Of a DNA stretch of 64,000 nt, positions 1 to 64,000 are shown piece by piece (position 1 is the stretch's first letter; each line of letters begins with the position of its first letter). The stretch lies in the NCBI GenBank assembly GCA_017745295.1, contig JAGHZR010000005.1, forward strand, positions 124,001 through 188,000, written 5' to 3'. This stretch comes from Novosphingobium sp. (GTDB lineage: Bacteria; Pseudomonadota; Alphaproteobacteria; Sphingomonadales; Sphingomonadaceae). The translations under genes were made by a program, and so were the position numbers. The notes beneath the pieces were generated by a model. That model had not been told where the DNA came from and made no database searches. It saw only the letters and a program-made list of their open reading frames with translations.

Positions 1-1
1 G

Positions 2-466
2 TTCCAGTTCGATGCGACCGACGCCAAGATCGTCGAGTTGCTGCGCCTCAACGGTCGCGCCAACAACCAGCAGATTGCCGAGACGCTGGGGCTGACCGCC
101 ACCACCGTTTCCACCCGCATCAAGCGGCTGGAAGACGCCAACCAACTGCGCGTCGTCGCCGTGTCGGACTTCTCCGCCCACGGCTACAACGTCCTGCTCA
201 AGATCGCGGTGGAAGTGGACGGCCGCCCGGTGAACGACGTGGCGCACGATCTTGCCGCCCTGCCCGAAGTCTTCGCCGTGCATCTCGTCACCGGCCGGTA
301 CGACATCGACATGCTGGTGGCGCTGCAGGGGTTCGAGGATCTGTCCGGCTTCCTGCTCGACGATCTTTCCACCGTACGCGGCATCCGCTCGCTGACGCCC
401 GCCGTGGTCGTCGATATCATCAAGTACCAGTTCGACGTCGCGCCGATCGAAGCAAGGGATCGCTGA
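2..466 (+). CDS. Lrp/AsnC family transcriptional regulator (5' truncated by window edge)
   Basis: Frame open from base 2 (FQFDATDAKIVELLRLNGRANNQQIAETLGLTATTVSTRIKRLE), HTH plus RAM domain; closely similar to the protein at 18416..18883. Confidence 0.9.
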   Translation, partial: FQFDATDAKIVELLRLNGRANNQQIAETLGLTATTVSTRIKRLEDANQLRVVAVSDFSAHGYNVLLKIAVEVDGRPVNDVAHDLAALPEVFAVHLVTGRYDIDMLVALQGFEDLSGFLLDDLSTVRGIRSLTPAVVVDIIKYQFDVAPIEARDR

Positions 467-469
467 ACA

Positions 470-958
470 ATGTCCTCCCCCGTGCTCGACGCACTCGACC
501 ATCAGTTGATCGACCTGCTTGCGCGTGACGCGCGCGTTTCCAACCGTAAGATCGCGGCGGAACTGGGCGTTACCGAAGGCACCGTGCGCGGCCGCATCAA
601 GCGGCTGCAGCAGGACGGCCTGATCGCCTTCACTGCGATCACCGGCTTCGAAATGGGCAAGAAATCGCGCCTGGCCTTCATCAACGTGCAAGCCGAAGTG
701 CACCGCGTGCGCGAAGTGGCGGAAGCCATCGGCGCGCTGCCCGAAGTCAATGCCGTGCTGGTGACGATGGGCCAGTTCAACATCGCCGCGCTCTGCCTGT
801 TCGATGAACTGGAGACGCTGCAGCACATCGCATCCGAACTTGTGCTGATGATCGACGGCGTGCACCATGTCGAAACCTCGATCGCGGTCAGCACCGTGAA
901 GTACGAGGCGCGCATGGCCAAGATCACCCCGCCGGACAACATTGCCGACGAGGATTGA
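470..958 (+). CDS. Lrp/AsnC family transcriptional regulator
   Basis: N-terminal HTH (DARVSNRKIAAELGVTEGTVRGRIKRLQQDGLI) and C-terminal RAM-like domain; 3 nt downstream of the preceding regulator. Confidence 0.92.
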   Translation: MSSPVLDALDHQLIDLLARDARVSNRKIAAELGVTEGTVRGRIKRLQQDGLIAFTAITGFEMGKKSRLAFINVQAEVHRVREVAEAIGALPEVNAVLVTMGQFNIAALCLFDELETLQHIASELVLMIDGVHHVETSIAVSTVKYEARMAKITPPDNIADED

Positions 959-1004
959 GTGCCGAATTTCGCGAATTGGCCGAATGCAGCCCATTCCGGT
1001 TTGC

Positions 1005-1040
1005 ATTTGCGTAATTCAATAGATATACGATGACGCAAAT
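1005..1040. promoter_or_regulatory. Inverted repeat ATTTGCGT-N20-ACGCAAAT, candidate regulator operator
   Basis: Perfect 8-bp inverted repeat at 1005-1012 / 1033-1040 in the AT-rich gap upstream of the 1105 operon; similar half sites at about 15.4, 15.6 and 25.4 kb. Confidence 0.55.
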
Positions 1041-1104
1041 CTAAAGCGTCATCGGTGAGTCGCCCTTGCTTGCGCAACTCCCGACGGCCAACGGGAGCAG
1101 GCAC

Positions 1105-1662
1105 ATGAGCGAGACCCGGGCAGCACCGGACCGCACCCTCACGCATTCCGGGGAGCAACCCCAGCAACAACCCGCGCTGGACGCGCGGCTGAAGCACGTG
1201 CTGCGACATCTTCCAGCGCCCGTGGGCGTGGTCACCAGCTTCGATCCGGAAACGGGCGATCCGGTGGGCCTTGCGATGTCGGCGATCATGCCCGTCTCGC
1301 TGGAGCCATGCTCGATGGCGATCGCGGTCAACCGCTCCGGTTCCAGCCACGACGCATTGGTGCGTAGCGGCGAATTCTGCATCAACCTGCTGGACAGCGC
1401 GCGGCACGGCCACATGGAGCCTTTCGCCCGGCCGGAAGCGCGCGCGCTGCGCTTCACCCAGCCCGAATGGCATCGCCGGGGCCGCGTCTGGTTCATTGAG
1501 GGCGCGCCCGCCAACATCTTCTGCCACATCCGCGAGCGCGTTTCCTACGGCACGCATGACCTGCTGATCGGCGATGTCGACGAACTCGTCGCCACCGGGG
1601 GCGAGGACATCCTGGGCTGGGCCAATGGCCGCCTTGGCCGTCTGGCCCCGCTCGCCGCCTGA
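1105..1662 (+). CDS. Flavin reductase family protein (HpaC-like)
   Basis: LRHLPAPVGVVTSFDPETGDPVGLAMSAIMPVSLEPCSMAIAVN...SGEFCINLL matches the flavin reductase-like FMN-binding fold. Confidence 0.85.
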   Translation: MSETRAAPDRTLTHSGEQPQQQPALDARLKHVLRHLPAPVGVVTSFDPETGDPVGLAMSAIMPVSLEPCSMAIAVNRSGSSHDALVRSGEFCINLLDSARHGHMEPFARPEARALRFTQPEWHRRGRVWFIEGAPANIFCHIRERVSYGTHDLLIGDVDELVATGGEDILGWANGRLGRLAPLAA

Positions 1663-1688
1663 ACGCCCTCCTTTTGCAAGAGATCGCA

Positions 1689-2321
1689 ATGCCCGAAAAC
1701 GACGCCCTTCTGGCGCGGATAGACCGCCTTGAATCGCTGGACGCCATCCGCCAGCTCCCCGCCAAGTACGCGCTCGCGCTGGACATGCGCGACAGCGATG
1801 CCTGGGTGAACCTGTTCCCCGCAGACGTGAAAGTCGGCGGCGGCCAATCTGGTCGCAAAGCCCTGCGTGACTGGTTCGACGAGACGCATTCGCGCCAGTT
1901 CACCGGCACCTCGCACCACATCGGCGGCCACGTGATCGATTTCGACGATGCCGACAATGCACAAGGCGTGGTCTACTCCAAGAACGAGCATGAGGCCGGC
2001 GGCGACTGGGTGGTCATGCAGATGATGTATTTCGACCGGTACGAGCGGATCGACGGCCGCTGGTTCTTCCGTCGCCGCCTACCGCTCTACTGGTATGCCA
2101 GCGACCTGAACCGCCCGCCCATCGGTGAGCGCAAGATGCGCTGGCCCGGCGAGCCGCCCTACGAAGGCAGCTTCCACGACCTGTTCCCCAGCTGGAAAAC
2201 CTACTGGCACCGCCACGGCATGGCGCACGACGGCCCGGTAGACGCGCCCGCGCCGCTGGAAAAATTCATCGAAACGATGCGGCGCGGCGCCCCGCTGCCC
2301 CGTCCGCGTGTGCGTAGCTGA
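1689..2321 (+). CDS. SnoaL-like / nuclear transport factor 2-fold protein
   Basis: N-term LESLDAIRQLPAKYALALDMRDSDAWVNLF typical of SnoaL-like domains; in catabolic operon. Confidence 0.75.
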   Translation: MPENDALLARIDRLESLDAIRQLPAKYALALDMRDSDAWVNLFPADVKVGGGQSGRKALRDWFDETHSRQFTGTSHHIGGHVIDFDDADNAQGVVYSKNEHEAGGDWVVMQMMYFDRYERIDGRWFFRRRLPLYWYASDLNRPPIGERKMRWPGEPPYEGSFHDLFPSWKTYWHRHGMAHDGPVDAPAPLEKFIETMRRGAPLPRPRVRS

Positions 2322-2329
2322 GACGTCCG

Positions 2330-3403
2330 ATGGATCCGCTTTTCACACCCGTCCGCCTTGGCGCCATCGAGCTGGCCAACCGCGTGGTTATGGCGCCGAT
2401 GACACGCGACCGCGCCGGGCCGCAGGACGAGCCGACCGACCTGATGGTGGAATACTACCGCCAGCGCGCATCGGCCGGGCTGATCGTCACCGAAGGCACC
2501 CAGCCCTCTCCCACCGGCAAAGGCTACTGGCGCACGCCGGGCATTCATTCGCCCTCGCAGGTCGAGGGTTGGCGCAAGGTGGCGGACGCGGTTCACGGCG
2601 AAGGCGGGCGCATCGTCGTGCAACTGATGCATGTCGGCCGCGCATCGGTGCGCGCCAACAAGGCCGCCGATGCCGAAACCGTCGCCCCTTCCGCGCTGCC
2701 CTGCCCGGACCTGATTCCAGGTCCGGACGGCGTGCCGGTGCCCACCGAAATGCCGCGCGCGCTGGAAACCGGCGAGATCGACGGCGTCATCGCCGAATAC
2801 GTGGCCGCCGCGCGCAATGCCCGCGCGGCAGGGATCGACGGCGTCGAACTCCACTGCGCCAGCGGCTACCTGCCGATGCAGTTCCTCTCTTCCAACAGCA
2901 ACCAGCGTACCGACCGTTACGGCGGCTCGGCGCAGAACCGCGTCCGCTTCGTGGTGGAAGTGCTGGAATCGCTGGCGAAAGCCATCGGCGCGGACCGCGT
3001 CGGCCTGCGCATCTGCCCCGGCGTCACCTTCAACGGCATGGCCGATGCCGACCCGGCCGAGACCTACGCCACGCTGCTGGACGCCATTGACCCGCTGGGG
3101 CTGGCCTATTGCCACTTGATCCATATCCCCAACACCGGGTTCGACGCGCTGGAACTGGTGCGCGCGCACTGGTCCGGCCCGGTGATCGAAAACTGCGCGC
3201 TCACGCCCGAAAAGGCGCGCGCCGTGCTGGCAGAGGGCAAAGCCGATGCCGTCTCTTTCGGGTTCGCCTTCATTGCCAACCCCGATCTTGCGCAGCGGCT
3301 GCGCGTTGGCGCCCCACTCGCCAAGGCGGACCGCGCGACGTTTTACACCGGCATGGGCGACGACCGGCGCGGCTATACCGACTACCCCGCGCTCGCCGAC
3401 TGA
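2330..3403 (+). CDS. NADH:flavin oxidoreductase, Old Yellow Enzyme family
   Basis: LFTPVRLGAIELANRVVMAPMTR...GYLPMQFLSSNSNQRTDRYGGS signature of OYE family. Confidence 0.93.
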   Translation: MDPLFTPVRLGAIELANRVVMAPMTRDRAGPQDEPTDLMVEYYRQRASAGLIVTEGTQPSPTGKGYWRTPGIHSPSQVEGWRKVADAVHGEGGRIVVQLMHVGRASVRANKAADAETVAPSALPCPDLIPGPDGVPVPTEMPRALETGEIDGVIAEYVAAARNARAAGIDGVELHCASGYLPMQFLSSNSNQRTDRYGGSAQNRVRFVVEVLESLAKAIGADRVGLRICPGVTFNGMADADPAETYATLLDAIDPLGLAYCHLIHIPNTGFDALELVRAHWSGPVIENCALTPEKARAVLAEGKADAVSFGFAFIANPDLAQRLRVGAPLAKADRATFYTGMGDDRRGYTDYPALAD

Positions 3404-3423
3404 CGTACGACAGGAATGCAACG

Positions 3424-3876
3424 ATGAGTGAAATCCAGACCTTGCTCGACGAGCGGCAGATCGTGCGGCGACTTTCCCGCTTCGCCCGCGTGCTTGACCG
3501 GAAGAAGTGGAGCGAGCTTTCGGATGTTTTCGCCCACAACCTGACCTTCAACTACGGCTTGGGCGAAGAAATCGGCATCGATGCCCTGGAACGCAACATG
3601 CGCCGCTATCTCGACCGGTGCGGCCCCACGCAACATCTGATCGGCAGCATGATCGTCGATATCGACGGCGATCACGCCACAAGCCGCGCCTATGTGCAGG
3701 CGCGGCATCAGCGGCAGGACGATCCGGTCGGCGCGATATTCGATTCCACCGGCGAATATGTCGATCGCTGGCTAAGGCAGGCCGAAGGCTGGCGCATCGT
3801 GCGACGCGATGCGCTCTGGTTCCTCCACGCCGGCGATCCCGACGTGATTTCCGCCGACAGCGCAGGGCTGGGATAA
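3424..3876 (+). CDS. SnoaL-like domain protein
   Basis: LLDERQIVRRLSRFARVLDRKKWSELSDVFA...YVDRWLRQAEGWRIVRRDALW. Confidence 0.78.
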   Translation: MSEIQTLLDERQIVRRLSRFARVLDRKKWSELSDVFAHNLTFNYGLGEEIGIDALERNMRRYLDRCGPTQHLIGSMIVDIDGDHATSRAYVQARHQRQDDPVGAIFDSTGEYVDRWLRQAEGWRIVRRDALWFLHAGDPDVISADSAGLG

Positions 3877-3881
3877 GGCCG

Positions 3882-4706
3882 ATGAAGGACGACACGATGA
3901 CCGCGATGGCACAGGGAACCCGGCTGCTGGCAGGACGCGCGGCGCTGATCACCGGCGGCGGACAGGGCGTGGGCCAAGGCATCGCGCGTGCTTTGGCGGA
4001 GGCGGGGGCCGATGTGGTCATCGCCCAGCGTCGCCTTGAAGAAGCCGAGATCGAGGCCGAATGGCTGCGCGAAACCCACGGCGTGCGCGCCTTCGCGCTG
4101 CAGATCGACGTGACCCGGCCCGAACAGATCGAGCGCATGGTTGCGGAAACCGTCGAACATCTCGGCCGACTGGACGTGCTGGTCAACAATGCCGGGGCTA
4201 GCTTTCCCAAGCGGCTGGAAGACCACAGCGACGCAGACATGGCGGCGAGTTTCGACCTCAATTACTGGGCGGTGTTCCACGCCATGCGCGCGGCCTTTCC
4301 CGTGATGAAGGCGAAGGGTTATGGCCGCGTGATCAACCTCGGCTCGCTGAACGGCGTCAATGCGCACATGTTCACCGCCGCCTACAATGCCAGCAAGGAA
4401 GCCGTGCGCGCGTTAACCCGCACGGCCGCCGTCGAATGGGGCCCGCACGGGATCACTTGCAACGTGATCTGCCCCTCCGCCACCAGCCCGCAGGCGCGTG
4501 ACTATTTTGAAGCCAACCCCGCCATGGCGGAGGAAATCCTGTCGCAAGTGCCGGTGGGCCGCTTGGGCGATGCCACAAAGGACGTCGGCCCCGTCGCCGT
4601 GTTCCTTGCCAGCGAAGGCGGCGGCTACATGACCGGCAACACGCTGTTCGTGGACGGCGGCGGGCATATCAACGGCGTGTCCTGGCGGCCGGAAGTGGAG
4701 GCCTGA
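3882..4706 (+). CDS. Short-chain dehydrogenase/reductase
   Basis: GRAALITGGGQGVGQGIARALAEAG, VLVNNAG, YNASK active site. Confidence 0.92.
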   Translation: MKDDTMTAMAQGTRLLAGRAALITGGGQGVGQGIARALAEAGADVVIAQRRLEEAEIEAEWLRETHGVRAFALQIDVTRPEQIERMVAETVEHLGRLDVLVNNAGASFPKRLEDHSDADMAASFDLNYWAVFHAMRAAFPVMKAKGYGRVINLGSLNGVNAHMFTAAYNASKEAVRALTRTAAVEWGPHGITCNVICPSATSPQARDYFEANPAMAEEILSQVPVGRLGDATKDVGPVAVFLASEGGGYMTGNTLFVDGGGHINGVSWRPEVEA

Positions 4707-4708
4707 GC

Positions 4709-5890
4709 ATGCCCCCCGCATCCACCCCCTCCGCCTTGGGCCTCACCGGCCGCGCCGCGCTGATCGCCTTCGCGACGATGAGCGGCGTCGCCAACAGCAC
4801 GCTCTCCCCCATGCTGCCGCAGATCGAGCGCGAGTTCGGCACGGCAAGCGGCCATGTCACCGTGACCATGGTGCTGACCGTATTGGGGCTGGGCGTCCTG
4901 ATCGGATCACCATTGGGCGGTTGGCTGGGGGACCGGCTGGGCCACCGCCGCGTGATGTTCGTTTCCGGCCTGCTCTACGGCCTTGCCGGCTGCGGCATCC
5001 TGTTCGCGGCGACGCTGGAACAGGCGGTTCTCGGCCGCCTGATCGTCGGCATCGCACTGGGATCGATGGGCGCGGCAGCATTCTCCGTGATCGGCGACTA
5101 TTGGGACGAGGCGGGGCGCAATTTCTGGTCTGGCGTGATCCCCTCGGTCGGTGCGCTGGCGGGCATGGCGCTGTCGATCGTCGCTGGCTCACTGGCGGAT
5201 ACGGCGTGGCGCACCTCGTTCCTGATCTATGCCGTGGGCTTCGTTGCGGCGGCGCTGGCGCTGGCGGGCATTCCCGAAAAATCGGTCGCCACCGCGCGCG
5301 GGCAGGCGCCTGCGGCATCGGGCATTCCGGCAAGGCTGCTGCCCTCGATCCTCGGCTTCGGGCTGATCGTCGGCAGCATCGCTACCGGCACTTCGGCCTA
5401 TCTGCCGCACCGGCTGGTCGATGTAGGCGTGGCCAGCAGTTCGGGCCGGGCAGTAGTCGCGCTTTCGGGGGCGGCGACGGTGGTGCTCACCGGTTTCGCC
5501 TATGGCCGGATCCGGCGGTTGATCTCGCTGAATCTGGCGTTTGTTTTCGGCGCGGCGTGCAGCGGCTTCGGCCTGCTCATCATGGCCTATGCCCCCACCG
5601 CGCCGATGGTCGCACTGGGCATGGCGATAGAGGGCGTGGGCATCGGCGTGCTGATGCCCAGCCTGATGGTCTATGCCATCGGCCTGTCGGACGAAAGCAA
5701 TCGCGGGCGCGTGATCGGCCTGATGAAAGGGGCGATTTTCGGCGGCCCGTTCCTGGTGCAGTTCGCGCTCGATCCGGTCCGCCTCCACGCCGGAGCCTCC
5801 GCTGCGCTGGCGATCCTGTCGGCATCGGGCGGCGTGCTGGCGTTGTGGTTCGCGGTCCGCTGGCTGGGGCGCCGGCCGAAACTGGCCTGA
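4709..5890 (+). CDS. MFS transporter
   Basis: Multiple hydrophobic helices, GSPLGGWLGDRLGHRRVMFVSG MFS loop motif. Confidence 0.9.
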   Translation: MPPASTPSALGLTGRAALIAFATMSGVANSTLSPMLPQIEREFGTASGHVTVTMVLTVLGLGVLIGSPLGGWLGDRLGHRRVMFVSGLLYGLAGCGILFAATLEQAVLGRLIVGIALGSMGAAAFSVIGDYWDEAGRNFWSGVIPSVGALAGMALSIVAGSLADTAWRTSFLIYAVGFVAAALALAGIPEKSVATARGQAPAASGIPARLLPSILGFGLIVGSIATGTSAYLPHRLVDVGVASSSGRAVVALSGAATVVLTGFAYGRIRRLISLNLAFVFGAACSGFGLLIMAYAPTAPMVALGMAIEGVGIGVLMPSLMVYAIGLSDESNRGRVIGLMKGAIFGGPFLVQFALDPVRLHAGASAALAILSASGGVLALWFAVRWLGRRPKLA

Positions 5891-5896
5891 TCGCCG

Positions 5897-6685
5897 TCAG
5901 CTCAGGCCAGCGGCGGCATCGGCAATGCCGCTGGTATCGAACGGCCGAAGCGCGCAAAGCAAGGTGATCCATCGGCCCGGTCGCAGGCTCGTTTCACGAT
6001 CGCGGTCGCCCAGTGCCTGCACGTCGCGGCGCAATCGCTCGATCAGTTCCGCCAATTGCCCCGCCCCCGCTTCCGAGAGCTTGATCAGTTCGGAGGTGTA
6101 GACCGCATCGGGTGCGCCGAAATCCATCGCCATGAACTGCTGTTTCAGGTGCGTTTCGAACAGCTTGCGCAGCGGCAGCTTGCGGAAGATCAATGCCCGA
6201 TCGACGCGCGGGCGCACGCGGTCTCCGCGCAGGCGGTCGATCAGCGCCAGCCGCTCCAGCTTCAGCAGGGCGGCATCCAGCGTGGCGCGCGGAAGGCCGA
6301 AATCCTCCCCGATCTCGCGCGGGCTCGCCCCTGCCAAAAGCGCCATGAACAGGGTGGAGAGAAACACGTCGGCAGAGAGCGCCCGCTCCTGCGCCAAAGT
6401 CAGTTCGCGGGCGAGGCCGGTGCGCGCCTGCTCCGCCTCCCGCGCGAGTTCGGAAATGGTGGTTCCGCATAGTTCGGCCATGCGTTCCAGCCGGTCCAGC
6501 GTGAGTCCCTTGCCGACGATCCAGCGCTTCGCCGTCGCCTCCGAAACGGCCAGCGTTTCGGCCAGACGGGGCGCCGTCCACCCTTCCTGCCGCAAGTGGC
6601 GGCGCAGCACGCCCAGCATGGCATCGCTTGTGGAATCGTATCGCATTTCGATACGCATGGGTGCAGATCGTGACACGATTTTCAA
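5897..6685 (-). CDS. HTH (XRE-like) transcriptional regulator with a second winged-helix-like segment
   Basis: LRQEGWTAPRLAETLAVSEATAKRWIVGKGLTLDRLERMAELC plus later GASPREIGEDFGLPRATLDAALLKLERLALI. Confidence 0.7.
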   Translation of the reverse strand: MKIVSRSAPMRIEMRYDSTSDAMLGVLRRHLRQEGWTAPRLAETLAVSEATAKRWIVGKGLTLDRLERMAELCGTTISELAREAEQARTGLARELTLAQERALSADVFLSTLFMALLAGASPREIGEDFGLPRATLDAALLKLERLALIDRLRGDRVRPRVDRALIFRKLPLRKLFETHLKQQFMAMDFGAPDAVYTSELIKLSEAGAGQLAELIERLRRDVQALGDRDRETSLRPGRWITLLCALRPFDTSGIADAAAGLS

Positions 6686-6791
6686 GCCGTTTCTTCGGCC
6701 CTACGCCCCCTCATTCTATCATCTCCTGGCGACAGCGATCGCCCGGCGGCCTCTTAGCGGGCCGGGAAAAAAGTGTGGGAGATGCCCGAAA

Positions 6792-8537
6792 ATGGAAGAT
6801 ATCCTGATCAGGAACGGCACCGTGGTCGACGGCACCGGCGCCCCGGCCTACGCGGCCGATGTGCGCGTGACCGGCGGCACCATCGCCGAAGTCGGCCCCG
6901 GCCTTGAACCGCGCGGCGAGCGTGTGGTCGATGCCACAGGCTGCTACGTCACCCCCGGCTTCATCGAAAGCCACACGCATTACGACGGTACCATGTGGTG
7001 GCAGCCCGATCTGGACCCCCTGCCCGGCTATGGCGCGACGACGATGATCCTGGGCAACTGCGGCTTTTCCACCGCGCCGCTCCATCGCTACATGCCCGCG
7101 CAGAAGGAGATGATCGGCATCTTCTCGTTCTTCGAGGATATTCCCGAAGGCCCGTTCCTCCAGCACTTGCCGTGGGACTGGAATACATGGTCCGAATACC
7201 GCGCATCGGTGGAGCGGAACGTGACGGTGCCGCTGAACTATGCCGCCTATGTCGGCCATATCGCCATCCGCCTTGCCGCGATGGGCGTGGAAGCGTGGGA
7301 CCGCGAGGCGACGCCCGAGGAAATCTCACGCATGTGCGAATTGCTGGACGATGCGCTGGCGGCGGGGGCGCTGGGCATGTCGGACAATCTGCACGATCAT
7401 GACGGGCAGGACCGCCCGGTCCCCACGCTGAAAGCCAACGATGCGGAGTTCGCCGCGCTGTTCGACGTGATGGAGCGCTATCCCAACTGCTGCTATCAGG
7501 TGATCGTCGATACCTTCATGCGCATGACCGGCCCGGCCGACCTTGAGCGGCTGGCGAAGCTGCTGGGCGGGCGCAAGATCCGCGTGCAGATCGCAGGCGC
7601 AGTGCCGACGCTGGACTTCCAGAAGGCGATCCTGCCCGCGATGCAGGAAAGCCTGCGCACGATGCGCGAGGCGGACGTCGATATCTGGCCCGGCTTCGCG
7701 CACGTTTCGCCCACCAATGTGCTTTCCATCGTCAAGTCGCTGATCTTCGCGCAGTCCAACGACTATGTCTGGCACGAGGTCGTCATGGCCGAGGATCATG
7801 GCGAAAAGGCGCGGCTGCTGGCCGATCCGGACTGGCGGGCACGCGCGCGCAAGAGCTGGGACGAGAACGCGTGGGACCATTCACCGCTGAAGAACCCGCA
7901 AGCGCTGAACCTGATCGACAGCGAGAATGGCACCGGCCCGGTCAACTTGACGCTCAAGGCCTATGCCGATGAGCGCGGGCTGCACCGATCCGACGCGATG
8001 GCGGAGTGGATTCTGGCCAACGGCACCCGCTCCACCGTGCACATGGCGCCTTTCCCTAAGGACGAGGCGCTGACGATCGAACTGATGCGCGATCCCAAGA
8101 CGGTGGGCAACATCTCCGACGCCGGCGCACACTTGCAGATGCTGTGCGGGGGCGGCGAGAACGCGCTACTGCTGACCCAGTACGTGCGTGAGGAAGGCTC
8201 GCTCTCCATCGAGGAGGCGGTCCACGTCATGACCGGCAAGCTGGCCGGCCACTTCAACCTCAACGACCGCGGCGTGATCGCACAGGGCAAGCGCGCGGAC
8301 ATTGCCGTGTTCGATCTGGCCGAGGTGGAACGGCGCGAGATGGAGAAGGCGCATGACGTGCCGGACGGGCGCGGCGGCCATTCCTGGCGCTTCACCCGCA
8401 AGGCGATGCCCACCCGCCTGACGTTGGTGAACGGCGTGCCCACGTTCGAGAACGGGGCCTATACCGGCGCCAAGCCCGGCCAGTTCCTCTCCCCCGCGAT
8501 CCAGCCGCTGGGCAATTTCGCGGAAGCTGCCGAATGA
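6792..8537 (+). CDS. Amidohydrolase family protein (N-acyl-D-amino-acid deacylase-like)
   Basis: ILIRNGTVVDGTGAPAYAADVRVTGGTIAEVG...GCYVTPGFIESHTHYD metal-binding motif; C-terminal ISDAGAH. Confidence 0.87.
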   Translation: MEDILIRNGTVVDGTGAPAYAADVRVTGGTIAEVGPGLEPRGERVVDATGCYVTPGFIESHTHYDGTMWWQPDLDPLPGYGATTMILGNCGFSTAPLHRYMPAQKEMIGIFSFFEDIPEGPFLQHLPWDWNTWSEYRASVERNVTVPLNYAAYVGHIAIRLAAMGVEAWDREATPEEISRMCELLDDALAAGALGMSDNLHDHDGQDRPVPTLKANDAEFAALFDVMERYPNCCYQVIVDTFMRMTGPADLERLAKLLGGRKIRVQIAGAVPTLDFQKAILPAMQESLRTMREADVDIWPGFAHVSPTNVLSIVKSLIFAQSNDYVWHEVVMAEDHGEKARLLADPDWRARARKSWDENAWDHSPLKNPQALNLIDSENGTGPVNLTLKAYADERGLHRSDAMAEWILANGTRSTVHMAPFPKDEALTIELMRDPKTVGNISDAGAHLQMLCGGGENALLLTQYVREEGSLSIEEAVHVMTGKLAGHFNLNDRGVIAQGKRADIAVFDLAEVERREMEKAHDVPDGRGGHSWRFTRKAMPTRLTLVNGVPTFENGAYTGAKPGQFLSPAIQPLGNFAEAAE

Positions 8538-8606
8538 CCTGACAAGACCAACCGGGGCAGCGCTTCCGCAGAAGAGAAGCGCGCCCCAAAAGGAAAGGAT
8601 GTCCCG

Positions 8607-9494
8607 ATGAACGAAGCCACGATCGGCGATGCCGACCGCGCCTATTTCAACGGCGCGATCAAGGCGATCACCACGCAAAGCTCTGTGCTGGTCAGTTCCT
8701 CCCGCTACCTCAACCACGCGCCGCTACGCGCGCTGATCGCGCAGGAAATGCTGCGCCGGAACGGGCCGGACCTGCCCAACACCGCCTATATCCCCGAAGT
8801 CGCGCAGATCTTCCACGAGCTGGAGGACATGGGCCGCATCATCCAGCTGTTCGAGATGGAGAAGGCCCGCCTGCCCGAATTCCGCCGTTGGCTGGAGGAA
8901 AAGCGGCTGGCGGACTTCACCATCGCCGAACTGGAATACTGCGCCCCGGGCACGCTGGGCGCGGCGATCCGCGATTTCATGGTGAACTCGGGCTATCAGC
9001 TGGACCTGTTCTTCCAGGAAGTGCAGGTGGAGAACGACTTCACCTACTACTTGCGCCAGACCGCGCTGACGCACGATATCGAGCATATGGTGACCGGCTT
9101 CGGCCCCAACCACGGCGGCGAGATCGCGCTGCTGACCGCGAATATGCATGCCAAGGCGCGCTATTTCCATCCGGAGCTTTCCGCCTTCTTCTCGCGCATC
9201 GCCTTCTACCTGAAGGCCAAGACGATCCTGAAGGACGGGCTGCACTATCCGGAGGCGATGGTCGTCAATCTGGAAGCCGAATTTCGCGGTGCCGAGCAGG
9301 GGCGGAACTGGACCATGCCGCTGATGCTGGTGGACTGGCGCGCGCGGGTGGACCAGCAGATCGTCGATATCCGCCGCGAGCTGGGCATCACGCCGGCAGA
9401 GGAAGGCCTCTGGCTCGATACCAATCGCCTCTGCAACGAGGATGATCCCGACTACCAGCCCGGATACCAACAGGCTCTCCAGGCCGCCGAGTAA
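8607..9494 (+). CDS. COQ4-like protein
   Basis: HDIEHMVTGFGPNHGGE resembles the HDxxHxxxG...GE motif of COQ4 family; whole-length call is by motif only. Confidence 0.6.
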   Translation: MNEATIGDADRAYFNGAIKAITTQSSVLVSSSRYLNHAPLRALIAQEMLRRNGPDLPNTAYIPEVAQIFHELEDMGRIIQLFEMEKARLPEFRRWLEEKRLADFTIAELEYCAPGTLGAAIRDFMVNSGYQLDLFFQEVQVENDFTYYLRQTALTHDIEHMVTGFGPNHGGEIALLTANMHAKARYFHPELSAFFSRIAFYLKAKTILKDGLHYPEAMVVNLEAEFRGAEQGRNWTMPLMLVDWRARVDQQIVDIRRELGITPAEEGLWLDTNRLCNEDDPDYQPGYQQALQAAE

Positions 9495-9687
9495 GGCGGC
9501 CTCCTCCCAGGCCGGTCCCGCGTCCTTCGGGGCCGGCCGACCCGGTGGCGCGCAGCATCGCGCGGGCCGGAGCGGCTGCTTGACCGCCTAATGCGTGAGC
9601 AAATGCAGCCGCGGCGAAATCCCAACAACAGGCGATAGACCGACCGGAACGACAGAACAGAACCACAAAAAATGGGGAGGCACTTGC

Positions 9688-12177
9688 ATGAAGAACCTGA
9701 ACCTCGCGCGTTTCGCGGGCTGCTCGACGTTCGCCTTGGGGCTTGTCTTAGCGGCCACGCCGGCAACGGCGCAAACCGCACCCGACGCCGCCGCACAGCC
9801 GGTGACCACCATTCAGGAAATCATCGTCACCGCCCAGAAGCGTTCGGAAAACCTGCAAAGCGTGCCGGTCGCCGTCACTGCGATCACCGCCGACCAGATC
9901 GCCAATTCGCGGATCGAGAACATCGCCGACTTGCGTTCGGTCGCGCCCAATCTCTACGTCGTCACCCAGCCGGGCGGCAACGCGATCCCCTCCACCATGA
10001 TGCGCGGGCAGGTTTCGGGCGCGGCGGCCAACCCCACGGTGGACAACGGCATCTCCTACTACATCGACGGGGTCTATCTGGGCTCGTTCAGCGGCATCAT
10101 CTTCGACGTTGCCGATATCGAGCGGATCGAGGTGATCCGCGGTCCTGCCGGCACCTTGTTCGGGACCAATTCCACCGGCGGCGCGATCAACTACATCACG
10201 TCCGGCCCGCGCGGCGTCTTCGCGGCCAAGCAGGATTTCAGCTATGCCCGCTTCGGATCTTTCCGCAGCAAGACGCGGATCGACCTGCCCGAATGGCACG
10301 GGATCAGTGCGGCGGTCAGCTATCTCCACAATGAAAAGCGCAACAACGTGCGCAACTACGACCAGATCACGCTCGACTATTCGAACGAGACTTCGGGCGA
10401 AGTGGGCAAGCTCACATCGGTCAAGCGGCTGGGCGAAAGCACCACCGATGCCGTCCACGCCGCCGTGCGCTGGAAACCGCTGGACGACCTGACGATCGAC
10501 TACAAGTTCGACTGGTCACGGCAGGAATTCTCTCCCCCGCCGGTCTACCTGCTGGGCTTTCCCGATACGCCGGGCGGGATCGCCGCCTATCAACTGACCG
10601 CCTCGCAAGTATATTTCGGCGGGCCCACGCTGGATGACTATATACAGACCAAGCGCGGCAACGTGGTGTTCAACGACACGACGACCAAGAGCGTGACGAA
10701 GACGACCTCTCACCTGATCGTCGGCACCTATCGCGCGAACGAGCATCTGACGATCAAGAACACCACCAGCTGGCGTTCGCTGGATCGCAATGCCTTTACC
10801 TCGAACCTGGACGGAACCGGCACGCTGACAGTGCCGATCGCCTATGGGCCGGACGGGTCACCCGTCGCCTTCGCGCCGCTATCCCCGCTGTCGGTGCGCT
10901 GCTGCAACCAGTTGCGCCAGTTCAGCAACGAATTGCAGTTCAACGTGGACACCACGCCCGTGGCGGCGACGGCGGGCCTGTTCTACTACAACCGCCGCAC
11001 ACCGCCGGGAGAGAACCCCTTTGGCCTGCCGGTCGTCGATACTTTCCAGGTCTTCCCCGGCAATGCCCATCCCGGCACGCCGATCACCGATTTCGACCGC
11101 AGCTTCTATTTCAAGGTCCGGCAAGTCGCGGGATATGGACAGGCGACCTGGCACACCACCGACCAGATCGATGTGACGGGCGGCATCCGCTACACGCAGG
11201 ACGACAAGACCTTCTTCGATACGTCGGCGGGCGAGCCGGGATCGACCTACACCTATTCGAAGGGCAATTTCAGCTACCTCGCGAACGTCACCTACAAGCC
11301 TTCGCGCGACCTGCTGCTCTATGCCAAATACGTCACCAGCTTTATCGCCGGTGGCACGGCCGCGGGCCCGCTGGCGGTGGACAGCGTGACCGGCAAAGTG
11401 TTCCAGGGCCCGGCGATCCCCTACAAGGAGGAGCGCGCCTATTCGTGGGAAGGCGGGCTGAAGGCGGACTGGCTGGGCCACCGCCTGCGCACCAACCTGG
11501 CCTTGTTCCATGTGCGGTATTCCAACCTGCAGACGCCGATCTTCGCCTCTTCCGGCTGCGCGACTTCGCCCAGCGGCATTTGCGAGCCGATCGTCTCCTC
11601 TCAATACACCGCCAACTTCGGCAAGGCCCGCGCCTTCGGGTTGGAGTTCGAAGTGACCGCGATACCCATCGAAAACCTGACGTTGAGCGCCAGCGGCAGC
11701 GCGACCGATTTCAAGTATCTGGAAATTTCGCCCGAAGTTCTGGCCAGCGGCGGCGTCAGCAAAGTTTCGGACTATCCCGAAACGATGCGCCCCACTTTCA
11801 TGTCGAACCTTTCGGCCGAATACGTGCAGCCGCTGGATGACGGGATGCGCCTGGCCCTGCGCGTGGACGGGGCGCTGCGCTCCAAGATCGTGGTCGGCAC
11901 CAGCGTGTTCAGCAGCGCCGGTTTCGCGGCGGCAGGCCTGCCCTACACCAACGACTACATGAATGCGGAGAATACCCAGAAGGAGCTGCTGACGCTGAAC
12001 GCGCGGCTTTCGTTGATGGACCTGCCGCTGGGGCCGACGACGGCGACCATCTCGCTCTGGGGCCGCAATCTCACCAACAAGCAGCAGATCAACATCATCT
12101 CCAACACCGGCGTGACTGCCGCCGCGCTGTTCGACGATCCGGTGACTTACGGCATCGATCTTTCGATCAAGCTCTAA
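9688..12177 (+). CDS. TonB-dependent receptor
   Basis: Signal peptide (LVLAATPATAQ), TonB-box-like EIIVTAQKRSENLQSVPVAVTAIT, plug motif VIRGPAGTLFGTNSTGGAINY, C-terminal aromatic barrel strand. Confidence 0.95.
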   Translation: MKNLNLARFAGCSTFALGLVLAATPATAQTAPDAAAQPVTTIQEIIVTAQKRSENLQSVPVAVTAITADQIANSRIENIADLRSVAPNLYVVTQPGGNAIPSTMMRGQVSGAAANPTVDNGISYYIDGVYLGSFSGIIFDVADIERIEVIRGPAGTLFGTNSTGGAINYITSGPRGVFAAKQDFSYARFGSFRSKTRIDLPEWHGISAAVSYLHNEKRNNVRNYDQITLDYSNETSGEVGKLTSVKRLGESTTDAVHAAVRWKPLDDLTIDYKFDWSRQEFSPPPVYLLGFPDTPGGIAAYQLTASQVYFGGPTLDDYIQTKRGNVVFNDTTTKSVTKTTSHLIVGTYRANEHLTIKNTTSWRSLDRNAFTSNLDGTGTLTVPIAYGPDGSPVAFAPLSPLSVRCCNQLRQFSNELQFNVDTTPVAATAGLFYYNRRTPPGENPFGLPVVDTFQVFPGNAHPGTPITDFDRSFYFKVRQVAGYGQATWHTTDQIDVTGGIRYTQDDKTFFDTSAGEPGSTYTYSKGNFSYLANVTYKPSRDLLLYAKYVTSFIAGGTAAGPLAVDSVTGKVFQGPAIPYKEERAYSWEGGLKADWLGHRLRTNLALFHVRYSNLQTPIFASSGCATSPSGICEPIVSSQYTANFGKARAFGLEFEVTAIPIENLTLSASGSATDFKYLEISPEVLASGGVSKVSDYPETMRPTFMSNLSAEYVQPLDDGMRLALRVDGALRSKIVVGTSVFSSAGFAAAGLPYTNDYMNAENTQKELLTLNARLSLMDLPLGPTTATISLWGRNLTNKQQINIISNTGVTAAALFDDPVTYGIDLSIKL

Positions 12178-12544
12178 GGATATGCATCCGTCCGGTAGCG
12201 ATGGGGCTTTCCCGATCGCTCTGCCAGCAAGTCGCGTCCACATTCACCACCCGCTTGCCCAGGCGCACGATGCGCGCCTGGGCATAGCTTTCGACCATCA
12301 ACCCGCCGCGCAGGAAATCGATGGTGATGTTGATCGGGCGGGGGCGCTCTGCCGCCACTTCGCCCTCCCCCGCCAGCGCGGCGAGGCAGGCGAGTTCGAG
12401 CACACTGCCGATCACGCCGCCGTAGAGGAAGCCCAATCGCCCCTCCAGCGCGACGGACGCGGGCATGACGAGGCCCGTACTGCCGTCCGCGTCGATCCAT
12501 TCGCGTACACCCAACAATTGTGCATAGGGGGCCCGATCGATCAT
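12167..12544 (-). CDS. PaaI-like hotdog thioesterase
   Basis: GFLYGGVIGSVLELACLAAL...TIDFLRGG hotdog pattern. Confidence 0.75.
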   Translation of the reverse strand: MIDRAPYAQLLGVREWIDADGSTGLVMPASVALEGRLGFLYGGVIGSVLELACLAALAGEGEVAAERPRPINITIDFLRGGLMVESYAQARIVRLGKRVVNVDATCWQSDRESPIATGRMHILRA

Positions 12545-12966
12545 GGCTCGCTCGTGAAAAAGAAGCTGGCGGCCGCGAAGGCGACCGGATTGGCGGGATC
12601 GCCGTCGTGCACTTCGCAACGTGTGAAGGCCACGCGGCGCGTCACCCGGTGGCAGGTGGCGCGGGCGTGGAGCGTGCATTCGGGACGCGCCGCACGCAGG
12701 TAATCGACCCTCAGGTCCAGCGTCGCCATCGGCTCCCACCGCCGCGTGCGCGCGATGATCGCCGCCCCCGCCGCCGCATCGATCAGCGAGATGACCGGAC
12801 CTGAAGAAACGAGACCGGAGCCCGCATCCATCAGGAAGCCCGCCGAGAACGGACAGGCCAGCTCCGCCCAATCCGCCCCGGCCGCGACGTGATAGATGCC
12901 CAGCAGGGCATGATGCCCGCGCGGGGGCATGGACTTCAGCCGCTCGAACGGGTCCTCCGGCTCCAT
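12541..12966 (-). CDS. PaaI-like hotdog thioesterase
   Basis: GSGLVSSGPVISLIDAAAGAAI...ATLDLRVDYLRAA hotdog pattern; 4-nt overlap with next gene. Confidence 0.78.
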   Translation of the reverse strand: MEPEDPFERLKSMPPRGHHALLGIYHVAAGADWAELACPFSAGFLMDAGSGLVSSGPVISLIDAAAGAAIIARTRRWEPMATLDLRVDYLRAARPECTLHARATCHRVTRRVAFTRCEVHDGDPANPVAFAAASFFFTSEP

Positions 12967-12973
12967 CGCTGCG

Positions 12974-14152
12974 TCAGGCCGTCCAGCGCGGTTCGCGCGG
13001 CAGGCCAAGGCCGCGCTCGGCGATCAGGTTGCGCTGGATCTGGTTCGTGCCGCCGTAGATCGTGTCCGCCCGGCTGAAGAGGAACAGGTTGGGCAACGTA
13101 TCCCATTCGTACTCGTCATGGGCGCTGACTTCGCCCGCCTGCCCCAGCACGTCCATCGCCAGTTCGCCAAGACTGCGCCGCCATGTCGCCCACTGGATCT
13201 TGTAGGTCAGCGCCGCGCCGTCCATGCGCGAATTGTCGGTCTGGGAGAGCATCCGCAGCGCGCCATAACGCATCAGACGCAGGCCGATCTCTGCCTTGGC
13301 CAAGCGCTGGCGGATCAGCGGATCGCCCGCCGCGCCGTTGGCTTTGGCGGCAGCGATGATCTCATCCAATTCGTTGCGGAAGCCCATCTGCTGGCCCAGC
13401 GTGGACACCCCGCGCTCGAACGCCAGCAGGCCCATCGCGATCTTCCAACCTTCGCCCACCGTGCCGATGTAGCTGTCCGCCGGGCAGCGGGCGTCGGTGA
13501 AGAACGTCTCGTTGAATTCGGCATCGCCGTTGATCTGGCGGATGCCGCGGATCTCGATGCCGGGCTGGTCGATCGGCATCATCAGGAAGGTCAGCCCGCG
13601 CGGGCCCTGGCTGCCCTCTTCCGTGCGCGTGACCACGAAGATCCAGTCCGAGATATGGGCAAGGCTGGTCCAGATCTTCTGGCCGTTGACCACCCATTCC
13701 CCGTCTTCCAGCCGCCCCTTGGTGCGCACGCCGGCAAGGTCGGACCCGGCATTGGGCTCCGAAAAGCCCTGACAAAAGATCGTCTCACCCGCCGCGATTC
13801 CGGGCAGGAAACGCTGCTTCTGCTCTTCGGTGCCGAACGTCAGGATCGTCGGCCCGGCCAGTTCGATGCCGATGTGATTGACGCGGCCCGGCACCCCGGC
13901 GCGGGCATATTCCTCAGCAAAGATCACCTGCTGGGCCAGCGTGGCATTGCGCCCGCCCCATTGCTCCGGCCAGCCAATGCACGACCAGCGATGCGCGGCC
14001 AGTTGCTTTTCCCATTCCTTGCGGCGTTCGGGGCTTCCGGTCAGCTTGGTGATGCCCTTGATGTCGCGGAATTCGCCCGCCATCTGACCGTTGAGCCAAT
14101 CGGCGCATTCCTGGCGGAAATGCTCGTCCGCCTGCGAAAATCCCAGCTTCAT
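12974..14152 (-). CDS. Acyl-CoA dehydrogenase family protein
   Basis: CQGFSEPNAGSDLAGVRTKG, WVVNGQKIWTSLAHISDW, YGGTNQIQRNLIAERGLGLPR. Confidence 0.95.
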   Translation of the reverse strand: MKLGFSQADEHFRQECADWLNGQMAGEFRDIKGITKLTGSPERRKEWEKQLAAHRWSCIGWPEQWGGRNATLAQQVIFAEEYARAGVPGRVNHIGIELAGPTILTFGTEEQKQRFLPGIAAGETIFCQGFSEPNAGSDLAGVRTKGRLEDGEWVVNGQKIWTSLAHISDWIFVVTRTEEGSQGPRGLTFLMMPIDQPGIEIRGIRQINGDAEFNETFFTDARCPADSYIGTVGEGWKIAMGLLAFERGVSTLGQQMGFRNELDEIIAAAKANGAAGDPLIRQRLAKAEIGLRLMRYGALRMLSQTDNSRMDGAALTYKIQWATWRRSLGELAMDVLGQAGEVSAHDEYEWDTLPNLFLFSRADTIYGGTNQIQRNLIAERGLGLPREPRWTA

Positions 14153-15207
14153 GCCGCTTCTCCCAAAATCATCGCGGCCACCTGTTCGCGGTGCCAATCC
14201 CCCTTGCCCAGCAAGGTCTGGATCGAACGCGCACGCTTGAAGAACAAGTGCGCGTCATGCTCCCACGTGAAACCGATGCCGCCGTGGAGCTGGATCATGT
14301 CCGCCGCGCAGCGAAAAGCGGTATCGGCGGCGAAGGACTTGGCGGCGTGGAGCGCCAGCGGGGCTTCCTCGCTCCCCTCATCCACCGCGCAGGCCGCCCA
14401 ATAGACCGCCGAGCGGGCCTGCTCGATCTCCACCATCATGTCGGCAAGGCGGTGCTTGTAGGCCTGAAACGAGCCGATCGGCCGGCCGAACTGCACACGC
14501 TCCCGCGCATAGTCCACCGTGCGGTCGAGACTGGCCTGCGCGCCGCCTAATGCCTCGGCTGCAAGGCCGACCAGCGCGGCGCGGTTGGCCGCGGCGAGTC
14601 CTTCCGCCGGGTCGGTCAGGGCCTCCGCCGAAGCGCCGTCAAACCGCACTTCTGCCAGCGGGCGCGTCTGATCCATCGTCGTCTGCGCAGAGACGGAAAC
14701 CCCCGCCGCATCGCGCCGCACCAGCCATGCGCCGCTGCCATCGGTGACCACGCAAAGCTCGGCCAGCGCACCATGCGCGACGAAGCCGGAACCGCCGGTC
14801 AGCTTCCCATCGCGCGCTTCCAGCCCGGCATCTTCGACGAAAGCGGCAATCGCCTCCCCCGACAGCAGGCCCGGCAGCCACGCCTCGCGCTGCGCCTCAC
14901 TGCCGCCTGCGGCAATCGCCTGCGCGGCCAGCATCAGGCTGCCCAGCATCGGCAGCGCAGCCACGTGTGCGCCTGCCGCCTCGGCAAGGATGGCCAGTTC
15001 GACCAGGCCAAGGCCCGCCCCGCCCGCATCTTCCGCGATGGAGATACCGGAAAAGCCCAATTCCTGGCAGAAATCACGCCACAGCGCCCGGTCGATGCCT
15101 TCACCTTCCATTGCCGCGCGCGTGCGCGCACTGGTCGCATTTTCGGAGAAGAAGGCACGCGCCGTCTCCGCAATCATCCGCTGTTCGTCGGTAAACGTGA
15201 ATTCCAT
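14149..15207 (-). CDS. Acyl-CoA dehydrogenase family protein (partner subunit)
   Basis: MEFTFTDEQRMIAETARAFF...YARERVQFGRPIGSFQAYKHRLADM...QLHGGIGFTWEHDAHLFFKRA. Confidence 0.93.
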   Translation of the reverse strand: MEFTFTDEQRMIAETARAFFSENATSARTRAAMEGEGIDRALWRDFCQELGFSGISIAEDAGGAGLGLVELAILAEAAGAHVAALPMLGSLMLAAQAIAAGGSEAQREAWLPGLLSGEAIAAFVEDAGLEARDGKLTGGSGFVAHGALAELCVVTDGSGAWLVRRDAAGVSVSAQTTMDQTRPLAEVRFDGASAEALTDPAEGLAAANRAALVGLAAEALGGAQASLDRTVDYARERVQFGRPIGSFQAYKHRLADMMVEIEQARSAVYWAACAVDEGSEEAPLALHAAKSFAADTAFRCAADMIQLHGGIGFTWEHDAHLFFKRARSIQTLLGKGDWHREQVAAMILGEAA

Positions 15208-15373
15208 TTCAACCCGCTTTCACGATCTCAAGCACCCGACGTTCGACCCGCGCAGAGAGCGGCCGTGTTCGTATCACGCCACCCTTGCGTAGCCGCCGCC
15301 ACCACAGCACCTGCATCCTCCCGCCGCGCCCTCACCCATGCGGTGAATTTCGCGCTTTCAATCACGCTATATT

Positions 15374-15409
15374 ACGCAAATCACCTTTTTCAAGATGCAT
15401 TTTGCGTAT
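15374..15409. promoter_or_regulatory. Paired ACGCAAAT / ATTTTGCGTAT half sites, candidate operator
   Basis: ttACGCAAAT at 15374-15381 and TTTGCGTAT at 15401-15409 in the AT-rich divergent intergenic region; further TTTTTGCGTATT near 15574-15585. Confidence 0.5.
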
Positions 15410-15646
15410 TTTTTATCTCAAAAATATCCGCACTGAATTCTGCAAGGACGCCCCTTGCCACTGAACGATCCGCACTGTCCCCCTGGATGATAGCTGAATC
15501 GAGAGGTGGATCATCTCGCAACCAAAAATCGATTTAACGCACTATCAAAGGATCATAATCGAATTATAGTCAATTTTTGCGTATTGAAATAATGTTTTTA
15601 CGACGCATATTGCGATTTGAAAAACATAACGAGAGGATTGCAAACG

Positions 15647-16510
15647 ATGGGCCAGACAGGCGCCCCATTCCATCCGCGTCAGGCGCTCGATTTCACCGGA
15701 AAGACAGTTCTCGTCACGGGCGGTGGTGTCGGTATCGGGAGAGCCGTGGCGGAAAGCTTCAACGACGCCGGCGCCCAGGTGATCATTGCCGAGATCGATG
15801 CCGAACGCGCGAAGGCCGTGGAAGCCGATCTGCCCGGCGCACGTGTCATTCAATGCGATGTGCTCAAGCGTGAAACCCCGAAGGTTCTTGCAGAGCGGAT
15901 CGCGTCGGAATTCGGCAAACTGGACGTGCTCGTCAACAACGTCGGCCATTTCGTGCACGCCCGCCCCTTCGAAATGCTGGGCGAAGACGAGATCGACGAA
16001 ATTCTCGATACCAATCTCGGCCATATCCTGCGGATGGACCGCGCGATGATTCCCCTGCTGCGCGCGGCCGGGCGCGGCGCGTCGATCATCAACATCACAT
16101 CGATCGAGGCCTATCGCGGCATCCCCTATTGCGCGGTCTACGCGGCCGGCAAGGCGGGGCTGATGGGCTTCACCAAGAGCCTTGCACTCGAACTTGCCCC
16201 CGAAGGGATCCGCGTCAACGACATCGCCCCGGAAACCACCGATACCCCACAAGTCGCGCTGGACTTCATGATCCCGCCCGAAAACCGCGGCCATATGGAC
16301 AAGTGGATTCCGCTCGGCCGCTTCGGCCATCCATCCGATTCCGCCGGGGCCGCACTCTATCTGGCCAGCCCGCTTGCCTCCTGGGTGACCGGAACAGCCA
16401 TCCATGTAGACGGCGGCGCACTCGCGGCCTCGGGCTGGATGCAGACCCCGCAAGGCGAATGGACGGTTGTCCCGATGATCAGCGCCAACGGCCTCAAAGT
16501 CCCGTCATGA
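15647..16510 (+). CDS. Short-chain dehydrogenase/reductase
   Basis: KTVLVTGGGVGIGRAVAESF, VLVNNVG, YAAGKAGL active site. Confidence 0.92.
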   Translation: MGQTGAPFHPRQALDFTGKTVLVTGGGVGIGRAVAESFNDAGAQVIIAEIDAERAKAVEADLPGARVIQCDVLKRETPKVLAERIASEFGKLDVLVNNVGHFVHARPFEMLGEDEIDEILDTNLGHILRMDRAMIPLLRAAGRGASIINITSIEAYRGIPYCAVYAAGKAGLMGFTKSLALELAPEGIRVNDIAPETTDTPQVALDFMIPPENRGHMDKWIPLGRFGHPSDSAGAALYLASPLASWVTGTAIHVDGGALAASGWMQTPQGEWTVVPMISANGLKVPS

Positions 16511-16965
16511 CGCCACAGGACGAGGATCGCGCCGCCCTGCGCCGCACCGCCGCACTCTATGCCCGGGGCGCGGATCGTCGCTCGAAGGAGGACTGGCGCG
16601 CGGTTCTTGCAGAGGAGGTGGAAATCGCCGGCCCCGGCTTCGTGGCGAGCGGTATCGAGGCCTGCCTGCAGTCCATCGATTTTCTGGCGCACGCGTTCAA
16701 GGCCACCCGCCACATCGTCCACGACCAGATCGTGGAAATAGCGGGCGATCACGCCAGTGGAGAGACCCTGTGCACGGCGGAACATCGCATTGCGAATGCA
16801 GAGGGTCCAGACACCCTGATGTGCTGGGCGATTTGTTACCAGGACGAATGGCGGCGGGACGGTGCCGACTGGCGCTTCACCCGCAGGCACCTGATCGTCG
16901 ACTGGGAAGAGAACCGGCCGGTCGGCGATCCGGGCCCGCCGCCCCCGCCGAATGAAAACCGATAG
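16507..16965 (+). CDS. SnoaL-like / nuclear transport factor 2-fold protein
   Basis: AALYARGADRRSKEDWRAVLAEEVEI...HIVHDQIVEIAGDHASGETLCTAEH; overlaps preceding gene by 4 nt. Confidence 0.75.
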   Translation: MTPQDEDRAALRRTAALYARGADRRSKEDWRAVLAEEVEIAGPGFVASGIEACLQSIDFLAHAFKATRHIVHDQIVEIAGDHASGETLCTAEHRIANAEGPDTLMCWAICYQDEWRRDGADWRFTRRHLIVDWEENRPVGDPGPPPPPNENR

Positions 16966-16992
16966 AACCACAATTGTACGGAGAGATTGTCC

Positions 16993-17898
16993 ATGAAAGT
17001 TCTCGTCGTCGGGGGCACCGGCGCCCTTGGGGGCCATGCCGCCCTTCATCTTGCGGCAAAAGGCCATCAGGTCACCATCACCGGGCGCGGCACAGGCGCC
17101 AATGCCGCCACGCCCATGGCCAAGCTCGCCTATCTACAAGGCGACTATGTGACCGGCGATTTCACCCCGGATCGACTGGCGGGGTTCGACTGGGTCGTCT
17201 TTGCCGCCGGCAACGATCCGCGCCATGTGCCCGCGGGAGCGGACTTCGGGGCGTGGCTGCGCCAGGCCAATGACGTGGCCATTCCCGCATTCTTCGCCGC
17301 CGCGCGCGAGGCGGGCGTATCCCGTGCGGTGCAGCTCGGCAGCTTTTACCCCCAGGCCGCTCCGCACCTGCTGGACGGCAATGTCTACATTCAATCGCGC
17401 CTTGCCGCCTGCGAAGGAGCGCGTGCCGAGGGTCGCGCTGGCTTCGACGTCTGCAGCGTGAATGCCCCCTTCATGGTCGGCACTGTCCCCGGCCTGCCCA
17501 GCGCCATCTTCGAACCTTACGCCCAGTGGGCCAAGGGACACCTGCCGATCCCGCCTTACGCACCGACCGGCGGCACCAATTTCATGTCATTCACTTCGCT
17601 TTCCGAAGCGATCGAGGGCGCGCTGGAACGGGGCGCGCCGGGCAAAGCCTATCTCGTCGGTGACGAAAATCTGTCGTTCCGGGATTACTTCCAGATGTTC
17701 TTCGACGCGGCGGGTCGGTCCGATGTGCAACTGGAGGAACGGGATGCGGAAATGCCCCTGCTGCCCGACGTGGCGATCCCGCAAGGGCGCGGCAACTTCA
17801 TCGATTACCAACCCGATCCCGCTGAAACCGCTCTGCTCGGTTATCGTCGGCAGGATGTCCGCGCGGCGGTGAACGAAATCGCCGCCCAGTTCGGATAG
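16993..17898 (+). CDS. NAD-dependent epimerase/dehydratase-type (atypical SDR) protein
   Basis: MKVLVVGGTGALGGHAALHLAAKGHQVTITGRG Rossmann start. Confidence 0.85.
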   Translation: MKVLVVGGTGALGGHAALHLAAKGHQVTITGRGTGANAATPMAKLAYLQGDYVTGDFTPDRLAGFDWVVFAAGNDPRHVPAGADFGAWLRQANDVAIPAFFAAAREAGVSRAVQLGSFYPQAAPHLLDGNVYIQSRLAACEGARAEGRAGFDVCSVNAPFMVGTVPGLPSAIFEPYAQWAKGHLPIPPYAPTGGTNFMSFTSLSEAIEGALERGAPGKAYLVGDENLSFRDYFQMFFDAAGRSDVQLEERDAEMPLLPDVAIPQGRGNFIDYQPDPAETALLGYRRQDVRAAVNEIAAQFG

Positions 17899-17912
17899 GA
17901 CGGATAGACACT

Positions 17913-17938
17913 ATCGGCCGGCGTAACAGCCGGCCGAT
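17913..17938. terminator. Bidirectional hairpin terminator candidate
   Basis: Perfect 10-bp stem ATCGGCCGGC-GTAACA-GCCGGCCGAT between convergent genes ending at 17898 and 17943. Confidence 0.65.
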
Positions 17939-17942
17939 GGCA

Positions 17943-18419
17943 TCACCCTTTGGCGACGGCGCTGACGCCGACCACGCCATTGGTGAACTTCACCGTCTTC
18001 ACCGCAATCGACGTTTCCACGTGCTGCACCCCTTCGACTGCCAAGATCTGGCGCACCGTGACCTCATGCAGGTCCTCTATCTCTCTATAGAAGCAGGTGG
18101 TCATGATGTTGAATGGACCCAGCATCGTCATGATAGAATGGATCGTCGGGATCTGCCGCAATTCACGGGCGATCTGCTTGAACCGCGTCATGTCCGCCTG
18201 GATCGAGACGAAAGCGGTTTTGGTACTGCGGTCCAGTTTAGGGCTGATCAGCGCGGTAAAGGCGATCAGACCATCCTGCTGCAAGCGCTTCAGCCGCAGG
18301 CGGATGGTGCCTTCATTGACCCCCAGATCGGCGGCAATACTGCGGTTGGACACGCGCGCATCGTTCGAAAGGATCGCGATGATGCGGTGATCGAGATCGT
18401 CGAGATCGGGCCAGCTCAT
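17943..18419 (-). CDS. Lrp/AsnC family transcriptional regulator
   Basis: DARVSNRSIAADLGVNEGTIRLRLKRLQQDGLIAFTAL; paralog of 470..958. Confidence 0.92.
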   Translation of the reverse strand: MSWPDLDDLDHRIIAILSNDARVSNRSIAADLGVNEGTIRLRLKRLQQDGLIAFTALISPKLDRSTKTAFVSIQADMTRFKQIARELRQIPTIHSIMTMLGPFNIMTTCFYREIEDLHEVTVRQILAVEGVQHVETSIAVKTVKFTNGVVGVSAVAKG

Positions 18420-18883
18420 TCCGCGTCCTCCACCGAATCCAGACCGAACTTGATGATGTCCAGCCCGATCGACTGCGTGATCGAGCGGATGCCCGCCACT
18501 TTCGAGAACTTCCTGGTCACGAACTGCGAAAGATCGTCCACGTTGGGCAGTGCCAGCAGCACGCTCACTTCGTAGCGGCCCGTCACCAGATAGGCGGCGA
18601 AGACTTCCTCGAACTGCGCCAGTTCCTCTGCCACGTCGCCCGGCGCGCGTCCGCTGACCTCGATCCCGATGTAGATCAGCACGTGATAGCCATGCACCGC
18701 GAAGTCCGAAACGGCGACCACGCGCAAGGTGCCGGACTCTTCCATGCGCCGCATCCGGGCGGAAACGGTGGTGGGCGCGATGTCGAGCGCCTTGGCGATC
18801 TGCTGGTGCGTGGCGCGGCCATTGCGCCGCAACTGCTCCACGATCTTCAGGTCCGTTTCATCGAAGTCCGCCAGATCGTCCAT
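18416..18883 (-). CDS. Lrp/AsnC family transcriptional regulator
   Basis: DETDLKIVEQLRRNGRATHQQIAKALDIAPTTVSARMRRMEESGTLRVVAVSDFAVHGYHVL; paralog of 2..466. Confidence 0.92.
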   Translation of the reverse strand: MDDLADFDETDLKIVEQLRRNGRATHQQIAKALDIAPTTVSARMRRMEESGTLRVVAVSDFAVHGYHVLIYIGIEVSGRAPGDVAEELAQFEEVFAAYLVTGRYEVSVLLALPNVDDLSQFVTRKFSKVAGIRSITQSIGLDIIKFGLDSVEDAE

Positions 18884-19002
18884 GCCTTCGCCCGTTTCTT
18901 TCCCATCGTTGCCGATAAGCGAAGGGTCTTGCCAGTATCGAAACGGCACGTCGAATCGAAAGCGCTTCTCCGCATTGGGAAATCCCCGGGCTTGATCGAT
19001 GC

Positions 19003-19761
19003 TCAATCGCGTAGCAGCGAGCCGCCGTTGACGTGCCAGAGCTGGCCGTTGACCCATTCGCCGTCGTCCGAAGCGAGGAAGGCCACCGCGCCGGCAATAT
19101 CGTCCGGCTGGCCGAGGCGGCGATGCGGGATCCCATCCAGCATTCCGGCCACATAGTCGTCGGTCAGGTGCTGGGCCACCGCCTCGGTCATCACCACGCC
19201 GGGGCAGATGCCGTTGGCGCGCACGCCCTGCTTGCCGAACTTGCGCGCGACGTGGCGGACCAGCGCATGAAGCGCGTTCTTGGTCATCGGATAGGCGACC
19301 TGCAGCGGATTGCCAGAGATCGCCGCGCCGGACGAGGTATAGATCATCGCCCCGCCGCCGCGCTCCAGCAGCACCGGCAGCGCCGCCTGGGTGGCGAGGA
19401 AATGGCTCTTGGCATTGATCGCGAAAGAGCGGTCCAGCACCTCCTCCGTGCAGTTGAGCACGTCGATATCGCCCTCCGTCCCGCCCGCGAGGTTGGAGTG
19501 GTAGAAGTCCAGCCCGCCGAATTCCGCCAGCGTCGCCGCCACGATTCCGGCCTGCGACGCGGCACTGGTGCCGTCCAGACGCATGCCGATCACCTTGCCG
19601 CTCGCCGCGCGCAGGGTCTGCGCGGTATCCAGCGCCCATTCTTCGACGATATCGCCGATCACCACTGCCGCACCCTCGGCCGCGAGACGGCGCGCCGTTG
19701 CCGCACCGATGCCTCGCCCGCCGCCGGCAACGATGCCGACCTTGCCGCTCAATCCGCGCAT
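19003..19761 (-). CDS. Short-chain dehydrogenase/reductase
   Basis: GKVGIVAGGGRGIGAATARRLAAEG; YPMTKNALHAL active site. Confidence 0.92.
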   Translation of the reverse strand: MRGLSGKVGIVAGGGRGIGAATARRLAAEGAAVVIGDIVEEWALDTAQTLRAASGKVIGMRLDGTSAASQAGIVAATLAEFGGLDFYHSNLAGGTEGDIDVLNCTEEVLDRSFAINAKSHFLATQAALPVLLERGGGAMIYTSSGAAISGNPLQVAYPMTKNALHALVRHVARKFGKQGVRANGICPGVVMTEAVAQHLTDDYVAGMLDGIPHRRLGQPDDIAGAVAFLASDDGEWVNGQLWHVNGGSLLRD

Positions 19762-19801
19762 TACCCGTACTCCTGAATTGTCATTGGCCGGCCGAGGCCG
19801 A

Positions 19802-21352
19802 TCACACTTGCGGGCGTCGATCCTTCCACGGCGCGGCCTGTTCCAGTTGCCCCGCAAGCCGCAGCAATCCCGCCTCGTCGCCGTAACGGCCGACGAACAT
19901 GACGCCGATCGGCAGGCCCGCCTTCGACATGCCGAGCGGCACCGACATGGCGGGCTGGCCCGTCATGTTTTCCACTTGCGTGAAGGGAGAGAACGCCGCC
20001 GCGCGTGCACCCCATGCGGCAAAGTCGACGCCCGGCGTCAGATTGATCTTGCCCAGTTGCAGCGGCGGCGCGGCCAGCGTCGGGGAAAGTATCATGTCGT
20101 AACCGGCCATGAACTGCGCCATCGCCAGCGCCGCCGCCTGCAGCGCATTGTTGGCCCGCACATAGTCCATGCCGGTGACGTGCTGGCCCATCTCTACGAA
20201 AGCCAGCGTGATCGGTTCCAGCACATCGGGGACCAGCGGAATGCCGGTAGCCTTGGCCCGGTCCAGCATGTCCGCCGCCACGGAAGAGGCGATCAGCGCA
20301 AAACCAGCCGCGCCGAGAGCGGCCACGTCCAGCTTCGGCGCGGCATCGACGACCGTGTGGCCAAGGCTTTCGCAAAGGCGTGCGGCAGCCAGCGCCGCGT
20401 CGCGGCACTCGGGATCGATCGGCGCGCGGGAGGGCGCATCCAGCATCAGCGCGATGCGCAACTTGCCCGGCGCCTTGGTCACTTGCGCCAGGAACGTCTC
20501 GTACGGGGTGGGTGCGGAATAGCGGCTGCCGGGCTCTACGCCGTGCGTGACGTCCAAGATCGCGGCGGAATCGCGCACGCTGCGCGTTACCGCGTGGTGC
20601 ACCGAAAGGCCGCCCCACCCCTCGGTACGCGGCGGCCCCATCGGCACGCGGCCCCGGCTGGGCTTGAGGCCGAATAGGCCGCAGCACGATGCCGGAATGC
20701 GGATCGATCCGCCGCCATCGGTCGCATGCGCGGCGGGGATCACGCCCGATGCCACTGCCACCGCCGCCCCCCCCGATGAACCACCGGCGATATGCGCGGG
20801 GTTCCACGGATTGCGGGTGGCGCCGGTCACCTGGTTTTCGGTCGTGCCGGTCAGGCCCAGTTCGGGCACGGCGGTCTTGCCGAAGACGACGAAGCCCGCC
20901 TTCTCGATCCGGCGCACCAGTTCGGAGGTTACATTGGGGCGGTAATCCTTGAAGAATCGGCTGCCGTTCCCGGTCGGCAATCCAGCGATATAGGTGTTCA
21001 GGTCCTTGAGTAGCCAGGGCACGCCGCGGAACGGCCCTTGGGGAAGCCCGTTGGCAATCGCCGCGCGGCCATAGTCGTAATGCCGCTGCGCCATGAAATG
21101 CAGGCGCGGGTCTAGCGCCTCAGCCCGGCCGATCGCCGCGTCCAGCAGTTCGAGCGGCGATACCTGACGCGTACGGACAAGCTCGGCCAGCCCCAGCGCA
21201 TCGTGCGTATCAAGCGGATCGCCAGCCCCGGTCGCGGCTTTCGTGGCCGCAAGGGCAGGTGCGGCGGCAAGCCCCCCGGCCGCCGCCGCACCTGCGATCA
21301 TCGTGCGACGGGTCATCGACGTTCCTTCGCCCGGCATGTCCCCCATGTTCAA
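19802..21352 (-). CDS. Amidase signature family protein with Tat-type signal
   Basis: MTRRTMIAGAAAAGGLAAAPALA leader; amidase signature HIAGGSSGGAAVAVASGVIPAAHATDGGGSIRIPASCCGLFGLKPSRGRVP. Confidence 0.93.
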   Translation of the reverse strand: MNMGDMPGEGTSMTRRTMIAGAAAAGGLAAAPALAATKAATGAGDPLDTHDALGLAELVRTRQVSPLELLDAAIGRAEALDPRLHFMAQRHYDYGRAAIANGLPQGPFRGVPWLLKDLNTYIAGLPTGNGSRFFKDYRPNVTSELVRRIEKAGFVVFGKTAVPELGLTGTTENQVTGATRNPWNPAHIAGGSSGGAAVAVASGVIPAAHATDGGGSIRIPASCCGLFGLKPSRGRVPMGPPRTEGWGGLSVHHAVTRSVRDSAAILDVTHGVEPGSRYSAPTPYETFLAQVTKAPGKLRIALMLDAPSRAPIDPECRDAALAAARLCESLGHTVVDAAPKLDVAALGAAGFALIASSVAADMLDRAKATGIPLVPDVLEPITLAFVEMGQHVTGMDYVRANNALQAAALAMAQFMAGYDMILSPTLAAPPLQLGKINLTPGVDFAAWGARAAAFSPFTQVENMTGQPAMSVPLGMSKAGLPIGVMFVGRYGDEAGLLRLAGQLEQAAPWKDRRPQV

Positions 21353-22437
21353 TCCTGCTGTGCGTAGAAGCGGGAATAAAACTTGCGGAACTGCGGGATC
21401 GGACCGTCACCGTCGCAGATGATCGGAGAGGGTTCGAATTTCTGGCGGTCCCACACCACCTTGTCCTGATCGAACTGCTTGCAGATGTCGCGGATCAGGC
21501 CCTTGGCCAGCCGCCCCATCGGCCCTTCGGCCTGCGCCTTGGGCTGGGTGAAGCAGAAGCGCGCATGGACGTGATCCTCGCTCACCGGCGTAAGGCAGGC
21601 GATCATCAGCGTTTCGGAAATACCGGTAAAGCGCGTCCAGCTCTGGCCCGGGCCCATCGTGTCATAGCTGATAAGGCCGTCCACTTCGCCCATCGGCGTG
21701 CCCATCTTCGCCTTCACGTCCGCACCGCGGCCCCATTCGCCCCAGCGCAGATCGCCCTGCGGCACATCGGCGGTGCCGTGGATGTACTTGAAGTGCGCGA
21801 AGTCCACGCCGTTTTCGGCCATGTTCTGCAGCGAACCCCAGACGTTCCATTCGTGAACCTCGTAATCGGTCCAGTCGGGATCGGTCGCCTCCGGCAGCAC
21901 CGCCACTTCCCACAGGGGATCGGCGTCCTCAGGGTGATACCAGACCCAGATCCAGCGGTTCACCTCCACCACGTGCCAGGTGCGCACGCACTTGCGCTTC
22001 ACCTGCGGCGGGATCACGCGGGCATAGGGAATCTCCTTCACCACGCCCTCATCCCCGTCATAGCGCCAGGCGTGGAACGGGCATTCCAGCAGATTGCCGT
22101 TGACCTTGCCGCCGTGGCCCATGTGGGCACCAAGGTGACGGCAATAGGCATCGACCACGCGCACCTGCCCATCCTCGCCCCGCCACATCGCCAGATCCTT
22201 GGCGAAATAATGCAGCGGCTTCACCTCGCCCACGGCAAGGTCGGCGGACAAGTCGATCGGATACCAGCCGAACGGGATGCCGTTGTTCAGGTTGCGCGCC
22301 TCTACGGAGGCGCGGCCTTTCACTTCCGCAAGGCGCCAGTCGGTCAGATCCTGGCCGCGCAGGTTTTCGAGGACCTGCCACACGGCAACGGGCGGGGTGC
22401 GCGCATCGCTGGTGGCGCGCGGATCGGCTTCGGACAT
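21349..22437 (-). CDS. Rieske [2Fe-2S] ring-hydroxylating oxygenase, alpha subunit (KshA/DAF-36-like architecture suspected)
   Basis: Rieske motif CRHLGAHMGHGGKVNGNLLECPFH; NMAENGVDFAHFKYIHG non-heme iron motif. Confidence 0.88.
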   Translation of the reverse strand: MSEADPRATSDARTPPVAVWQVLENLRGQDLTDWRLAEVKGRASVEARNLNNGIPFGWYPIDLSADLAVGEVKPLHYFAKDLAMWRGEDGQVRVVDAYCRHLGAHMGHGGKVNGNLLECPFHAWRYDGDEGVVKEIPYARVIPPQVKRKCVRTWHVVEVNRWIWVWYHPEDADPLWEVAVLPEATDPDWTDYEVHEWNVWGSLQNMAENGVDFAHFKYIHGTADVPQGDLRWGEWGRGADVKAKMGTPMGEVDGLISYDTMGPGQSWTRFTGISETLMIACLTPVSEDHVHARFCFTQPKAQAEGPMGRLAKGLIRDICKQFDQDKVVWDRQKFEPSPIICDGDGPIPQFRKFYSRFYAQQD

Positions 22438-22451
22438 GGGTACCTCTCCGG

Positions 22452-23324
22452 TCATGACTTGAGATCGAAAACCCTGATCGCGTTTTCGCGCAGGAACTTG
22501 GGCCAGACGTGGTCCTTGAACGGCACGTTCTCCATGTCGGAAAAGATGCGTTCCAGGCTGAGGCCCATCGGGAAATAGCCGGCGTAGAGGATCTTCTCCG
22601 CGCCGCGCGTATTGGCGTAATCGACGATCGCCTTGGGGTAGTGCTTGGGCGCGAAGGCGCTGGTGGAATAATAGAGGTTCGGCCACTTCAGCATCAGCTT
22701 CACGGCCAGCGCCTCCCACGGCTCGGCGCCGTGGCGCATGACGATCTTCAGGTCCGGGAAGAACCAGCAGACCTCGTCCAGATGCTCAACCTTCTGCGTT
22801 TCCATCGGGATACGCGGGCCGGGAATGCCGACGTTGAGCAGCACCGGCAGGCCCAGTTCTTCCGCACAGGCGTAGATGGGGAACATGTATTTGTGGTTAA
22901 TCGCCACTTGCGGCAGCGTTCCCGCCGGAAAGCAGCTGATCGCCGACAGGCCGACTTCGGCATGGATCCGCCGGATGCGCCGCACTTCCTCCATGCCGCG
23001 ATTGGGATCGACCGGCAGATCGAAGAAGAAGCGGTTCCCGAACATTTCCTTCGCCCGGTAGGACGTGGCATTGTCGTTCCAGCCGACCATGGCCTTATCA
23101 ACGTTGTGACGGTCCATCTGGGCGACGGTCCAAGCCACGAAATCGTCCACGTCGCCGGTCTGCGGAATGTCCTTGAACATGTACTGCGCCGGCATCGCGA
23201 ACTGCTGGATCGTCTGCTGGTCCTTGATCAGCGGACGAAACGGCGCGAACCATTCGGAACGGTCCTCCGCCTCCGGAATGCCGAGCATGCAGTCGATAAT
23301 GCCGATGTCACGGGGCATACCCAT
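22452..23324 (-). CDS. Amidohydrolase 2 (ACMSD-like) family protein
   Basis: IGIIDCMLG...GLPVLLNVGIPGPR...DLKIVMRHGAEPW...EKILYAGYFPMGLSLERIF; start ATG at 23324. Confidence 0.82.
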   Translation of the reverse strand: MGMPRDIGIIDCMLGIPEAEDRSEWFAPFRPLIKDQQTIQQFAMPAQYMFKDIPQTGDVDDFVAWTVAQMDRHNVDKAMVGWNDNATSYRAKEMFGNRFFFDLPVDPNRGMEEVRRIRRIHAEVGLSAISCFPAGTLPQVAINHKYMFPIYACAEELGLPVLLNVGIPGPRIPMETQKVEHLDEVCWFFPDLKIVMRHGAEPWEALAVKLMLKWPNLYYSTSAFAPKHYPKAIVDYANTRGAEKILYAGYFPMGLSLERIFSDMENVPFKDHVWPKFLRENAIRVFDLKS

Positions 23325-23365
23325 GCGGTGTTCTCCTGTCCTTTGTTGCGCTGTCAGTTGCCCGG

Positions 23366-25042
23366 TCAGCCTTGCGCGGCCAGTTGCGGCCACAGCGCAC
23401 GTAGCGCGATCTTGTCGATTTTCTGGGAATGGTTGCGCGGCAGCGGCCCAGCCGAGAAGGCGACGTGAGCCGGCACCTTGTAACGGGCCAACCGCCCGGC
23501 CACCCATTCGCACACCGTTTCCGCGTCCAGCCCGTCGGCATCGATCACCGCCACCAGCAGTTCGCCAAGCCGGTCGTCCGCTACCCCGAAAGTCGCGCAT
23601 TCGCGCACTTGCGGCAGTTCGCTCAGCACCCGCTCCACTTCGGCGCAGTAGATGTTCTCACCGCCGGAGATGACCATGTCCTTCGACCGGTCAACGATGG
23701 TGATGTAGCCACGCTCATCCTGAAAACCGATGTCGCCGGTGCGCAGCCAACCATCGGGCGTGAGCGCGGCGGCGGTCTCTTCCGGCCGGTTCCAGTAGCC
23801 TGACATGACCATGGCGCTCCGCACCGTGATCTCACCGCTTTCACCCGCCGCGCAAAGGCCGCCGTCGGGCCGCACGATGCGCATGTCCACCAGCGGCAGC
23901 ACGCGGCCGGCAGAGGCGCGCGCCTGCAGGAAATCGTCACCGACCGCCTGCGCGATCGCGCCGGAGGTTTCCGTCATGCCATAGCCGGTGCCCAGCAGCG
24001 CGTGCGGGCAGAGACGGTGCACTTCTTCCAGCAGGTTCAGCGGCAGCGCCTGCCCGCCGGAGCCGATGTTGCGTAGCGATCCCAGATCGGCATCGGCCAG
24101 CCGCGCCTTGTGTACCATGTCCCACAGCATCGTCGGCACGGTGGAGAGCTGGGTGACCTGCTCCTTGACGATCAGCCGCACCGCTTCCGCCGCATCCCAG
24201 CGCCGCATCGTCACGATCTTCCCGCCCGAAAGCATCGGCGCCAAGAAGCCCGATCCGAGCCCGGAAATGTGGAACAGCGGATAGACCAGCAGGATCGCCT
24301 GCGGCGGCGCCTGCTGCATCATGGTCTCGACCGAAATGCCGTACTGGCGCGCCATGTTGTGCAGCACCATCGATCCGGTCAGCTGCGTGCCCAGCAGTCC
24401 CGTAATCAGGCCGCGATGCGAAAGCACCGCACCCTTGCAGCGGCCGGTGGTGCCGGAGGTGAAGAGGATCGCGCAGGCATCGTCGGGCGCGGCGGGCGCG
24501 ACCGGTTCGGACTCCGCCCCCTCCCCGTCCAGCGGCGCGGTCAGATTCAGAATGCGGCCGCAATAGCCGCCATCGCGGATCGCCGTGGCACGCTCGCCAT
24601 CGGCAAGGACCAGCGCAGGATCGATGTAATCGATGGTATCCGCGATCTCGGCCGCCGATCCGCGGCTGTTGAGCACCGCCGCCACGCCGCCGGCCTTGAT
24701 GACGGCAAGGAAGGCCACCATCCATTCCGCCCGGTTGCGCATGGCGATCGCCACCCGGTCTCCCCGGCGGATGCCAAGATGGCGGACCAGCCGGTCGCGC
24801 CATGCGCAAACCTCGGCATAGCTCAGCCGGCGCTCGCCTTCGGGACCTTCGAAATCGACGATCATCGTCTGATCGCCGAACCGGCGCGCCGTTTCCAGCA
24901 ACTGGCCAAGGTCCGACGGCGCGTTGACGAAGATGCGCAGGCCGTCCCGCTCACCGATTTCGAACGGGGCACCGGCTGCGGTGACTTCCGCAAAGACGGG
25001 GTCGACCGTGGCCACACCCGCACCGTCACACTGATTGAGCAC
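23366..25042 (-). CDS. AMP-dependent synthetase/ligase (acyl-CoA synthetase)
   Basis: ILFTSGTTGRCKGAVLSHRG, GYGMTETSG, GWLRTGDIGFQDERGYITIVDRSKDMVISGGENIY; GTG start. Confidence 0.95.
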   Translation of the reverse strand: MLNQCDGAGVATVDPVFAEVTAAGAPFEIGERDGLRIFVNAPSDLGQLLETARRFGDQTMIVDFEGPEGERRLSYAEVCAWRDRLVRHLGIRRGDRVAIAMRNRAEWMVAFLAVIKAGGVAAVLNSRGSAAEIADTIDYIDPALVLADGERATAIRDGGYCGRILNLTAPLDGEGAESEPVAPAAPDDACAILFTSGTTGRCKGAVLSHRGLITGLLGTQLTGSMVLHNMARQYGISVETMMQQAPPQAILLVYPLFHISGLGSGFLAPMLSGGKIVTMRRWDAAEAVRLIVKEQVTQLSTVPTMLWDMVHKARLADADLGSLRNIGSGGQALPLNLLEEVHRLCPHALLGTGYGMTETSGAIAQAVGDDFLQARASAGRVLPLVDMRIVRPDGGLCAAGESGEITVRSAMVMSGYWNRPEETAAALTPDGWLRTGDIGFQDERGYITIVDRSKDMVISGGENIYCAEVERVLSELPQVRECATFGVADDRLGELLVAVIDADGLDAETVCEWVAGRLARYKVPAHVAFSAGPLPRNHSQKIDKIALRALWPQLAAQG

Positions 25043-25389
25043 TGCCTTCCCCTACCCGGTAGCCGTGGGCGCACAAGGGTCCGGCCAAGCCCGCAAGGCC
25101 CGCTTACGCAGCCCCGGCTTCGCGCCAGACATCCCGTTCCCGTCGACTCGCATCGTTTGTGTTCTGCGGCCAGAATATTCCCTTATTCGCGTATTTCAAG
25201 ACAATTATTTTTACGCGCCATATCGACACACGCAACGCTGCGCGATTTTCCGAAGAGCCCGCCATTCACTTCGCAAAAATGTACGTTTTTCGCATATTCT
25301 GGCGGTGTTTTTGCGCCGATTCGCACGCTCATCGCGATCGCTCAATTTCGTTCTTCTGACGTAGATTCGTATTTTTCATGTTTACATTC

Positions 25390-25418
25390 TACGCATTTTG
25401 AAGAATCCATTTGCGTAA
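25390..25418. promoter_or_regulatory. TACGCA...TTTGCGTAA paired half sites, candidate operator
   Basis: tacgcattttgaagaatccatttgcgtaa in an AT-rich divergent intergenic region, same motif as at 1005 and 15374. Confidence 0.5.
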
Positions 25419-25470
25419 CGCAGCCGCTCGCGAGTTGCGCACCACGGGACAAGAGGAAGCTGGGAAAGCG

Positions 25471-26247
25471 ATGATTCGGGATTTCGAAGGGCACGTGGCC
25501 GTGGTCACTGGCGGCAGCGACGGCATCGGGTTAGCCACCGCCGCGCTGCTCGCCCGGCGCGGGGCGCTGGTGACGATCTGCGGGCGCCGGCAGGAAAAGC
25601 TGGACCACGCCCTGGCCGCGATAGAGGCCGAAGGCGGCCGTATCACCGCCGTCGGGCTGGACGTGGCGGATTTCCCCGCCCTCACCGCGATGATCGAGGA
25701 TGTCGCCCGCCGTCATGGCCGGCTGGACATGCTGGTGAACAACGCGATGTCCACGCACTACGCGCCGATCGCGCGGCTGACGATAGAGCACTGGCGCAAG
25801 GATTTCGCGGTCAACGCCGATGCCGCCTTCGTCGCCACGCAGGCGGCGATGAAGGCCATGACCGATGGCGGCAACGGCGGCGCCATCGTCAATGTCGCGT
25901 CCACATGCGGGATTCGCGCGGCGGTCAACATGGCCAGCTATTCCGCCTCCAAGGCAGCACTGGTCCATTTCACGGCGGTGGCCGCGATGGAGGGCGCACC
26001 GCTGGGCATTCGCGTGAATGCCGTGGTCCCCGGCCAGGTGCAGACCGTGGGCACGGCGGAATTCGCCGCCCGCGCGCCACAAGTCGCCGCGCGCACAACG
26101 GAGGCCATTCCGATGGGTCGGGGCGGCCATCCGGACGAACTGGCCCGCGCCATCGCCTTCCTGCTTTCCGACGATGCCAGCTACGTCACCGGCACCGCGC
26201 TGCCGGTGGACGGGGGCAAGGCCGCGCAACTCTACATGCCGTCCTGA
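25471..26247 (+). CDS. Short-chain dehydrogenase/reductase
   Basis: GHVAVVTGGSDGIGLATAALLARRG; YSASKAAL active site. Confidence 0.93.
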   Translation: MIRDFEGHVAVVTGGSDGIGLATAALLARRGALVTICGRRQEKLDHALAAIEAEGGRITAVGLDVADFPALTAMIEDVARRHGRLDMLVNNAMSTHYAPIARLTIEHWRKDFAVNADAAFVATQAAMKAMTDGGNGGAIVNVASTCGIRAAVNMASYSASKAALVHFTAVAAMEGAPLGIRVNAVVPGQVQTVGTAEFAARAPQVAARTTEAIPMGRGGHPDELARAIAFLLSDDASYVTGTALPVDGGKAAQLYMPS

Positions 26248-26378
26248 CGGCCAATCTCACCGGCGCGCCTCCGTCCGGAGGGTGTGCACCACACCGGTTC
26301 CGATCCGGGCACCAGCGACGGCGGGCCGGATAGGGCCGGACCTGCCGCGAACAAAAAGACAATCACGGGAGACAATCG

Positions 26379-28940
26379 ATGCCGAAATGCCATCAGAGTT
26401 TCAGGAGCCCCACCCTCATCGTGCGCTTGCTGGCGGGCGCCAGCGGGCTTGCGCTTGCCCTGCCCGCCATGGCGCAGGAAAAGCCGGCAGAACCAGCCCA
26501 GTCCGGTCTGAACGAGATCGTGGTGACCGCGCAGAAGCGTTCGGAAAACCTGCAGGACGTGCCCATCGCGATCAGCGCCATCGGCAGCGAGAAGATCGAG
26601 CAACTTGGCATCCAGGATTCGCGCGATCTCAGCGGCTTGGCGCCGAACGTCACGATCCTGCCGGGCACGGTCAGCAACAGCGCGGCGGTCTTCTCGATGC
26701 GCGGCATCTCCAACGGCGGCAGCGAAAGCTTCGGCGTCGATGCCGCGAACGGCCTCTATGTCGACGGCGTCTACATCGCCCGTTCGGGCGCGATGGGGCT
26801 GGACGTGATGGACATCCAGCGCGTGGAAGTGCTGCGCGGGCCGCAGGGCACGCTGTTCGGCCGTAACACTACCGGCGGCGCCATGGCCTTCATCTCCCGC
26901 GAACCGTCGAAGACCTTCCGCCTGAAGGCAGAGGCCGGATACGGCAACTTCGATGCGTGGAGCGGCAAGATCATCCTCGATCCCGGTGAGATCGCCGGCA
27001 TTGCCACCAGCCTGTCCTACAGCCATTCGCAGCGAAACGGCGTGGTGGACAACATCCACCAGCCGAAGGATTCGAAAGACCCCGGTGCGCGCAACAGCGA
27101 TGCCTTCCGCATCGCCGCCCGCGCCGAACTGGGCGGCACCGGCAGCATCCAGTACATCTTCGACTGGAACCGGATCGACGGCAACCCGCCCGCCTTCCAG
27201 CTGACCAACGTGGCGGATGGCACCTATCGTCCGCCAATCGTGGTGGACGGCCAATCGGTGGCGGTCACCCAGCAGGCCCCGGTGGCGCAGTATCTGGCCG
27301 GCGTGACTTTCGCAGATCCCGAATGCGCGGCACTGGCAGAGCCCCGGCGCAAGTACCGCAGCAAAGTCTGCAACGACATTCTGAGCAAGGCGGTGGACAA
27401 GAGCTGGGGCCACAACCTGCAGGTCCAGAACGATTTCGGCGCCTTCAAAGTGAAGTCCACCACCGGCTATCGCTTCTGGAACAGCGATTCCATCGCCGAT
27501 CTGGACGGCATCGGCGCGTTCACCGGGCCGGCCTTCTCCAACGCCACGCTGTTCAACGGGATGCCTGTCTCGCTGCTGCAGTACATCCCCTCCATCCCGG
27601 CCGCCGCGCGCCCGTTCATCGCCGCCGCGCCGGTGCCGACGACGTCGCAGAACCTTTACGACATCAACAACCACCGCCGCCATAAGCAGCTGAGCCAGGA
27701 GATCGAAGTTTCCGGCGATACCGACACGTTGGACTGGGTCGTGGGCGGCTTCTACTTCTGGGAAAAGGGATCGGAAGACGGCTATCAGAACAGCGGCTAC
27801 GTCCTCGATACCAACGCCATCTTCCTGGCCAATTTTGGCGCGCTTGGCCCGTCCTTCGCCGCCGCCAATCCGGCGCGCTACCGCCTTGTGCAGACGCTGG
27901 CCCGACTGACCTACACTGCCTCCAGCGAGAGCAAGGCGCTATACGGCCAGTTCACCTTCTACCCCGGCGGGCGGGACAGCGGCATCCGCCTGACGGCGGG
28001 CGGGCGCTACACCTGGGACGACAAGAGCATGATCCGCCAGCAGAACGGCGCCGCGCCGCTACCGGTAGCCGAAACCGGGCATGCCAGCTTCAGCAAGTTC
28101 ACCTGGAACCTGATGGCCGGTTACGACATCGCGCACGACATCAACCTCTATGCCCGCGCCGCCACCGGCTATCGATCGGGCGGCTTCAACTCTCAGGACC
28201 CCGCGATCACCGGCACAACCACGCTGCCGCACTACAACCCGGAAAGCGTGACCTCCTACGAAATCGGCGTGAAGAGCGAACTGTTCAACCGCCACTTGCG
28301 CCTGAACCTTGCCGCCTATCACAACATCTACAAGGATCTGGCAGTCAACGTGCCGCTGACCGACGCGCCAGTCGGCACTTTCGCCACGCGCATCGGCAAT
28401 GCCGGCAAGGTGACCTACACTGGTTTCGAAGTGGAAGCGCAGGCGGTGCTGAACGAGTACCTCTCGCTGGACGGCAACCTTGGCTATGTCGACATCAAGT
28501 ACAAGGAGTTCCTGGCTGGCCAATCGACCACGCCGGGGGCGCCGCCGGTCAACATCGCCTCCATCGTGACGCCGGGTTATACCTCGCCGCTCACCGCCAA
28601 CGCCGCGATCAATGCGCAGTTCCCGCTGGGCTGGAACGACGCCACGCTGAAGGCGCGCGTGGGCTATACGCATGAGGACGGCAAATACAGCTTTACCAGC
28701 ATCACCACCTCCCCATTCAACGACGTGCTGAAGGGTGACGACCGCGATGTGATCGACGCGCAGATCGGCGTGGAGAACATGGCGCTGGCCGGCGGCCAGG
28801 GCTTCGTCCGCTTCTGGGTGAAGAACCTGACCAACGCCAAGGACTTCGTGCGCGCCATCGATTTCGGGCAGCTGGGTTATGCCGGCGGCTACTATGCCGA
28901 TCCGCGCACGTATGGCGTGACGGTGGGCGTCACGTTTTAA
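26379..28940 (+). CDS. TonB-dependent receptor
   Basis: Signal peptide, EIVVTAQKRSENLQDVPIAISAIG, VEVLRGPQGTLFGRNTTGGAMAF plug motif. Confidence 0.95.
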   Translation: MPKCHQSFRSPTLIVRLLAGASGLALALPAMAQEKPAEPAQSGLNEIVVTAQKRSENLQDVPIAISAIGSEKIEQLGIQDSRDLSGLAPNVTILPGTVSNSAAVFSMRGISNGGSESFGVDAANGLYVDGVYIARSGAMGLDVMDIQRVEVLRGPQGTLFGRNTTGGAMAFISREPSKTFRLKAEAGYGNFDAWSGKIILDPGEIAGIATSLSYSHSQRNGVVDNIHQPKDSKDPGARNSDAFRIAARAELGGTGSIQYIFDWNRIDGNPPAFQLTNVADGTYRPPIVVDGQSVAVTQQAPVAQYLAGVTFADPECAALAEPRRKYRSKVCNDILSKAVDKSWGHNLQVQNDFGAFKVKSTTGYRFWNSDSIADLDGIGAFTGPAFSNATLFNGMPVSLLQYIPSIPAAARPFIAAAPVPTTSQNLYDINNHRRHKQLSQEIEVSGDTDTLDWVVGGFYFWEKGSEDGYQNSGYVLDTNAIFLANFGALGPSFAAANPARYRLVQTLARLTYTASSESKALYGQFTFYPGGRDSGIRLTAGGRYTWDDKSMIRQQNGAAPLPVAETGHASFSKFTWNLMAGYDIAHDINLYARAATGYRSGGFNSQDPAITGTTTLPHYNPESVTSYEIGVKSELFNRHLRLNLAAYHNIYKDLAVNVPLTDAPVGTFATRIGNAGKVTYTGFEVEAQAVLNEYLSLDGNLGYVDIKYKEFLAGQSTTPGAPPVNIASIVTPGYTSPLTANAAINAQFPLGWNDATLKARVGYTHEDGKYSFTSITTSPFNDVLKGDDRDVIDAQIGVENMALAGGQGFVRFWVKNLTNAKDFVRAIDFGQLGYAGGYYADPRTYGVTVGVTF

Positions 28941-28973
28941 CCCCGCTCCGCGCAGGTTCCATCCTGCGCCGCG

Positions 28974-28998
28974 GGCCGACACTGTCAGCGTGTCGGCC
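28974..28998 (+). terminator. Rho-independent-like terminator hairpin
   Basis: GGCCGACAC-TGTCAGC-GTGTCGGCC downstream of the TonB receptor; preceded by a second hairpin GCGCAGG-TTCCAT-CCTGCGC at 28950-28969. Confidence 0.6.
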
Positions 28999-29074
28999 GC
29001 CACTTTTCAAGCTTGGCCGAGCCAATTGCGCAGCAGGAAGTTGGTCGGCTCGAGACGCTGACGCGACGCCAAAA

Positions 29075-29662
29075 TGATCTGCACCTTCTGAGTGGCCCAA
29101 AATCTGTTTTAGATTTGGCCACGAAGGAGGAATGGAATGGCGAGGAAGCACAAGCCGGAAGAGATCATCGGCAAGCTGCGTGAAGCGGAGATCGTGCTGG
29201 CGCAGGGCGGAGCGATGGCGGCTGCGTGTCGCCGGATCGGCGTCACCGAGCAGAGCTACTACCGCTGGCGCAAGGAGTATGGCGGTCTGAAGATGGACCA
29301 GGCTCGGCGCATGAAAGAGCTTGAGAAGGAAAACGCCCAGTTGCGGCGGGCGGTGTCAGATCTGACGCTGGACAAGTTGATCCTGCAGGAGGCCTCGCGG
29401 GGAACTTCTGAGCCCCGCGCGCCGCAGGCGCTGTATCGATCATATCGGGGGCATGATGCCGGTGTCCGAGCGGCGGGTCTGCCGCGTGCTCGGGCAACAT
29501 CGATCGACGCAGCGCAAAACGCCGCGTGAGGCGGATGACGAAGCAGCCCTGACCGAGGACATCATCGCGCTTGCCCGGCAGTATGGCCGCTATGGCTATC
29601 GCCGAGTGACGGCCTTGCTGCGCGATGCCGGTTGGCATGTGAACCGCAAAAGGGTGGAGCGC
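29075..29662 (+). mobile_element. Truncated IS3-family insertion sequence (IS407-group-like); complete orfA, 5' part of orfB only
   Basis: TGATCTGCACC terminus-like sequence at 29075; orfA product MARKHKPEEIIGKLREAEIVL...; orfB (...ALARQYGRYGYRRVTALLRDAGWHVNRKRVER) loses IS homology at about 29662. Confidence 0.75.
29137..29529 (+). CDS. IS3-family transposase OrfA (HTH_Tnp_1); tail past the conserved DLTLDKLIL segment likely altered by frameshifting into orfB
   Basis: AAACRRIGVTEQSYYRWRKEYGGLKMDQARRMKELEKENAQLRRAVSDLTLDKLIL. Confidence 0.85.
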   Translation: MARKHKPEEIIGKLREAEIVLAQGGAMAAACRRIGVTEQSYYRWRKEYGGLKMDQARRMKELEKENAQLRRAVSDLTLDKLILQEASRGTSEPRAPQALYRSYRGHDAGVRAAGLPRARATSIDAAQNAA

Positions 29663-29761
29663 GTCGGCGAAAAATTCTTTCGAATCCATCAAAGCGCCTG
29701 TGTACGCCTTGGAACGCAGGTGGACGATTCTAAGAAAAGGCCTTCCTTTGGAGCCTCTTGA
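29453..29761 (+). pseudogene. IS3-family transposase OrfB, 3' truncated
   Basis: MMPVSERRVCRVLGQHRSTQRKTPREADDEAALTEDIIALARQYGRYGYRRVTALLRDAGWHVNRKRVER then unrelated sequence; no DDE catalytic core. Confidence 0.8.
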
Positions 29762-29951
29762 AGTTCAATCACGCGCCCCCATTACTGACAGATCGTCCCT
29801 TCGACAGTAGGTTTCACATGTCCGTTCTCCGACGAAGTTTGGACACTTTCGCTGTTTTCGCAGAGGTACTCGGCGCCTTCCGAGCCTTTGGGTCGACTGC
29901 GCCTCCAGACGCTGAAGTCGGCCGCTATTTGAGGAGCTGGCCCTCCAAAGC

Positions 29952-30188
29952 GTGCACGACCCAGAAGCCTTTTGCCGGACTGCGAACATACAGGTGCGCG
30001 CGTTGATCCGCCCGGAGACTGACGCGGGCATTGACGGTGCCCCCGAACCTGCTGACGAGCAGCAAAACCGAACTCGTGATGCCCTGGTTTGCCTTGCTCG
30101 CCTGCTCGGACGCCAAATCGCCCGCGAGTTAAACGCGACGCAACCTCCGCCTCACGACCAAGAGAAACCCGCGATCAATAAACCGTAG
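29952..30188 (+). CDS. Small hypothetical protein upstream of recombinase
   Basis: ADEQQNRTRDALVCLARLLGRQIARELNAT; co-oriented and close to the recombinase. Confidence 0.5.
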   Translation: MHDPEAFCRTANIQVRALIRPETDAGIDGAPEPADEQQNRTRDALVCLARLLGRQIARELNATQPPPHDQEKPAINKP

Positions 30189-30250
30189 GGGAAAAGGGCG
30201 CCGAAGGCGTCATGCGTGCATGACGGCCTTCCGCTGTCGGGAGTTATTTC

Positions 30251-32017
30251 ATGATCCGTACTGCGCTCTATGCCCGTTACTCCAGCGACCGGCAAAGCCC
30301 ATCATCGATTGAAGACCAACTGCGCATTTGCCATGAACACGCCGCCAGAGAAGGCTGGCGCGTGATCGCAAGCTACATGGACGCCGACATTTCCGGATCG
30401 AGCGTGACGCTGCGCCCGGGCATTCAGCAATTGCTCGAAGATTCCAGGACGGGAAAGTTCGATCTTCTACTGGCGGAAGCACTTGATCGTATCTCTCGTG
30501 ACCAGGCCGACATCGCGACACTTTTCAAGCATCTGCAGTTTGCCGGCATAACCATCGTCACTCTCGCCGAAGGCGAAATCTCCGAACTCCATGTGGGTCT
30601 CAAGGGCACGATGAACGCGCTGTTCTTGAAGGATTTGGCGAAGAAGACACATCGCGGCTTGCGTGGGCGCGTCGAGAAGGGAAAGGCTGGAGGCGGCCTG
30701 TCCTACGGCTACGATCTGGTGAGGCGCCTTGGTGCCGATGGCGAACCGATCCGCGGTGAGCGCACAATAAACGGAGTGGAAGCCGAGGTCATCCGCCGCG
30801 TATTTCGTGACTATGCGAACGGCATTAGCCCGTTCGCGATAGCCAAGCGCCTCAACGCAGAGAGAGTTCCCGGCCCATTTGGTAAGCTCTGGGCGGCCAC
30901 TACACTACGCGGACACGCTAAGCGCGGAACTGGCCTCCTTAACAACGAACTCTATATCGGCCGGATCGTCTGGAACCGGCAACGTTATCTGAAGAATCCT
31001 CAGACCGGTAAGCGCGTCTCCCGTCTCAATCCTCAGTCCGAGTGGATTACAGCAGAAGTCGCCGAACTCAGAATTATCGATGACGACTTGTGGCAGGCTG
31101 TGAAGGCGCGCCAAACCTCGCAGCGAATTGAGTTCAACAGTTCCATCGAAGGCGAGAACGCAGGGGCAAAACTGCATATGCAGCGGCGTCCAAAGTCGTT
31201 GCTATCCGGTCTGCTCGTCTGCGGAGCGTGTAATGGCCCGGTATCTCTGCGCGGACAGGATCGCTTCGCATGTTCGGCCCATGCTAGCCGGCGCTCGTGC
31301 TCAAACGCTCGTTCCATAAAACGCGAAGTGCTTGAGGCGCGTGTACTCGAAGGTCTGCGCCACCGGTTGATGGCTCCCGAGATCGTTGCTGAAGCGATTC
31401 ATGCCTATGTCGAGGAGACCAACCGGCTCAATCAACACCAGCGCGCCGCAGGGATTGCCGACAAGGCGGAACTGAAAAAGGTCGTGAAGGCCATAGAGCG
31501 TCTGGTGAACATGGCAGCCGATGGTAAGTCGACACGAGGTCTGATCGATAAGCTGTTGGCGCTGGAAGCACAGGAAGATGCCATACGGGCGCGCATGAGC
31601 GAGGCGCCTCATGTTGCCCCGGACATCCACCCGAACATTGCGGAATTCTACCGGAAGAAAGTCGAACGCCTAGCGGAGGCGCTGCAGCATCCGTCTGAAC
31701 GAGATGAAGCCGCATGTGCCATTCGCGGCCTGATCGAGCGCGTCATACTGTTTCCCGGAGCTAAACGTGGCGAGATGACTGCTACGCTTCACGGCGAGTT
31801 CGGAACTATTATGGAATGGGCATCACAACACGAAACGGCCGGAATGGCCTTCGGATCTGGGTCTGTTGCTTCGCCATTGTCGGTATTGTTGGTTGCGGGG
31901 GCTCGCAACCATAGCAAATTGATCAAAAAGCCCAACTCCACGCCCATTACAATTCAATCACTTGACCATGCCCTTGATTGGCCGTCAGCGACCCACTTAC
32001 TCCGCGTACGCGCCTAG
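30251..32017 (+). CDS. Large serine recombinase
   Basis: ALYARYSSDRQSPSSIEDQLRICHEHA N-terminal resolvase domain with catalytic Ser; recombinase domain; zinc-ribbon-like CGACNGPVSLRGQDRFACSAHASRRSC. Confidence 0.95.
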   Translation: MIRTALYARYSSDRQSPSSIEDQLRICHEHAAREGWRVIASYMDADISGSSVTLRPGIQQLLEDSRTGKFDLLLAEALDRISRDQADIATLFKHLQFAGITIVTLAEGEISELHVGLKGTMNALFLKDLAKKTHRGLRGRVEKGKAGGGLSYGYDLVRRLGADGEPIRGERTINGVEAEVIRRVFRDYANGISPFAIAKRLNAERVPGPFGKLWAATTLRGHAKRGTGLLNNELYIGRIVWNRQRYLKNPQTGKRVSRLNPQSEWITAEVAELRIIDDDLWQAVKARQTSQRIEFNSSIEGENAGAKLHMQRRPKSLLSGLLVCGACNGPVSLRGQDRFACSAHASRRSCSNARSIKREVLEARVLEGLRHRLMAPEIVAEAIHAYVEETNRLNQHQRAAGIADKAELKKVVKAIERLVNMAADGKSTRGLIDKLLALEAQEDAIRARMSEAPHVAPDIHPNIAEFYRKKVERLAEALQHPSERDEAACAIRGLIERVILFPGAKRGEMTATLHGEFGTIMEWASQHETAGMAFGSGSVASPLSVLLVAGARNHSKLIKKPNSTPITIQSLDHALDWPSATHLLRVRA

Positions 32018-32233
32018 AAATCGATGGCATCCATTAACTCTTCCCTTGTCGTATGCTGGTCGGAAGCAGTCGCTGGCGTGCGCGCCCGGGGGCAGCTGGC
32101 TCTTAGTCAGCGGATCGTTGTTCGTACCAGCACGGTCACCCTTGTTTTGTGCCATTTCCAGCGGCGCACCGAACCTCTTTCTCTGAGTGGTCGCGCAGCA
32201 ATCACCGTGTCAAATTCAGTCTCCTGCTGAGAC

Positions 32234-32605
32234 TTAGCCCCGTTGCTCCCGTCCCGAAGCTGGCATTCGGGAAATGGCGGTGCGCAGCTTTGGCTTCGAT
32301 CGGCGATCACCCCGCACGATCTCCGAACCCGAGCGGTCCTGCGTCACGAGCGTGGCGGGCTGGATGTTTCGATAGCACCGGCTAGCATCCCAGTGCCAAT
32401 CGAAGCTGACGCTATCACCCTTGAACACCCACTTCTTCGCGCCTCGAGCAAGGAAAGAGTACGCGACTCCGGCGATCGTCAGCCGATGGGAGTGCATCGC
32501 CGACGTGTTCCCGCCTCTGCTGGGTGGCCGCGAAGGCTCCACGAGCAAAGTCGTATACCCATCCACCATCGCGCCATCAACGCGACCGCTCTGCTCGTCA
32601 CTCAT
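32234..32605 (-). CDS. Hypothetical protein
   Basis: Plausible compact ORF (LTIAGVAYSFLARGAKKWVFKGDSVSFDWHWDASRCYRNIQPATLV); no recognised domain. Confidence 0.45.
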   Translation of the reverse strand: MSDEQSGRVDGAMVDGYTTLLVEPSRPPSRGGNTSAMHSHRLTIAGVAYSFLARGAKKWVFKGDSVSFDWHWDASRCYRNIQPATLVTQDRSGSEIVRGDRRSKPKLRTAISRMPASGREQRG

Positions 32606-32751
32606 TGATCACGTCTCCATTCCTTCTATCACGCCGACTATCTCCTCGTGAGTAACACCGAACATATCACTTCCAAGTTGCTCTGTTCACGCTGTTTTTG
32701 TTTGGCTCACGAGATGACGGAAGGCGAGCAGGAACAGAGCAGCGATACTAG

Positions 32752-32889
32752 GGAGACGAGATCGTCGCGCGCCCCGCAGAGTCGTTGAATGTTGAGCTAA
32801 AAACTTGGCTTGACCTGCAGGACGACGCTCACGTCGCCAAGCTAGTCAAGGGGTTGTTCGCGCCGGTCTGGATCGAGCTGCACAAGTAA
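32752..32889 (+). pseudogene. AlbA_2/Schlafen-type putative DNA-binding domain remnant
   Basis: In-frame fragment GDEIVARPAESLNVELKTWLDLQDDAHVAKLVKGLFA then unrelated residues and stop; preceded by in-frame TAG with no start. Confidence 0.45.
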
Positions 32890-33029
32890 TCTCGCCAACG
32901 CTCCTGAAACGAAGGGACGCCGCCCATTGAAGTGACCGGGTGCTCTTAAAATTCAAGTCGGCGGCGGAGCGACTGTCATCGGTTGAAGCAAAGTCGCGTT
33001 GAACGAGAGCGCGTCATCGGGTGCTGCTT

Positions 33030-33275
33030 TCAGGGCACTTCCCGATTGGCAAGTGCGGCATCGAGCATAGCAGCCCATACGGTTCGGCAGCTCGCAGTCT
33101 CCAGGACCAGATCGCCGGCGGCCTCCATATGGTCGTCCGGCTCCCGGAGCGTGGTCAAGACGGTCATGACCCCGTTCTTGAGATTTTCCTGCGCAGCTAA
33201 GGAAAGGTCTTCCCAGCGTTGCTGAGCAAATGAGACTTCGGCCAAGGCCTTTGCTGCGCGGTCGATAGGGCCCAT
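33030..33275 (-). CDS. Hypothetical small protein (paralog of 33482..33817)
   Basis: MGPIDRAAKALAEVSFAQQRWEDLSLAAQENLKNGVMTVLTTLREPDDHMEAAG. Confidence 0.6.
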   Translation of the reverse strand: MGPIDRAAKALAEVSFAQQRWEDLSLAAQENLKNGVMTVLTTLREPDDHMEAAGDLVLETASCRTVWAAMLDAALANREVP

Positions 33276-33481
33276 TGATCCAGCTCCTTGTTTGCTCGTT
33301 GGCCTCGTGGGCCCGCTGAACTCGGGCACGGCGACCCAAACGGTGGGCGGGATTTAAACACGTGACGAGCAACCGCGTTGCAGGGAACAATTAAGCCAAG
33401 CGTGCCCACGCAGGATTGGCCACATGAAAACGCTGCGCTTCCTGCTTCGCGGATCCCCCGGAGAGGTGTTCTATCGGAATA

Positions 33482-33817
33482 TCAGCTCTGCTGGTTTCGA
33501 CCGTCCTCGGCGCCACCTCGGATGGTCTTCCTAGGCGTTGCAGGCCTTATTGTAATCGGTTTGGGGCTGCTCAATGCCGCATCGATCATCGCTTGCCCCG
33601 CGCCATGAGCATCTTCGGAGTCGGTAGGTCCGCACGCATGCCCGAACAATTCGTGACCTGCCATGCACATGCGCAGGGTCGGCTCACGCATGGCTCTGAT
33701 GACGGCACGCACATTTTCTTTCAGTTCCTCCCGGAGTTCCGGGTCGAGCTGACGCCAAGCGTCATGACCGCTCTCTGATTCTGCCAACGCGCGTGCGGCT
33801 CGTTCGATCAACGGCAT
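33482..33817 (-). CDS. Hypothetical small protein (paralog of 33030..33275)
   Basis: MPLIERAARALAESESGHDAWRQLDPELREELKENVRAVIRAMREPTLRMCMAG. Confidence 0.6.
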   Translation of the reverse strand: MPLIERAARALAESESGHDAWRQLDPELREELKENVRAVIRAMREPTLRMCMAGHELFGHACGPTDSEDAHGAGQAMIDAALSSPKPITIRPATPRKTIRGGAEDGRNQQS

Positions 33818-34238
33818 GAATACCCCTCCCTGCTCGATGTCGCATTCCGCCGCTCGCCTCGGATAGAACCGAGTTCGGCGCCAATCCGGACAAAAATAAT
33901 CCAATTACAGGAATGTCATTGGTTAAATTTCTGCAACGAGTTGCTGTCTGAGCGCACCAGACGTTCCGATATAGCGGCTCCCGCCCTGACTCGGCGGCAA
34001 CATTGTCGTTCCGGGAAAAGCATGACCAAGCAATTCGCACTATTGTGACGAGCAGAAGCTCCGAGGTGCCATTTCGGGCACCGAGCCCGCCGCACATCGC
34101 GCGTTGATCTCAAGCGATGGAAAGGCGCAGAGACCTCGCGGGCACATAAGGCGCCATCCGCACAATGTCACTGGACATGGAAGGTCTCCAGGGTGCTATT
34201 GAAGGCAAACCAATAAGGCTCGCCCTGACCTTGCACAT

Positions 34239-35786
34239 ATGCCGCTGATCGCCGAACCCATGTCGCTCAAACGCGAAGATTTTCTGCCAGATATCGACTG
34301 GTCGGGAACGCCGCTGGGCGCCTCCTTAAGCTGGTCGGCCGAGCTACAAACGGCTGCCAATATCGTGCTGAGCTCGCATTTCCCGTGGGCACTCGTTTGG
34401 GGGCCCGAATACACGACACTCCACAACCGTGCGTTTCTGCCAATCCTGGGTGACAAACCGTCGGCTCAGGGCCGCTCGTTTGCCGACGTGTGGCACGAAG
34501 CGTGGGAAGAAATTGGCCCGATTGCCCGGCGCGCTTATGCCGGCGAGGCAACTTTCGTCGAGGACTTCCCGCTCGAGATCGAGCGCCACGGCAGCGCCGA
34601 GCAGGCCTATTTCACCTTCTGCTACAGCCCGGTCTTTGGGCCCGACGGGACAGTCCTTGGCATAATTGACACTGTCATGGAAACGACTGCACGGGTCACA
34701 ACGGAAAGGCGCAATGCAGCGCTTGTCGGCCTTGGTGATCGGCTGCGTGATGCGACCACCTTTGACGAGGTCGTGACCGCGGCGGCCGAGTTTGCCGGAC
34801 CGGCTCTCGGCGCATCGCGCGCCGGTTACTCGCGGATCGACGAAGCACGTGGGTCCTTCACCGTCAGGAGCGACTGGACCAGGGCCGGCGTGCCAAGCAT
34901 CGCCGGAGAACATGACCTCGCATCGTTTGGCACCACCATCGACCGCCTTCGGAATGGGCAGCTTCTGGCGGTGGACGATATCGCGAGCGATCCGCGGCTT
35001 TCAGCAGAATCGACCAGCTACGAAGCCTTCGGTGCAGTGGCGCAAATCAGAGTGCCCTTGCTCGAACGCGGTAGATTGATTGGCTCGTTCTTCGTTCATG
35101 ACGATCGCCCGCGCCGCTGGACGGCGGAAGAGATCCATTTCGTCGGCGCGCTGGCCGATCGCACTTACGCAGCGGTTGCCAAACTTCAGGCCGAGGCGGA
35201 GCAAGACGTTCTCAATCATGAGCTTGAGCATCGGCTCAAGAACATGATGGCGATGGTCCAGGCGATAGCCTCGCAGACGCTGAAGGGCGTAACGGAGCGC
35301 GATGCCGTGGAGGCCTTCGAAAGACGCATCATCGCGATGGCCGAGGCGCATGACCTCCTCGTGCGGCAGAATGGCTCGACTACGACGATGCGCGCCGTGG
35401 TCAATGCGATGCTGTCGCTTCACGGCGGCGATGAGCGTTTCGTCGTTTCGGGCCGAGACCTGCCGATCGGGCCAAAGTCAGCAATGTCGCTGGCGCTCGT
35501 GCTTCACGAGCTGGCAACCAATGCCGCCAAATACGGCGCACTCTCCGTCGCGGAAGGGTCTGTTCATCTTCGCTGGGAATGTCCCACGGTCGATGACGAA
35601 CTGGAACTTGTCCTGACCTGGAACGAGGTCGATGGGCCACTTGTACACGAACCCCAACGCAAAGGGTTCGGCTCTCGCCTGATCCAAATGGGAATTGCCA
35701 ATCCATGCCACGTCGAGAAGCGTTACGAACCCGCCGGCATCCACGTCTTATTCCGCGCGCGTCTGGCGAGCGTTCAAGCTAGCTAG
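34239..35786 (+). CDS. HWE/HisKA_2-type sensor histidine kinase with PAS and GAF-like domains
   Basis: ELEHRLKNMMAMVQAIASQTLKG phosphoacceptor region; LALVLHELATNAAKYGALS N-box; GFGSRLIQMGI. Confidence 0.88.
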   Translation: MPLIAEPMSLKREDFLPDIDWSGTPLGASLSWSAELQTAANIVLSSHFPWALVWGPEYTTLHNRAFLPILGDKPSAQGRSFADVWHEAWEEIGPIARRAYAGEATFVEDFPLEIERHGSAEQAYFTFCYSPVFGPDGTVLGIIDTVMETTARVTTERRNAALVGLGDRLRDATTFDEVVTAAAEFAGPALGASRAGYSRIDEARGSFTVRSDWTRAGVPSIAGEHDLASFGTTIDRLRNGQLLAVDDIASDPRLSAESTSYEAFGAVAQIRVPLLERGRLIGSFFVHDDRPRRWTAEEIHFVGALADRTYAAVAKLQAEAEQDVLNHELEHRLKNMMAMVQAIASQTLKGVTERDAVEAFERRIIAMAEAHDLLVRQNGSTTTMRAVVNAMLSLHGGDERFVVSGRDLPIGPKSAMSLALVLHELATNAAKYGALSVAEGSVHLRWECPTVDDELELVLTWNEVDGPLVHEPQRKGFGSRLIQMGIANPCHVEKRYEPAGIHVLFRARLASVQAS

Positions 35787-35903
35787 GATATCGAGTGGCC
35801 GCCTGAGCGCAGGCAGAGAGATTTTCCGATCCTGTGCGCACTTGGCAGATGCTCCGCTTATGGCAGATGGCATTGGTCGATGAATCGCTACGCGAGATTG
35901 CGC

Positions 35904-36110
35904 TCAATCCCTGATCACATTGATCGCAGAGACCTTCCCGTTGCGTGCCACCAGCACATCGTAGGTGACGCGCTGGCCTGCTCTCAGCGCCGCTGTTCCA
36001 GACGATGCGAGGGTGGAGAGATGCACGAAGCAATCCGGTCCGCCATCGTCGGGGCAGATGAAACCGTAGCCGTTGATTGCATTGAAACTCACAACCCTGC
36101 CGCTTGGCAT
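35904..36110 (-). CDS. Cold-shock domain protein
   Basis: GRVVSFNAINGYGFICPDDGGPDCFVHLSTLASSG CSD/RNP motif. Confidence 0.9.
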   Translation of the reverse strand: MPSGRVVSFNAINGYGFICPDDGGPDCFVHLSTLASSGTAALRAGQRVTYDVLVARNGKVSAINVIRD

Positions 36111-36498
36111 ATTTCCCCCATCACACCCTCGCGCAAACGATTGCTCCGGGTGCGGGGTCGGTCAATTGGCGGGACAGTGCGGATCAGCTTGTCGTCATGA
36201 TCCGATACACTTCAAATTTGGCCTGAAGACATCGGGAACCAAATCAGATGGTGCTACGAGCACATGAGAAACGTCCAATCCATCTTGTGAACGGCCATTT
36301 TCGGAAGGAGCCCCACAGCGGGCACAGGCTGGCGGTAGACCGCATCTTATAGCCTCACTCCTGCGCCGACCATCTGAACTGGTCTCTCCAACTCACCTCC
36401 GAACCATGACGCAGACGGGATTGGGCATGCGATGAATGGCGCGCGCTGCGGTAGCCACGCTGCCAACTCATTCGTTTCCCATTCAAAGGAGACGAGAA

Positions 36499-37350
36499 AT
36501 GACCCAAACCATCGATATGATTCACGAGGATGGACTGCCCGGACATGAGAGCAGGCTCGATCCCCAACCAGAATGGCAACCCCGCTACGCCGGCTCAGGC
36601 CGGTTGAAGGACAATGTTGCCATCGTGACTGGCGCGGACAGCGGCATTGGTCGCGCTGTAGCAGCGCTGTTTGCCCGTGAGGGAGCCGACATCGCCATAG
36701 TCTACTTACTTGAGGACGACGATGCCGCCGAAACTCAACGCATCGTCGAAAGCGAGGGCCGGCGCGCGATCACGATCAGGGCTGACGTTGGCTCGCGCGA
36801 CATGTGTAGCCGGATCGTCGATGAGACGATTTCTGCTTTTGGCCGGATCGATGTGCTGGTGAACAATGCCGGCGAGCAACATCCAGACGAAGAGATTACC
36901 GATATAAGTGAGGATCAGCTTCGAAGGACATTTCAGACCAACATCTTTGGCATGTTCTTCCTGGTGCAGGCGGCAAGGCCACACCTCAAGCGAGGCGCCG
37001 CCATCGTCAACTGCACCAGCGTGACGATGTACAAGGGCAGCAAGGAACTTCTCGATTACAGTTCGACAAAGGGCGCGATCACCGCTTTCACCCGTTCGCT
37101 GTCAGAAAACCTGATCGAGCATGGCATTCGCGTGAATGCAGTTGCACCAGGGCCGATCTGGACGCCGCTCAATCCCTGCGGCGGGGCCAGCGAGGAAAAG
37201 CTTGAGCACTTTGGCGAAAGTACGCCGATGGGTCGGCCAGGGCAGCCGAATGAAGTCGCGCCCTCGTTTCTGTTCCTCGCGTGCGAGGATGCCAGTTACA
37301 TGAGTGGCCAAGTGCTTCATCCCAACGGCGGCGTTATTGTGAACGGTTGA
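36499..37350 (+). CDS. SDR family oxidoreductase (general stress type)
   Basis: GRLKDNVAIVTGADSGIGRAVAALFAREGADIAIVYL; DYSSTKGAI active site. Confidence 0.93.
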   Translation: MTQTIDMIHEDGLPGHESRLDPQPEWQPRYAGSGRLKDNVAIVTGADSGIGRAVAALFAREGADIAIVYLLEDDDAAETQRIVESEGRRAITIRADVGSRDMCSRIVDETISAFGRIDVLVNNAGEQHPDEEITDISEDQLRRTFQTNIFGMFFLVQAARPHLKRGAAIVNCTSVTMYKGSKELLDYSSTKGAITAFTRSLSENLIEHGIRVNAVAPGPIWTPLNPCGGASEEKLEHFGESTPMGRPGQPNEVAPSFLFLACEDASYMSGQVLHPNGGVIVNG

Positions 37351-37900
37351 TCACAAGCAAAACGCAAAGGAGAAAAGCGAGCTTGTAACCACCTGCGTGC
37401 GACGTTCGCATGCGAGAACTGCTTCTGATTGGAAGTCACGGGCCTGTTTCAGTCGGCGCGTCGCCGCCGAAGCGCAACGCCTCAATCGGTCGTTGCGCTT
37501 CGAGTTGCTCCCGGATGCGGATCACGACATGGCTTTTGTTGATCAGCGGGTAAACAACGCCGTATCTGCCTTCGCCGCCCGTACCGCCGTGATCGGAAGC
37601 CGCAGTCACCGTTCGATAGCTGCAGCTGAGGCAACGGCCGACTGCCCGCTCCATGGAGATTGATGTCCGGTTTTGTCGGGAGGTGACCTTCAGGCAGCTG
37701 GGTCGGAATGGCGACAATGGGGCGCGAGCTGCCGGGATAGCTGCCGGTCCGCACTTGGGGAGCGAGATTGTGGCGCTGAGTGACCGGGAAGGGTCGGGCT
37801 GTGTCGAGCGCCCGGACGCGCACTACGTTAAACGACTGAAATAAGGCAGTGAGCTTCGTACGCCGTGAACGACGACTGCCCGAGGCAGGAGCTCACGCAC

Positions 37901-38788
37901 CTAGGCCGCGCGAAATTCCTTAAGCCTAAATTCGAGTTCGGCGACGAACAGGCGAACCTTTGCCGGAATCATGTGAGAGCTTGGATAGACCGCCCAGATA
38001 TCGAGGGGTTGGGGCTCGGCGTCCTCCAGAAGGACTCTCACGACCTCGCCCCGATCAACAGCGGCCTCGACATACCAACCTGAAAGGTTGGCAATGCCGA
38101 GTCCGCCTCGGCAGGCCTCATAGACCGCCTCGATCGAACTCGCCGAGAAGCGTCCCGATACTTTCTGCCTCACCACCCTCCCGTCACGAACGAAGGACCA
38201 GTGCGAACCGCCGGTGGCGAGCAAGCATTCATGCGCGGCAAGATCCTGCAGTTTCTGCGGGCAGCCAAAGGCTACCAGATAGGCCGATGCGGCGCACAGA
38301 AACCTGGGATTGTCAGCGAGCCGCTTCGCCACCAGGCGGTTGTCCCGGAGCGGAGCTATGCGAATGGCTACGTCGATGCCCTGTGCTACGATGTCCACCT
38401 GTTCGTCCGTCGTCAGCAGGTCGACTTGCAGTCCTGGATGCTTCGACATGAAAGTTGGCAGCATCGGCGCGACGATCTTGCGCCCGAAAGCAGCCGAAGC
38501 CGTAATCCGAAGGTGCCCCGTAAGGCCCCTTCCATGTGGGCGCAGGTCCGTTAAGGCATTCGCGCGACCTTCGAGCAAGGCTTGCGCATGCGGTAGAAAA
38601 ATCTCGCCATCGCCGGTCGGCGACAGGGAACGCGTCGTCCGGTGTATCAGCCTTGCACCGAGTTCGGTCTCGAGATTGCTGAGACTTCGGGACGCCGCCA
38701 TGGGGCTCATCCCCAGCCGCCGCGCTGCTCCAGCTAGACTCCCGACACGGACTGCCTCGACGAAAACCTCAAGATCATCGAAATTCAT
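37901..38788 (-). CDS. LysR family transcriptional regulator
   Basis: MNFDDLEVFVEAVRVGSLAGAARRLGMSPMAASRSLSNLETELGARLIHRTTRSLSPT. Confidence 0.93.
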   Translation of the reverse strand: MNFDDLEVFVEAVRVGSLAGAARRLGMSPMAASRSLSNLETELGARLIHRTTRSLSPTGDGEIFLPHAQALLEGRANALTDLRPHGRGLTGHLRITASAAFGRKIVAPMLPTFMSKHPGLQVDLLTTDEQVDIVAQGIDVAIRIAPLRDNRLVAKRLADNPRFLCAASAYLVAFGCPQKLQDLAAHECLLATGGSHWSFVRDGRVVRQKVSGRFSASSIEAVYEACRGGLGIANLSGWYVEAAVDRGEVVRVLLEDAEPQPLDIWAVYPSSHMIPAKVRLFVAELEFRLKEFRAA

Positions 38789-38931
38789 TATCACGCTTTC
38801 CGTTAGGCCGACGTAACCGATCGGATATCTACACCCCGACTTGATACACCCTCATACTTGCCTTGCAATCACGCCCCCATCCGGATCGCATTTCGGACCC
38901 GGCACTGGGGCATTGTCGCAAAGGCAAGATC

Positions 38932-40125
38932 ATGGGCAAGGCATCCGCACTGGCGTCCGAGGCGCCCGCTTCGACACAAATCGGTTCAGGACTGACATTT
39001 GCAATGGCGGTTTCGTCCGGACTGGCCGTGGCGAACATCTATTACAACCAGCCGATGCTCGGCGTGATCGAGCGCGATTTGCCCGGCAACCTGACCGGAC
39101 TTGTGCCCACGGCAACCCAGTTCGGATACGCCATCGGCCTGTTCGCACTGGTGCCACTGGGCGATCTGGTCGAGCGACGCCGCCTGATCGTCGCGCAATT
39201 CGCGGTGCTGGCGGTGGCCCTCGTCGGTGCCGCGCTGGCACCATCGGCAGTCACGTTGCTGATGGCCTCGTTGATACTCGGGATAGCCTCGACGGTCGCG
39301 CAGCAGATCGTGCCGTTTGCCGCGCACCTTGCCGCGCCCGAGCGACGGGGGGCCGTGGTAGGCACCGTCATGTCGGGCGTGCTCTGCGGTATCCTGCTCA
39401 GCCGCACCCTGTCCGGTTTCGTGGCCGCGCATGAAGGCTGGCGGGCGATGTTCTGGCTCGGCGTGCCGCTGGCTCTGGGTGCAGGCGGGCTGATGGCCCT
39501 GGCCCTGCCGCGCAGCCTTCCCGAAGGACGCAGCACATATCCCGGCCTGCTGGTCTCGCTCGTCCACCTCTGGCGTGAATTCCGTGAGCTGCGCATCGCC
39601 GCCTATACGCAGGCCCTGCTGTTCGGTGCCTTCACCGCTTTCTGGACGATCCTGGCCCTGCGCCTGCAGGAGCCGCGCTTCGGACTCGGTTCGGAAGTCG
39701 CCGGCCTGTTCGGTGTGGTCGGCGCTGTCGGCATCCTCGCCGCCCCGATCGCAGGCCGGATCGCCGACCGACGCGGCCCGCACATGGCGATCCTCGGCGG
39801 CACCGTGCTGACGGTCGCCTCCTGGGCGATCTTTGGACTCTGGGGCTCGATCGCCGGGCTGGTGATCGGCTGTATCCTGCTCGACTTCGCGGTCCAGAGC
39901 GTGCTCGTTTCCAACCAGCACATCGTCTACGCGCTGCGGCCAGAGGCCCGCGCCCGGCTCAACACGATCTTCATGGGATCGATGTTCCTCGGCGGTGCCG
40001 CCGGAGCCGCCGCGGCAACCGTCGCCTGGAACTCCAGTGGCTGGAGCGCGGTCGCGGTCCTCGGCATCTCGCTCGCCGCAGTCGCCTCGCTCGTTCAGCT
40101 GCGCGCCGTCCTGCACAGGCGCTGA
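38932..40125 (+). CDS. MFS transporter
   Basis: [16 protein letters not shown]...[30 protein letters not shown]. Confidence 0.92.
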
Positions 40126-40167
40126 ACGCCCGAAGCTTCCTTACTCACAGCCCGAACAAGGAATTCG

Positions 40168-41034
40168 ATGATGATCCCGATCGTCAACTATACCCTGCGC
40201 GCGAACGGCATCCGCCAGAACTACATCGATGCCGGACAAGGCGCGCCCGTCGTGCTGCTCCACGGCTTTCCCGAAACCAACTACGCCTGGCGCCACCAGA
40301 TCCCCGTGCTCGGCGAACGCTACCGCCTGATCGCCCCCGACCTGCGCGGCTACGGCGAGACCGACAAGCCCGCAAGCGGCTATGACAAGCGCACCATGGC
40401 CAAGGACCTCGCCGCCCTGCTCGACGAACTGGGCATCGGCAGGATTGCGCTGGTCGGCCACGATCGCGGCGCGCGTGTCGCAACGCGCTTCGCCAAGGAC
40501 TACCCCGAGCGGGTTGATCGGCTGGTGGTGATGGACAACGTTCCCACCCGCATCGTCGCGCGCGAGATCAACGCCGAGATCGCCAAGGTCTACTGGTTCT
40601 TCCTGTTCCACCTCGTGCCCGACCTTCCCGAGACGCTGATCGCGGGCAAGGAAGAGCAATGGCTGCGCTGGTTCTTCTCGGACTGGGCCTATGATCCCGC
40701 TACAATCTCCGGCGAGGCTTTCGACACCTACGTTCGCGCCTACCGCGCTCCCGGCGCCGTGCGCGGCGCGATGGCCGACTACCGCGCCAATGCCGAGGAT
40801 GTCGCGCAGGACCGCGAAGACGCCCATATCAAGATCGCCTGCCCTACGCTGGCGCTGTGGGGAGCGGACTTCGGCGCGGTCGGCAAGCTGTTCGACATGC
40901 CCAAGGTGTGGGCGGAAATGGCCGACGATCTGCGCGCCGTTGCCATCGAGCACTGCGGGCACCTGCCGCATGAAGAGCGGCCCGAGGCCGTCAACGCCCT
41001 GCTGCTGGACTTCCTCGAAGGCTGGAAAGGCTGA
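40168..41034 (+). CDS. Alpha/beta hydrolase (haloacetate dehalogenase / epoxide hydrolase-like)
   Basis: VVLLHGFPETNYAWRHQIPVL...VGHDRGARVATRFAKDYPERV with Asp nucleophile; C-terminal GHLPHEERPE. Confidence 0.85.
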   Translation: MMIPIVNYTLRANGIRQNYIDAGQGAPVVLLHGFPETNYAWRHQIPVLGERYRLIAPDLRGYGETDKPASGYDKRTMAKDLAALLDELGIGRIALVGHDRGARVATRFAKDYPERVDRLVVMDNVPTRIVAREINAEIAKVYWFFLFHLVPDLPETLIAGKEEQWLRWFFSDWAYDPATISGEAFDTYVRAYRAPGAVRGAMADYRANAEDVAQDREDAHIKIACPTLALWGADFGAVGKLFDMPKVWAEMADDLRAVAIEHCGHLPHEERPEAVNALLLDFLEGWKG

Positions 41035-41036
41035 TC

Positions 41037-42722
41037 ATGAGCGCGCTTCTCTCCGAACTCGGCATCATCGTCGGCAAACGCGGCCTGCTGGTCGGGGAAG
41101 GCCGGACGCGGCGCTATCGCACGGGCTTCCGCTTCGGTTCGGGCAAGGCGTTCGCGGTGGTTCGCCCCGGCAGTCTGCTCGAACTCTGGCGGGTAGTGAA
41201 TGCCTGCGCGCGGGCGGGCGTCATCGTCATCATGCAGGCGGCCAACACCGGCCTGACCGGCGGTTCCACGCCCGATGGTGACGACTATGACCGCGATGTG
41301 GTGATCGTCAGCACCACCCGGCTCGACGGCATCCACCTCGTGCGCGGCGGCAAGCAGGTGATCTGCCTGCCTGGATCACGCCTGTTCGAGCTGGAGGACA
41401 AAGTCGCCGAAGTGGGCCGCGAGCCGCATTCGCGGATCGGCTCCTCCTGCATCGGCGCCTCGATCGTCGGCGGTATCTGCAACAATTCGGGCGGCGCCCT
41501 GATTCACCGCGGACCGGCCTATACGCAGATGGCGCTCTATGCCCGGATCGAAAGCGACGGCACCGTCCGGCTCGTCAATCACCTTGGCGTCACGCTGGGT
41601 GGCGATCCCGAAACCATGCTTTCCCGCCTCGATGCCGGAGCTTTTTCGGAAAGCGACGTGATCGACGATCCTGCCGCGCTTGGCTCCGATCCGCACTATC
41701 AGGATCATGTTCGCGAGATCGACGCCGATACGCCTGCACGCTTCAACAACGACCCCCGGCATCATTTCGAGGCTTCGGGAAGCGGCGGCCATGTCGTGGT
41801 CTTTGCCGTCCGGGTCGATACGTTCGAGCATGAGGACCGTATCGCCGACTTCTACGTAGGCACCAACGATCCGGCCGAACTGACCGCGATCCGCAGGCAT
41901 ATCCTGAGCCGCTTCCAGTCGTTGCCGATCCAGGGCGAGTATATCCACCGCTCCGCTTTCCGCCTGACCGCGCGCTACGGGAAGGACACGTTCCTAGCCG
42001 TGCGCCATCTCGGGGCGAAACACCTGCCGAAGCTGTTCGCGTTGAAGGGGCGTTTCGACAGCATGGTCTCGCGTCTGCCATGGGCACCCCGCGATGTGTC
42101 CGACCGGGTCATGCAGTTCGCCGCCACCCTGTTCCCGCAGCATCTCCCCGCCCGGATGCGGGACTACGATACGCGCTTTGAGCATCACCTCATCCTGAAG
42201 ATGGGCGGCACGGGCATCGACGAGGCGCGGGCGTTCCTGTCAGGCTTCTTCCCCACCGCACACGGCGATTTCTTCGAATGCACAGCAGACGAAGGCGAGC
42301 GCGCCTTCCTGCACCGCTTCGCCGTCGCCGGAGCCTCGATCCGCTACCGCGCCCTGCGCCGCGACACGATCGAGGATTTCGTGGCACTCGACGTGGCGCA
42401 CCGCCGCAACGACGCGGACTGGGATGAAAAGCTGCCCGCCGACCTTGCCGAGCAGATCGTCGGCGTCAGCTATTGCGGGCATTTCTTCTGCCATGTCTTC
42501 CACCGCGACTACCTGCTGAAGAAGGGCCGCGATCCGTTGGCGTTCGAACATGCCATGCTGACGCTGCTGGATGCGCGCGGTGCCGAATATCCGGCCGAGC
42601 ACAACGTCGGCCACCTCTACCCGGCCAAGCCCGCGCTGGAGCGGCATTACCGGGACCTCGATCCCACCAACAGCCTCAACCCCGGCATCGGGCATACCTC
42701 GAAAAAGGCCAACTGGGCCTGA
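41037..42722 (+). CDS. dld: Quinone-dependent D-lactate dehydrogenase
   Basis: NTGLTGGSTPDGDDYDRDVVIVSTTRLDGIH...REPHSRIGSSCIGASIVGGICNNSGGALIHRGPAYTQM closely resembles E. coli Dld; C-term membrane-binding region. Confidence 0.92.
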   Translation: MSALLSELGIIVGKRGLLVGEGRTRRYRTGFRFGSGKAFAVVRPGSLLELWRVVNACARAGVIVIMQAANTGLTGGSTPDGDDYDRDVVIVSTTRLDGIHLVRGGKQVICLPGSRLFELEDKVAEVGREPHSRIGSSCIGASIVGGICNNSGGALIHRGPAYTQMALYARIESDGTVRLVNHLGVTLGGDPETMLSRLDAGAFSESDVIDDPAALGSDPHYQDHVREIDADTPARFNNDPRHHFEASGSGGHVVVFAVRVDTFEHEDRIADFYVGTNDPAELTAIRRHILSRFQSLPIQGEYIHRSAFRLTARYGKDTFLAVRHLGAKHLPKLFALKGRFDSMVSRLPWAPRDVSDRVMQFAATLFPQHLPARMRDYDTRFEHHLILKMGGTGIDEARAFLSGFFPTAHGDFFECTADEGERAFLHRFAVAGASIRYRALRRDTIEDFVALDVAHRRNDADWDEKLPADLAEQIVGVSYCGHFFCHVFHRDYLLKKGRDPLAFEHAMLTLLDARGAEYPAEHNVGHLYPAKPALERHYRDLDPTNSLNPGIGHTSKKANWA

Positions 42723-42755
42723 TTGACAACCGCTTCATCACCGAAGGGAACCCCT

Positions 42756-43622
42756 GTGAAACTCGCTCGCATCGGCCAACCCGGCCAGGAACGCCCCGCC
42801 ATCCTCGACAGCGAAGGCAGGCTTCGCGACCTCTCCGCCCATGTCTCCGACATCGGCCCCGCCACCTTGTCGGATGGCGAAATCGAACGCATGAAGGCGC
42901 TCGACATCGACGATCTTCCGCTTGTCGAAGCCCCCGTCCGCTACGGCCCGCCCGTCGCGCAGACCGGCAAGATCATCTGCATCGGCCTCAACTACACCGA
43001 TCATGCCGCCGAAGTCGGCCTGCCGGTTCCCACCGAGCCGACCGTCTTCATCAAGGCCTGCCGCACCAGCGGTCCAAGCGACCCGATCCGCCTGCCCAAA
43101 GGCGCCGAAAAGGGCGACTGGGAAGTCGAACTGGCCATCGTCATCGGGAAAGGCGGGCTCTACATCGAGGAAGACGATGCCCTCGACCACGTCGCCGGCT
43201 ACGCCCTGTTCCACGACGTTTCTGAGCGTTCGTATCAGATGGAACGCGGCGGCCAGTGGACCAAGGGCAAGAGCTTTCCCGGCTTCGCCCCGCTCGGCCC
43301 CTGGCTGGTGACGACGGACGAACTCGGCGACGCGGGCGATCTCGGCATCTGGCTAGAAGTCAACGGCGTGCGCCATCAGGATGGCACCACGCGCAACCTC
43401 GTGTTCGGCGTGCGGCAAGTCGTCAGCTATCTCTCGCGCTTCTTCGAACTGGAACCGGGTGACGTGATCGCAACCGGCACTCCGGCTGGCGTCGGCCTCG
43501 GCCTCAGGCCGCCGCAGTTCCTCAAGGCAGGAGATGTCGTGAAGCTCGGCATCGATGGCCTTGGCGTGCAGGAGCAGCGGATCGTGGGCTGGGAAACACC
43601 GGTTTCGGGAGGCGAGCAATGA
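42756..43622 (+). CDS. Fumarylacetoacetate hydrolase family protein
   Basis: KIICIGLNYTDHAAEVGLPVPTEPTVFIKACRTSGPSDPIRLP; GDVIATGTPAGVG; probable GTG start. Confidence 0.92.
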   Translation: MKLARIGQPGQERPAILDSEGRLRDLSAHVSDIGPATLSDGEIERMKALDIDDLPLVEAPVRYGPPVAQTGKIICIGLNYTDHAAEVGLPVPTEPTVFIKACRTSGPSDPIRLPKGAEKGDWEVELAIVIGKGGLYIEEDDALDHVAGYALFHDVSERSYQMERGGQWTKGKSFPGFAPLGPWLVTTDELGDAGDLGIWLEVNGVRHQDGTTRNLVFGVRQVVSYLSRFFELEPGDVIATGTPAGVGLGLRPPQFLKAGDVVKLGIDGLGVQEQRIVGWETPVSGGEQ

Positions 43623-44590
43623 CCCTCAAATCCGCACTCATGGCGGCGCTGCTGCCTTCGATGGCCGTGATGCTGGTTCCGGCGACTTCCCAAGCCGCGG
43701 CGCCGATGGCATCGCAGCGGCAGGCGCCCGGCTTTTACCGGATGCACGTGGGCCGTTTCGAAGTGACCGCATTGCTCGACGGGACACATCCCTTCCCGGT
43801 CGACCAACTGGCATTCGGAGCGAAACCGCGCGAAACCGACAAGCTGCTGGCGCAGCGTTATCTTGCCTCTCCCGTAGAGGGCATGATCAACGCGTTCCTC
43901 GTCAACACCGGCGATCGCCTGATCCTGATCGATACCGGCGCGGGTGACCTCTACGGCAAGGAAGCCGGTGGGCTGTCTGCAGCACTGCGTGCATCCGGAT
44001 ATTCGCCGGAACAGATCGACGATATCTTCATCACCCATCTGCATGAGGATCACGTCGGCGGACTGGTCAAGGATGGCCGGATGGTCTTCCCCAATGCCAC
44101 CGTCCACATATCGAAGCGCGATTATGACTTCTGGACCGACGATAGCCATCAGGCCGAAGTCGGCGCCCTGCTGAAACCCTTCTTCCCTGCGGTACAGGGC
44201 GTGCTGCGCCCTTACATCGCCGCCGGGCGCGTGGTGCCTTTTAGCGAGGGCGAAGGGGACCTGATCCCCGGTCTACGCCCTATCGCCGCCCCCGGACATA
44301 CTCCGGGCCACACGACGTACCTGCTCCATGACGGCAAGGACGCGATGCTGTTCTGGGGCGACACCGTTCACGTCGCCGGGGTGCAGTTCGACGATCCGCA
44401 TATCGCCATCAAGTACGACTGGAAGGTTCCCGGCGCCATCGCCAGCCGCGACAGGCTCCTCGCCGAAGCGGTGAAGAACGGCTGGTGGGTGGCGGGTGCG
44501 CACATCTCGTTCCCGGGCATCGGCCACATCGCCGCCAAGGGCCGCAACGCCTACGCCTGGGTACCGGCGAACTACACGCTCAACCGCTGA
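43619..44590 (+). CDS. Exported MBL-fold metallo-hydrolase (lactonase-like)
   Basis: Signal peptide; FITHLHEDHVGGLV (HxHxDH); APGHTPGHTTYLL. Confidence 0.9.
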   Translation: MTLKSALMAALLPSMAVMLVPATSQAAAPMASQRQAPGFYRMHVGRFEVTALLDGTHPFPVDQLAFGAKPRETDKLLAQRYLASPVEGMINAFLVNTGDRLILIDTGAGDLYGKEAGGLSAALRASGYSPEQIDDIFITHLHEDHVGGLVKDGRMVFPNATVHISKRDYDFWTDDSHQAEVGALLKPFFPAVQGVLRPYIAAGRVVPFSEGEGDLIPGLRPIAAPGHTPGHTTYLLHDGKDAMLFWGDTVHVAGVQFDDPHIAIKYDWKVPGAIASRDRLLAEAVKNGWWVAGAHISFPGIGHIAAKGRNAYAWVPANYTLNR

Positions 44591-44669
44591 CTCCACCCGA
44601 AACCCTGAAATCCGCAACGAGGGGCGCCGCCTCTCGGCCGCACAGACGCATCTTGAAAGGAGACCTCAC

Positions 44670-45494
44670 ATGACCAATTTCGTCGCCGCCAAGGATGGCA
44701 CCCAAATCTACTACCGCGACTTCGGCAAGGGCCGCCCCATCGTCTTCTCGCATGGCTGGCCGCTCAATGCCGATGCCTGGGACGGGCAGATGCAATTTCT
44801 GGCAAACGCGGGCTTCCGCGTCATCGCCCATGACCGGCGCGGTCACGGCCGCTCGGATCAGCCCGCGACCGGCTACGACATGGACACCTTCGCCGACGAC
44901 CTGGCCGCGGTCATCGACGCCCTCGAACTGGAAGATGCGATCCTCGTCGGCCATTCCATGGGCGGCGGCGAGGTCGTGCGCTACATCACCCGCCACGGCA
45001 CCGGGCGCGTGTCCAAGCTCGTCCTGCTCGGCGCCATCACCCCGCTGATGGGCGCTACCGCTGGCAATGTCGACGGCGTGCCGATCGAAGTGGCCGACGG
45101 TGTGCGCAAGGCGGTTCTGGACAACCGCTCGCAATTGTTCCTCGACTTCCCCGACGTCTTCTTCGGCATGAATCAGGAAGGCGCGGACAAGAACGAAGGC
45201 TGGCGCATGGCCTTCTGGCAGCAGGGGATGTCGGGCGCGCTCCATGCCCAATATGCCTCTATCGAGCAGTTCTGGGCTACCGATTTCCGTGAGGAAATGA
45301 AGGCGATCTCGCTACCCGTCCTGATCGTCCATGGCAGCGGCGACTACATCGTGCCGATGGAAACGACCGCTAAACGCGCAGCCGAGATTCTGCCGAACGC
45401 CACTCTCAAAGTGTACGAAGGCGCTGCCCACGGCTTCCCTGTAACCCACCGCGACCGGCTCAACGCTGATTTGGTGGAATTTTCGAGCCACTGA
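44670..45494 (+). CDS. Alpha/beta hydrolase (non-heme chloroperoxidase-like)
   Basis: PIVFSHGWPLNADAWDGQM...GHSMGGGEVVRYITRHG. Confidence 0.92.
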   Translation: MTNFVAAKDGTQIYYRDFGKGRPIVFSHGWPLNADAWDGQMQFLANAGFRVIAHDRRGHGRSDQPATGYDMDTFADDLAAVIDALELEDAILVGHSMGGGEVVRYITRHGTGRVSKLVLLGAITPLMGATAGNVDGVPIEVADGVRKAVLDNRSQLFLDFPDVFFGMNQEGADKNEGWRMAFWQQGMSGALHAQYASIEQFWATDFREEMKAISLPVLIVHGSGDYIVPMETTAKRAAEILPNATLKVYEGAAHGFPVTHRDRLNADLVEFSSH

Positions 45495-45570
45495 TTACTC
45501 AGAAGGCCTCCTTTGAGGCATTGTAGGAAATTGTCGAACTCGGAAAAGTTTAAAACACGAAAATTGAGAT

Positions 45571-45594
45571 GGCCCGGCTCCGGCAAGCCGGGCC
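45571..45594 (+). terminator. Terminator hairpin at end of the 38.9-45.5 kb operon
   Basis: Perfect 9-bp stem GGCCCGGCT-CCGGCA-AGCCGGGCC followed by GTTT. Confidence 0.6.
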
Positions 45595-45765
45595 GTTTCG
45601 GCGATCCGGAATGCCTGAGTTCAGCCGCTTTAGCGATTGTCCACTTTGACCAGCCCTGATCGTCAGCTTTAAGCGAGACCGGACGTTGATTTGCCCGAAT
45701 GGGAACGACTGGGATGGGGCGGTAGCGGTCGTACGAATGCCCAAATTACCCTTTCTATTTCCGCG

Positions 45766-47178
45766 TCAGAAAATCACGCCGAACGCAAGCTCGAGGGCGT
45801 CTTCCATCGTGTAAGTTTTGAACTCCTCGCCTCGCCGATAGGTGAATCCGAAGTCGATCGCGGACGCATCAGCGACCCACCAGCGATATTTGAACGCGGC
45901 CTCGATGCGCCGTACGTCCGGGGCCGTGCCCGATACCGTCGGCAGGAAGCGATAGCGGAAGGAGCTGACCACCCCGGATTTCTCGAACAGCGGCGGGACG
46001 AGGTCGATACCGACCACGATACCGGTCGACAGGAAATTACCATGCTCCTTGAAATCGGCCCGCCCGGCCCGGAAGACATGACTATAGTCGATCTCACCGG
46101 CGACCATGCACTGAGTCCGGAAGGCGATGCTACTGATCGCGATCGGCTTGAGCTTGCCAAGTCCGCAGATGCCGAGGTCCGTTGGCATCCATCCCGGCGT
46201 AAGGAAAATAGATCCCACACCGCGCCGTGCCCCCTTCACATAGTCCGACACGAAGCTAGCCTGTCCACTCAGACTCGCGCGAAATGGCAACGCGACATCG
46301 TCGATCGACAGGCCGATGGCGAGACCATTGGTATCCTTGTCATCACGTCGTTCATCGGGTCCGAGCGCCGACGCAGGTTTCGTGCGGTCACGCGACAAGG
46401 TGTAGTTGGTATATAGAAAGATCGGATAGGCGGCCTGGTCGCCGGTCAAGCGCAAGCCCAATGTGCCGTCGAAGCTCAGGGTCGTGGTAGTCTTGGTGCT
46501 GCCGTCATCTTCCTCAGTTCGGATTCTCTTGATCCCGATCGTCGCGGATTCGGCCTTCTTGCGATCGTCACCGGTGAGTGCGAGCGAAGTGACGGTCCGC
46601 ACGAGACCCAGGCGCGGGATCTCGGTCGGTTCGTTCAAGCTGTCGATCACCGGAGTTTCGATGGGCGTACCATCTTGCGCGACGACCACTGGCCGCTCGG
46701 CTCTCGGCTTGGCCGGCATGCAGGCGATCCTGACCGTGGCCGCGTCTTCGAACAACCAGAGCGGACGGCCGACCGTGTCGGCCGGATATGGCGACGTCAG
46801 CCTGAGCCCGCGCGCCTTGGGCGTAATCGACGAGCCTGGAGCAAGCTCCTGACCGAGCTGGCGGACATAGTGCAACAGGGCCTGGCGGCTTGCCCGGTCC
46901 ATCGTGGCGGGCGGCGAGACGACACGATCAACGAGTAGCTGGAGATAGGCTTCAGGCGCGACAGCTGTGGTGCCGAGCAGACGCGATGGCGGATAGCCGA
47001 TCTGGAAGAAGATGCCTTCTGCGATTCGTCCAAGAGGAACACTTCGCTCCTGGCCGGGATCAGCGACTCCGGCGCAGGCGGTCTTGACCACCGCGCTGAG
47101 ATCGACCTCGTCAGCCGCCCAGACCGGCGTGGCGACACCAAGACCGAGGACCGTGGCAAAGATGGAGGCCCGCATCAT
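45766..47178 (-). CDS. Exported protein with beta-rich, outer-membrane-like C-terminus; unknown function
   Basis: Signal peptide MMRASIFATVLGLGVATPVWA; repeated alternating hydrophobic segments in C-terminal half ending in ALELAFGVIF (terminal aromatic). Confidence 0.7.
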   Translation of the reverse strand: MMRASIFATVLGLGVATPVWAADEVDLSAVVKTACAGVADPGQERSVPLGRIAEGIFFQIGYPPSRLLGTTAVAPEAYLQLLVDRVVSPPATMDRASRQALLHYVRQLGQELAPGSSITPKARGLRLTSPYPADTVGRPLWLFEDAATVRIACMPAKPRAERPVVVAQDGTPIETPVIDSLNEPTEIPRLGLVRTVTSLALTGDDRKKAESATIGIKRIRTEEDDGSTKTTTTLSFDGTLGLRLTGDQAAYPIFLYTNYTLSRDRTKPASALGPDERRDDKDTNGLAIGLSIDDVALPFRASLSGQASFVSDYVKGARRGVGSIFLTPGWMPTDLGICGLGKLKPIAISSIAFRTQCMVAGEIDYSHVFRAGRADFKEHGNFLSTGIVVGIDLVPPLFEKSGVVSSFRYRFLPTVSGTAPDVRRIEAAFKYRWWVADASAIDFGFTYRRGEEFKTYTMEDALELAFGVIF

Positions 47179-47537
47179 CGTGCGGTGAACGTCGTAATCG
47201 ACGCCTTTACGGTCAGAAGCCGCGCTTTGGCCTGAGCGATCGCCGCCTTGGCTGTGGCGAGTGTCGCTTTTTCAACGAGATAATCGCCGAAGGTTGCGAG
47301 GGTGCGGGTTCGCAATTTGTCGATCTCGTTTCGGTTGCGCCCGATCTTGACGCCTGCACACAATTCAAAATCATCCATCATGCTGTCGGCCTGAACACGC
47401 CAATCCGGCTTCGTCGCACCCCAGCCATTGGTATTATCGCCAGGGATGAGTGCCGACCAATTGGGATAATAAGGTGGCCCCAGCTTCTTCACGAACTTGT
47501 CTATGGCGATGTCGGCGCAAGCTTGAGCACGTTCCAC
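47175..47537 (-). CDS. Hypothetical small protein, translationally coupled to 45766..47178
   Basis: Co-oriented ORF with 4-nt overlap with downstream gene; GTG start. Confidence 0.6.
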   Translation of the reverse strand: MERAQACADIAIDKFVKKLGPPYYPNWSALIPGDNTNGWGATKPDWRVQADSMMDDFELCAGVKIGRNRNEIDKLRTRTLATFGDYLVEKATLATAKAAIAQAKARLLTVKASITTFTAR

Positions 47538-47719
47538 GATAAGCCCCCTTTTCAGAGGCGGCCGGCATGATCAGCCGGGGACTCGCCCGGCGCACGCTCG
47601 ACTATTTGCCCCCGCATTGGGATACTATGTCATTTTGGTCTGCTTAGGGAGCGAATACTTGTCCGTTTTAGTGCCCAGTTACTTTTGGAGATGAAAATGA
47701 ACATTCCTCCAGAACATGG

Positions 47720-48571
47720 TCATTCAGCCCGCTCAAATGTAACTATGAATGCGCGCCCAGCACGGCCATCGGACGGTGCGATCTGGCGCACCGCGCGCGA
47801 TGTCAGCGCGTCGTTCCGTTCACCGATCCAGCGGACGCCAGTGATCGTCATGTCGGTGTATGGGGCTTCCCCGACCCAAATCGAACCTTCCCCATCAATG
47901 ATGTCATGGAGGCCTTTCAGTGCGCCCCCGACGGGGGGATCGAAGGAGAACAGTTCATCCATCACGATGATTGGGGCGCCCGGGTTGCCGGAGACGCGGA
48001 AGCGCGGCCCCTGCGGATTGACGCCTCCCGAATTGCCCGAGAGAAGGAACGCTCGCCCGCCCGTTGTCGGTTTGAACGCCACAGTCATGATCATGCCGTG
48101 AGGCTGCGCTGGCCAGGGCAGCGATCGCGAGACAATGAATGGCGCGCCCCCGACCTGCGTTTCGGCAATGGACTGACACACGGCTTGATAGGCGGGGCTG
48201 GTACATGGCACCGCCCAGGAAACCATGACGCGGGAGGTGCCAAGGGGCGAGAGGATGCGGCGGATATCACTCGTCGTCTGATTGCTCTCGCTCATCATCT
48301 TGCGCGTATTGGCGAGCGTGCCGCTTGTCGTTTGCACGATCGCAAGGATGCGCTGGTTGTCGTCTGCGGCCTTCTTCTGGTTGGACATGACTTCCGCAAA
48401 CTGCGCCCACACACCGCCGATCGTAGACACGATGATCCCGGCCAACGACACATAGCCCCATCTGGTGATCTTCTTTGAGCCTTTGTGCCGAAATTCCGTC
48501 GCCAGCCCGAGGATGCCGAAGGCGCCGGTTAGGACGATCGCCAATGCCTTCCAGACTTCGAACAATTCCAT
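47720..48571 (-). CDS. Two-TM, coiled-coil hypothetical protein with C-terminal globular domain
   Basis: TM segments VWKALAIVLTGAFGILGLA and WGYVSLAGIIVSTIGGVWAQF, then SNQKKAADDNQRILAIVQTTSGTLANTRKMM. Confidence 0.7.
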   Translation of the reverse strand: MELFEVWKALAIVLTGAFGILGLATEFRHKGSKKITRWGYVSLAGIIVSTIGGVWAQFAEVMSNQKKAADDNQRILAIVQTTSGTLANTRKMMSESNQTTSDIRRILSPLGTSRVMVSWAVPCTSPAYQAVCQSIAETQVGGAPFIVSRSLPWPAQPHGMIMTVAFKPTTGGRAFLLSGNSGGVNPQGPRFRVSGNPGAPIIVMDELFSFDPPVGGALKGLHDIIDGEGSIWVGEAPYTDMTITGVRWIGERNDALTSRAVRQIAPSDGRAGRAFIVTFERAE

Positions 48572-48617
48572 CGCGATATACTCTCCAAGGCGCAGACGCG
48601 CGACGCTCTGGCATCAT

Positions 48618-49964
48618 CTAGACTTCGAGTATGAGCGGAGCGTCATCGAGCAATCTGACCGTCAGGTGACCGTTGCTGGCACGCGACGCTTCGTCGAGCA
48701 TTGCCTCGACCTTTGCGAGGTGAGCGCGCGCCTTGCGCAGTTCTTTGGGATCCTTACGCTCGGCAATCTTGGCGGCGATTTCGTCGCCCATGAACGCTGT
48801 GCTGCAGTTCAGCCAGATGGTGAACGGCCGACCGGCCTCGGCATTGGCTGACATATCGCTGCCATTTCCGAGGCGGGAGTCGAGCAGAACCTCCAGAATG
48901 CGCAGGTCAGGATTGTCGTGCTCGCCATTGGCGCAGAAAACATAATGGTCTGCGGTGATCCGCTTGGCGAAGGTACGGTCCATATTATGTTCGGACCCAT
49001 GATGCGGCATCTTCAGGATATCGACATGCAGCCCACCGCCATCGGCCAGGAGACCGTGGTGCTTCAAGCCCGCCAGCACATCCTCGTGATGGCCGTCGCC
49101 GGTCAGGACAAGGCGCTTGACCCGTCCGTGATAGGTTTCCTCCAGCAATAGCATAAGCGAGGCGAGGTTGGGCTCGGTAACATTGTTGCGATGCCCGATC
49201 TCGTCATCGATCGACAGGCTGACAGCTGCGGTTCCGATCGGGCCAGCATTATCACCCAGCCACTTCTTGAGGCTGGCGACCGACTTGCTGTTCTCGGCAT
49301 CCTTGAGCCAAGCGTTCCAATATTCACGCAGGATCGCGAGATCCTTCTCGAAGGGACCAAGCAACTTGATCGCCATCCGGCTGTTCCGTTTGAGGGTGAT
49401 AGTGTCGGGGCCGCGCACCATCGCGAGCTTGCCGCCAAATTCCTCGTTGAGTGGAATATTGAGCTGATCGGCCGCGATGCGCCGCGACACCTTAATCGCC
49501 TCGGGAATCGAGGCCGCGATGTTGCGATAGGCTGCGGCGAGCTTGAGTGCGGATGGGTTGGCCATGCTCGACAGCGCGTTGGCGCGTGAGGCCAGCATGG
49601 TCGCGATCGGCCCGCTATTTTCGGGGACGAGTGCCTTGAAGCTGTTGTGCCAGATGCGCTTGATCGCGGGCGGCTCGGGATAGTCGGGCGCCCGCGAAGC
49701 GCGGCCGTTGGCCACTTTGAAATTGTGGACGCGCCACGCGACCAAGTCTTCCATCAATCGCAACACACCGCCGATATGATCCTGATCGACGTGCGAAACA
49801 TAGACTAGGTCGAGTGGCTTTCCGGCGGCAGCCCATGCACCGAGAAAGGGCCGCACAGATTTCTGATAGGAGGCCGGCATGCCGCCATCGGCGAGGATCG
49901 CGACCCCGCCGCCTTCGATCAGGATGCAGTCGCCCTTTTCCGAAGGGAGGATCGTCAATTTCAT
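48618..49964 (-). CDS. ComEC-like MBL-fold hydrolase
   Basis: GDCILIEGGGVAILADGG; VYVSHVDQDHIGGVLRL (HxDxDH); KMPHHGSEHN ComEC-type motif. Confidence 0.88.
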   Translation of the reverse strand: MKLTILPSEKGDCILIEGGGVAILADGGMPASYQKSVRPFLGAWAAAGKPLDLVYVSHVDQDHIGGVLRLMEDLVAWRVHNFKVANGRASRAPDYPEPPAIKRIWHNSFKALVPENSGPIATMLASRANALSSMANPSALKLAAAYRNIAASIPEAIKVSRRIAADQLNIPLNEEFGGKLAMVRGPDTITLKRNSRMAIKLLGPFEKDLAILREYWNAWLKDAENSKSVASLKKWLGDNAGPIGTAAVSLSIDDEIGHRNNVTEPNLASLMLLLEETYHGRVKRLVLTGDGHHEDVLAGLKHHGLLADGGGLHVDILKMPHHGSEHNMDRTFAKRITADHYVFCANGEHDNPDLRILEVLLDSRLGNGSDMSANAEAGRPFTIWLNCSTAFMGDEIAAKIAERKDPKELRKARAHLAKVEAMLDEASRASNGHLTVRLLDDAPLILEV

Positions 49965-51955
49965 GAAAATCGCCCCTTTGCATCATGGTCGATCATAAGC
50001 TGACGCGCGGCGCGAACACATTGTTCGGGCTGGATGATGCCGAACCCGCAGTCGTTGACCCACTCAAACGTGCCGCCGGGCAGCGGCTGTGCCGTGGCCT
50101 TGAGGATGCCGACGATCTGCGCGGCGGTGAGGCGGGGTTCGGCCGCGAGCATGAGCCCCACTACGCCCGCCGCAAAAGGGCTCGCCATGCTGGTGCCAGT
50201 CATCGGAATCCACGGCTCGTCCGGCTCGCCGAAGCCATTGGCAGCGATGATGTCCGTGCCGGGCGCCGCTACGTCGGGTTTGGGACGGCCATCTCGGGTC
50301 GGGCCTTGGCTAGACGTGATGTGTGCCTTGCGCCCGATTTCGTCGAGGTTGGCTACGGAGACGATTCGATGGCCGCAGGCGAGCGCGCTGACCGAGGAAG
50401 CGTCGATGTTCGATCGCTCGGAAAAGAACGATGGCCAATAGTGTGTCCCGTCGCCGAGATCGGCAGGATCGTCCCGCTCGATCCAGGCATGAAACCGGCC
50501 GTCGCGAACGATCTGGCCGTGGAGGCGCACCAGCCACGTTCCGGCCGCGATCCCCACGACCGGGTCACCCATGAAGGGCGTCAGATACACCGAAATGTAG
50601 TTCGACCCGTTCGCCGCGTGGTGCAATTGGTTATAGATGCTGAGCACGGTGCGATCGCGCATCTGGAAGTTCTCAAGATACTCGCCCGGCCCGATCGGGC
50701 CGATCCACTCGCCATTTGGCGGCCGGATGCTGATCGCAAATCGGTCCTGTGGCTCGTACCAGAGTTCGAGTTCGTTTTCGGACGCATCGATGATGCGGTC
50801 GCCGATGACTTCCCATTCGATGTCATGTTCCAGCCCTTGGGCAGCGATACGTCCCGCGGCATGAATGCGGCCGAGCATGTAGCCAAGGTCGTCGGGGGCT
50901 TCCGGGCGCTCCTGCCCCGCATTGCCAGCCGCGATGCAGATTGCACGACCAGGTTCGGTCAACAGCGCATCGATCCAGCGGTCGAGCGGACTCGACCCAT
51001 CGTGAGCATGTCCGTTGGTGCCGAGGCTGATATTGATGGAAACCGGCCGGCCGGCGGCGACATTGATAAGATGGTAGATGGCATCAAGCAGGCGAGTCGA
51101 ATCATAGAATGACGTGCGCCGTTCGAGGTCACTGTCGGGCAACGAGACGAGAACAGCAGCAATTTCAGCTTTGCTGCAAACCCCGGTCCGGCCAGCGGCA
51201 ATACTCGCGACATGGGTGCCGTGCGAACCGACGATCATCTGCGATTGCGGTTCTAGGTCGTGCGGCGAGACCTTCACGGTCTTTGCATCGGCGAGCGCCT
51301 GGACCATATCGGCTCTGCTTATGAGGCGGCCATAATCTGAACCTTCGGGGAATGGTCCGTCACGGGCACCCTGATCCCAGATGCTCGTGAACCGTGGAGC
51401 GCCTTTGTCATCGACTAGGTCGGGATGCGTCCAATCGAAACCTTCTACGTCAATGATGCCAATGAGGACGCCGGCACCATCACCATGTTTCGCACGATCG
51501 GCGCTGATCGCCCGCTTGAGCGGTGCTGTGCTTGTCGCGCTCCCTTTGATCGGGCGTGGCACCTTGAGGGTTTCGGCGTGCTCGACGAACACCGTATCGA
51601 TATCACCAGCGAAATTCTCGGCCTCTTCGACCGAGACGCGACGCACGGCCAACGCCCCAAGGGTTCGTCCGTTGCCCGGTGGCAGCGGCCGTGCTGACTG
51701 GATGAATATGTTGAGTTCAGCGTTGCCCCAGCGGCCGGCGGGGTCGAGATCGTTGACCTTGGTGGCCCTGATCGACGCATCGGCCGGCGAGATCGCGCTC
51801 GCGAGAGGCGCCACAGCCTCCGCGATTTCCGGCTGGACGCTCAAGCAACCTTGAACTTCGGCCTTGGCTGCGAGAACCGTTATGTCGCTGTTCGCGAGAG
51901 AGCGAAGTTTGGGATGCATGCGCCGTTGGGCACGGGCCTCATAGTCTTCGGACAT
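49961..51955 (-). CDS. S8 (subtilisin-like) serine peptidase
   Basis: Apparent triad in context: GIIDVEGFDWTHPDL (Asp), VGSHGTHVASIAAG (His), GTSMASPFAAGV (Ser); no obvious signal peptide. Confidence 0.93.
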   Translation of the reverse strand: MSEDYEARAQRRMHPKLRSLANSDITVLAAKAEVQGCLSVQPEIAEAVAPLASAISPADASIRATKVNDLDPAGRWGNAELNIFIQSARPLPPGNGRTLGALAVRRVSVEEAENFAGDIDTVFVEHAETLKVPRPIKGSATSTAPLKRAISADRAKHGDGAGVLIGIIDVEGFDWTHPDLVDDKGAPRFTSIWDQGARDGPFPEGSDYGRLISRADMVQALADAKTVKVSPHDLEPQSQMIVGSHGTHVASIAAGRTGVCSKAEIAAVLVSLPDSDLERRTSFYDSTRLLDAIYHLINVAAGRPVSINISLGTNGHAHDGSSPLDRWIDALLTEPGRAICIAAGNAGQERPEAPDDLGYMLGRIHAAGRIAAQGLEHDIEWEVIGDRIIDASENELELWYEPQDRFAISIRPPNGEWIGPIGPGEYLENFQMRDRTVLSIYNQLHHAANGSNYISVYLTPFMGDPVVGIAAGTWLVRLHGQIVRDGRFHAWIERDDPADLGDGTHYWPSFFSERSNIDASSVSALACGHRIVSVANLDEIGRKAHITSSQGPTRDGRPKPDVAAPGTDIIAANGFGEPDEPWIPMTGTSMASPFAAGVVGLMLAAEPRLTAAQIVGILKATAQPLPGGTFEWVNDCGFGIIQPEQCVRAARQLMIDHDAKGRFS

Positions 51956-52442
51956 ATTAGATCCCCCGAGTCGAGTATGCCATCAGAAGCGTCGTCCATC
52001 TACTCTTAGCGGAGAGATTCCACGTAATGGACTCTATGGCAACAATAGAGCTTTTTTGGCCTAAAGGTTTCTTTCAGCATTCCCTCGATTGAAAGGGATT
52101 TTTCGTCCTTCTCTTGGGCGCGAGCCAGCAAGAAATATGGGCTGTTCTGCAATAGGTGGCTGAACGCTTCTGAGAAAGTCGGCCGTTCGCCGCCAATTCG
52201 GGGAACGGCTTGCTTTGGTCGCAGGTTGCCGGGAGAACGACAAACTGCACCTAGGCATCGCAATTTACCGGTCGAAGGGCAAAAACCGGTCACAAGTTGC
52301 ATGACCGTTCCATCATCACTTTTCGCCGTCCGTTTGCGCCCGTTCGATCGGGCCAAGTCAACGCAGGCGCTACGCTGGCCGCCTCGCTATCTCGCCAGTT
52401 GCCGCCATTGGGTTACTATGGCTAGACCGCAATAACCGCCCA

Positions 52443-53366
52443 TCAATGTGATAACGGGAAGGTGCCAGCGGTCTCTCCCAGTCGTCGGCACGCCAGTTCG
52501 CTGATTGCCGAATGCAACATCTCCACATGCCGATCTATCCAGGAAAGCTCATCATCATTTACCCGAAATCGCTGATCATACCGCGATTTCACGTAAGCAT
52601 TGTGGAGCAGCACAAAGCAGCGCCGCTCGAACCTCGTCTCATCCGGCCAGACTGATGCCAGCGCGGGAGCAAAATCCTCGCAGCGATCCCGAAGCCAGGT
52701 GAGGTTATGCGATCTCGGGCTGTCCCCAGTCATTACATATAGCCCCGCATGATAGAGGGCTTCAGTCGCCTGATGAAACTGGAACACCCCGCGATTGGTC
52801 CAGCCGCGTGCGCAGGCGATCCGTGCAAGCTCCAGAAACTCCGTGGCGTTTGTGAACCAGTATTCGAAGTGCGCGAGGCGCTCCTCCCGGATCGCGACGG
52901 AATCGCGTGGTTTGGGAGGAGCCAAAGAATGCCCCGGTAACTCGTAGAGCATCAGACCTTGCTGCACGGCGTCGCATAGGAACGACTTTCCAGCCAACAG
53001 ATCCTTATGAACCGACTGTATTCCGCGAACGGAAAGGCTCACGGGCGTTGTCAGGCGCCCCGCGATGGCGTGTTCACGCATAAGCCGATCGTCGGCATGC
53101 TTGCCAAAGTTCGATTGATCGACGATGCGATCGTCGTTCACGATCACAAGAATCGAGTACTTCGGCAAACGCCCACCCGGCAAAGGCTGGAACCCCACTC
53201 CCACCGCGTGCGCACCGAACAGGATGATTTTCAAGATGCGACCTTGTCGCTTCCATTTCTGCGTCGCCAGTGCAAGGGCATCCTCCATCTCCGCGAAGAG
53301 AATTGTAATGATCTGCGTGAGGTCATCTTGAGCTGTGCTCGGCAAATGATCTGTGAGTGTCAGCAT
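52443..53366 (-). CDS. Nucleotidyltransferase-HEPN fusion protein with degenerate NTase motif
   Basis: RILKIILFGAHAVGVGFQPLPGGRLPKYSILVIVND (diverged GS/DxD), HEPN-like FHQATEALYHAGLYVMTGDSPRSHNLTWLRDRCEDF...FERRCFVLLHNAYVKSRY. Confidence 0.8.
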   Translation of the reverse strand: MLTLTDHLPSTAQDDLTQIITILFAEMEDALALATQKWKRQGRILKIILFGAHAVGVGFQPLPGGRLPKYSILVIVNDDRIVDQSNFGKHADDRLMREHAIAGRLTTPVSLSVRGIQSVHKDLLAGKSFLCDAVQQGLMLYELPGHSLAPPKPRDSVAIREERLAHFEYWFTNATEFLELARIACARGWTNRGVFQFHQATEALYHAGLYVMTGDSPRSHNLTWLRDRCEDFAPALASVWPDETRFERRCFVLLHNAYVKSRYDQRFRVNDDELSWIDRHVEMLHSAISELACRRLGETAGTFPLSH

Positions 53367-53443
53367 CTTCCACCATCTATTGCACGCGCCCGCGTGCACA
53401 TAAAAACATAGCCAGACCCAACATGAAAGCGTTCTAATTCCAG

Positions 53444-53944
53444 TCAATTTGACTGAAATCGCGCCGCGACTTTGCGCGAAACCGCCAGAGCATAATCACG
53501 TTGTCTCCACGGCGTCGGACTGTGATAGGCACCAATCGCCTTCCAGTAGTTTCGATTGGCTCGCAGCTCGGTGAGAAAGATCCAGCGCGCCGCCTGAACA
53601 TTGAAGCACGCATCGCGAATGAGCCAGACCCTGACGATCGCCGGAGGGCGGCCGGTAAGCGCGGACAGACGGGGTATCCACCAGCTGTTTATCTGCATGG
53701 GGCCGAGGTCATGAGTACCGTTAGTATTGGGGACCTCGGCACCGATCCATCCGGCTTCCTGATCCCTGAGCCCCCAAAGGGTCCGTTCCAACCACGCCCG
53801 ACCGACAGCGGCGTGACGGATGCATTGCCCGATGGTCACTTCATGCTGCGGGCTCAAAGCGGGACGCGCTTCAACCTCGGTCGAGAACATGGCGGCGATC
53901 GTCAAGGCGAGCCCCGTTGCAGTTCTCGGACGGCTACCGATCAT
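53444..53944 (-). CDS. Lytic transglycosylase (SLT-like, conjugation-associated)
   Basis: QEAGWIGAEVPNTNGTHDLGPMQINSWWIPRL (DLGPMQIN SLT motif); signal peptide; adjacent to relaxase. Confidence 0.82.
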   Translation of the reverse strand: MIGSRPRTATGLALTIAAMFSTEVEARPALSPQHEVTIGQCIRHAAVGRAWLERTLWGLRDQEAGWIGAEVPNTNGTHDLGPMQINSWWIPRLSALTGRPPAIVRVWLIRDACFNVQAARWIFLTELRANRNYWKAIGAYHSPTPWRQRDYALAVSRKVAARFQSN

Positions 53945-56894
53945 GGCTTTCTCCCTTGCCGTGTACTGGATCTCCGCGACCCCGTGCGGGTGCGGGTGCG
54001 GGCTCGGAGGCGGTTTCGCTGCGGTCAGACCGATGGGACGTGAAAAGCGACTGCAACCAGGCATCGAAAAATACTGCGGCCGATCGCCCCCGGTCAGCGA
54101 GTTCTGCCGCGAGCCCATTAGGCTGACCACGCCGACCAGTATCGCGTAGCGCGGCCAACCGCTCCTTGCGCTGAACCCGCTCCTCGCTCTGCTCCTCGCG
54201 CAGACGCTCCCATCGCTTGGAATGCCGAGGCGCCCTTCCCTTCACGTTGTCCTTTTCGACGCGGTTGAGCCCCTCCAGTGCAGAGGTTTTTTCGCCCGAT
54301 CGACGCGAAAGAAGGTCTGCGAGCTTATCCTTGTCCTGGGTCCAAAGCTTCGCGCCGAACCGGGCGCGGGTGATGGCCGTGTAATAGTTCTGCCCGTTCA
54401 CCAAGGGCGAGCCGAGCGGCGCCAGGACGTAGACACGGTCGTAGGTCTTGGACTGGGCCGCGTAGATGGTCTCGGCATATCCGTGATCCCAGGTCTTATG
54501 GTGGGCCAGATCGATAGACTGGCGCCGTCCATCGGTATCCCAGCGGACCATTACTCGGGTGCCCTCGAGCGATTCCACCGTACCGCGCTCGGCATTCTTG
54601 ATGTCGAGGTCATGGCTCACCAGCCGCCACTGGATCCGATCTCCGCGTGCCAATTGGCGATCTTCCTCGTTGAAGACATTTAGCCGCTGCGGCTTTCCCA
54701 ACCGAGGATTCCAGCGGACGATGCGCCCTTGCTCGTCGGCAAGTTCAAGCACCTGCCGATCCGCATCGTCGACTACCATCCGCACGACCCGATACTCACC
54801 GTCCTTGGCGATTCCCAAGCGCGCAATACCGCGTGAAAAGGTCAGAACCTGGCCCCGGCTGTAAAACCGAGCGTAGCGTTTCTCGGCATCCGATAACCCC
54901 GCGGGTGCCAGGACCGTCATTCGCACATCGTCTGCCCCGATGGCGCCTTCGGCCCTAAGCGCCTCGCGCACCTTCGAGTTCACGATCAGGCGGGTCGCGT
55001 TATCGAGCACGAGAATATTCGTCGTCGCGCGCGTATCCGGCTTTAGGCGGGTCCACTCCCGTACCAGCCCCCCGGCGAGCTCTTCCGGCTTTTCCGAGAC
55101 CAGGACCTTGTCGAGATTGTCGAGCGAGCCCGCATAATCCCCCGCCCGGGCAAGCGCGACGGCTGCCTTCATCGCCCTGGTCTCCTGGCGGACAGACTGC
55201 ATCAGATCCACGCGAGAGAGTCCGAGTTGTTGCATCAGCCAGAACGGCTTGCCCTGTTCTATGGCTCCTGTCTGACGGTTGTCGCCAAGCAGGATGAGGC
55301 GAGCCCCTGACAGCCGGCTGATTTCGAGCAGACGGAGGGCCTGATGGTTGCCGAGCTGGCCAGCCTCATCGAGGATCAGCACGGAGTTCTCGTCGAGCTG
55401 GCGAGCTCCCCGCGCTAGAAGACTGGCGACGGTACGGCTTTCGATTCCGGCCCGCTTACCGAGCTCGGCAGCAGCGGACGATGTCGGCGCGAGAGCAATC
55501 ATCGCAAAGCGCTCGCCGGTGGCTTCGCGCAGCGCGCCGACCAAAGTCGATTTCCCTGCACCGGCAACGCCGTGGACCCCGACGAGCCGGTCCGGGCTGG
55601 TTCCCAGATGCAGAAGCCCTTTTGCCTGCTCCGGGGTCAAACCGTGCGCTTCACTCACCTCACGCAGCCGCGACTCGATGGCCAATGGTACTGCGTCGTT
55701 CAGGGCCAAGGCCAGATGATCGGATAGCGCGATTTCAAGGCGAGCCGTGCGCCGCGTTGTGCGGCCCCGCGTGAGAACCAGGTCTCCGGTCGGTCGCCGC
55801 ACTTCCAGGAGTTTGCGCCTTGCCTCGTGGTCCTCGGCAAAAGGCCTGATATCCGAGAGCCGCACCTCGCCAACATGGGAGGCGAGGCCCACCCGCAGGA
55901 GCTGACCCAGGTTATTCACCGCCTCGCGACCTTCCGAATGGCGCAGACCGAAAAGCATTGCGCGTGCCGCAATGGCCGGGGTCGGCACGAGCGTGCGGTC
56001 GCCGTTCTGCGATGCGGCTTGCTTCGTCTCGCCGAGCACACCGCGATGCGGCCCCAGCCGAACACCCCAGCTTGTTCGCAGTTCCTCAAGCGTGGCGCGC
56101 TTCTTGGCCCCTCGCGTCTCGTAGTATGACTTGCGCCGGGCTGCCTGCCCTTCCAGCCCATGCTCCCGCGCGTGCGCTTCTATCTGCTCGGCGCGCTGCG
56201 ACATTTCTCGAAGGAGATCCTGGGGAACGCCGCGGATCTCGAACAGCCCGCGACGGGGCTCGAAATCGACCTCGTAGCCAAACTCCCGGATACGGTGCGC
56301 GAGGTGGTTTCGATAGACCTGCCCCGCCACCATCTGCTCGCTGTACATGGCCCGGGTTTCAAGGCTCGCCATCAGACTGCTCGGGGCACGGTTGGTCATA
56401 TTCATGATGACGACGTGGGTATGGAGGTGGGGGTCGAGTTCGCGCGACGCATGCTCTGTGAAACGCGCATAAACGAGCCTGCCTGTCGTCTCGTGAACTA
56501 TCTCGCCCTCTGAGCGACGGCGAAGTGTCGCGTGCTCCTCAAGGTAACCCAGTGCCTCGGTGACTGCAGCCTCGTGGGCAGCGACGATGCGCTCATCGCC
56601 CATTACAAGAGCCATGATCGAGACGGACTTGGGTGCGTTGACCGCAAAGTCCCAGCCGGGATGATGCTCGACCGATCCGTCGCTTCGCCTGCGCCCCAGT
56701 TGCACCTCGCCGATCTTTCCTTCGAGCAATTCCCGAAAGGTATCTGGATCGACTTTTCCGGTGAGGCCAAGCTCCTCCGCGATGAGTCCACCCCACTCAG
56801 AGTGCTCGCCCTCGCCTTTCGTGTAGTAGTCGCCGACGGTGTAATACCGTGCGAGGTTCTTGGGTGTGCCCTTGAGACGGCGAGGATGGATCAT
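53934..56894 (-). CDS. MobF-type conjugative relaxase/helicase (TrwC/TraA-like)
   Basis: N-term LARYYTVGDYYTKGEGEHSEWGGLIAEELGL; HELDPHLHTHVVIMN-type three-His motif (ELDPHLHTHV); Walker A GVAGAGKST; YTAITRAR helicase motif. Confidence 0.95.
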   Translation of the reverse strand: MIHPRRLKGTPKNLARYYTVGDYYTKGEGEHSEWGGLIAEELGLTGKVDPDTFRELLEGKIGEVQLGRRRSDGSVEHHPGWDFAVNAPKSVSIMALVMGDERIVAAHEAAVTEALGYLEEHATLRRRSEGEIVHETTGRLVYARFTEHASRELDPHLHTHVVIMNMTNRAPSSLMASLETRAMYSEQMVAGQVYRNHLAHRIREFGYEVDFEPRRGLFEIRGVPQDLLREMSQRAEQIEAHAREHGLEGQAARRKSYYETRGAKKRATLEELRTSWGVRLGPHRGVLGETKQAASQNGDRTLVPTPAIAARAMLFGLRHSEGREAVNNLGQLLRVGLASHVGEVRLSDIRPFAEDHEARRKLLEVRRPTGDLVLTRGRTTRRTARLEIALSDHLALALNDAVPLAIESRLREVSEAHGLTPEQAKGLLHLGTSPDRLVGVHGVAGAGKSTLVGALREATGERFAMIALAPTSSAAAELGKRAGIESRTVASLLARGARQLDENSVLILDEAGQLGNHQALRLLEISRLSGARLILLGDNRQTGAIEQGKPFWLMQQLGLSRVDLMQSVRQETRAMKAAVALARAGDYAGSLDNLDKVLVSEKPEELAGGLVREWTRLKPDTRATTNILVLDNATRLIVNSKVREALRAEGAIGADDVRMTVLAPAGLSDAEKRYARFYSRGQVLTFSRGIARLGIAKDGEYRVVRMVVDDADRQVLELADEQGRIVRWNPRLGKPQRLNVFNEEDRQLARGDRIQWRLVSHDLDIKNAERGTVESLEGTRVMVRWDTDGRRQSIDLAHHKTWDHGYAETIYAAQSKTYDRVYVLAPLGSPLVNGQNYYTAITRARFGAKLWTQDKDKLADLLSRRSGEKTSALEGLNRVEKDNVKGRAPRHSKRWERLREEQSEERVQRKERLAALRDTGRRGQPNGLAAELADRGRSAAVFFDAWLQSLFTSHRSDRSETASEPAPAPARGRGDPVHGKGESHDR

Positions 56895-58930
56895 GCCGGC
56901 CTCGCGGTATCGCGCTCACCGGTATTGCGACCGTGTTGGCGCAAGCGAAAGTCTGCTGGCTTGCCGAGGAGTGCCAGCGGTTCAGCCTCGCGTGGCCCTA
57001 GTTCTGCCGAGCCCTTTCCTTCCTCCGGCATGGCTGTGGCTGGCGCTGGACATGCTTCCAAAGGAAGCATCGGCGAAGTTTCTCTATCCGCCGCCGGCTG
57101 TGCGCGGCGTTTGCCAGATCCCCTTTTCCGATCGGGCTCCGGCCGCTGGGGTTGCGATCTTTGTGGTTCCGGTTCGGGCGGCGATTCCTCCTCCCGAACG
57201 GAAAGGCGAACCGGGACGTCCAGCTTTTCCTCGAAGGCAACCGCAATGGACGGCACCCGATGGAAGCTGTCTTCGAAGCGCACGACGGGAAGATCCCGGC
57301 CGAAGCGCAAGTACCCAACGAGGTTCGGCAGGTTCGTCACCTCGGTGTGCATCACCAGCGGACGGGTCACCTGCATGCGCGAGAGATTCACGCCGTCGCG
57401 CATGTCGTTAACACCGTACGACATGCCCTCGTTGGCCTCGACCTGCTCGACCTGCCCGAGGTTCTCGCTGACGTGCTTCGCGGTGGGGGTGTCATTGGCC
57501 CGGAGCGCTACCCAGGTCGAACAGTAGCCGGTGATCGCCGCCGCATCCTGAATGCCGTAGGTAGCCTCCAGCTGCGGGTAGCTCTGGAAACCGAGAACAC
57601 CGCAGCCTCCGTACTTCCTGGCGCGCGCGAGAAAGTCCGAAAGCGAGGGGAGCTTATGGAGCGAGGGCAACTCGTCGACCACGCAATAAAGGCGTCGATT
57701 GCGGTCCGGCGACAGGCTCATAATCGCGCTGATCGCGATATCCAGCCAGACCGTGATCAGCGGGCGAAGCGAGGGCAACTGGTCGGCCTTCACGGTGATG
57801 AAAAGCCAGCTATCGTCCCTTTCGTTTGCCACCCAATCGCGGATCGAAAGCCCATCAGCGGTATCGTCGAGGTAGGAAAAGCTGCGCAGTACCGAGGCGA
57901 GTTCGGCCTGGATGCCAGCCGATGTCCGCTCACCTTCCGTTGAGATGAAGGCGGCCGCATCGGTACCGGCGGCGAAGGCAGCCAAGTCCTTCAGCTTGGA
58001 GCGCAGCAGTGTGTCGAGGAGGATCGATACGAGCGTGCGTTCCTGTCGCGCAAGCTTGCGCATGACGGCCACCAGGGTGCCACGCGCGGCCTTGGCCCAG
58101 AAGGGATCGCCGGACTTGTCGGGTATCGTGGACTCGGCGATCTGGTCATAATGGTAGTCGCGCGGGACATCGACCCAGGGCGACCAGCGGTCGGATCGGA
58201 CGTCGAGCGGATTGAGCAGGACGTCGATCCCGGGACGATAGAACTTCTCCACGAACGTGCCGGCAGTGTCGTAGACGATTGCACGGCGCCCCGCCGTCCG
58301 GATACCTGCGAGCATATTCACGATGATGTTTGTCTTGCCGGTTCCGGGAGCCCCGCAGATGAGGATGTGCTCCGGCTCGAAGGCATCGGGCACCCGGACA
58401 CCGCCGATCTCGAAGCTGCCCCGCGCCTGCGCCCATAGCGCCCGGCGGACCTGCCTGACGGTGCCGAAACGGGCCCCGCGCAGGAACTGGTTGGAGCCGA
58501 GCCCCCTCCCCGTCCGGGTGAAATAGAACCAGGCCCACAGCAGCATGGCGAGCGCGAAGACGCCTGAAATCGCCGCCCCGTGTAGAAGGTAGCCCTCAAA
58601 GGCGCCGAGTGTCTCACGCGCGACGTCCGCATCCATGAGTGCGGCGGGCGTCGTCCAATACTCCACCCCATGCTCAGACCTGAACAGCATGGGCGTCTGG
58701 TTTCCGGGAACCGTATCCCCCATGAGGAGAGCCTGACCTATCCTGGTCATGACGTATCGCTCGTACTCGCTGGAGCGTTCGAGCGCGTACCAGATGACGC
58801 CGCCGATCCAGACAACGAGGCCCGCCAGGCAAGTCTGGTAAAAGACCTGTGTCGTCATGCGCACGTTATGGACGATGGCCTGCCCGCCCCGGGTCCAGGA
58901 ACCGAGGGTGTCGTGCCGGAAGATACTCAC
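56891..58930 (-). CDS. Type IV coupling protein (TraD/TrwB family)
   Basis: HILICGAPGTGKTNIIVNML Walker A; LYCVVDELPSLHKLPSLSDFLARARKYGGCGVLGFQ; N-terminal TM; GTG start. Confidence 0.95.
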   Translation of the reverse strand: MSIFRHDTLGSWTRGGQAIVHNVRMTTQVFYQTCLAGLVVWIGGVIWYALERSSEYERYVMTRIGQALLMGDTVPGNQTPMLFRSEHGVEYWTTPAALMDADVARETLGAFEGYLLHGAAISGVFALAMLLWAWFYFTRTGRGLGSNQFLRGARFGTVRQVRRALWAQARGSFEIGGVRVPDAFEPEHILICGAPGTGKTNIIVNMLAGIRTAGRRAIVYDTAGTFVEKFYRPGIDVLLNPLDVRSDRWSPWVDVPRDYHYDQIAESTIPDKSGDPFWAKAARGTLVAVMRKLARQERTLVSILLDTLLRSKLKDLAAFAAGTDAAAFISTEGERTSAGIQAELASVLRSFSYLDDTADGLSIRDWVANERDDSWLFITVKADQLPSLRPLITVWLDIAISAIMSLSPDRNRRLYCVVDELPSLHKLPSLSDFLARARKYGGCGVLGFQSYPQLEATYGIQDAAAITGYCSTWVALRANDTPTAKHVSENLGQVEQVEANEGMSYGVNDMRDGVNLSRMQVTRPLVMHTEVTNLPNLVGYLRFGRDLPVVRFEDSFHRVPSIAVAFEEKLDVPVRLSVREEESPPEPEPQRSQPQRPEPDRKRGSGKRRAQPAADRETSPMLPLEACPAPATAMPEEGKGSAELGPREAEPLALLGKPADFRLRQHGRNTGERDTARPA

Positions 58931-59241
58931 GGGCGGTCCTGCTCGGGATCGAGCAGCCCCCTTTCGCGCAGGAGCCGCCGCGCTTCGCCAAGCCCCTCTT
59001 CCAGGATAGCAGGCGCGCGGACACCGACCGACTTGGCGAGGATCGCCAGGGTCTGGATCGCGGTCGCGTGGAGTTCGTCGAAACGGGCATGATAGCCCGT
59101 GGGATCGTTGCCCTCGAAGCGCTCGAGAACGTCGCGAATATAACCCGACGGAGTGGTGCCGAGCGTAGTTGCCTGATCGAGCACGCGCTCGAACAGGTCG
59201 TCGGCGAGACGGATTGTAATCCTTGCCATGCGCAGTTCCAT
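58927..59241 (-). CDS. Ribbon-helix-helix protein, probable relaxosome accessory
   Basis: MARITIRLADDLFERVLDQATTLGTTPSGYIRDVLERF RHH; 4-nt overlap with coupling protein. Confidence 0.75.
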   Translation of the reverse strand: MELRMARITIRLADDLFERVLDQATTLGTTPSGYIRDVLERFEGNDPTGYHARFDELHATAIQTLAILAKSVGVRAPAILEEGLGEARRLLRERGLLDPEQDRP

Positions 59242-59689
59242 GCTGCGCCGGCACGTGGTGAAGCCAAACTTGGATAGCAGGAAGCCACGGAATTCTCAAG
59301 GATTTGGGGTGTCCGACGCCGGTGACGTTCGGTGCCAAGGCCAAACAAGGACTTGCGCCGATCAAGCCGCGGCCCTGTCCGACAGATCCGACGTTCTGTG
59401 ACCTCGCGGCGGACGGATAGAGACGGCCGAAGCCCGCAGAAACGCTGGCGATTCGCGCAGCAGCACCCGTGCGTACGGTGCATTACAAACGCCCTCGCGG
59501 CGTGCGTCGCTGCTACGCAGCGGCTTGCCCGCTGCGCTGCCTCGTGCCGGAAGGCGCGGGGCTCCCCGGGAGGGGATCCCTTGTTCTTCGCGGGCCGCAG
59601 GCTCGCAGCAAATCCTGCCTTGCGCGCCAGGCGCATTTTCGGGAAGATCGCACCCGGCGGGCAGGCCTCCTCGAACGAGGAGACTATCA
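59242..59689. other. Candidate oriT region
   Basis: Noncoding divergent gap between RHH/coupling-protein genes and TraD-like gene; contains perfect 8-bp stem CGCAGCGG-CTTGC-CCGCTGCG at 59516-59536; no nic site identified. Confidence 0.4.
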
Positions 59690-60040
59690 ATGCCCAAGAT
59701 GTCCGAACGCGAGCGCCTCGCCAAGATCGAGAGCGACCAGAAAAAGCTAGCCGACGAAGCCGAGACGGTGCGGCGTACCCTGCGATCCAGCTACGGCGCG
59801 ATCTGCGGCGACCTTGCCGTCGAACGCCTGTCGGAACGTGAGTTCCGCGAGATCGTCGGTCACGCCATTAGGCTTGGCGGCGGCACAACGCTTGCTGCGC
59901 TAAAGGCGCTTTCGTCCGCCGCTCCTAAAACCCCTACTGCGCCGGAACGGCGTCCCAGCGACGAGCACGGCGGAGCCGCGCGCAGGAGGCCGGCGCCCGA
60001 CCAGGGCGCCGCATCGCCGGGCGACGGACCCGGCCTCTAG
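59690..60040 (+). CDS. TraD-family small conjugal transfer protein
   Basis: MSERERLAKIESDQKKLADEAETVRRTLRSSYGAICGDLAVERLSEREFREIVGHAIRLGG. Confidence 0.65.
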   Translation: MPKMSERERLAKIESDQKKLADEAETVRRTLRSSYGAICGDLAVERLSEREFREIVGHAIRLGGGTTLAALKALSSAAPKTPTAPERRPSDEHGGAARRRPAPDQGAASPGDGPGL

Positions 60041-60048
60041 CCGGGTCC
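60026..60048. terminator. Hairpin between convergent genes
   Basis: Perfect 9-bp stem GGACCCGGC-CTCTA-GCCGGGTCC overlapping the stop codon of 59690..60040. Confidence 0.55.
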
Positions 60049-60130
60049 CTGAGCCCGGCGATCTCCCACCTCTCGCAAAAAATGAAGCCGACGAAGGCCC
60101 CGCCCTCGCCGGCTTCCAACCATCCGTCCC

Positions 60131-61111
60131 TCACCCGTGATGCCGCGTCCTTGTCGCATCCGCTGCGATGAAATGCGCCGGGACCCCGCCGCTGCGCACT
60201 AGCCTTGCAAGGTGCGACTGGAGCCCCGAGCCCTCGCAAACCACCGCTTCTACGGGATGAAGCCGCATCATCGCCTCGTTGCGCGCAAAGCCCGCGCGCT
60301 TGCCGAGGCGCCGATCGAGCGTAAATGCCACCAGTCTGACCCCCGAGCGCGCCGCCCATGCCGCCGCTATCGCATCGCAGCCTTTGTCCTGTGCGGTCGT
60401 GGCGAGGATCATCGCCGGAATGCGGGTACGGATCGCGTCGAGTTCGCCCCAGATCCGGGCGTGGTCTTCCCAGACCTGCCCCCCGGAGAAGAGCACGATC
60501 GGTCCGCTCGGTGCCTGCGCCTCGATGCGCCGCTGCCGCCTTGCCGCAAGGAAGTCTGCTGCCGCAATGACCGATGCGGTGCGCTTGCCCGAGGTGAGCG
60601 TGGCGCGCGGCGCGGACCACGGATGGCCTGTCTCGGCATGGAACATCTGCGCTGCGTGGTCACGCATGCACGCTACCGCTTCCACCGCCTCGTCGAGACC
60701 GCGGCAAAGCGTCTGCGCCTCCTCGATCGTGGCATTCGCAATCTCGCTGCCGTCGTTCTCGCGCACGAGTTCCCCGAGCTTGCGCGCTGCGTGGTCCGCT
60801 TCGCCTTCGAGACCGCTTGCGACCTTGTGGAAGCTGTGCACCACGCCCCACGCAATACGTTCGCCGAGGGGCTCGAGGCGGGTATCGCGCAGCACGTCGA
60901 AGAGCGTCGTCACCATCATCTCGATCGCCAGTTGCACCTCGCGCGGATCGGGCATCTCGGCGGTCACGCATTCATCGCTCGCGGCAAGCCGAACCTCGCA
61001 TGCGCCTTCGGCGAAAGCGGCGGCAAAGCAGCCTGCCGGTTCGCCTGTGCCCTCTGCGAGCAGGTCGGCAATCTCGGTGAAGCTGCGGGAAATCCTTGAA
61101 GCCTTGGTCAT
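60131..61111 (-). CDS. DUF2493 (SLOG-like) domain protein
   Basis: GPIVLFSGGQVWEDHARIWGELDAIRTRIPAMILATTAQDKGCDAIAAAWAARSGVRLVAF. Confidence 0.85.
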   Translation of the reverse strand: MTKASRISRSFTEIADLLAEGTGEPAGCFAAAFAEGACEVRLAASDECVTAEMPDPREVQLAIEMMVTTLFDVLRDTRLEPLGERIAWGVVHSFHKVASGLEGEADHAARKLGELVRENDGSEIANATIEEAQTLCRGLDEAVEAVACMRDHAAQMFHAETGHPWSAPRATLTSGKRTASVIAAADFLAARRQRRIEAQAPSGPIVLFSGGQVWEDHARIWGELDAIRTRIPAMILATTAQDKGCDAIAAAWAARSGVRLVAFTLDRRLGKRAGFARNEAMMRLHPVEAVVCEGSGLQSHLARLVRSGGVPAHFIAADATRTRHHG

Positions 61112-61481
61112 CGTAACCTCCTTGTCTTGAAGAGGTCCTTTCATCGGCACGGGCTCTGAGCGGCGGGGTCAAGGATCGCGGGGCTTCAGCCCCGTGACCG
61201 CGCCAGCGGCGATGGGGGCAACGATTTTGCGAAGCAAAATGGTGGGGCCCCGTCGTCCTTGAGGCCGACGCGGCCCCGTGCCACCCTGTCCAGATCCTGA
61301 GAGAGATGGGAGAGCTGGCCCGAAGGGGGTTCAATGCCCCCTGAGGGCCATTTCGGCAGGGCGCGAGCGACCGGCAAGCGCTACAGGGAGCAGCGCACCC
61401 GCTTCCCCTTGGAAGCGGGTGCACCAGGTTTTTCAGTGCGAGCCCATGTTCTTCGTCGCGGGCTCTATCTGCCCCACGCGT
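61112..61481. other. Noncoding region with clustered perfect hairpins
   Basis: CGGGGC-TTCA-GCCCCG (61179-61194), ATTTTGC-GAA-GCAAAAT (61224-61240), GCACCCGCTTCC-CCTT-GGAAGCGGGTGC (61395-61422) followed by GTTTTTC. Confidence 0.5.
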
Positions 61482-61700
61482 TCAGGAGGCCGGCGGTACG
61501 TAGGCCTCGAACGGGTTACCGTCATGGAGGTGGCCGAACGGCGTGAACACGAAGCCCTTGTCCTCGCGCCCCACCGCGCAGATGACATAGCGGCGCTCAC
61601 CGGTAACGGCGCAGGTACATTCAAGAAGCGCGAGTTGACCATCGCGCGCGGCGCGCTTCAACGTGTCGAAGTTGCGCTGGAAACTGCGGGGAATAGCCAT
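61482..61700 (-). CDS. DUF6117-like small protein
   Basis: MAIPRSFQRNFDTLKRAARDGQLALLECTCAVTGERRYVICAVGREDKGFVFTPFGHLHDGNPFEAYVPP. Confidence 0.75.
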   Translation of the reverse strand: MAIPRSFQRNFDTLKRAARDGQLALLECTCAVTGERRYVICAVGREDKGFVFTPFGHLHDGNPFEAYVPPAS

Positions 61701-61712
61701 GGTGTTTCCTCC

Positions 61713-62723
61713 TCAAGCGGCGACGCGCAGGCGCGGCTGGCGGGTACCGGGCGAGACCGGATCGGCGCTCTGCTCGCTCCTGCGAAAGGCATGGATCGGT
61801 ATTCCGGCCTGCCTCAGGAGCTGGTAGAGGTTGGCCTGGAGGCCCGATCCCTCGCATAGCACGGCCTCGACCGGCTTCAGATCGACCAGCTTGCGGTTGC
61901 GTGTGAAGGCGACTTTGCGCCCCGATCCATAGAGGCCGTAAACGACCAGCGGCACACCGATCTCGGGCCGCGCGGCCCATGCTGCAGCGATCGCGTCGGC
62001 GCCCTTGCGCTGTCCGGTCGTCACCAGCGTCATGGCAGGAACGCGGGCCCGGATCTGGTCGAGCCGCTGCCAGATCGGCTCCCAGTCATGCCACTGCGCG
62101 GGTCCGGAAAACACCACGATCGGACCTTGCGGCAGGTGACGTTCGCGAGCGATCAGCGCGCGCTGACGCAGGAAATCCTGCGCCGCGATCTGGCTCGCCG
62201 AGGAAGCGGGCGATACCTTGCTACCGCGCGCTGGCGACCAAGGCCATCCCGACAGCGCCCGGTACATCTCGGCAGCGTAGTCTCGCATGCATTCGAGTGC
62301 CTCACGCTGTTCGGCAGTCGAGCGACAAAGGAGCTGCTTCTCTTCCAATTGGCCGGTGAAGACTTCGCTCATATCGGGGGACCGCGCCATCTCGCCGATC
62401 TCGTCGGCGAGCGCGTCCTCGCGCCGCTCAAGTTTCCCGGCGACAAAGTGGAAGGAATTGACGAAACCCCACGCGAGGTCCGCTGCGAGCGGTTCGAGAC
62501 GGGTTCCGGTGAAGAGATCGAAGATCGTCGCGATGATCCCCGCACAGTCCGCCTGAGCCGCCAGAGGCTCGGGCATTTCATGCTCGGCCGGGACTTCTCC
62601 CGGCTCGGCAATCGAAAGCGGCAATGGATCGCCGAACGCCGCGCGAAACTCAGGCGTGGTTGTCATTTCGGCATAGAGGGTCTTCAGGTCCGCAAAGCGA
62701 TCGATGGACGAAGAACGGGACAT
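61713..62723 (-). CDS. DUF2493 (SLOG-like) domain protein, paralog of 60131..61111
   Basis: GPIVVFSGPAQWHDWEPIWQRLDQIRARVPAMTLVTTGQRKGADAIAAAWAARPEIGVPLVVYGL. Confidence 0.85.
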   Translation of the reverse strand: MSRSSSIDRFADLKTLYAEMTTTPEFRAAFGDPLPLSIAEPGEVPAEHEMPEPLAAQADCAGIIATIFDLFTGTRLEPLAADLAWGFVNSFHFVAGKLERREDALADEIGEMARSPDMSEVFTGQLEEKQLLCRSTAEQREALECMRDYAAEMYRALSGWPWSPARGSKVSPASSASQIAAQDFLRQRALIARERHLPQGPIVVFSGPAQWHDWEPIWQRLDQIRARVPAMTLVTTGQRKGADAIAAAWAARPEIGVPLVVYGLYGSGRKVAFTRNRKLVDLKPVEAVLCEGSGLQANLYQLLRQAGIPIHAFRRSEQSADPVSPGTRQPRLRVAA

Positions 62724-62798
62724 GATGTGTCTCCCGCGTTTGGAAGAAGGGGAAAACCGGGGGACGCAACGCGCGCCCCCCGGCTGCGATGCGCTGCT

Positions 62799-63278
62799 TC
62801 AGAAGGCGATCTCGTCGTCGAGTTCTTCGCCGAGCCCGCCGGACAGCGAACCATCGCCGTCCGCCGTGCTGTCACCGAAGCCGCCTCCGGCACTGCCCTC
62901 GCTTCCGCCCTCGTAATCGCGCCGACCGGTCCGCGTCGCGGACCCGAAGTCGTCGCGGCGCTGCGGCCGGCGCCATGCGACACGAAGGCCCTCCTGCTCG
63001 GTACCGAAGAGCGCGATCGGCAGCGGTTCGGCAAGGCTGGGGTCGTCGATCGAACCCTGAAGGAAGGCTTCGCCGGTGGTGTTGCGGGCGACCGCTTCCC
63101 ATAGCGCCCCGACCTGAACCCAGCGATTGCCGACATTGAGCGCGACGATCTCGTAGACCGGCGCGCGGTCGTTCTCGCTTTCGACGGGGCGCAGACCGAG
63201 GTGTGGCAGATCGATGGTCCGGGTCGCGATCGAACCCATGAGACGACCATTGCGAAGCTGGAATTCACCAATATTCAT
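62799..63278 (-). CDS. DUF736 family protein
   Basis: MNIGEFQLRNGRLMGSIATRTIDLPHLGLRPVESENDRAPVYEIVALNVGNRWVQVGALWEA. Confidence 0.85.
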   Translation of the reverse strand: MNIGEFQLRNGRLMGSIATRTIDLPHLGLRPVESENDRAPVYEIVALNVGNRWVQVGALWEAVARNTTGEAFLQGSIDDPSLAEPLPIALFGTEQEGLRVAWRRPQRRDDFGSATRTGRRDYEGGSEGSAGGGFGDSTADGDGSLSGGLGEELDDEIAF

Positions 63279-64000
63279 CTGACTTCTCCTTTGACACTGC
63301 CGCTTTCGGACAATCCCGAAGCGACACCTTCAAAGGTCCCCCTCTTCTCCCAGCCGCGACCTCGCCGTTCTCTTCGCCGCCCGCGTGCGAGGCCAAGTCC
63401 CGCATCCCGTTTCTTCCGCGCCAGCAGTGCGGCGCATCCTCATAGGACCACCTCCTTGCGGAAGCGATCGTCACCCGAAGGGCCAAGATTTGGCGCAGCC
63501 AAAGCTTGGTCGAAGCGATGCGGCACGCATCGCGAAGATAGAGCGCGGTGCCCGCACCAGCGGGCATCCGCCCGGTGTCGGCCTCGGCCAAGCGGCGCGG
63601 GCGCAGGTGCGGCAGACATCGCAGGCTGCAAGGTCACCGAACGCTTCATACTCATGCCGGACCGGAAAGACGGCCGTTTGAAGCGATACAAGAACTGCCA
63701 CCGGTTCTATGGCCGCGAGGACAAGATCAATCTCAGGCTGTTGGCCTCGTACGCGGGTTTCAGGCTCTCCAAGTAACGACACTCGCGGCCATTCGGGACT
63801 GGTTCGGCAATCAGGCTATGCAGGATGTGCGTGAGGGCAGCGCGACCAAGCCCTGAAGGAGCGCCAGAGCTGTACGGACAATCCCAAAGACTGCCCTCAG
63901 ACCGCCGCTCGTCTGCCCCGGGGCCAATCCAAGGCGTAGCAATTCGGTCTCGGCGTTTTGCGTGCCGCGTTCTCAATTGGGAACTGCTGTCGATATCGCG

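Follow-up and report, generated by a model that had tools for sequence, protein, structure and literature searches.

A subtilase of the Csp type and a ComEC-like MBL hydrolase form a conserved two-gene pair, probably a branch of the protease-activated dormant-nuclease antiviral systems

Three neighbouring genes in Novosphingobium sp. raise the questions of which among them form a functional unit and which product would be its effector. The 64,000-nucleotide stretch of DNA analysed here (the window) had been described in a sequence-only reading as carrying a three-gene system, an S8 protease, an MBL hydrolase and a protein with two hydrophobic segments (2-TM), arranged like conflict systems in which a membrane protein is the effector. 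The three open reading frames described there are real, and all lie on the minus strand:

49961–51955, minus strand: S8 (subtilisin-family) protease, 664 aa, with a prodomain-like N-terminus (residues ~1–150), a catalytic domain and a beta-rich jellyroll-type insertion (~364–493); assigned from PF00082, the homologue alignment, AlphaFold2 and structure matches.
49961–49964, minus strand: overlap of the S8 stop with the MBL start, 4 nt, from the ORF coordinates.
48618–49964, minus strand: ComEC-like MBL hydrolase, 448 aa, a predicted protease-gated pro-nuclease; assigned from PF00753, a 38-sequence alignment, the structural model and ComEC (9ic4).
47720–48571, minus strand: orphan 2-TM protein, 283 aa; called from gene-like composition and a ribosome site.

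The S8/MBL overlap is exactly the 4 nt first read, an arrangement in which translational coupling is possible, and a gap of 46 nt precedes the third frame.

The S8 protein matches Pfam PF00082 (E 1.5e-28). Its catalytic residues D169, H245 and S589 and the oxyanion residue N345 show no variation across an alignment of 38 homologues, which bears out the complete triad of the earlier reading; the absence of a signal peptide also stands, inspection of the sequence finding no hydrophobic N-terminal segment. The closest relatives among solved structures by sequence are the Csp germination proteases (profile E 4e-32), and with the AlphaFold2 model (pLDDT 79, pTM 0.82) Foldseek returned CspA and CspC (E ~1e-30) and CspB (~1e-28) over ~600 columns. 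The S8 protein has the feature set of the Csp-like subtilases, an N-terminal prodomain and an interrupting jellyroll domain, and like CspB/CspBA of Clostridium it is a soluble subtilase (PMC3567191). It differs from them in sequence (~22% identity) and in setting, CspB/CspBA serving spore germination with a peptidoglycan hydrolase as substrate, whereas the substrate proposed for S8 is a predicted nuclease. In CspB the prodomain remains bound and inhibitory until a signal is sensed (PMC3567191), and the Csp proteases take part in activating the zymogen SleC, a role to which we liken that proposed for S8. By analogy, the N-terminal prodomain probably holds S8 latent; a stand-alone S8 would thereby have a natural latch, provided that the prodomain is retained.

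The MBL protein matches PF00753 (E 5e-9). Its H58-x-D60-x-D62-H63 motif, D290 and H321-H322 are invariant in the 38 homologues, and its closest solved structure, by sequence and by fold, is the ComEC MBL domain 9ic4 (fold E 4.8e-9); the earlier description of a ComEC-like MBL with an HxDxDH motif thus holds. Between the two blocks matched to ComEC, the MBL has 236 residues against ~101 in ComEC, or ~135 extra. In the AlphaFold2 model (pLDDT 78.4, pTM 0.82) all segments of at least three residues with pLDDT below 50 (110–151, 231–233 and 238–264) fall inside this insertion, and they define two features:

49512–49637, minus strand: predicted disordered gating loop 1, MBL residues 110–151, from pLDDT below 50, the Avs1a alignment and conservation.
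49173–49274, minus strand: predicted disordered gating loop 2, MBL residues 231–264, from pLDDT below 50, the Avs1a alignment and variability.

Loop 1 is flanked by an invariant W105-H106-N107 and a near-invariant S152-x-x-x-A156, and loop 2 is the most variable region of the MBL, with length changes. Two predicted disordered insertions relative to ComEC are the pattern of the gated pro-nucleases. As Tuck et al. 2025 (PMC12799240) showed, these MBL pro-nucleases are blocked by two disordered insertions and become active when a partner protease cuts, the partner being a trypsin-like protease in Avs1, Hachiman and Lamassu and a caspase in Canu; a pair of disordered insertions at the active site, carrying protease sites, is described there as the hallmark of HamM, Avs1a and CanC. 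On this analogy the loops of the window's MBL probably cover its active site. The nearest named families in PADLOC and NCBIfam are LmuA, Avs1a and an RT-associated MBL; the NCBIfam Avs1a score is 127.5 bits, under the 420-bit cut-off.

A profile scan of ~85,000 genomes found MBLs of the window's clade at 40 loci. One of these (L028) begins inside the MBL and so lies outside the count; in all of the other 39, which have upstream sequence, a strong S8 match lies directly upstream on the same strand (39/39), in one case (L049) split between frames. Plasmid loci L003, L004, L005, L006 and L011 likewise have S8 upstream of the MBL, and in plasmid locus L012 the S8 is broken into fragments. Homologous loci repeat the 4-nt overlap or have a gap of ~10 nt in its place, and the hosts belong to at least eight phyla (Pseudomonadota, Acidobacteriota, Bacteroidota, Planctomycetota, Actinomycetota, Verrucomicrobiota, Gemmatimonadota and Chloroflexi). 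The Bradyrhizobium orthologues are 66–72% identical to the window's proteins. With the pair present wherever a related locus includes upstream sequence, the association is above chance. The partner protease of a gated pair is expected to co-occur and co-evolve with its nuclease, and S8 does so: S8 and MBL distances correlate with a Mantel r of 0.83, a value as high being reached in 0 of 2000 permutations, and shared species history contributes to it. S8 also lies upstream of the MBL throughout a second MBL clade that is more distant (14/14 loci: L007–L010, L050–L052, L054, L056–L060 and L072), where it matches the profile of the window's S8 weakly and seems, from sequence, to be another subtype. 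Among viral contigs we found two distant MBLs, neither with an S8 beside it. The conserved unit is the two-gene S8-MBL pair.

The third gene does not belong to this unit. It has hydrophobic segments near residues 9–27 and 41–59, gene-like GC by codon position (GC3 0.74) and a GGAG-type ribosome site, and it is probably co-transcribed with the pair. The coiled coil ascribed to the protein was read by eye. Searches of Pfam, NCBIfam, PADLOC and PHROG returned no family above noise. No homologue was detected by phmmer in any ORF of the collected S8-MBL loci, none beyond noise in 250 genomes of the family and 288 of the class, and at most noise among plasmids (tblastn) and IMG/VR viral contigs; the N-terminal 93 aa, compared with 249 genomes of the phylum, matched only membrane proteins to which it is unrelated, or noise. 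One genome (G160) gave a weak match, which was rejected as a homologue on account of two internal stops. The neighbourhood search for S8-MBL-2TM triplets recovered the pair repeatedly and never the triplet, the outcome that the sequence-only reading had itself named as refuting the system, and the claim of a three-gene system is unsupported, the 2-TM gene being an orphan absent from all related loci. A conflict system in which S8, with the MBL, processes the 2-TM protein as a membrane effector would account for the short gap, shared strand, ribosome site and composition that suggest co-transcription; given a third gene found in none of the S8-MBL loci or genome samples, and an N-terminus with only unrelated or noise-level matches, we regard such a system as very improbable. 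At most, the 2-TM protein would serve as a local accessory. The conflict-type layout first proposed survives as regards a cytoplasmic S8 and a ComEC-like MBL, the MBL being a member of the protease-activated anti-phage pro-nuclease superfamily, and falls in its membrane effector. S8-MBL is probably a conflict-type protease/MBL unit, and its likely effector is the MBL, as a predicted nuclease, rather than the membrane protein.

We then place the pair among the pro-nucleases with known partners. The same profile scan returned MBLs beside trypsin-like or Avs genes (L061, L070 and L079), one locus with a STAND gene (L075), and MBLs whose neighbours are caspase-like genes, ordered much as in Canu (L065, L067, L068, L069, L071, L073, L077, L078 and L080). 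A maximum-likelihood tree was built from 45 MBLs; its rooting is arbitrary, and two trypsin-associated rows are long-branched. A 100/100 branch separates all 31 S8-associated MBLs (31/31) from the trypsin- and caspase-associated groups; for L074, a row placed in the caspase group, a caspase neighbour was not detected. MBLs group by the class of their partner protease, S8 against trypsin-like plus caspase.

The cut sites give a mixed picture. Erwinia Avs1a is cut at I134 and I234 (PMC12799240), and three annotated Avs1a proteins have Ile at the cut-site positions, then S or G, then A. The Avs1a AIS motif aligns where loop 1 of the window's MBL ends, and the LISA motif falls inside loop 2. The window's clade has a conserved S-[IV]-x-[EDQ]-A at site 1, which could be structural; at site 2 no residue is conserved. 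These MBLs do not retain the Ile conserved at the trypsin-cut sites, a point against a gated pair; the differing site-1 motif fits a different protease and is not proof of a cut site.

Set against the named systems, the S8-MBL pair has a distinct architecture. The pairs of Hachiman (HamM with a protease-HamA), AVAST type 1 (Avs1a/Avs1b), Lamassu and DRT resemble it in that each has a ComEC-like MBL with two disordered insertions, obligately paired with an endopeptidase (PMC12799240). It differs from all four in that its protease is an S8 rather than a trypsin-like enzyme, is not fused to a sensor and is encoded upstream of the MBL, and in that its MBL does not conserve the Ile cut sites. It is not an AVAST type 1 system, the partner being a stand-alone S8 and not a STAND-fused trypsin-like protease, and it falls outside Lamassu because no LmuB SMC-type ATPase was found among the Pfam-scanned neighbours in the window. 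Canu (CanABC) likewise has a stand-alone protease gene upstream of an MBL nuclease of the same wider family (PMC12799240); the S8-MBL pair has an S8 in place of the caspase, and no conserved counterpart of CanB separates its two genes. It is not a Canu system, its protease being an S8 and the caspase-associated MBLs forming a separate clade.

A further comparison is with IetAS, a defence pair that also contains a subtilase. IetS is a subtilase paired with an AAA ATPase (IetA), not with an MBL. The IetS model matches the S8 protein weakly (E 0.034), and the window's pair is not IetAS, having no ATPase partner adjoining S8; an IetA-like gene does adjoin one S8-MBL locus (L006).

These comparisons suggest the following mechanism. 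The MBL would be a ComEC-type DNase kept inactive by two disordered active-site insertions, and S8 a soluble Csp-like subtilase, probably latent through its N-terminal prodomain. Some trigger, with phage infection or plasmid invasion the likeliest, would free or activate S8; S8 would cleave the MBL within its gating loops; and the opened nuclease would degrade DNA, bringing about cell death or arrest. Autoinhibition, cleavage, DNase activity and the anti-phage role are steps that we infer, and we favour the course from released protease through cut loops to lethal or arresting DNase with moderate confidence. The S8-MBL pair is probably a branch of the protease-activated dormant-nuclease antiviral systems. 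Against the gated-pair model stands the lack of a sensor: S8 has no STAND- or HamA-like fusion, and no conserved sensor gene lies alongside. One tentative reading, which we consider doubtful, is that the pair is a self-contained two-gene immunity module dispensing with NTPase, helicase and fused sensor, in which the retained prodomain is itself the sensor and its displacement by a cue from the invader would license the gated DNase.

The genomic setting bears on whether the pair is immune at all. As the sequence-only reading had observed, it lies near conjugation genes, a TrwC relaxase (53934–56894) and a TraD-type coupling protein (56891–59365), and also near a HEPN-domain gene (52443–53447; by eye an MNT-HEPN fusion); a serine recombinase is in the window at 30251–32017. 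Positions 45000 to 54000 yielded no RNA elements, no promoters rose above chance, and the terminator-like sites (9, against 4.9 in shuffles) include none that clearly ends the S8-MBL operon. Among 132 neighbours of 33 loci, scanned with Pfam and PADLOC, no family recurred beside the pair in more than two. By a raw count, the known defence genes SduA, IetA, AbiEii and HEC-01A adjoin a few loci and most neighbours are metabolic, so that enrichment in defence islands is not established.

These surroundings would suit a non-immune cytoplasmic task, a stress response or peptide processing with an MBL substrate other than DNA: many loci sit among metabolic genes, no neighbourhood family recurs, and the MBL fold serves to hydrolyse many different substrates, a phosphorylcholine esterase being the second fold match of the window's MBL. 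Such a task accords poorly with a presence that is rare and patchy (the MBL occurs in 3 of 401 genomes of the order) and extends to conjugative plasmids (20 of the 31 plasmid records with an MBL match are typed conjugative), and with an MBL family shared with experimentally proven anti-phage pro-nucleases; we consider it unlikely.

The variable neighbours might instead be targets of a general-purpose activation cassette, with patatin, DUF2235, XendoU, tyrosinase or membrane proteins of the locality also switched on by the pair. The second clade has a patatin gene next to the pair in L010 and one a short way off in L009, with DUF2235 in L007 and XendoU upstream in L056; in L005 and L048 the pair is followed by tyrosinase genes. 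In the window's clade, however, many loci lack a close same-strand neighbour, and no effector recurs often, which makes this broader role decidedly improbable. The preferred reading remains a protease-gated nuclease acting as its own effector.

A literature search, fig. S2 of Tuck et al. aside, found no publication naming an S8-MBL defence pair. Protease-activated pro-nucleases are a recently recognised principle of bacterial immunity, demonstrated for trypsin-like and caspase proteases (PMC12799240). The pair raises the question of how infection is sensed when the protease has no sensor fusion. If the prodomain is indeed the sensor, the protease-activated pro-nucleases would gain a sensor-free architecture as well as a third protease class. 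If the S8 branch itself is true, the principle would extend across at least eight phyla to a third class of protease, Csp-like and probably latched by its prodomain.

Upstream of the S8 (subtilisin-family) protease gene of the S8-MBL pair, and on the same strand, lies a HEPN-domain gene (52443-53447, minus strand). Its product matches PF05168 (HEPN) at the C-terminus (E 2.6e-10), and the N-terminal part appears nucleotidyltransferase-like in sequence; the whole reads like an MNT-HEPN fusion. Other genes in the window are:

43619-44590 (+), second MBL-fold gene, unrelated to the MBL of the pair
45766-47537 (-), two ORFs (120 aa and 470 aa) overlapping by 4 nt
61713-62723 (-), YspA/cpYpsA-related SLOG-family protein (PF10686, E 1.1e-20)

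The surroundings of the second MBL-fold gene look like a catabolic cluster. Neither of the two overlapping ORFs had a family match; the 470-aa product probably carries a signal peptide. The SLOG-family gene is close to the window's conjugation genes.

Among the collected loci with related MBLs, the second, more distant S8-MBL clade adjoins diverse possible effectors:

L007, DUF2235
L008, cyclase + E2 + TIR cluster
L009 and L010, patatin
L056, XendoU endoribonuclease

Elsewhere, the genes following the S8-MBL pair are:

L005:7417-9321 (Rhizobium indicum), strand of the pair, tyrosinase family
L048:10327-11820 (Mycolicibacterium), strand of the pair, tyrosinase family
L006:8017-11478 (Rhizobium plasmid), IetA-like ATP-binding protein and second S8 peptidase

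The genes at L006 probably constitute IetAS, a defence pair. Caspase-like genes occur near MBL genes in several phyla (L065, L067, L068, L069, L071, L073, L077, L078, L080), an arrangement that resembles the caspase-nuclease systems termed Canu.
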